This document shows positions 1-12,684 of a stretch of DNA of 12,684 nucleotides, piece after piece. Under the pieces are notes generated by a model. The model saw only the letters and a program-made list of their open reading frames with translations, did no database searches and was not told where the DNA came from. The translations under genes and the position numbers were made by a program. Each line of letters opens with the position of its first letter. The stretch's first letter is position 1. The DNA lies in NCBI GenBank assembly GCA_027322565.1, contig DAHVRG010000111.1:1-12684 (forward strand), written 5' to 3'. The DNA is from Georgenia sp. (lineage in GTDB: Bacteria; Actinomycetota; Actinomycetes; Actinomycetales; Actinomycetaceae).

Positions 1-899
1 GGGGCGGCGCCGAGGGCGGCGATGGCGTACTCGTCGAGGTCGGAGGTCACGGTGATCTTCGTCGACGTCGCGCCGAGCTCGTCGAGCTGCTGCCGCACGG
101 TGAACGCCTGGGCGACGAGGTCGCCGGAGTCGAGCCGCACCGCGCCGAGCTCCCCGCCGTGCCGGCGGGCGGCGGCCACCGCGCGCTCCACGCCCCGCTC
201 GACGTCGTAGGTGTCGACGAGCAGCGTCGTGCCCGGCCCCATGGCGCGCACCTGGGCGTCGAAGGCCGCCTCCTCGTCGTCGTGGACGAGGGTGAAGGAG
301 TGGGCCGCGGTGCCGATCGTCGGGATGCCGTAGGTGCGTCCGGCCTCGAGCACGCTGGTCCCGACGAACCCGCCGACGACGGCGGCGCGCGCGGCGGCGA
401 CCGCGGCCTCCTCGTGCGTCCGACGCGCCCCCATCTCGAGGCATGGCCGGCCGTGGGCAGCGGTGGTCATCCGGGACGCGGCCGCGGCGACGGCGCTGTC
501 GTGGTTGAGGACGGAGAGCACGACGGTCTCGAGGAGGAGCGCCTCGGCGAAGGTGCCGCGGACGGTGAGGATCGGCGACCCCGGGAAGAAGCACTCCCCC
601 TCGCCGTAGCCGAGGACGTCGCCCCCGAAGCGGTAGTCGGCGAGGTACTCCAGCGCCTCCTCCCCGACGACGCGCTGCTCGCGCAGCCAGGCGATCTCGG
701 CGGTGGAGAAGGTGAAGTCGGCGATCGCGTCGAGGACCCGCCCGGTCCCGGCGACGACGCCGTAGCGTCGGCCGCCCGGCAGGCGGCGGGCGAAGACCTC
801 GAAGACGCCGGCCCGGTGGGCGGCACCGGACTGGAGGGACGCCTCGAGCATGGTGAGCTCGTAGCGGTCGGTGAGCAGGGCGGTGGTCGCGCGTGACAT
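1..899 (-). CDS. pncB: Nicotinate phosphoribosyltransferase, N-terminal part (3' end cut by window edge)
   Basis: This enzyme joins nicotinate and PRPP to form nicotinate mononucleotide, with ATP hydrolysis, in cytosolic NAD salvage (Preiss-Handler route). The gene starts at the ATG at 899-897 and runs off the left edge; 299 residues are visible. The N-terminus shows the family pattern LLTDRYELTMLEA (residues 8-20). A GYGEGECFFPGSPI stretch lies near 97-110 and MGARRTHEEAA near 156-166. GTAAHSF (196-202) contains His200, matching the phosphorylatable histidine of the family. The phosphate-binding stretch VRLDSGD is at 254-260. There is no good Shine-Dalgarno: GAGG lies only 3 nt from the ATG. 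A TAGGTT -10 box lies 7 nt upstream, so the mRNA may be leaderless. The gene follows the helicase on the same strand after a 90-bp gap containing a hairpin, so it is probably transcribed separately. The family assignment is firm. The missing C-terminus is due to the window, not truncation. Confidence 0.95.
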   Translation of the reverse strand, partial: MSRATTALLTDRYELTMLEASLQSGAAHRAGVFEVFARRLPGGRRYGVVAGTGRVLDAIADFTFSTAEIAWLREQRVVGEEALEYLADYRFGGDVLGYGEGECFFPGSPILTVRGTFAEALLLETVVLSVLNHDSAVAAAASRMTTAAHGRPCLEMGARRTHEEAAVAAARAAVVGGFVGTSVLEAGRTYGIPTIGTAAHSFTLVHDDEEAAFDAQVRAMGPGTTLLVDTYDVERGVERAVAAARRHGGELGAVRLDSGDLVAQAFTVRQQLDELGATSTKITVTSDLDEYAIAALGAA

Positions 900-906
900 G
901 GGCCTC

Positions 907-912
907 AACCTA
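907..912 (-). promoter_or_regulatory. Putative -10 box of pncB (leaderless promoter)
   Basis: TAGGTT on the minus strand fits the actinobacterial TANNNT -10 consensus. It ends 7 nt before the pncB ATG, the spacing expected when transcription begins at the start codon. No convincing -35 was found at 16-18 nt. This is inferred from position and consensus only. Confidence 0.4.
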
Positions 913-942
913 GCGACCCTTCCGCCCCTCCTGCCCCGGGAG

Positions 943-980
943 CCCGTCCCCGACCCACCGACGCGGGCGGTGGGGACGGG
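943..980 (-). terminator. GC-rich hairpin downstream of the helicase gene
   Basis: The arms CCCGTCCCC (943-951) and GGGGACGGG (972-980) are perfectly complementary over 9 bp. ACCG/CGGT can add a short inner stem. The hairpin begins 10 nt after the helicase TAG, on the transcribed strand. No U-tract follows it, so it may be a weak actinobacterial-style terminator or an mRNA 3'-end stabiliser separating the helicase from pncB. Confidence 0.45.
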
Positions 981-989
981 AGCGGGCCC

Positions 990-2828
990 CTACTTCCGGC
1001 CGACGAACCAGTTGCGGAGCAGGGCGATGCGCGCCTCGATCTCCTCGATGCTGGCCAGCGGCACCTCGGGGCCGCCGCAGCGCTTGCGCAGCTCGGCGTG
1101 GATCATCGCGTGCGGGGTGTTGCTGCGGCGCGACCACGCGGCGACCAGGCCGCCCAGCTCCTTGCGCAACGCGGCGCGGCGCTTGTGGTCGGAGATGCCG
1201 GCGTTCTCCTCCCGCTGCGCCCTGGCGGCCGCCTGCCGCTTCTGCTGCTTGACCTGGTCCGCCTGCCGGGCGCGCAGGCGGGCGCGGACCTGCTCGGGCT
1301 CGAGCAGGCCGGGGATGCCGAGGTACTCCTCCTCCTCGACCGAGCCGACCTCCGCACCGGTGCCGAACTCACCGCCGTCGAAGAGCACCCGGTCGAAGGA
1401 GGCCTGCGCGTCGAGGGCCTCGAACCCGGGGAGCATGAGCTCGTCGCTCGCCTTCTCCTCCCGGTTCGCGGCGGCGACGAGGGCGTCCTCGGGGGTGAAG
1501 AAGTCACCCTTCTCCTCGTTGGTGAGCACCCGGTCCAGGGCATGGTCGCGCTCGACCTCGAGCTGGGCCGCGAGCTCGAGGAGGACGGGCACGCTGGGGA
1601 GGAAGACCGAGGCCGTCTCGCCGCGGCGGCGGGCGCGGACGAAGCGTCCGATCGCCTGGGCGAAGAACAGCGGGGTGGCGCTGGAGGTGGCGTAGACGCC
1701 GACGGCCAGCCGCGGGACGTCGACTCCCTCGGAGACCATCCGGACGGCGATCATCCAGCGCTGGTCGCCCGCGGAGAACTCGTCGATGCGCTCGGAGGCG
1801 CCCTCGTCGTCGGAGAGGACGACGACCGGCGGCTCACCGGACACCTCGCGCAGCACGCGGGCGTAGGCCCGCGCCTTGGCCTGGTCGGTGGCGATGACCA
1901 GACCGCCCGCGTCGGGTACCCCGCGCCGCACCTCGGTGAGGCGGCGGTCGGCGGCCTGGAGGACGGCCGGGATCCAGTCGCCTGCCGGGTCGATGGCGGT
2001 GCGCCACGCCTGGGCGATGAGGTCCTTGGTCAGCGGCTCCCCGAGCGTGGCGCTCACCTCGTCACCCGCGCGGGTGCGCCAGCGCATCTGACCGGAGTAG
2101 GACAGGAAGATCACCGGGCGGACGACGCCGTCGCGCAGCGCGTCGGCGTTGCCGTAGGAGTAGTCCGCGCGGGAGCGGCGCACGCCGTCCGCGTCCCGCT
2201 CGTAGGTGACGAACGGGATGGCCGCGGTGTCGGAGCGGAAGGGGGTCCCGGTGAGGGCGAGGCGCCGGCGCGCCGGCTCGAAGGCGATGCGGATGCCGTC
2301 ACCCCAGGACAGCGCGTCCCCGCCGTGGTGGATCTCGTCGAGGATGACGAGGGTCGGCTGCGCCGTCGTGCGGCGGCGGTGCAGGTCCGGGTTGGCCGCG
2401 ACCTGGGCGTAGGTGAGGGCGACGCCGTCGAAGCTCGCACCGTGCCGCTCCTGCGCGTTGCGGAAGGCGGGGTCGAGCTGGATGCCGACCCGGGCCGCCG
2501 CCTCGGCCCACTGGCCCTTGAGGTGCTCGGTGGGGGCGACGACGGTGACCGCCGTGACCTCCCGGCGGGCGAGCAGCTCGGTGGCGACCCGCAGCGCGAA
2601 GGTCGTCTTGCCGGCGCCGGGCGTGGCGACCGCGAGGAAGTCGCGCGGGTCGGTGTCGAGGTACTGCTGCAGGGCCTCGGCCTGCCAGGCGCGCAGCCGG
2701 GAGGCGGTCCCCCAGGCGGCCCGGGCGGGGTAGGCGGGTGGCAGGTGCTCCGCGGCAGCCGTCGACACACCCGCAGGTGCGCCCTGCGGGTGGGTCGTCG
2801 CCGGCCTGCGCTGACCGGCGGCGCTCAC
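990..2828 (-). CDS. DEAD/DEAH box helicase (superfamily 2, partner of DUF3039)
   Basis: This is a 612-residue ATP-dependent nucleic-acid helicase or translocase. Visible SF2 motifs are a Q-motif-like RAWQAEAL near 46-53, Walker A TPGAGKTT (69-76), Walker B DEIH (164-167), the TGTPFR motif III region (193-198), MVSEGVDVPRL (motif V, about 364-374) and QAIGRFVRARR (motif VI, 391-401). After the two RecA-like domains comes a charged, Gln/Arg/Ala-rich helical segment (about 505-545). It ends in a C-terminal module with HAMIHAELRKRCGGP (573-587). I chose the GTG at 2828 because it overlaps the DUF3039 stop as GTGA and the protein then begins just before the helicase fold; an upstream in-frame ATG at 2993 would lie inside DUF3039. 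The gene is probably translationally coupled to DUF3039. The helicase family is clear, but the cellular role is not known to me; DNA repair or RNA work are both possible. Confidence 0.93.
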   Translation of the reverse strand: MSAAGQRRPATTHPQGAPAGVSTAAAEHLPPAYPARAAWGTASRLRAWQAEALQQYLDTDPRDFLAVATPGAGKTTFALRVATELLARREVTAVTVVAPTEHLKGQWAEAAARVGIQLDPAFRNAQERHGASFDGVALTYAQVAANPDLHRRRTTAQPTLVILDEIHHGGDALSWGDGIRIAFEPARRRLALTGTPFRSDTAAIPFVTYERDADGVRRSRADYSYGNADALRDGVVRPVIFLSYSGQMRWRTRAGDEVSATLGEPLTKDLIAQAWRTAIDPAGDWIPAVLQAADRRLTEVRRGVPDAGGLVIATDQAKARAYARVLREVSGEPPVVVLSDDEGASERIDEFSAGDQRWMIAVRMVSEGVDVPRLAVGVYATSSATPLFFAQAIGRFVRARRRGETASVFLPSVPVLLELAAQLEVERDHALDRVLTNEEKGDFFTPEDALVAAANREEKASDELMLPGFEALDAQASFDRVLFDGGEFGTGAEVGSVEEEEYLGIPGLLEPEQVRARLRARQADQVKQQKRQAAARAQREENAGISDHKRRAALRKELGGLVAAWSRRSNTPHAMIHAELRKRCGGPEVPLASIEEIEARIALLRNWFVGRK

Positions 2829-3166
2829 TCTCCGCTTCCGCCGGTGCCGCGGCCGCCCCGACCGAAGCCGCCGAAGCGGCCCTTGCCGGACCCGGCGTCG
2901 CCGCCACCCTGGAGGCTTTCGTAGATCTCCTTGCACGTGGGGCAGACCGGGTACTTCTTCGGGTCCCTGCCCGGGGTCCACACCTTGCCGCACAGCGCGA
3001 CGACCGGCTGTCCGGACAGCGCGGACGCCATGATCTTGTCCTTCTTGACGTAGTGCGCGTAGCGGTCGTTGTCACCGGGCTCCTGCTCGCGCAGCTCCTC
3101 GCGCTCCAGGACGCTCGTGCCGGACGACGGTTCGCTCGGGTGGCTGGGAGGCTCGGTGGAACTCAT
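2825..3166 (-). CDS. DUF3039 domain protein with putative zinc site and Gly/Arg-rich tail
   Basis: This is a 113-residue cytosolic protein that I recognise as the actinobacterial DUF3039 family; its function is unknown. After an acidic, Ser/Pro-rich N-terminus, the core (about 30-85) has YAHYVKKDKI, then ALCGKVW, then CPTCKEIYESL. His38, Cys59, Cys75 and Cys78 could form a His-Cys3 zinc site; this is inferred from spacing only. Residues 87-113 are almost entirely Gly, Arg, Ser and Phe (GRFGGFGRGGRGTGG), resembling an RGG-type RNA- or DNA-binding tail. The stop overlaps the helicase GTG as GTGA, so the two are almost certainly co-expressed and may work together. The ATG at 3166 has only a distant GGGAGA as a possible ribosome site. 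A TAGACT -10 box ends 7 nt upstream, pointing to a leaderless transcript. Confidence 0.9.
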   Translation of the reverse strand: MSSTEPPSHPSEPSSGTSVLEREELREQEPGDNDRYAHYVKKDKIMASALSGQPVVALCGKVWTPGRDPKKYPVCPTCKEIYESLQGGGDAGSGKGRFGGFGRGGRGTGGSGE

Positions 3167-3173
3167 GCGGACC

Positions 3174-3179
3174 AGTCTA
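3174..3179 (-). promoter_or_regulatory. Putative -10 box of the DUF3039-helicase operon
   Basis: TAGACT on the minus strand matches TANNNT and ends exactly 7 nt before the DUF3039 ATG. GGGACC, 17 nt upstream at 3197-3202, is a poor -35. The geometry suggests transcription starting at the ATG. The nagB stop lies only 42 bp upstream of this box, so read-through from nagB is also possible. Confidence 0.42.
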
Positions 3180-3220
3180 GGACGTCTCCCGCCGGTGGTC
3201 CCGGCGGCCCGCAGCCGCGG

Positions 3221-4006
3221 TCAGAGCCGCTGCCACCGTGGCTTCACGGCGTACGCCTCGCGGTAGTAGTCGAGCCGCTCGAGGCGGGCGGCGGCGGCCT
3301 CGTCGAGCAGGACGGTGGCGTGAGGGTGGTGCTGCATGACCGTCGCCGGCCAGGAGGCGCTCACCGGCCCCTCTACGAGCTGCTGCACGGCCTGCGCCTT
3401 GGCCTCGCCGGTGGCGACGAGGATGAGGTGGCGGGCCTCCATGATCGTGCCCAGCCCCTGGGACAGGCACAGGCGGGGGACGGCGTCGACGTCGCCGTCG
3501 AAGAAGCGGGCGTTGTCCTCCCGGGTCTGGCGGGTCAGCGCCACCACACGGGTACGGGAGGCGAGCGAGGAGCCGGGCTCGTTGAAGGCGATGTGGCCGT
3601 TGCTCCCGATGCCGAGGATCTGCAGGTCGATGCCGCCGGCGTCGTGGATGGCCTGCTCGTATGCGACGGCGGCGGCCTGGGGGTCCTCGGCGAGGCCGTC
3701 AGGCCCCTGGACCGCACCCGGTGGGAAGTCGACCCGCCCGACGATCTCGCGGTCGATGACGGTGCGGTAGCGCTCCGGGTGGTCGGCGGGCAGTCCGACG
3801 TACTCGTCGAGGAGGAACCCGCGGGCGCGGGCGAAGGAGACGCGCCCGACCTCGTACCGGCGGACGAGCTCGTCGTAGATGGCAACCGGGCTCGAGCCGG
3901 TGGCCAACCCGAGGACGGCGTCGGGCCGGTCGGTCAGCAGCTGCTCGACCGCGTCGGCGACCAGGACGCCGATCTCCTCCTCGCTGTCCGTGATGACGAC
4001 CTCCAC
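3221..4006 (-). CDS. nagB: Glucosamine-6-phosphate deaminase
   Basis: This enzyme converts glucosamine-6-phosphate and water to fructose-6-phosphate and ammonia, the last cytosolic step of amino-sugar (N-acetylglucosamine, chitin) catabolism. The protein has 261 residues, close to the usual family length. Phosphate-binding GLATGSSP is at 33-40. LDEYVGLP (66-73) carries the catalytic Asp67. GIGSNGHIAFNEPGSS (132-147) carries His138 and Glu143, with Asn136 where E. coli NagB has Asp141, a substitution I recall from other Gram-positive NagB proteins. I chose the GTG at 4006 because AAGGAGAGG (4013-4021) precedes it by 6 nt and the protein then begins VEVVITDSEE, like family N-termini. The upstream ATG at 4072 would add 22 atypical residues and would lie upstream of the probable transcription start. 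No nagA or sugar transporter is in the window. The gene stands alone behind its own leader. Confidence 0.95.
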   Translation of the reverse strand: MEVVITDSEEEIGVLVADAVEQLLTDRPDAVLGLATGSSPVAIYDELVRRYEVGRVSFARARGFLLDEYVGLPADHPERYRTVIDREIVGRVDFPPGAVQGPDGLAEDPQAAAVAYEQAIHDAGGIDLQILGIGSNGHIAFNEPGSSLASRTRVVALTRQTREDNARFFDGDVDAVPRLCLSQGLGTIMEARHLILVATGEAKAQAVQQLVEGPVSASWPATVMQHHPHATVLLDEAAAARLERLDYYREAYAVKPRWQRL

Positions 4007-4012
4007 CTGACA

Positions 4013-4021
4013 CCTCTCCTT
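4013..4021 (-). promoter_or_regulatory. Ribosome binding site deciding the nagB start
   Basis: AAGGAGAGG on the minus strand lies 6 nt before the GTG at 4006. It selects that GTG over the upstream in-frame ATG at 4072. Confidence 0.7.
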
Positions 4022-4033
4022 CGCGCCCGTGTG

Positions 4034-4050
4034 CGGTGCAGCGTGCACCG
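4034..4050. promoter_or_regulatory. 17-bp palindrome in the nagB leader (candidate operator)
   Basis: CGGTGCA-gcg-TGCACCG is a perfect 7-bp inverted repeat around a 3-bp centre. It lies between the putative -10 (4059-4064) and the nagB ribosome site, directly downstream of the expected transcription start. That is a typical repressor position for an amino-sugar-responsive regulator. It does not match the DasR consensus I know. It could alternatively act as an mRNA hairpin. Confidence 0.45.
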
Positions 4051-4058
4051 GCGTGTCC

Positions 4059-4064
4059 AGCGTA
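4059..4064 (-). promoter_or_regulatory. Putative -10 box of nagB
   Basis: TACGCT on the minus strand fits TANNNT. A start about 7 nt downstream would give a leader of roughly 45 nt containing the 4034-4050 palindrome and the ribosome site. No good -35 is visible, so an activator or a weak promoter is possible. Confidence 0.35.
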
Positions 4065-4096
4065 GTGACCACGCGAGCCGGAATCCTGGATACGCG

Positions 4097-4127
4097 AAGG
4101 CGGGCAGGACGCCGTCCTGCCCGCCTT
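4097..4127 (-). terminator. Strong hairpin terminator between hup and nagB
   Basis: Arms 4097-4110 (AAGGCGGGCAGGAC) and 4114-4127 pair perfectly over 14 bp around a 3-nt loop. The hairpin begins 22 nt after the HU stop codon. There is no clear U-tract on the minus strand. The perfect, GC-rich stem still makes it the most convincing terminator in the window, and it should separate hup transcription from nagB. Confidence 0.75.
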
Positions 4128-4148
4128 CCGCGTGAGGTCGCTAGACCG

Positions 4149-4433
4149 TCACTTGTTGGAGACAGCCTTCTTCAGGGCGCTGCCCGCGGAGATCTTCACG
4201 CCGTAGCCGGCCGGGATCTGGATCTCCTCGCCGGTCTGCGGGTTGCGGCCGGTGCGCGCCGCGCGCTCGACGCGCTCGACAGACAGCAGGCCCGTGATCT
4301 TGACGGCCTCGCCCTTGCTGACGGACTCGACAAGCACGTCCTGCAGGGCCGACAGAGCGGCGTCGGCCTGGGACTTGGTGAGCGAGGAGCGCTCGGCCAC
4401 AGCGGCGACGAGCTCGGTGCGGTTGACGGACAT
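4149..4433 (-). CDS. hup: HU family nucleoid DNA-binding protein
   Basis: This is a small histone-like protein of 94 residues that binds and bends DNA as a dimer in the nucleoid. It starts MSVNRTELVAAVAERSSLTKSQADAAL (given here only as a guide to the helical N-terminus). It has the GEAVKITG turn (41-48) and the DNA-binding beta-arm RTGRNPQTGEEIQIPA (60-75), including Pro65, which in HU family proteins intercalates into DNA. It ends SALKKAVSNK. It lacks the long Lys/Ala/Pro-rich tail of mycobacterial HupB and Streptomyces HupS, so it is the short HupA-like form. GAGAGAGGGA lies just upstream of the ATG at 4433. It has its own promoter region (4434-4514) and a terminator 22 nt downstream, so it is probably monocistronic and highly expressed. 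Confidence 0.96.
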   Translation of the reverse strand: MSVNRTELVAAVAERSSLTKSQADAALSALQDVLVESVSKGEAVKITGLLSVERVERAARTGRNPQTGEEIQIPAGYGVKISAGSALKKAVSNK

Positions 4434-4484
4434 GGAATCCCTCTCTCAGTCGGCGTGTGCACCCTTGTGGGTACGACGGGCCCG

Positions 4485-4514
4485 ACATTACGGCGTCAAA
4501 CCGCCGATTGTCGC
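4485..4514 (-). promoter_or_regulatory. Putative hup promoter
   Basis: On the minus strand GCGACA (4514-4509) and TAATGT (4490-4485) are separated by 18 nt, a fair -35/-10 pair. They would give a leader of about 45 nt before the HU ATG. A second -35-like TTGACG (4499-4494) lies between them and could serve a weaker downstream -10. The rest of the 4434-4615 gap shows nothing else I can support. Confidence 0.4.
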
Positions 4515-4615
4515 CCTCACGCGCCGAATACTGCGGCGTGTTGGGGTGATTCGGGCCGCCTGGGGCGCGTGGTGGGGGTGGTGACGGCAGCGTGCAGGCC
4601 CCGTGGAGCACCGGC

Positions 4616-5400
4616 TCAGCGGAACCGGCTGCCCTCGTCGTGCCGGTGGGCGAGCCCGGCCAGGACGGTGCACAGGAGGGCCCAGCCGAGGAGCACCGGC
4701 AGGGCGAGCGGGTAGCTCTCGACGCCGGTGACGGTCTCGACGACGACGTCCCGGCCGGCGCGGCTGGGCAACCACTGCGAGACCGACTCCAGCCAGCCGG
4801 GGAAGAGCTGCGGCGGGAGGAACAGGCCGCCGGCGAAGGCGAGTGGGAAGAGCAGCAGCTGGACGACGGCGATTGCCGCCTTGTTGCTCAGCCGGTAGCC
4901 GATAGCCAGGCCCAGCATGAGGAAGGGCAGCGCGGCGGCGAGGACAACGAGCGCCCCGAGGCCCAGCGTGCCCGCGTCGACCGTCGCCGCGGTGAGCAGC
5001 CCGCCGATGAGGAGCAGCGGCACCAGGCTGGCCAGCGCGAAGAGCAGGCCGGTGAGCACGCGGGCGAGGAGCCGGGGCGCGACGCCGGCCGGCAGGGTGC
5101 GCAGGTACCCGTCGAAGGGCAGCGCCCGGTCCTCGGCGACCCCGGCGCCGAAGGTGAACAGGAAGGTCGACATCACGGCGAACAGGGCGAGCTGTGCGAC
5201 GGCGGACGTCGCCGCCACCGGGTCGTCGGCCACCTGCGCGTTCGGGACGACGAAGAAGACGAGCGCCAGGCCGGGGAAGAGCAGGTTGCCGATGACGGCG
5301 ATCGGTATGCGGACCGTCTCGAGGATCCCGAAGCGGGTGTGGAGCAGGACGAGCCGGCCGAACCCGGGGGCGCGGAGCGGCTGCGGTGCGGTGAGGGCGG

Positions 5401-5404
<4 letters not shown>
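4616..5404 (-). CDS. ABC-2 type transporter permease
   Basis: This is a 262-residue integral membrane subunit of an ABC exporter, pairing with the ATPase encoded just upstream. Six hydrophobic segments are visible, at about 34-53, 68-89, 115-138, 147-169, 176-196 and 232-252. This is the ABC-2 membrane layout, with a loop carrying DGYLRTLPAG (98-107) before TM3 and the characteristic FAGGLFLPPQLFPGWLE region (190-206). It starts at the ATG at 5404, which overlaps the ATPase stop as ATGA, so translation should be coupled. It is the last gene of the operon beginning at about 7255; no clear terminator follows. The substrate is unknown; drugs, lipids or antibiotic-like peptides are typical for this class. 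Confidence 0.9.
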
Positions 5405-6311
<907 letters not shown>

Positions 6312-6312
<1 letters not shown>

Positions 6313-6617
6313 CAGGTGCTCTTCCCTCTCAGCAGGGCTTCCAGCGACTCGGTGTAGGTCTCGAAGGCACGGCGACCCTGCTTGCTCAGGGCCACGTAGG
6401 TCACGGGGCTGCGCCCCTCGAAGGTCTTCTCCACGGCGACGTACCGGGCGTCCTCGAGCTTGCGCAGGTGGGTGGACAGGTTCCCGGCGGTCATGTCGAG
6501 GAGCTGCTGCAGCTTGGTGAAGGTGAGGTGGTCCCCCTCGGGCAGCGCCGCGAGCGTGGCCATGACGCGTAGCCGGGACTGGGCGTGGATGACGGGGTCG
6601 AGCTCGACGTCGCTCAT
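6312..6617 (-). CDS. Winged-helix transcriptional regulator
   Basis: This is a 101-residue DNA-binding protein of the winged-helix type often matched by the HTH_34 (MarR/ArsR-like) domain. The helix-turn-helix covers about 32-56 (LTFTKLQQLLDMTAGNLSTH and on to LRKLEDARYV). It is followed by the wing VEKTFEGRSPVTYVALSKQGRRAF (written in part; 62-85). It starts at the ATG at 6617, overlapping the membrane-protein stop as ATGA, and its stop overlaps the ATPase start by one base. The position inside an exporter operon suggests a local repressor of that operon. The 33-bp palindrome at 7276-7308 is the natural candidate for its operator. There is no obvious ligand-binding domain, so signal sensing may be done elsewhere or by the wing domain itself. 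Confidence 0.9.
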
Positions 6618-7255
6618 GCCGACCGCCGCCGCGCGAGGTCCACGAGCACCGCGACGAGGAACCCGCCGCCGCCGGCCACCGCCATGACGAGGTAGGCGGC
6701 CGGTGTGCCGAGCAGCGCCGCGGCGCCGGCGACGAGGGCCACCCAGGCGCCCAGCCCGAACATCGGCCACTCGCGCCACAGCGCCCCTCCGGCCATGTAG
6801 AGCAGGCCGACGATGATGCAGCTGACCCCGTTGGTGAGCACCGCCATGACCGCGTCCCCGGCGCCGGCGCGCACCGCACCGGCGAAGAGGAGGCCGGCCG
6901 CGAGGAAGGCGACGAACCACGTGATGCCGTACATCGCCCCGACGGTGGCGGAGTCGCCGCGGATGCCCGCAGCGCGGCGGGTGGTGTGCACAGCCGTGAT
7001 GACGACGGCGACGACGAGGAGCGCGGAGAAGACGCCGAACGCCCAGTCCGCCGGGACGGGGCCGTCGGCGGTGAGGAAGAGGGTGAGGTAGCCGGCGAGC
7101 CAGGCCACGCCCCAGGCCGAGCCGATGAGGGCGAAGCTGGGCGCGGTGCGGCGGCGGGTGCGCTCGCGCTCGGCGGCGATCAGGGCGAGCAGCGCCGCCG
7201 GGTCGTCGGGGAGGCCGCCCTCCGGGACGTCGTGCGGGTCCTTGCTCACGTCCAT
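6614..7255 (-). CDS. Six-TM integral membrane protein of unknown function
   Basis: I do not recognise a named family. This 213-residue protein has a charged, cytosolic-looking N-terminus (1-38, with AERERTRRRT) followed by about six hydrophobic segments (about 40-62, 70-90, 106-128, 136-157, 165-183, 186-206). It ends VDLARRRSA. It is the first gene of an operon with a winged-helix regulator and an ABC exporter, and its stop overlaps the regulator start as ATGA. It might sense a membrane or ligand signal for the regulator, or be an accessory exporter part; both are inference. Start choice is uncertain. The ATG at 7255 gives the conserved-looking MDVSKD N-terminus, but AAGGAG (7275-7270) is 14 nt away from it. 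An in-frame TTG at 7264 sits 5 nt from that site and would add three residues. Confidence 0.82.
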   Translation of the reverse strand: MDVSKDPHDVPEGGLPDDPAALLALIAAERERTRRRTAPSFALIGSAWGVAWLAGYLTLFLTADGPVPADWAFGVFSALLVVAVVITAVHTTRRAAGIRGDSATVGAMYGITWFVAFLAAGLLFAGAVRAGAGDAVMAVLTNGVSCIIVGLLYMAGGALWREWPMFGLGAWVALVAGAAALLGTPAAYLVMAVAGGGGFLVAVLVDLARRRSA

Positions 7256-7275
7256 GACGGTCAACGTCACTCCTT

Positions 7276-7308
7276 GGCAGACGACTTTGTGCTGCAAAGT
7301 AGTCTGCC
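7276..7308. promoter_or_regulatory. 33-bp near-perfect palindrome: operator of the membrane protein-regulator-ABC operon
   Basis: Two 14-bp arms, GGCAGACGACTTTG (7276-7289) and its reverse complement with one mismatch (7295-7308), flank a 5-bp centre. The AT-rich inner core is ACTTTG-N5-CAAAGT. On the minus strand TACTTT (7301-7296) fits a -10 box, so the palindrome covers the -10 and the expected start point just before the AAGGAG ribosome site. This is the position of a repressor operator. The winged-helix protein encoded at 6312-6617 is the likely binder. The remaining 7309-7490 shows no gene or clear terminator. Confidence 0.75.
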
Positions 7309-7490
7309 GTGCGGGTGCGCAGGGCGCAACCCCCATGAGACCGGCGACGTCGGGTCGCCGGGACGGGACCGATGGGACGAGCCGCACGAGCGGCGGAGCC
7401 CGGCGGCCGGTCACGCGCCGAGGACGACCCGACCCAGCGGAGGCGCGCCGGCGGACGGTGCCGGACCCCGGCGCCCCACCATCCCGGGCG

Positions 7491-7718
7491 TCAGCGGTCC
7501 CGGCGGGCCTCGCGCCGGGAGCCGCCGTACTTCTTGTGCACGGCCTGCCTGGAGACACCGAGGAGGAAGGCGATCTCCGCCCAGGTCAGCCCCTCGCTGC
7601 GGGCGCGGCGCACGAGCACGGCCTCGCGCCGGTCGGCCTCCCGGCGGAGCTTGACGAGGGCGTCGAGGGAGGCGAACAGGTCACCGTCGTCGTCGACGGC
7701 ATGGGCGAGGGAACGCAT
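7491..7718 (-). CDS. Small helix-turn-helix DNA-binding protein
   Basis: This is a 75-residue protein with a basic helical N-terminal half (LVKLRREADRREAVLVRRA, about 21-39). A clear HTH follows, GLTWAEIAFLLGVSRQAVHKK (written in part; 43-63), then a basic tail ending SRREARRDR. It has no sensor domain. I chose the ATG at 7718 because AGGAGG (7729-7724) precedes it by 5 nt. The alternative ATG at 7742 would add eight residues (MAPSEEVS). It has no ribosome site, but a TAGGTT -10 box ends 6 nt before it, so it could be used from a leaderless transcript. The gene stands alone between two operons. Two identical palindromes in its promoter suggest it represses itself. Similar small HTH proteins are common in actinobacteria; their targets are usually unknown. 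Confidence 0.85.
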   Translation of the reverse strand: MRSLAHAVDDDGDLFASLDALVKLRREADRREAVLVRRARSEGLTWAEIAFLLGVSRQAVHKKYGGSRREARRDR

Positions 7719-7745
7719 GGAGACCTCCTCGGACGGAGCCATGCC

Positions 7746-7761
7746 GTCAACCTACGTTGAC
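7746..7761. repeat. Palindrome 1, GTCAAC-N4-GTTGAC (proximal operator copy)
   Basis: This is a perfect 6-bp inverted repeat with the 4-bp centre CTAC. It covers the TAGGTT -10 box of the small HTH gene and ends 3 bp before the upstream ATG (7742). Confidence 0.75.
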
Positions 7762-7778
7762 AGCAGCCGCCACGTCAA
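7749..7778 (-). promoter_or_regulatory. Promoter of the small HTH gene
   Basis: TTGACG (7778-7773) and TAGGTT (7754-7749) are separated by 18 nt on the minus strand, a good -35/-10 pair. Transcription would begin at about 7742, giving a 24-nt leader with AGGAGG before the ATG at 7718. Each element lies inside one copy of the GTCAAC-N4-GTTGAC palindrome, so a protein bound to either copy would block RNA polymerase. Confidence 0.6.
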
Positions 7779-7789
7779 CCCCGGTTGAC
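7774..7789. repeat. Palindrome 2, GTCAAC-N4-GTTGAC (distal operator copy)
   Basis: This has the same six-base arms as palindrome 1 with the centre CCCG; here the symmetry extends to 8-bp arms, CGTCAACC/GGTTGACG (7773-7790). It lies 28 bp from palindrome 1, measured centre to centre, and covers the TTGACG -35 element. Confidence 0.75.
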
Positions 7790-7857
7790 GCGGGGCAGGG
7801 TCAGGCCGGGCGACGATCCGCGGCCTCCCCTCCGTCGGGCACGGCAGCTGCCCGGCG

Positions 7858-8880
7858 TCACCCCGCATCGACGAGCGCGCCGGCCGGGGACCACCCGAGC
7901 GCCGGAGCCACCTCCGCCGCCACGAGGGCGATGGAGCGGAGCACCTCCGGATGCGGTGGGTCGATCGAGTGCACCTGGAACGACAGGTGCGTGGCCCGGG
8001 CGAGCGCGGTGTCCGCGGCGAGGCTGTCCCGGACGGTCTCGGGTCCACCCACGTGGGAGTCCGTGGCGGCGACGAGCTCGCGGGTCGAGAGGCCGGCGGC
8101 GTCGCGTCCGGACGTCGCCTCGACCAGCCGGACCACCCGGCGCAGCCCGGTCTCGGCGTGGGCGAGGGCGGCGGCTTCGTCCTCCGCGACGAACACGGAG
8201 CGGGCGACGCTGATCCGGGGCGCCACACCCGTGGGCAGGTGGGCCAGGTAGGCGTCGACGAGCCGCTCCTGGAGCGTGTCGAGGCGCAGGTCGCGCTCGC
8301 CCTCGGGCCGCGGCTGGGTGCGCGAGAGCATGAGGCCGAACCCGCGGCGTCCGGCCTCGACGGCGAGCGGCTCGGTGAAGGTCGCGAGCCAGATCCGGTC
8401 GGCGAGCGACTCGGCCGGCGGGTAGAGGACCCGCCCCTCCCCCTGGTCCTCCCCGCGCAGGGCGGCCACGAGGCGGTCGAGCTTGTCGTCGAAGAGCGTG
8501 CGCCGCTCGGCGGGGTCCAGGCCGAAGGCGGTGAACGCGGCCGGTGACCCGCCGGAGGCGAGCCCCAGCTCGAGCCGGCCACCGGAGAGGTGGTCGACGA
8601 CGGCGGCATCCTCGGCCACGCGTAGCGGGTCCTCCAGGGCGAGGGTCACCACCCCGGTGGTGAGCCGCACCCGGGAGGTCACGGCGGCTGCGTGGCCGAG
8701 CAGGACGAACGGGGAGGGCAGGCCGCCCTCGTCACCGTCGAGGTGGTGCTGGGCGACGGCGACGGCGTCGTACCCGGCGGCCTCCGCGGCGCGGACCTGC
8801 TCCACGGCGAGGGCGTAGCGCCGGCCGGGCGGCCCCTCGTCCAGGACCCGGGTGAAGAAGCCGAGCTGCTTGCCGCTCAT
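7858..8880 (-). CDS. Luciferase-like FMN-dependent monooxygenase (KPN_01858-type family)
   Basis: This is a 340-residue enzyme of the bacterial luciferase/LLM TIM-barrel class, expected to use reduced FMN and O2 to oxidise a small substrate in the cytosol. Visible marks are the start GKQLGFFTRV (3-12), AVAQHHLDGDEGGLPSP (41-57), VRLTTGVVTLALEDPLRVAEDAAVVDHLSGGRLELGLASGG (spread over 71-111, quoted only by position) and a C-terminal LSFQVHSIDPPHPEVLRSI region (299-317). From memory it fits the LLM family named after KPN_01858, known beside CMD-domain proteins and a peptide-type ABC importer, as here. The ATG at 8880 overlaps the previous stop as ATGA and has AGGAGG 5 nt upstream. It is the last gene of its operon. 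No flavin reductase is in the window. The substrate is unknown. Confidence 0.92.
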   Translation of the reverse strand: MSGKQLGFFTRVLDEGPPGRRYALAVEQVRAAEAAGYDAVAVAQHHLDGDEGGLPSPFVLLGHAAAVTSRVRLTTGVVTLALEDPLRVAEDAAVVDHLSGGRLELGLASGGSPAAFTAFGLDPAERRTLFDDKLDRLVAALRGEDQGEGRVLYPPAESLADRIWLATFTEPLAVEAGRRGFGLMLSRTQPRPEGERDLRLDTLQERLVDAYLAHLPTGVAPRISVARSVFVAEDEAAALAHAETGLRRVVRLVEATSGRDAAGLSTRELVAATDSHVGGPETVRDSLAADTALARATHLSFQVHSIDPPHPEVLRSIALVAAEVAPALGWSPAGALVDAG

Positions 8881-9485
8881 GCGCGCCTCCTCGCGGGCAC
8901 CTCGGGCTCGCCGAGGGAAAGCATGAGCCGGTTGGCCCAGTTGAAGAAGGCGGCGCCGTTGACGACGTCGAGGATCTCGTCGTCGCCCAGTCCGGCCGCG
9001 CGCAGCCGCTCGACGTGCTCGGCGCCGAACCGGACCGGGGTGGCGGTGAGTGCCGCGGCCGAGGCGACGATGGCGTCCCACCGCTCGTCGAGCTGGGCGT
9101 CGGTGCCCTGGTCGAGCAGCCGGTCGACGTCCTCGCCGCGGCCGGAGAGCCGGGCGGCGAGGCGGGCGTGGACGGAGGCGCAGAAGACGCAGCCGTTGAC
9201 CCGGGACGCCGCGGCGGCGGCGAGCTCGCGCTCGGGGCGGGGCAGCCCGCCGTCCTCGTTGCGGAACACGTCGTTGTCGAGCCGGGTGCGGGCACCGAGC
9301 AGCTCCGGGTCGCGGGCGAGCAGCCGGAAGTAGGGGAAGTCGGCGCGCTGCCGCTCCACGAGGCCCGCGTAGTGGCGCTCGGTGAGCTCCTCCGTGGCGA
9401 GTGGCTCGAGCCAGGGCACCCAGCCCAGGGGCTCGCGGGTGAAGGCGTCGGGGCGGTGCAGCCCGGGGTGGTGGTGGACGGTCAT
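8877..9485 (-). CDS. AhpD-like alkylhydroperoxidase domain protein (Avi_7169-type family)
   Basis: This is a 202-residue carboxymuconolactone-decarboxylase (CMD)-like, all-helical protein. Residues GCVFCASVH give Cys99, Cys102 and His106, with Glu87 twelve residues before the first Cys. This matches the Glu118/Cys130/Cys133/His137 spacing of mycobacterial AhpD, so a working thiol peroxidase or disulfide site is likely. The N-terminal half (MTVHHHPGLHRPDAF, then EPLGWVPWLEPL) and the C-terminal helix with DVVNGAAFFNWANRLMLSLGEP (given by position 163-184) fit the alkylhydroperoxidase family I recall as Avi_7169. The ATG at 9485 overlaps the CMD-protein stop as ATGA, and the stop overlaps the LLM start as ATGA. 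It may protect against, or use, a peroxide made by the neighbouring monooxygenase, or act directly on the substrate. Confidence 0.9.
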   Translation of the reverse strand: MTVHHHPGLHRPDAFTREPLGWVPWLEPLATEELTERHYAGLVERQRADFPYFRLLARDPELLGARTRLDNDVFRNEDGGLPRPERELAAAAASRVNGCVFCASVHARLAARLSGRGEDVDRLLDQGTDAQLDERWDAIVASAAALTATPVRFGAEHVERLRAAGLGDDEILDVVNGAAFFNWANRLMLSLGEPEVPARRRA

Positions 9486-10123
9486 CGGGGCTCTCCCGGG
9501 GTGGTGTGCAGGACGGACAGGCCGGCGGCGGCACGGAGCTGGAAGACGAGGTAGGCGACGAGCTGGGACAGGGTGACCACCCCCGTCGAGCTCCAGCCGG
9601 CGGCGACGAGCGCCCCCAGCCGCTCGGGGCGGGCGTCGCGCGGGTGCAGGACGAGCAGCCGGGCGTGCTCGAGCGCGGCGGCCAGCCGCTCCCCCAGCAC
9701 GTCGCGCGCCGTGGCGCGGTAGGGCGGTGCCGGGACGCTCTCGGCGGCCAGACCGGGCTCCGGGTAGGTGCCCACGGGCCCGGGGGTGACGGCGGCGTCG
9801 GCCTCGTCCGTGAGCGCCGCGACGAGGGCGTCCGAGCCGCCGGCGGCCCGCAGCTCGCGCTCGTAGTGGGTGACGGCACGCTCGTGGTGGTGCAGCGCCG
9901 CGACGAAGGTCGCGACGGCGAGCCGTTCGACGATGCCGACCTCCGCGTCGTCGGCGGGCCGGAAGAGCAGGTCGTAGGCGGCCTGCGCCTCCCTCCGGGC
10001 GACGGGGCGCAGGTCGCGCAGCCGGTCGACGGGGCTGTCGGCGGGGATGCCCGCGAGGTCGCGGAGCACGTCGTCGCCGGCGAGACCGGACGGGTCGGTG
10101 CGGGTGAGGGCGTCGGTGGTCAT
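9482..10123 (-). CDS. CMD domain protein lacking catalytic cysteines (Avi_7170-type family)
   Basis: This is a 213-residue, mainly helical protein related to the CMD/AhpD fold. The first half has VERLAVATFVAALHHHERAV (65-84), then THYERELRAAG. The second half has LGALVAAGWSSTGVVTLSQL (169-188), then VAYLVFQLRAAAGL. The second half lines up by pattern with the C-terminal helices of the AhpD-like neighbour. No cysteine occurs anywhere, so it cannot use the AhpD thiol chemistry. It may be a structural partner, a substrate carrier or a different enzyme based on the HHH cluster (78-80). It fits, from memory, the family named CMD domain protein Avi_7170. The ATG at 10123 has AGGAG 6 nt upstream and lies 9 nt after the ABC ATPase stop. 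Its own stop overlaps the next gene as ATGA. Confidence 0.85.
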   Translation of the reverse strand: MTTDALTRTDPSGLAGDDVLRDLAGIPADSPVDRLRDLRPVARREAQAAYDLLFRPADDAEVGIVERLAVATFVAALHHHERAVTHYERELRAAGGSDALVAALTDEADAAVTPGPVGTYPEPGLAAESVPAPPYRATARDVLGERLAAALEHARLLVLHPRDARPERLGALVAAGWSSTGVVTLSQLVAYLVFQLRAAAGLSVLHTTPGEPR

Positions 10124-10132
10124 ATCGGGCTC

Positions 10133-11752
10133 CTAGTGGGTGTCGGCAGGGGCCGCGAGACGGGGCCGTGGGACGGCCGCGAGCAGCTCGCGGGTGTACT
10201 CGCTGCGGGGGGCGGTGAAGATCTCCGCGGTGGTGCCGCTCTCCACCGCGCGGCCACGGTGCAGCACCGTCACGGTGTCGGAGACCTGCCGCACGACGGC
10301 GAGGTCGTGGGAGATGAACAGGTAGGTCAGGCCGCGCTCGCGCTGCAGCTCGGCGAGCAGGTCGAGGATCTGCGCCTGGACGCTGACGTCGAGCGCCGAG
10401 ACGGGTTCGTCGAGGACGACGACGCTGGGGTCGAGCACCAGCGCCCGGGCGATCGCGACGCGCTGCCGCTGGCCGCCGCTGAGCTCGTGGGGCCGGCGGC
10501 GGTGGTACTCCGGGCCGAGGGCGACCCGGTCGAGCAGCGCGGCCGCCCGTTCGGTGCGCTCGCGGCGGCTGCCGAGCCGGAAGTTGCGCAGCGGCTCGGC
10601 GACGATGTCGCGCACCGTCATCCGCGGGTTCAGCGAGGCGAACGGGTTCTGGTAGACGAGCTGGACCCGGCGCCGGAACTGGCACCGGACCTCGCCGCGC
10701 AGGGCGGTGACGTCGGTGCCGTGGACCAGGGCGGCGCCGTCCGTCGCCCGCTCGAAGCCGAGGAGGATACGGGCCGTCGTCGACTTGCCGGAGCCGGACT
10801 CTCCGACGATGGCGTGGGTGGTGCCGGCGGCGACGGCGAAGCTCACGTCGTCCACGGCGCGCACCGAATGGCCGCTGCGGCCGGTGAACTCCTTCGCCAG
10901 TCCGCGCACCTCGATCGCCGGGGCCTGGCCGGCCGCGGCCGCCGGGGGCGCCGGCCGGAACGGTGCCGGGTTGAGGGCGGGGGCGTTGCGCACGAGCCGG
11001 TGGGTGTAGTCCCCGGCCGGGGCGGTGACCACCCGCCTCGCCGGGCCGGCGTCGACCACCCGTCCGCCGCGCATGACGACGATGCGGTCGGCGCGCTCGG
11101 CCGCGGCGGCGAGGTCGTGGGTGACGAAGAGGACGCCGCTGCCGTCCTGCTCGCGCAGCTCGTCGAGCAGGTCGAGGATGCGGCGCTGGACGGTGACGTC
11201 GAGCGCGCTCGTGGGCTCGTCGGCGATGAGCAGTGCGGGCCGCAGCGCGAGGGCGGCGGCGATGAGGACGCGCTGGCGCATGCCGCCGGAGAGCTCGTGC
11301 GGGTAGGCGTCGGCGATCCGCCGGTCGGGCAGGCCCACGCGCTCGAGCAGCTCGGCGACGTGTGCGTCGAGGGTCCGCCGGTCCCGCTCCCCGTGCACGC
11401 GGAGGGTCTCGGCGACCTGCCAACCGACGGTGCGCAGCGGGTCGAGGGAGGTCCCCGGGTCCTGCGGGACGAGCCCGACCACCCGGCCGCGCACGGTCTC
11501 CAGCCGCTTGCGTGACCAGCCGCTGAGGTCGGTGCCCTGGAGCAGCACCCGGCCGCCGCGCACGGTGGCGTTCGGGGCGAGCAGGCCGAGCACGGCGTGC
11601 GCCGTCGTCGTCTTCCCCGACCCGGTCTCGCCGACGATCGCGACGACCTCCCCGGGCGCGACGGTGAGGGAGACGCCGGCGACGGCGGTGTGCTCCGCGC
11701 CGCCTCGCGTGCGGTAGGCGACCTCGAGGTCCCGGATGTCGAGGAGGGTCAT
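10133..11752 (-). CDS. Fused two-domain ABC transporter ATPase (DppD-DppF type, peptide/nickel family)
   Basis: This is a 539-residue cytosolic protein carrying both ATPases of a dipeptide/oligopeptide/nickel-type importer. NBD1: Walker A GETGSGKT 41-48, signature LSGGM 154-158, Walker B LLIADEP 174-180, His212. NBD2: Walker A GESGSGKS 317-324, signature LSGGQ 424-428, Walker B VVVLDEP 444-450, His482. An Ala/Pro-rich linker (about 257-278) joins the halves. YQNPFASLNPRMTV (367-380) and the GDYTHRLV (247-254) and SEYTRELLAAVP (517-528) endings are typical of the family. Both sites look intact. I chose the ATG at 11752 because it overlaps the permease stop as ATGA, has GGGGAG upstream and gives MTLLDIRDLEVAY; the open frame continues upstream but only through the permease gene. 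It drives uptake with the permeases upstream. The substrate is unknown. Confidence 0.95.
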   Translation of the reverse strand: MTLLDIRDLEVAYRTRGGAEHTAVAGVSLTVAPGEVVAIVGETGSGKTTTAHAVLGLLAPNATVRGGRVLLQGTDLSGWSRKRLETVRGRVVGLVPQDPGTSLDPLRTVGWQVAETLRVHGERDRRTLDAHVAELLERVGLPDRRIADAYPHELSGGMRQRVLIAAALALRPALLIADEPTSALDVTVQRRILDLLDELREQDGSGVLFVTHDLAAAAERADRIVVMRGGRVVDAGPARRVVTAPAGDYTHRLVRNAPALNPAPFRPAPPAAAAGQAPAIEVRGLAKEFTGRSGHSVRAVDDVSFAVAAGTTHAIVGESGSGKSTTARILLGFERATDGAALVHGTDVTALRGEVRCQFRRRVQLVYQNPFASLNPRMTVRDIVAEPLRNFRLGSRRERTERAAALLDRVALGPEYHRRRPHELSGGQRQRVAIARALVLDPSVVVLDEPVSALDVSVQAQILDLLAELQRERGLTYLFISHDLAVVRQVSDTVTVLHRGRAVESGTTAEIFTAPRSEYTRELLAAVPRPRLAAPADTH

Positions 11753-12633
11753 CGCTCGCTCCCCAGGGAGCGACTGAGCCGGTTCGCGGAGAGGACGACG
11801 GCGACGATGACGAGACCGGGCAGGGTCGTCACCCACCAGGCCGCGCCCAGGAGGTCGCGTCCCTGGGCGATGATCATCCCCCACTCGGGCTCGGGCGGGG
11901 TGACGCCGTACCCGAGGAAGCCGAGCGTCGACAGCGCGAGGATGGCGGCACCGAACTGCAGCGCGGCGAGGGCGACCACCGGCCGCAGCGAGTTGCGCAG
12001 CACGTGGCGCCACAGCACGGGCAGGAGGCGCCCGCCGCTGCCGTAGGCCGCCTCGACGTAGTCGGTCCCGCGCACCTGGACCACCTCGGAGCGGACCAGC
12101 CGGGCGAAGCTCGCGACCGCGCCGATCCCGACGGCGAGCGCGGCGTTGACCGTGCCCGGCCCGAGCAGCACGACGACGGTGAGTGCGAGCAGGAGCCCCG
12201 GGATCGACAGGAGGACGTCGACGACGCGCATGATGCCGTCCTCGACGATCCCCCCGACCGAGCCGGCGAGGACGCCGAGCAGGGTGCCGGCGCTCAGCCC
12301 CACGGTGACGGCGACCAGTGCCCCGGCGAGCGACTCCGACGCGCCGTGCACGACCCGGGAGAACAGGTCGCGGCCGTTGGTGTCGGTGCCGAAGGGGAAC
12401 TCGGCGCTCGGCGGGTGCAGGCCTCGGGTGACGCTCGCGTAGGCGTCGTGCGGGGCGAACACGCCGGGGAAGAACGCCCACAGCAGGACGACGGCGACGA
12501 CGGCCCAGGCGAGGACCGCGCCGAGGGGCACGCTCGGGCGGCGCCGGCGGGGGCGTCGCTGCTGGCCGGGCCGGGAGCCGGGCGGTGAGGATGCGGTGAC
12601 CGGCGGCTCGAGCCGGGTGACGGTGGCGGTCAC
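11749..12633 (-). CDS. DppC-type ABC transporter permease
   Basis: This is a 294-residue membrane subunit of a peptide/nickel-class importer. A long basic, Pro/Arg-rich cytosolic N-terminus (1-35) precedes TM1 (36-58). The DppC hallmark FGTDTNGRDLFSRVVHGA is at 81-98. Further hydrophobic segments are at about 103-127, 137-157, 162-180, 218-240 and 268-288. The EAA loop that contacts the ATPase is around 188-215 (GTDYVEAAYGSGGRLLPVLW, then RHVLRNSLRP). It starts at the GTG at 12633, 7 nt after AAGGAG, with a GTGA overlap with the probable upstream gene. Its stop overlaps the ATPase start as ATGA. The DppB-type partner and the substrate-binding protein should lie beyond the right edge. Confidence 0.93.
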   Translation of the reverse strand: MTATVTRLEPPVTASSPPGSRPGQQRRPRRRRPSVPLGAVLAWAVVAVVLLWAFFPGVFAPHDAYASVTRGLHPPSAEFPFGTDTNGRDLFSRVVHGASESLAGALVAVTVGLSAGTLLGVLAGSVGGIVEDGIMRVVDVLLSIPGLLLALTVVVLLGPGTVNAALAVGIGAVASFARLVRSEVVQVRGTDYVEAAYGSGGRLLPVLWRHVLRNSLRPVVALAALQFGAAILALSTLGFLGYGVTPPEPEWGMIIAQGRDLLGAAWWVTTLPGLVIVAVVLSANRLSRSLGSER

Positions 12634-12684
12634 GGTCGGGCTCCTTCCAGGGGACGGCCGGCGGCCGGGACGGTGACGGCCGCG
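12630..12684 (-). CDS. C-terminal tail of an upstream gene, probably the DppB-type permease (partial)
   Basis: A frame open to the right edge ends in TGA at 12632-12630, overlapping the DppC GTG start as GTGA. The 17 visible residues (AAVTVPAAGRPLEGARP) are too few to identify a family. The call rests on the overlap style used throughout this operon and on the usual dppB-dppC gene order. Confidence 0.45.
   Translation of the reverse strand, partial: AAVTVPAAGRPLEGARP

Follow-up and report, generated by a model that had tools for sequence, protein, structure and literature searches.

Gene content and conservation of the operon

The window (the whole stretch of DNA analysed, 12,684 bases) carries five coupled operon genes on its minus strand, encoding a permease, a fused ATPase, two CMD-fold proteins, and an FMN monooxygenase (Table 1), at the positions given by the first-pass annotation. 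Adjoining genes overlap by 4 nt throughout, as calculated from the coordinates, except for the ATPase and CMD genes, which are 9 nt apart. The small HTH protein encoded 3′ of the monooxygenase is a possible regulator; its gene also lies within ∼3.5 kb of the operon in three same-genus genomes (G001, G003, and G005). Promoter and terminator scans of positions 7400-12684 found nothing.

Table 1. Features of the operon and the adjoining HTH gene in the window
Feature	Position	Strand	Evidence
dppB 3′ end (last 17 codons and stop)	12630..12683	-	frame resembles DppB C-terminus of same-genus G001
DppC-type ABC permease, GTG start overlapping dppB stop	11749..12633	-	PF00528, 89.1 bits
Fused two-NBD ABC ATPase	10133..11752	-	two ABC_tran stretches
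CMD-fold protein, TIGR04029	9482..10123	-	181.9 bits (cut-off 100.75)
AhpD-like protein, TIGR04030	8877..9485	-	273.4 bits (cut-off 233.15)
LLM-class FMN monooxygenase, TIGR04027	7858..8880	-	431.0 bits (cut-off 412.9)
Small HTH (sigma-70 region 4-like) protein, 3′ of LLM	7491..7742	-	weak Pfam matches

Because the window is a complete contig (C293), no sequence can be read past position 12,684. The first-pass annotation had proposed looking beyond this end for a dppB gene and a KPN_01854-type substrate-binding protein (SBP), and both were found: the tail of dppB closes the window, and another contig of this genome, C168, carries most of dppB together with a TIGR04028 binding protein (603.5 bits; cut-off 468.5). 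The ends of the two contigs map ∼50 bp apart on four same-genus genomes, so that five genes are contiguous in the window while the SBP and dppB adjoin them by this comparison, the ∼50 bp gap being unsequenced. The families that the first-pass annotation had named (KPN_01858, Avi_7169, and Avi_7170) were the right ones, with TIGR04027, TIGR04029, and TIGR04030 all exceeding their cut-offs in a profile search. The window's genome thus has all four members of the TIGR04027/04028/04029/04030 set (KPN_01858, KPN_01854, Avi_7170, Avi_7169) over cut-off and in the same seven-gene operon.

Among the best 80 of 477 related loci, which bear 42 genus labels, all seven genes are together in 68, in Actinomycetota and Pseudomonadota. 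The usual order is LLM-CMD-AhpD (77 of these 80 loci, i.e., those in which all three were found), whereas the window has a same-genus variant, CMD-AhpD-LLM. On each point where the annotation had said its reading could fail, the proteins match their families, the permease and binding protein are present, and the homologues stay together rather than being scattered.

Cysteine and methionine depletion and sulfur-gene neighbours

The proteins of the operon are strikingly poor in sulfur-containing residues. With the start Met excluded and the first 45 residues of the SBP removed, median Cys+Met content in the best 80 of 477 loci was 0.61% for the LLM (n = 80), 0.00% for CMD (67 unfused), 0.20% for the SBP (n = 69), 0.54% for the ATPase (n = 70), and 1.52% for the AhpD-like protein (n = 75), ∼1% of the last being its catalytic pair. 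The comparison ORFs gave 2.90% in control regions (n = 624) and 2.73% in operon neighbours (n = 666), and less similar SBPs and LLMs gave 1.96% and 2.07% (n = 15 each). The depletion is seen in Actinomycetota, Gammaproteobacteria, and Alpha/Betaproteobacteria alike, and also in the window's own genome, where the five proteins and the SBP have a median of 0.64% versus 1.86% in 40 same-genus ORFs (p = 2e-4). The window's CMD protein, correctly described as cysteine-less by the first-pass annotation, has its start Met as its sole sulfur-containing residue (Cys+Met 0.00%).

Scarcity of Cys and Met has been described for proteins of sulfur acquisition (PMC7661421), and in E. coli TauA and SsuE have 0, SsuA 0.94, and SsuD 1.05%, versus 3.93% in DppA and 3.86% in GsiA. 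The trait is neither unique to sulfur proteins (E. coli PstS, 0.58%) nor general among them (TauB, TauC, and SsuC, 1.9-2.4%), and two sulfur-gene products encoded near the operon have 2.59% (CysE of L094) and 1.80% (Sbp of L146). VOC proteins that recur near the operon are also Cys/Met-poor.

A panel of 20 E. coli sulfur genes had matches at 17 of the best 80 of 477 loci versus 1 of 49 controls (p = 0.0012), and at 100 bits at 9 of 80 versus 0 of 49 (p = 0.011), whereas a 20-gene non-sulfur panel was not enriched (2 of 80 versus 5 of 49). Control stretches (49 of 60 sought, the other 11 contigs being too short) were drawn mostly from contig 1 of the genomes that carry the loci and so are not random. 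Some 60-bit matches are likely cross-hits, of SsuD to NtaA/DmoA proteins and of SsuC/TauC to related permeases, and 63 of the 80 loci had no panel match. CysB alone was not enriched (2 of 80 versus 1 of 49), and TauD, CysC, CysN, CysD, CysH, CysI, CysJ, CysP, and CysZ had no matches beside the operon at E 1e-6 in these 80 loci. An NtaA/DmoA-family monooxygenase adjoins the operon at 15 of 80 versus 0 of 49 (p = 4e-4).

Several individual loci have sulfur-related neighbours. Aureimonas (L094) has, upstream, a CysE-like gene and a gene of the SsuA family that exceeds its cut-off; Microbacterium (L138) has, downstream, genes for an MsuE flavin reductase (above its cut-off), a CBS-like protein, and a cystathionine gamma-synthase; a sulfate importer lies by the operon in Nonomuraea (L146); and Ectorhizobium (L109) has an island of Sulf_transp, rhodanese, NtaA/DmoA, and SfnB-like genes. 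A CysB-family regulator and TauA exceed their cut-offs at the Variovorax and A. ampelinum S4 loci, respectively. The MST, SfnB, CysE, and Sulf_transp queries were picked after sighting and hence excluded from the panel test. ORFs of the loci came from a simple caller, and annotation covers some of the neighbour clusters. In the lineage to which the window belongs, the annotated genes beside the operon include no sulfur gene; upstream of the SBP lies a CAP-domain gene. The annotated recurrent neighbours (VOC/Glyoxalase_3, tripartite receptor, ApbA, ArgG-like, GalE, and efflux) suggested no alternative pathway.

Importer, monooxygenase, and CMD-AhpD pair

The importer shares its permease and ATPase types and its SBP fold with the Gsi, Dpp, Opp, and Nik systems, and its two-NBD ATPase with GsiA, but falls below the equivalog cut-offs of GsiA (464.6 bits versus 1077), DppC (179.1 versus 483), and NikC (203.9 versus 358.45); the best NCBIfam match of the permease, Opp2C, is also below cut-off (223 versus 300). 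The ATPase exceeds the cut-offs of PRK11308 (474.5 versus 408), NikD (404.6 versus 318.7), and NikE (411.5 versus 332.55), the latter two scores being summed over the two NBDs of one protein. Since cluster-C binders of peptide, nickel, glutathione, heme, and opine were returned at similar scores, the fold of the SBP names no ligand.

We take Asp436 of DppA to be the Asp that binds the peptide amine. This residue, named in the title of 8z1z, is a one-residue gap in all 70 aligned family SBPs and is followed by an invariant Arg; GsiB also lacks it, and a Glu adjoins there. A DppA-like peptide ligand is thus disfavoured, as judged from these alignments, because Asp436 is missing and an Arg adjoins. 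By a weaker argument, the same two features and the positive pocket reported for 8K74 (PMC11354265) suggest that the ligand is probably anionic. The candidate substrates of the first-pass annotation fare unequally: organosulfur compounds gain from the depletion and neighbour enrichment, while a DppA-like peptide loses ground.

These features bear on two other readings. Carbon or nitrogen catabolism, in which a peptide, opine, or amino-acid-like compound would be imported and oxidised by the LLM as a C or N source, is very unlikely: in its favour, the permease, ATPase, and SBP are of the peptide/nickel/opine type (DppA, AppA, NikA, AgaA, and AccA all match the SBP fold alike), and some loci have catabolic neighbours such as sarcosine oxidase in Paracoccus, but this reading would predict neither Cys/Met depletion nor sulfur-gene neighbours and is further opposed by the loss of Asp436 beside the invariant Arg. 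Metal-chelate acquisition, with the LLM breaking the chelator of an imported aminopolycarboxylate or metallophore complex beside NtaA-type enzymes, is very unlikely. It would account for NikA being among the best solved sequence relatives of the SBP (95.6 bits, tied with AgaA at 94.9), the NikD and NikE scores, the recurrent NtaA/DmoA enzymes, the positive LLM pocket, and the rise of KPN_01858 in iron-limited K. pneumoniae; but TauC was also higher in that experiment (PMC7194016), the annotated clusters, some of all those present, contained no metal enzyme or regulator, and the Cys/Met depletion and sulfur-panel enrichment go against it. The window's LLM itself scores only 21.8 bits with the NtaA/DmoA model TIGR03860 (cut-off 279.7).

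NCBIfam names assign no pathway to the four families, as the first-pass annotation had supposed, but a Klebsiella member does have a structure and a published activity. PCX02514 of Klebsiella sp. PCX (PDB 8K74; 331 bits with the window's LLM) was published as a poly(acrylic acid) (PAA) oxygenase (PMC11354265). Of the residues at which its R10A, R125A, S186A, R187A, and H253A mutants had lowered activity (PMC11354265), four are kept in the window's enzyme as R11, R126, S186, and R187 (R126 nearly invariant and the others invariant in 14 aligned sequences), while His253 aligns to Glu254. That the LLM is a polymer oxidase is barely credible, despite NADPH-dependent PAA cleavage, tight binding, and the weakened mutants, given a kcat of 0.00214 per second, a failure to react with FMNH2 even though the family has a reduced-flavin oxygenase fold, a main text free of the words operon, transporter, and sulfur (PMC11354265), the Glu254 substitution, and a polymer that an ABC importer would not be expected to take up. 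The sole published family member was assayed on PAA and on no sulfur compound.

The AhpD-like protein exceeds the cut-offs of the AhpD-type models TIGR01926 (173.8 versus 81.8) and TIGR00778 (43.2 versus 27.8). Its E87 (9227-9225), C99 (9191-9189), C102 (9182-9180), and H106 (9170-9168) are invariant in 13 aligned sequences, and 74 of 75 complete homologues have the CxxCxxxH motif. CMD-AhpD fusions exist among relatives, and in the predicted model of one the pair aligns with human Sestrin2. The CMD-fold pair of the first-pass annotation is indeed present, but no support was found for ring opening by a CMD enzyme, and on this model a more fitting description of the pair would be a two-lobe unit like Sestrin, with two AhpD-like lobes in the Sestrin arrangement. 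Foldseek detects the likeness weakly (E 0.015), and no sequence-level Sestrin match was found up to E 10. Sestrins have one catalytic Cys, in the N-terminal lobe, whereas the pair has two cysteines in the C-terminal lobe and, in the window, is split into two genes (comparison based on PMC4674687 and PMC11429811). A 2024 review picks proteins of Corynebacterium ureicelerivorans and Comamonas aquatica as the bacterial proteins nearest to human Sestrins in architecture, with a cysteine-free N lobe and two cysteines in the C lobe (PMC11429811).

Proposed role in sulfur nutrition

Together, the Cys/Met depletion and sulfur-gene neighbours point to organosulfur as the substrate and to sulfur starvation as the setting. 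We consider it very probable that this is a sulfur-starvation operon combining Dpp-type import of a probably anionic organosulfur compound, C-S cleavage by the LLM, and a Sestrin-like CMD-AhpD unit; this uncharacterised but widespread gene set most likely serves, when sulfur is scarce, to import a molecule that contains sulfur and to release that sulfur by oxidation. Uptake followed by FMN-dependent oxidation, as first annotated, fits this proposal. The importer would bring in the compound, and the LLM, with O2 and FMNH2 from a reductase encoded elsewhere, would oxidise it next to the sulfur, breaking the C-S bond and freeing the sulfur for cysteine synthesis. Indirectly in keeping with this proposal, KPN_01858 and TauC both rise in iron-limited K. 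pneumoniae (PMC7194016). We infer induction of the operon by low sulfur and, in the organism of the window, a pairing of the CMD protein with the AhpD-like protein into one two-lobe, Sestrin-like unit, whose AhpD lobe (E87, C99/C102, H106) may reduce peroxide or an oxidised sulfur product, e.g., a sulfenate or mixed disulfide, and whose CMD lobe may be a cysteine-free structural or ligand-binding half. The literature searched, with subscription journals and preprints outside its coverage, yielded nothing on TIGR04027-04030, no expression data for the operon under sulfur limitation, and none or only other systems for sulfur starvation, luciferase-like monooxygenases, alkylhydroperoxidases, and importers combined; one paper was found by KPN_/Avi_ locus tags.

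The Ssu, Msu, and Sfn systems combine import with a two-component FMN monooxygenase under sulfur starvation. The operon resembles them (SsuEADCB, MsuED, SfnG/SfnB) in that E. coli SsuA, SsuD, and SsuE are likewise Cys/Met-poor and in that MsuE and SsuA genes adjoin some of its copies, but it has another LLM family, a Dpp-type importer instead of SsuABC, no reductase in its core, and the additional CMD-AhpD pair. By analogy, it may work like the B. subtilis scm (yxe) pathway for S-(2-succino)cysteine, in which the FMN monooxygenase ScmK acts on a carboxylated thioether to yield a thiol compound, although scm uses N-acetylation and deacetylation (PMC12757645) and the seven operon genes include no acetyltransferase or deacetylase.

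More tentatively, and less likely than not, the operon could represent a widespread, previously unrecognised sulfur-starvation class that joins a Sestrin-like two-lobe thiol peroxidase, sulfur-poor save for its catalytic cysteines, to a desulfurising LLM, the C. ureicelerivorans and C. aquatica proteins (PMC11429811) being parts of such operons. If so, the closest architectural counterpart in bacteria to an animal nutrient sensor would belong to a sulfur-nutrition pathway. On the main proposal, bacterial Sestrin-like proteins would gain a biological setting, and the 8K74 enzyme would merit a retest with FMNH2 and sulfur compounds. Four pathway-less NCBIfam families common to Actinomycetota and Pseudomonadota would likewise acquire a testable role in sulfur nutrition, adding a further import-plus-FMN-oxygenase route for organosulfur beside Ssu, Sfn, and scm.

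The operon and its missing importer genes

Contig C293 (12684 bases, 75% GC) makes up the entire window, and its source genome is 57% complete. Adjacent operon genes overlap by 4 nt, judging by their coordinates, except that the ATPase and CMD genes instead lie 9 nt apart. On sequence grounds we class the importer components in the peptide/nickel group. In the family-model search, the window's importer proteins fell short of the equivalog cut-offs set for DppC, NikC, and GsiA; the ATPase exceeded the cut-off for the PRK11308 subfamily as well as those for NikD and NikE, the latter two scores being sums across its two NBDs. The LLM monooxygenase scored under the NtaA/DmoA family cut-off in the same search.

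Features of the window, with positions, strand and basis of assignment
Feature	Position	Strand	Basis or remark
dppC	12633-11749	minus	ORF and family models
Two-NBD ABC ATPase	11752-10133	minus	ORF and family models
CMD protein	10123-9482	minus	Passes TIGR04029 cut-off
AhpD-like protein	9485-8877	minus	Passes TIGR04030 cut-off
LLM monooxygenase	8880-7858	minus	Passes TIGR04027 cut-off
Small HTH protein	7491-7742	minus	
ABC-2 exporter permease and ATPase genes	4616-6879	minus	Family match; link to operon not seen
ResIII/DEAD helicase-like ORF	within 1-4433	minus	Pfam
Presumed nicotinate phosphoribosyltransferase, glucosamine-6-phosphate deaminase and HU protein	1-4433	minus	By eye

The rest of the importer lies on another contig of the same genome, C168, where a profile search found a TIGR04028 substrate-binding protein (SBP) over the cut-off (603.5 bits), its gene followed by a DppB gene that runs off the contig end. 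The last bases of the window translate as a DppB C-terminus, and the ends of the two contigs map ∼50 bp apart on four same-genus genomes. A CAP-domain (PF00188) protein gene precedes the SBP gene in this genome (locus L036, 9169-10077). The small HTH protein of the window has weak sigma-70 region 4 similarity, and three same-genus genomes have its gene close to the operon as well; it is a possible regulator of the operon.

Distribution and gene order

The operon is patchy and accessory, because an LLM over the cut-off was present in 8 of 99 genomes searched and, in the phylum sample of 396 genomes, just 2 had a CMD over the cut-off (the window's genome counted in both); 4 of 5 other same-genus genomes carried the LLM. 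Sinorhizobium americanum CFNEI 73, a non-pathogenic strain, has the complete operon. A search of genome contigs with the LLM alignment gave 477 matches, and among the best 80 of these (42 genus labels) the other components were found as follows: CMD in 78, AhpD in 77, the ATPase in 70, the SBP in 69, and the complete seven-gene set in 68. In this same best 80 of 477, the order was LLM-CMD-AhpD in the 77 loci having all three enzymes, and CMD and AhpD were fused into one gene in 11 (ten enterobacterial and one Comamonas); the window's genus has the order CMD-AhpD-LLM, and the fusion recurs in two of the window's relatives, one from the same family (G012) and one from the same order (G083), at loci L041 and L043.

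At the thresholds used, the importer was not recognised in seven of the loci whose upstream sequence ran to 6 kb or more; L084 retains just short importer-like fragments. In two Belnapia loci (L112 and L126), the upstream genes best match LivG/LivF and a branched-chain-type binding protein, in place of the Dpp importer. This exchange for a Liv-like ABC importer upstream of the LLM argues, at the level of sequence, that the LLM, CMD, and AhpD enzymes are a module of their own. Clustering placed L133 and L140 with this importer type, the models having been run on the L112 and L126 proteins. Reyranella and Rhodospirillaceae loci (L114, L122, L132, L156, and L162) have a second Opp-type importer downstream on the opposite strand, and distant LLM paralogues under the TIGR04027 cut-off lie beside the operon at L100:14144-15217 (123 bits) and L097:2881-4128 (90 bits).

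Cysteine and methionine content and sulfur genes nearby

The best reading of the operon is organosulfur scavenging under sulfur starvation, and we consider a sulfur role highly probable. Sulfur-acquisition proteins are stated to lack Cys and Met in PMC7661421, which also gives a proteome average of 3.01% Cys+Met for a Gordonia strain. Family medians here were 0.61% (LLM), 0.00% (CMD), 0.20% (SBP), 0.54% (ATPase), and 1.52% (AhpD), and comparison values were 2.90% in 624 control ORFs, 2.73% in 666 neighbours, and, for less similar homologues (<45% identity), 1.96% (15 SBPs) and 2.07% (15 LLMs). The window's own proteins (LLM 0.29%, CMD 0.00%, DppC 0.68%, ATPase 0.74%, AhpD 1.49%) and the SBP of its genome (0.60%) were lower than the same-genus background (1.86%, 40 ORFs; p 2e-4). 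In an E. coli calibration, TauA (0%), SsuE (0%), SsuA (0.94%), and SsuD (1.05%) were low, other sulfur transporter components were higher (TauB 2.36%, TauC 2.19%, SsuC 1.91%), and PstS, no sulfur protein, was still low (0.58%); the peptide and glutathione importer proteins DppA and GsiA had 3.93% and 3.86%.

At 60 bits, a 20-gene E. coli sulfur panel matched near 17 of the 80 loci, drawn from 10 genera, but in a single one of the 49 control stretches (p 0.0012), and at 100 bits the counts were 9 and 0, respectively (p 0.011), whereas a 20-gene non-sulfur panel matched 2 loci versus 5 controls at 60 bits and 0 versus 5 at 100 bits. NtaA/DmoA-family monooxygenases accompanied 15 of the 80 loci, from 8 genera, and 0 of 49 controls. 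Several recurrent neighbours were likewise depleted, namely NtaA/DmoA (12 of 16 ORFs at ≤1.1% Cys+Met), MST (0.34-0.66%), VOC proteins (0-0.70%), and the MsuE of L138 (0.52%); two neighbours did not show it, CysE at locus L094 (2.59%) and Sbp at locus L146 (1.80%).

Curated-model matches near the operon in relatives
Locus	Match	Score	Cut-off
Aureimonas L094	SsuA family	232.2	163.5
Aureimonas L094	CysE-like protein, upstream	256.6 and 188.5 bits	both under
Microbacterium L138	MsuE	242.5	212.5
Microbacterium L138	CBS-like	487.9	510.25 (under)
Microbacterium L138	Cystathionine gamma-synthase	635.2	513
Nonomuraea L146	Sulfate importer: CysT	290	246.1
Nonomuraea L146	Sulfate importer: Sbp	186.5	155.5
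Nonomuraea L146	Sulfate importer: sulfate ATPase	400.7	342.75
Microvirga L150	SsuA family	185.7	163.5
Ectorhizobium L109	Sulf_transp	184.1	27
Ectorhizobium L109	NtaA/DmoA	378.7	279.7
Ectorhizobium L109	MST-like	138.6	250 (under)
Ectorhizobium L109	SfnB-like	246.4	430.9 (under)
Variovorax plasmid	CysB-family regulator	413.5	402
A. ampelinum S4 plasmid	TauA	324.3	304.25

Directly downstream of AhpD, 16 of 80 loci encode proteins like two Glyoxalase_3/VOC representatives (e.g., L093:12280-13212 and L125:12187-12813). The nine such neighbours measured were Cys/Met-poor, and the operon probably includes this gene as an optional component.

Ligand and mode of action

The weaker part of the case concerns the ligand. 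In the alignment, Asp436 of DppA (mature numbering 408), which we take to be its amine-binding residue, corresponds to a one-residue gap in 70 of 70 family SBPs, and the position next to it is an invariant Arg (70 of 70). The Asp is named in the title of PDB 8z1z; GsiB also does without it and has a Glu there. The LLM-family member of Klebsiella in PDB 8K74 (PCX02514) has a positive pocket according to PMC11354265, and four of its five mutated residues are conserved in the window LLM (R11, R126, S186, and R187), the fifth, His253, aligning with Glu254. The Arg and missing Asp in the SBP suggest an anionic ligand, and so do this LLM pocket and the conserved residues.

The 8K74 protein was published as a poly(acrylic acid) oxygenase. 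We do not accept this polymer as the natural substrate, since the activity in PMC11354265 had a kcat of 0.00214 per second when NADPH was supplied and was absent when FMNH2 was used.

As a system for scavenging organosulfur compounds, the operon would be a functional counterpart of Ssu, Sfn, and scm, although its gene set is unlike all three.
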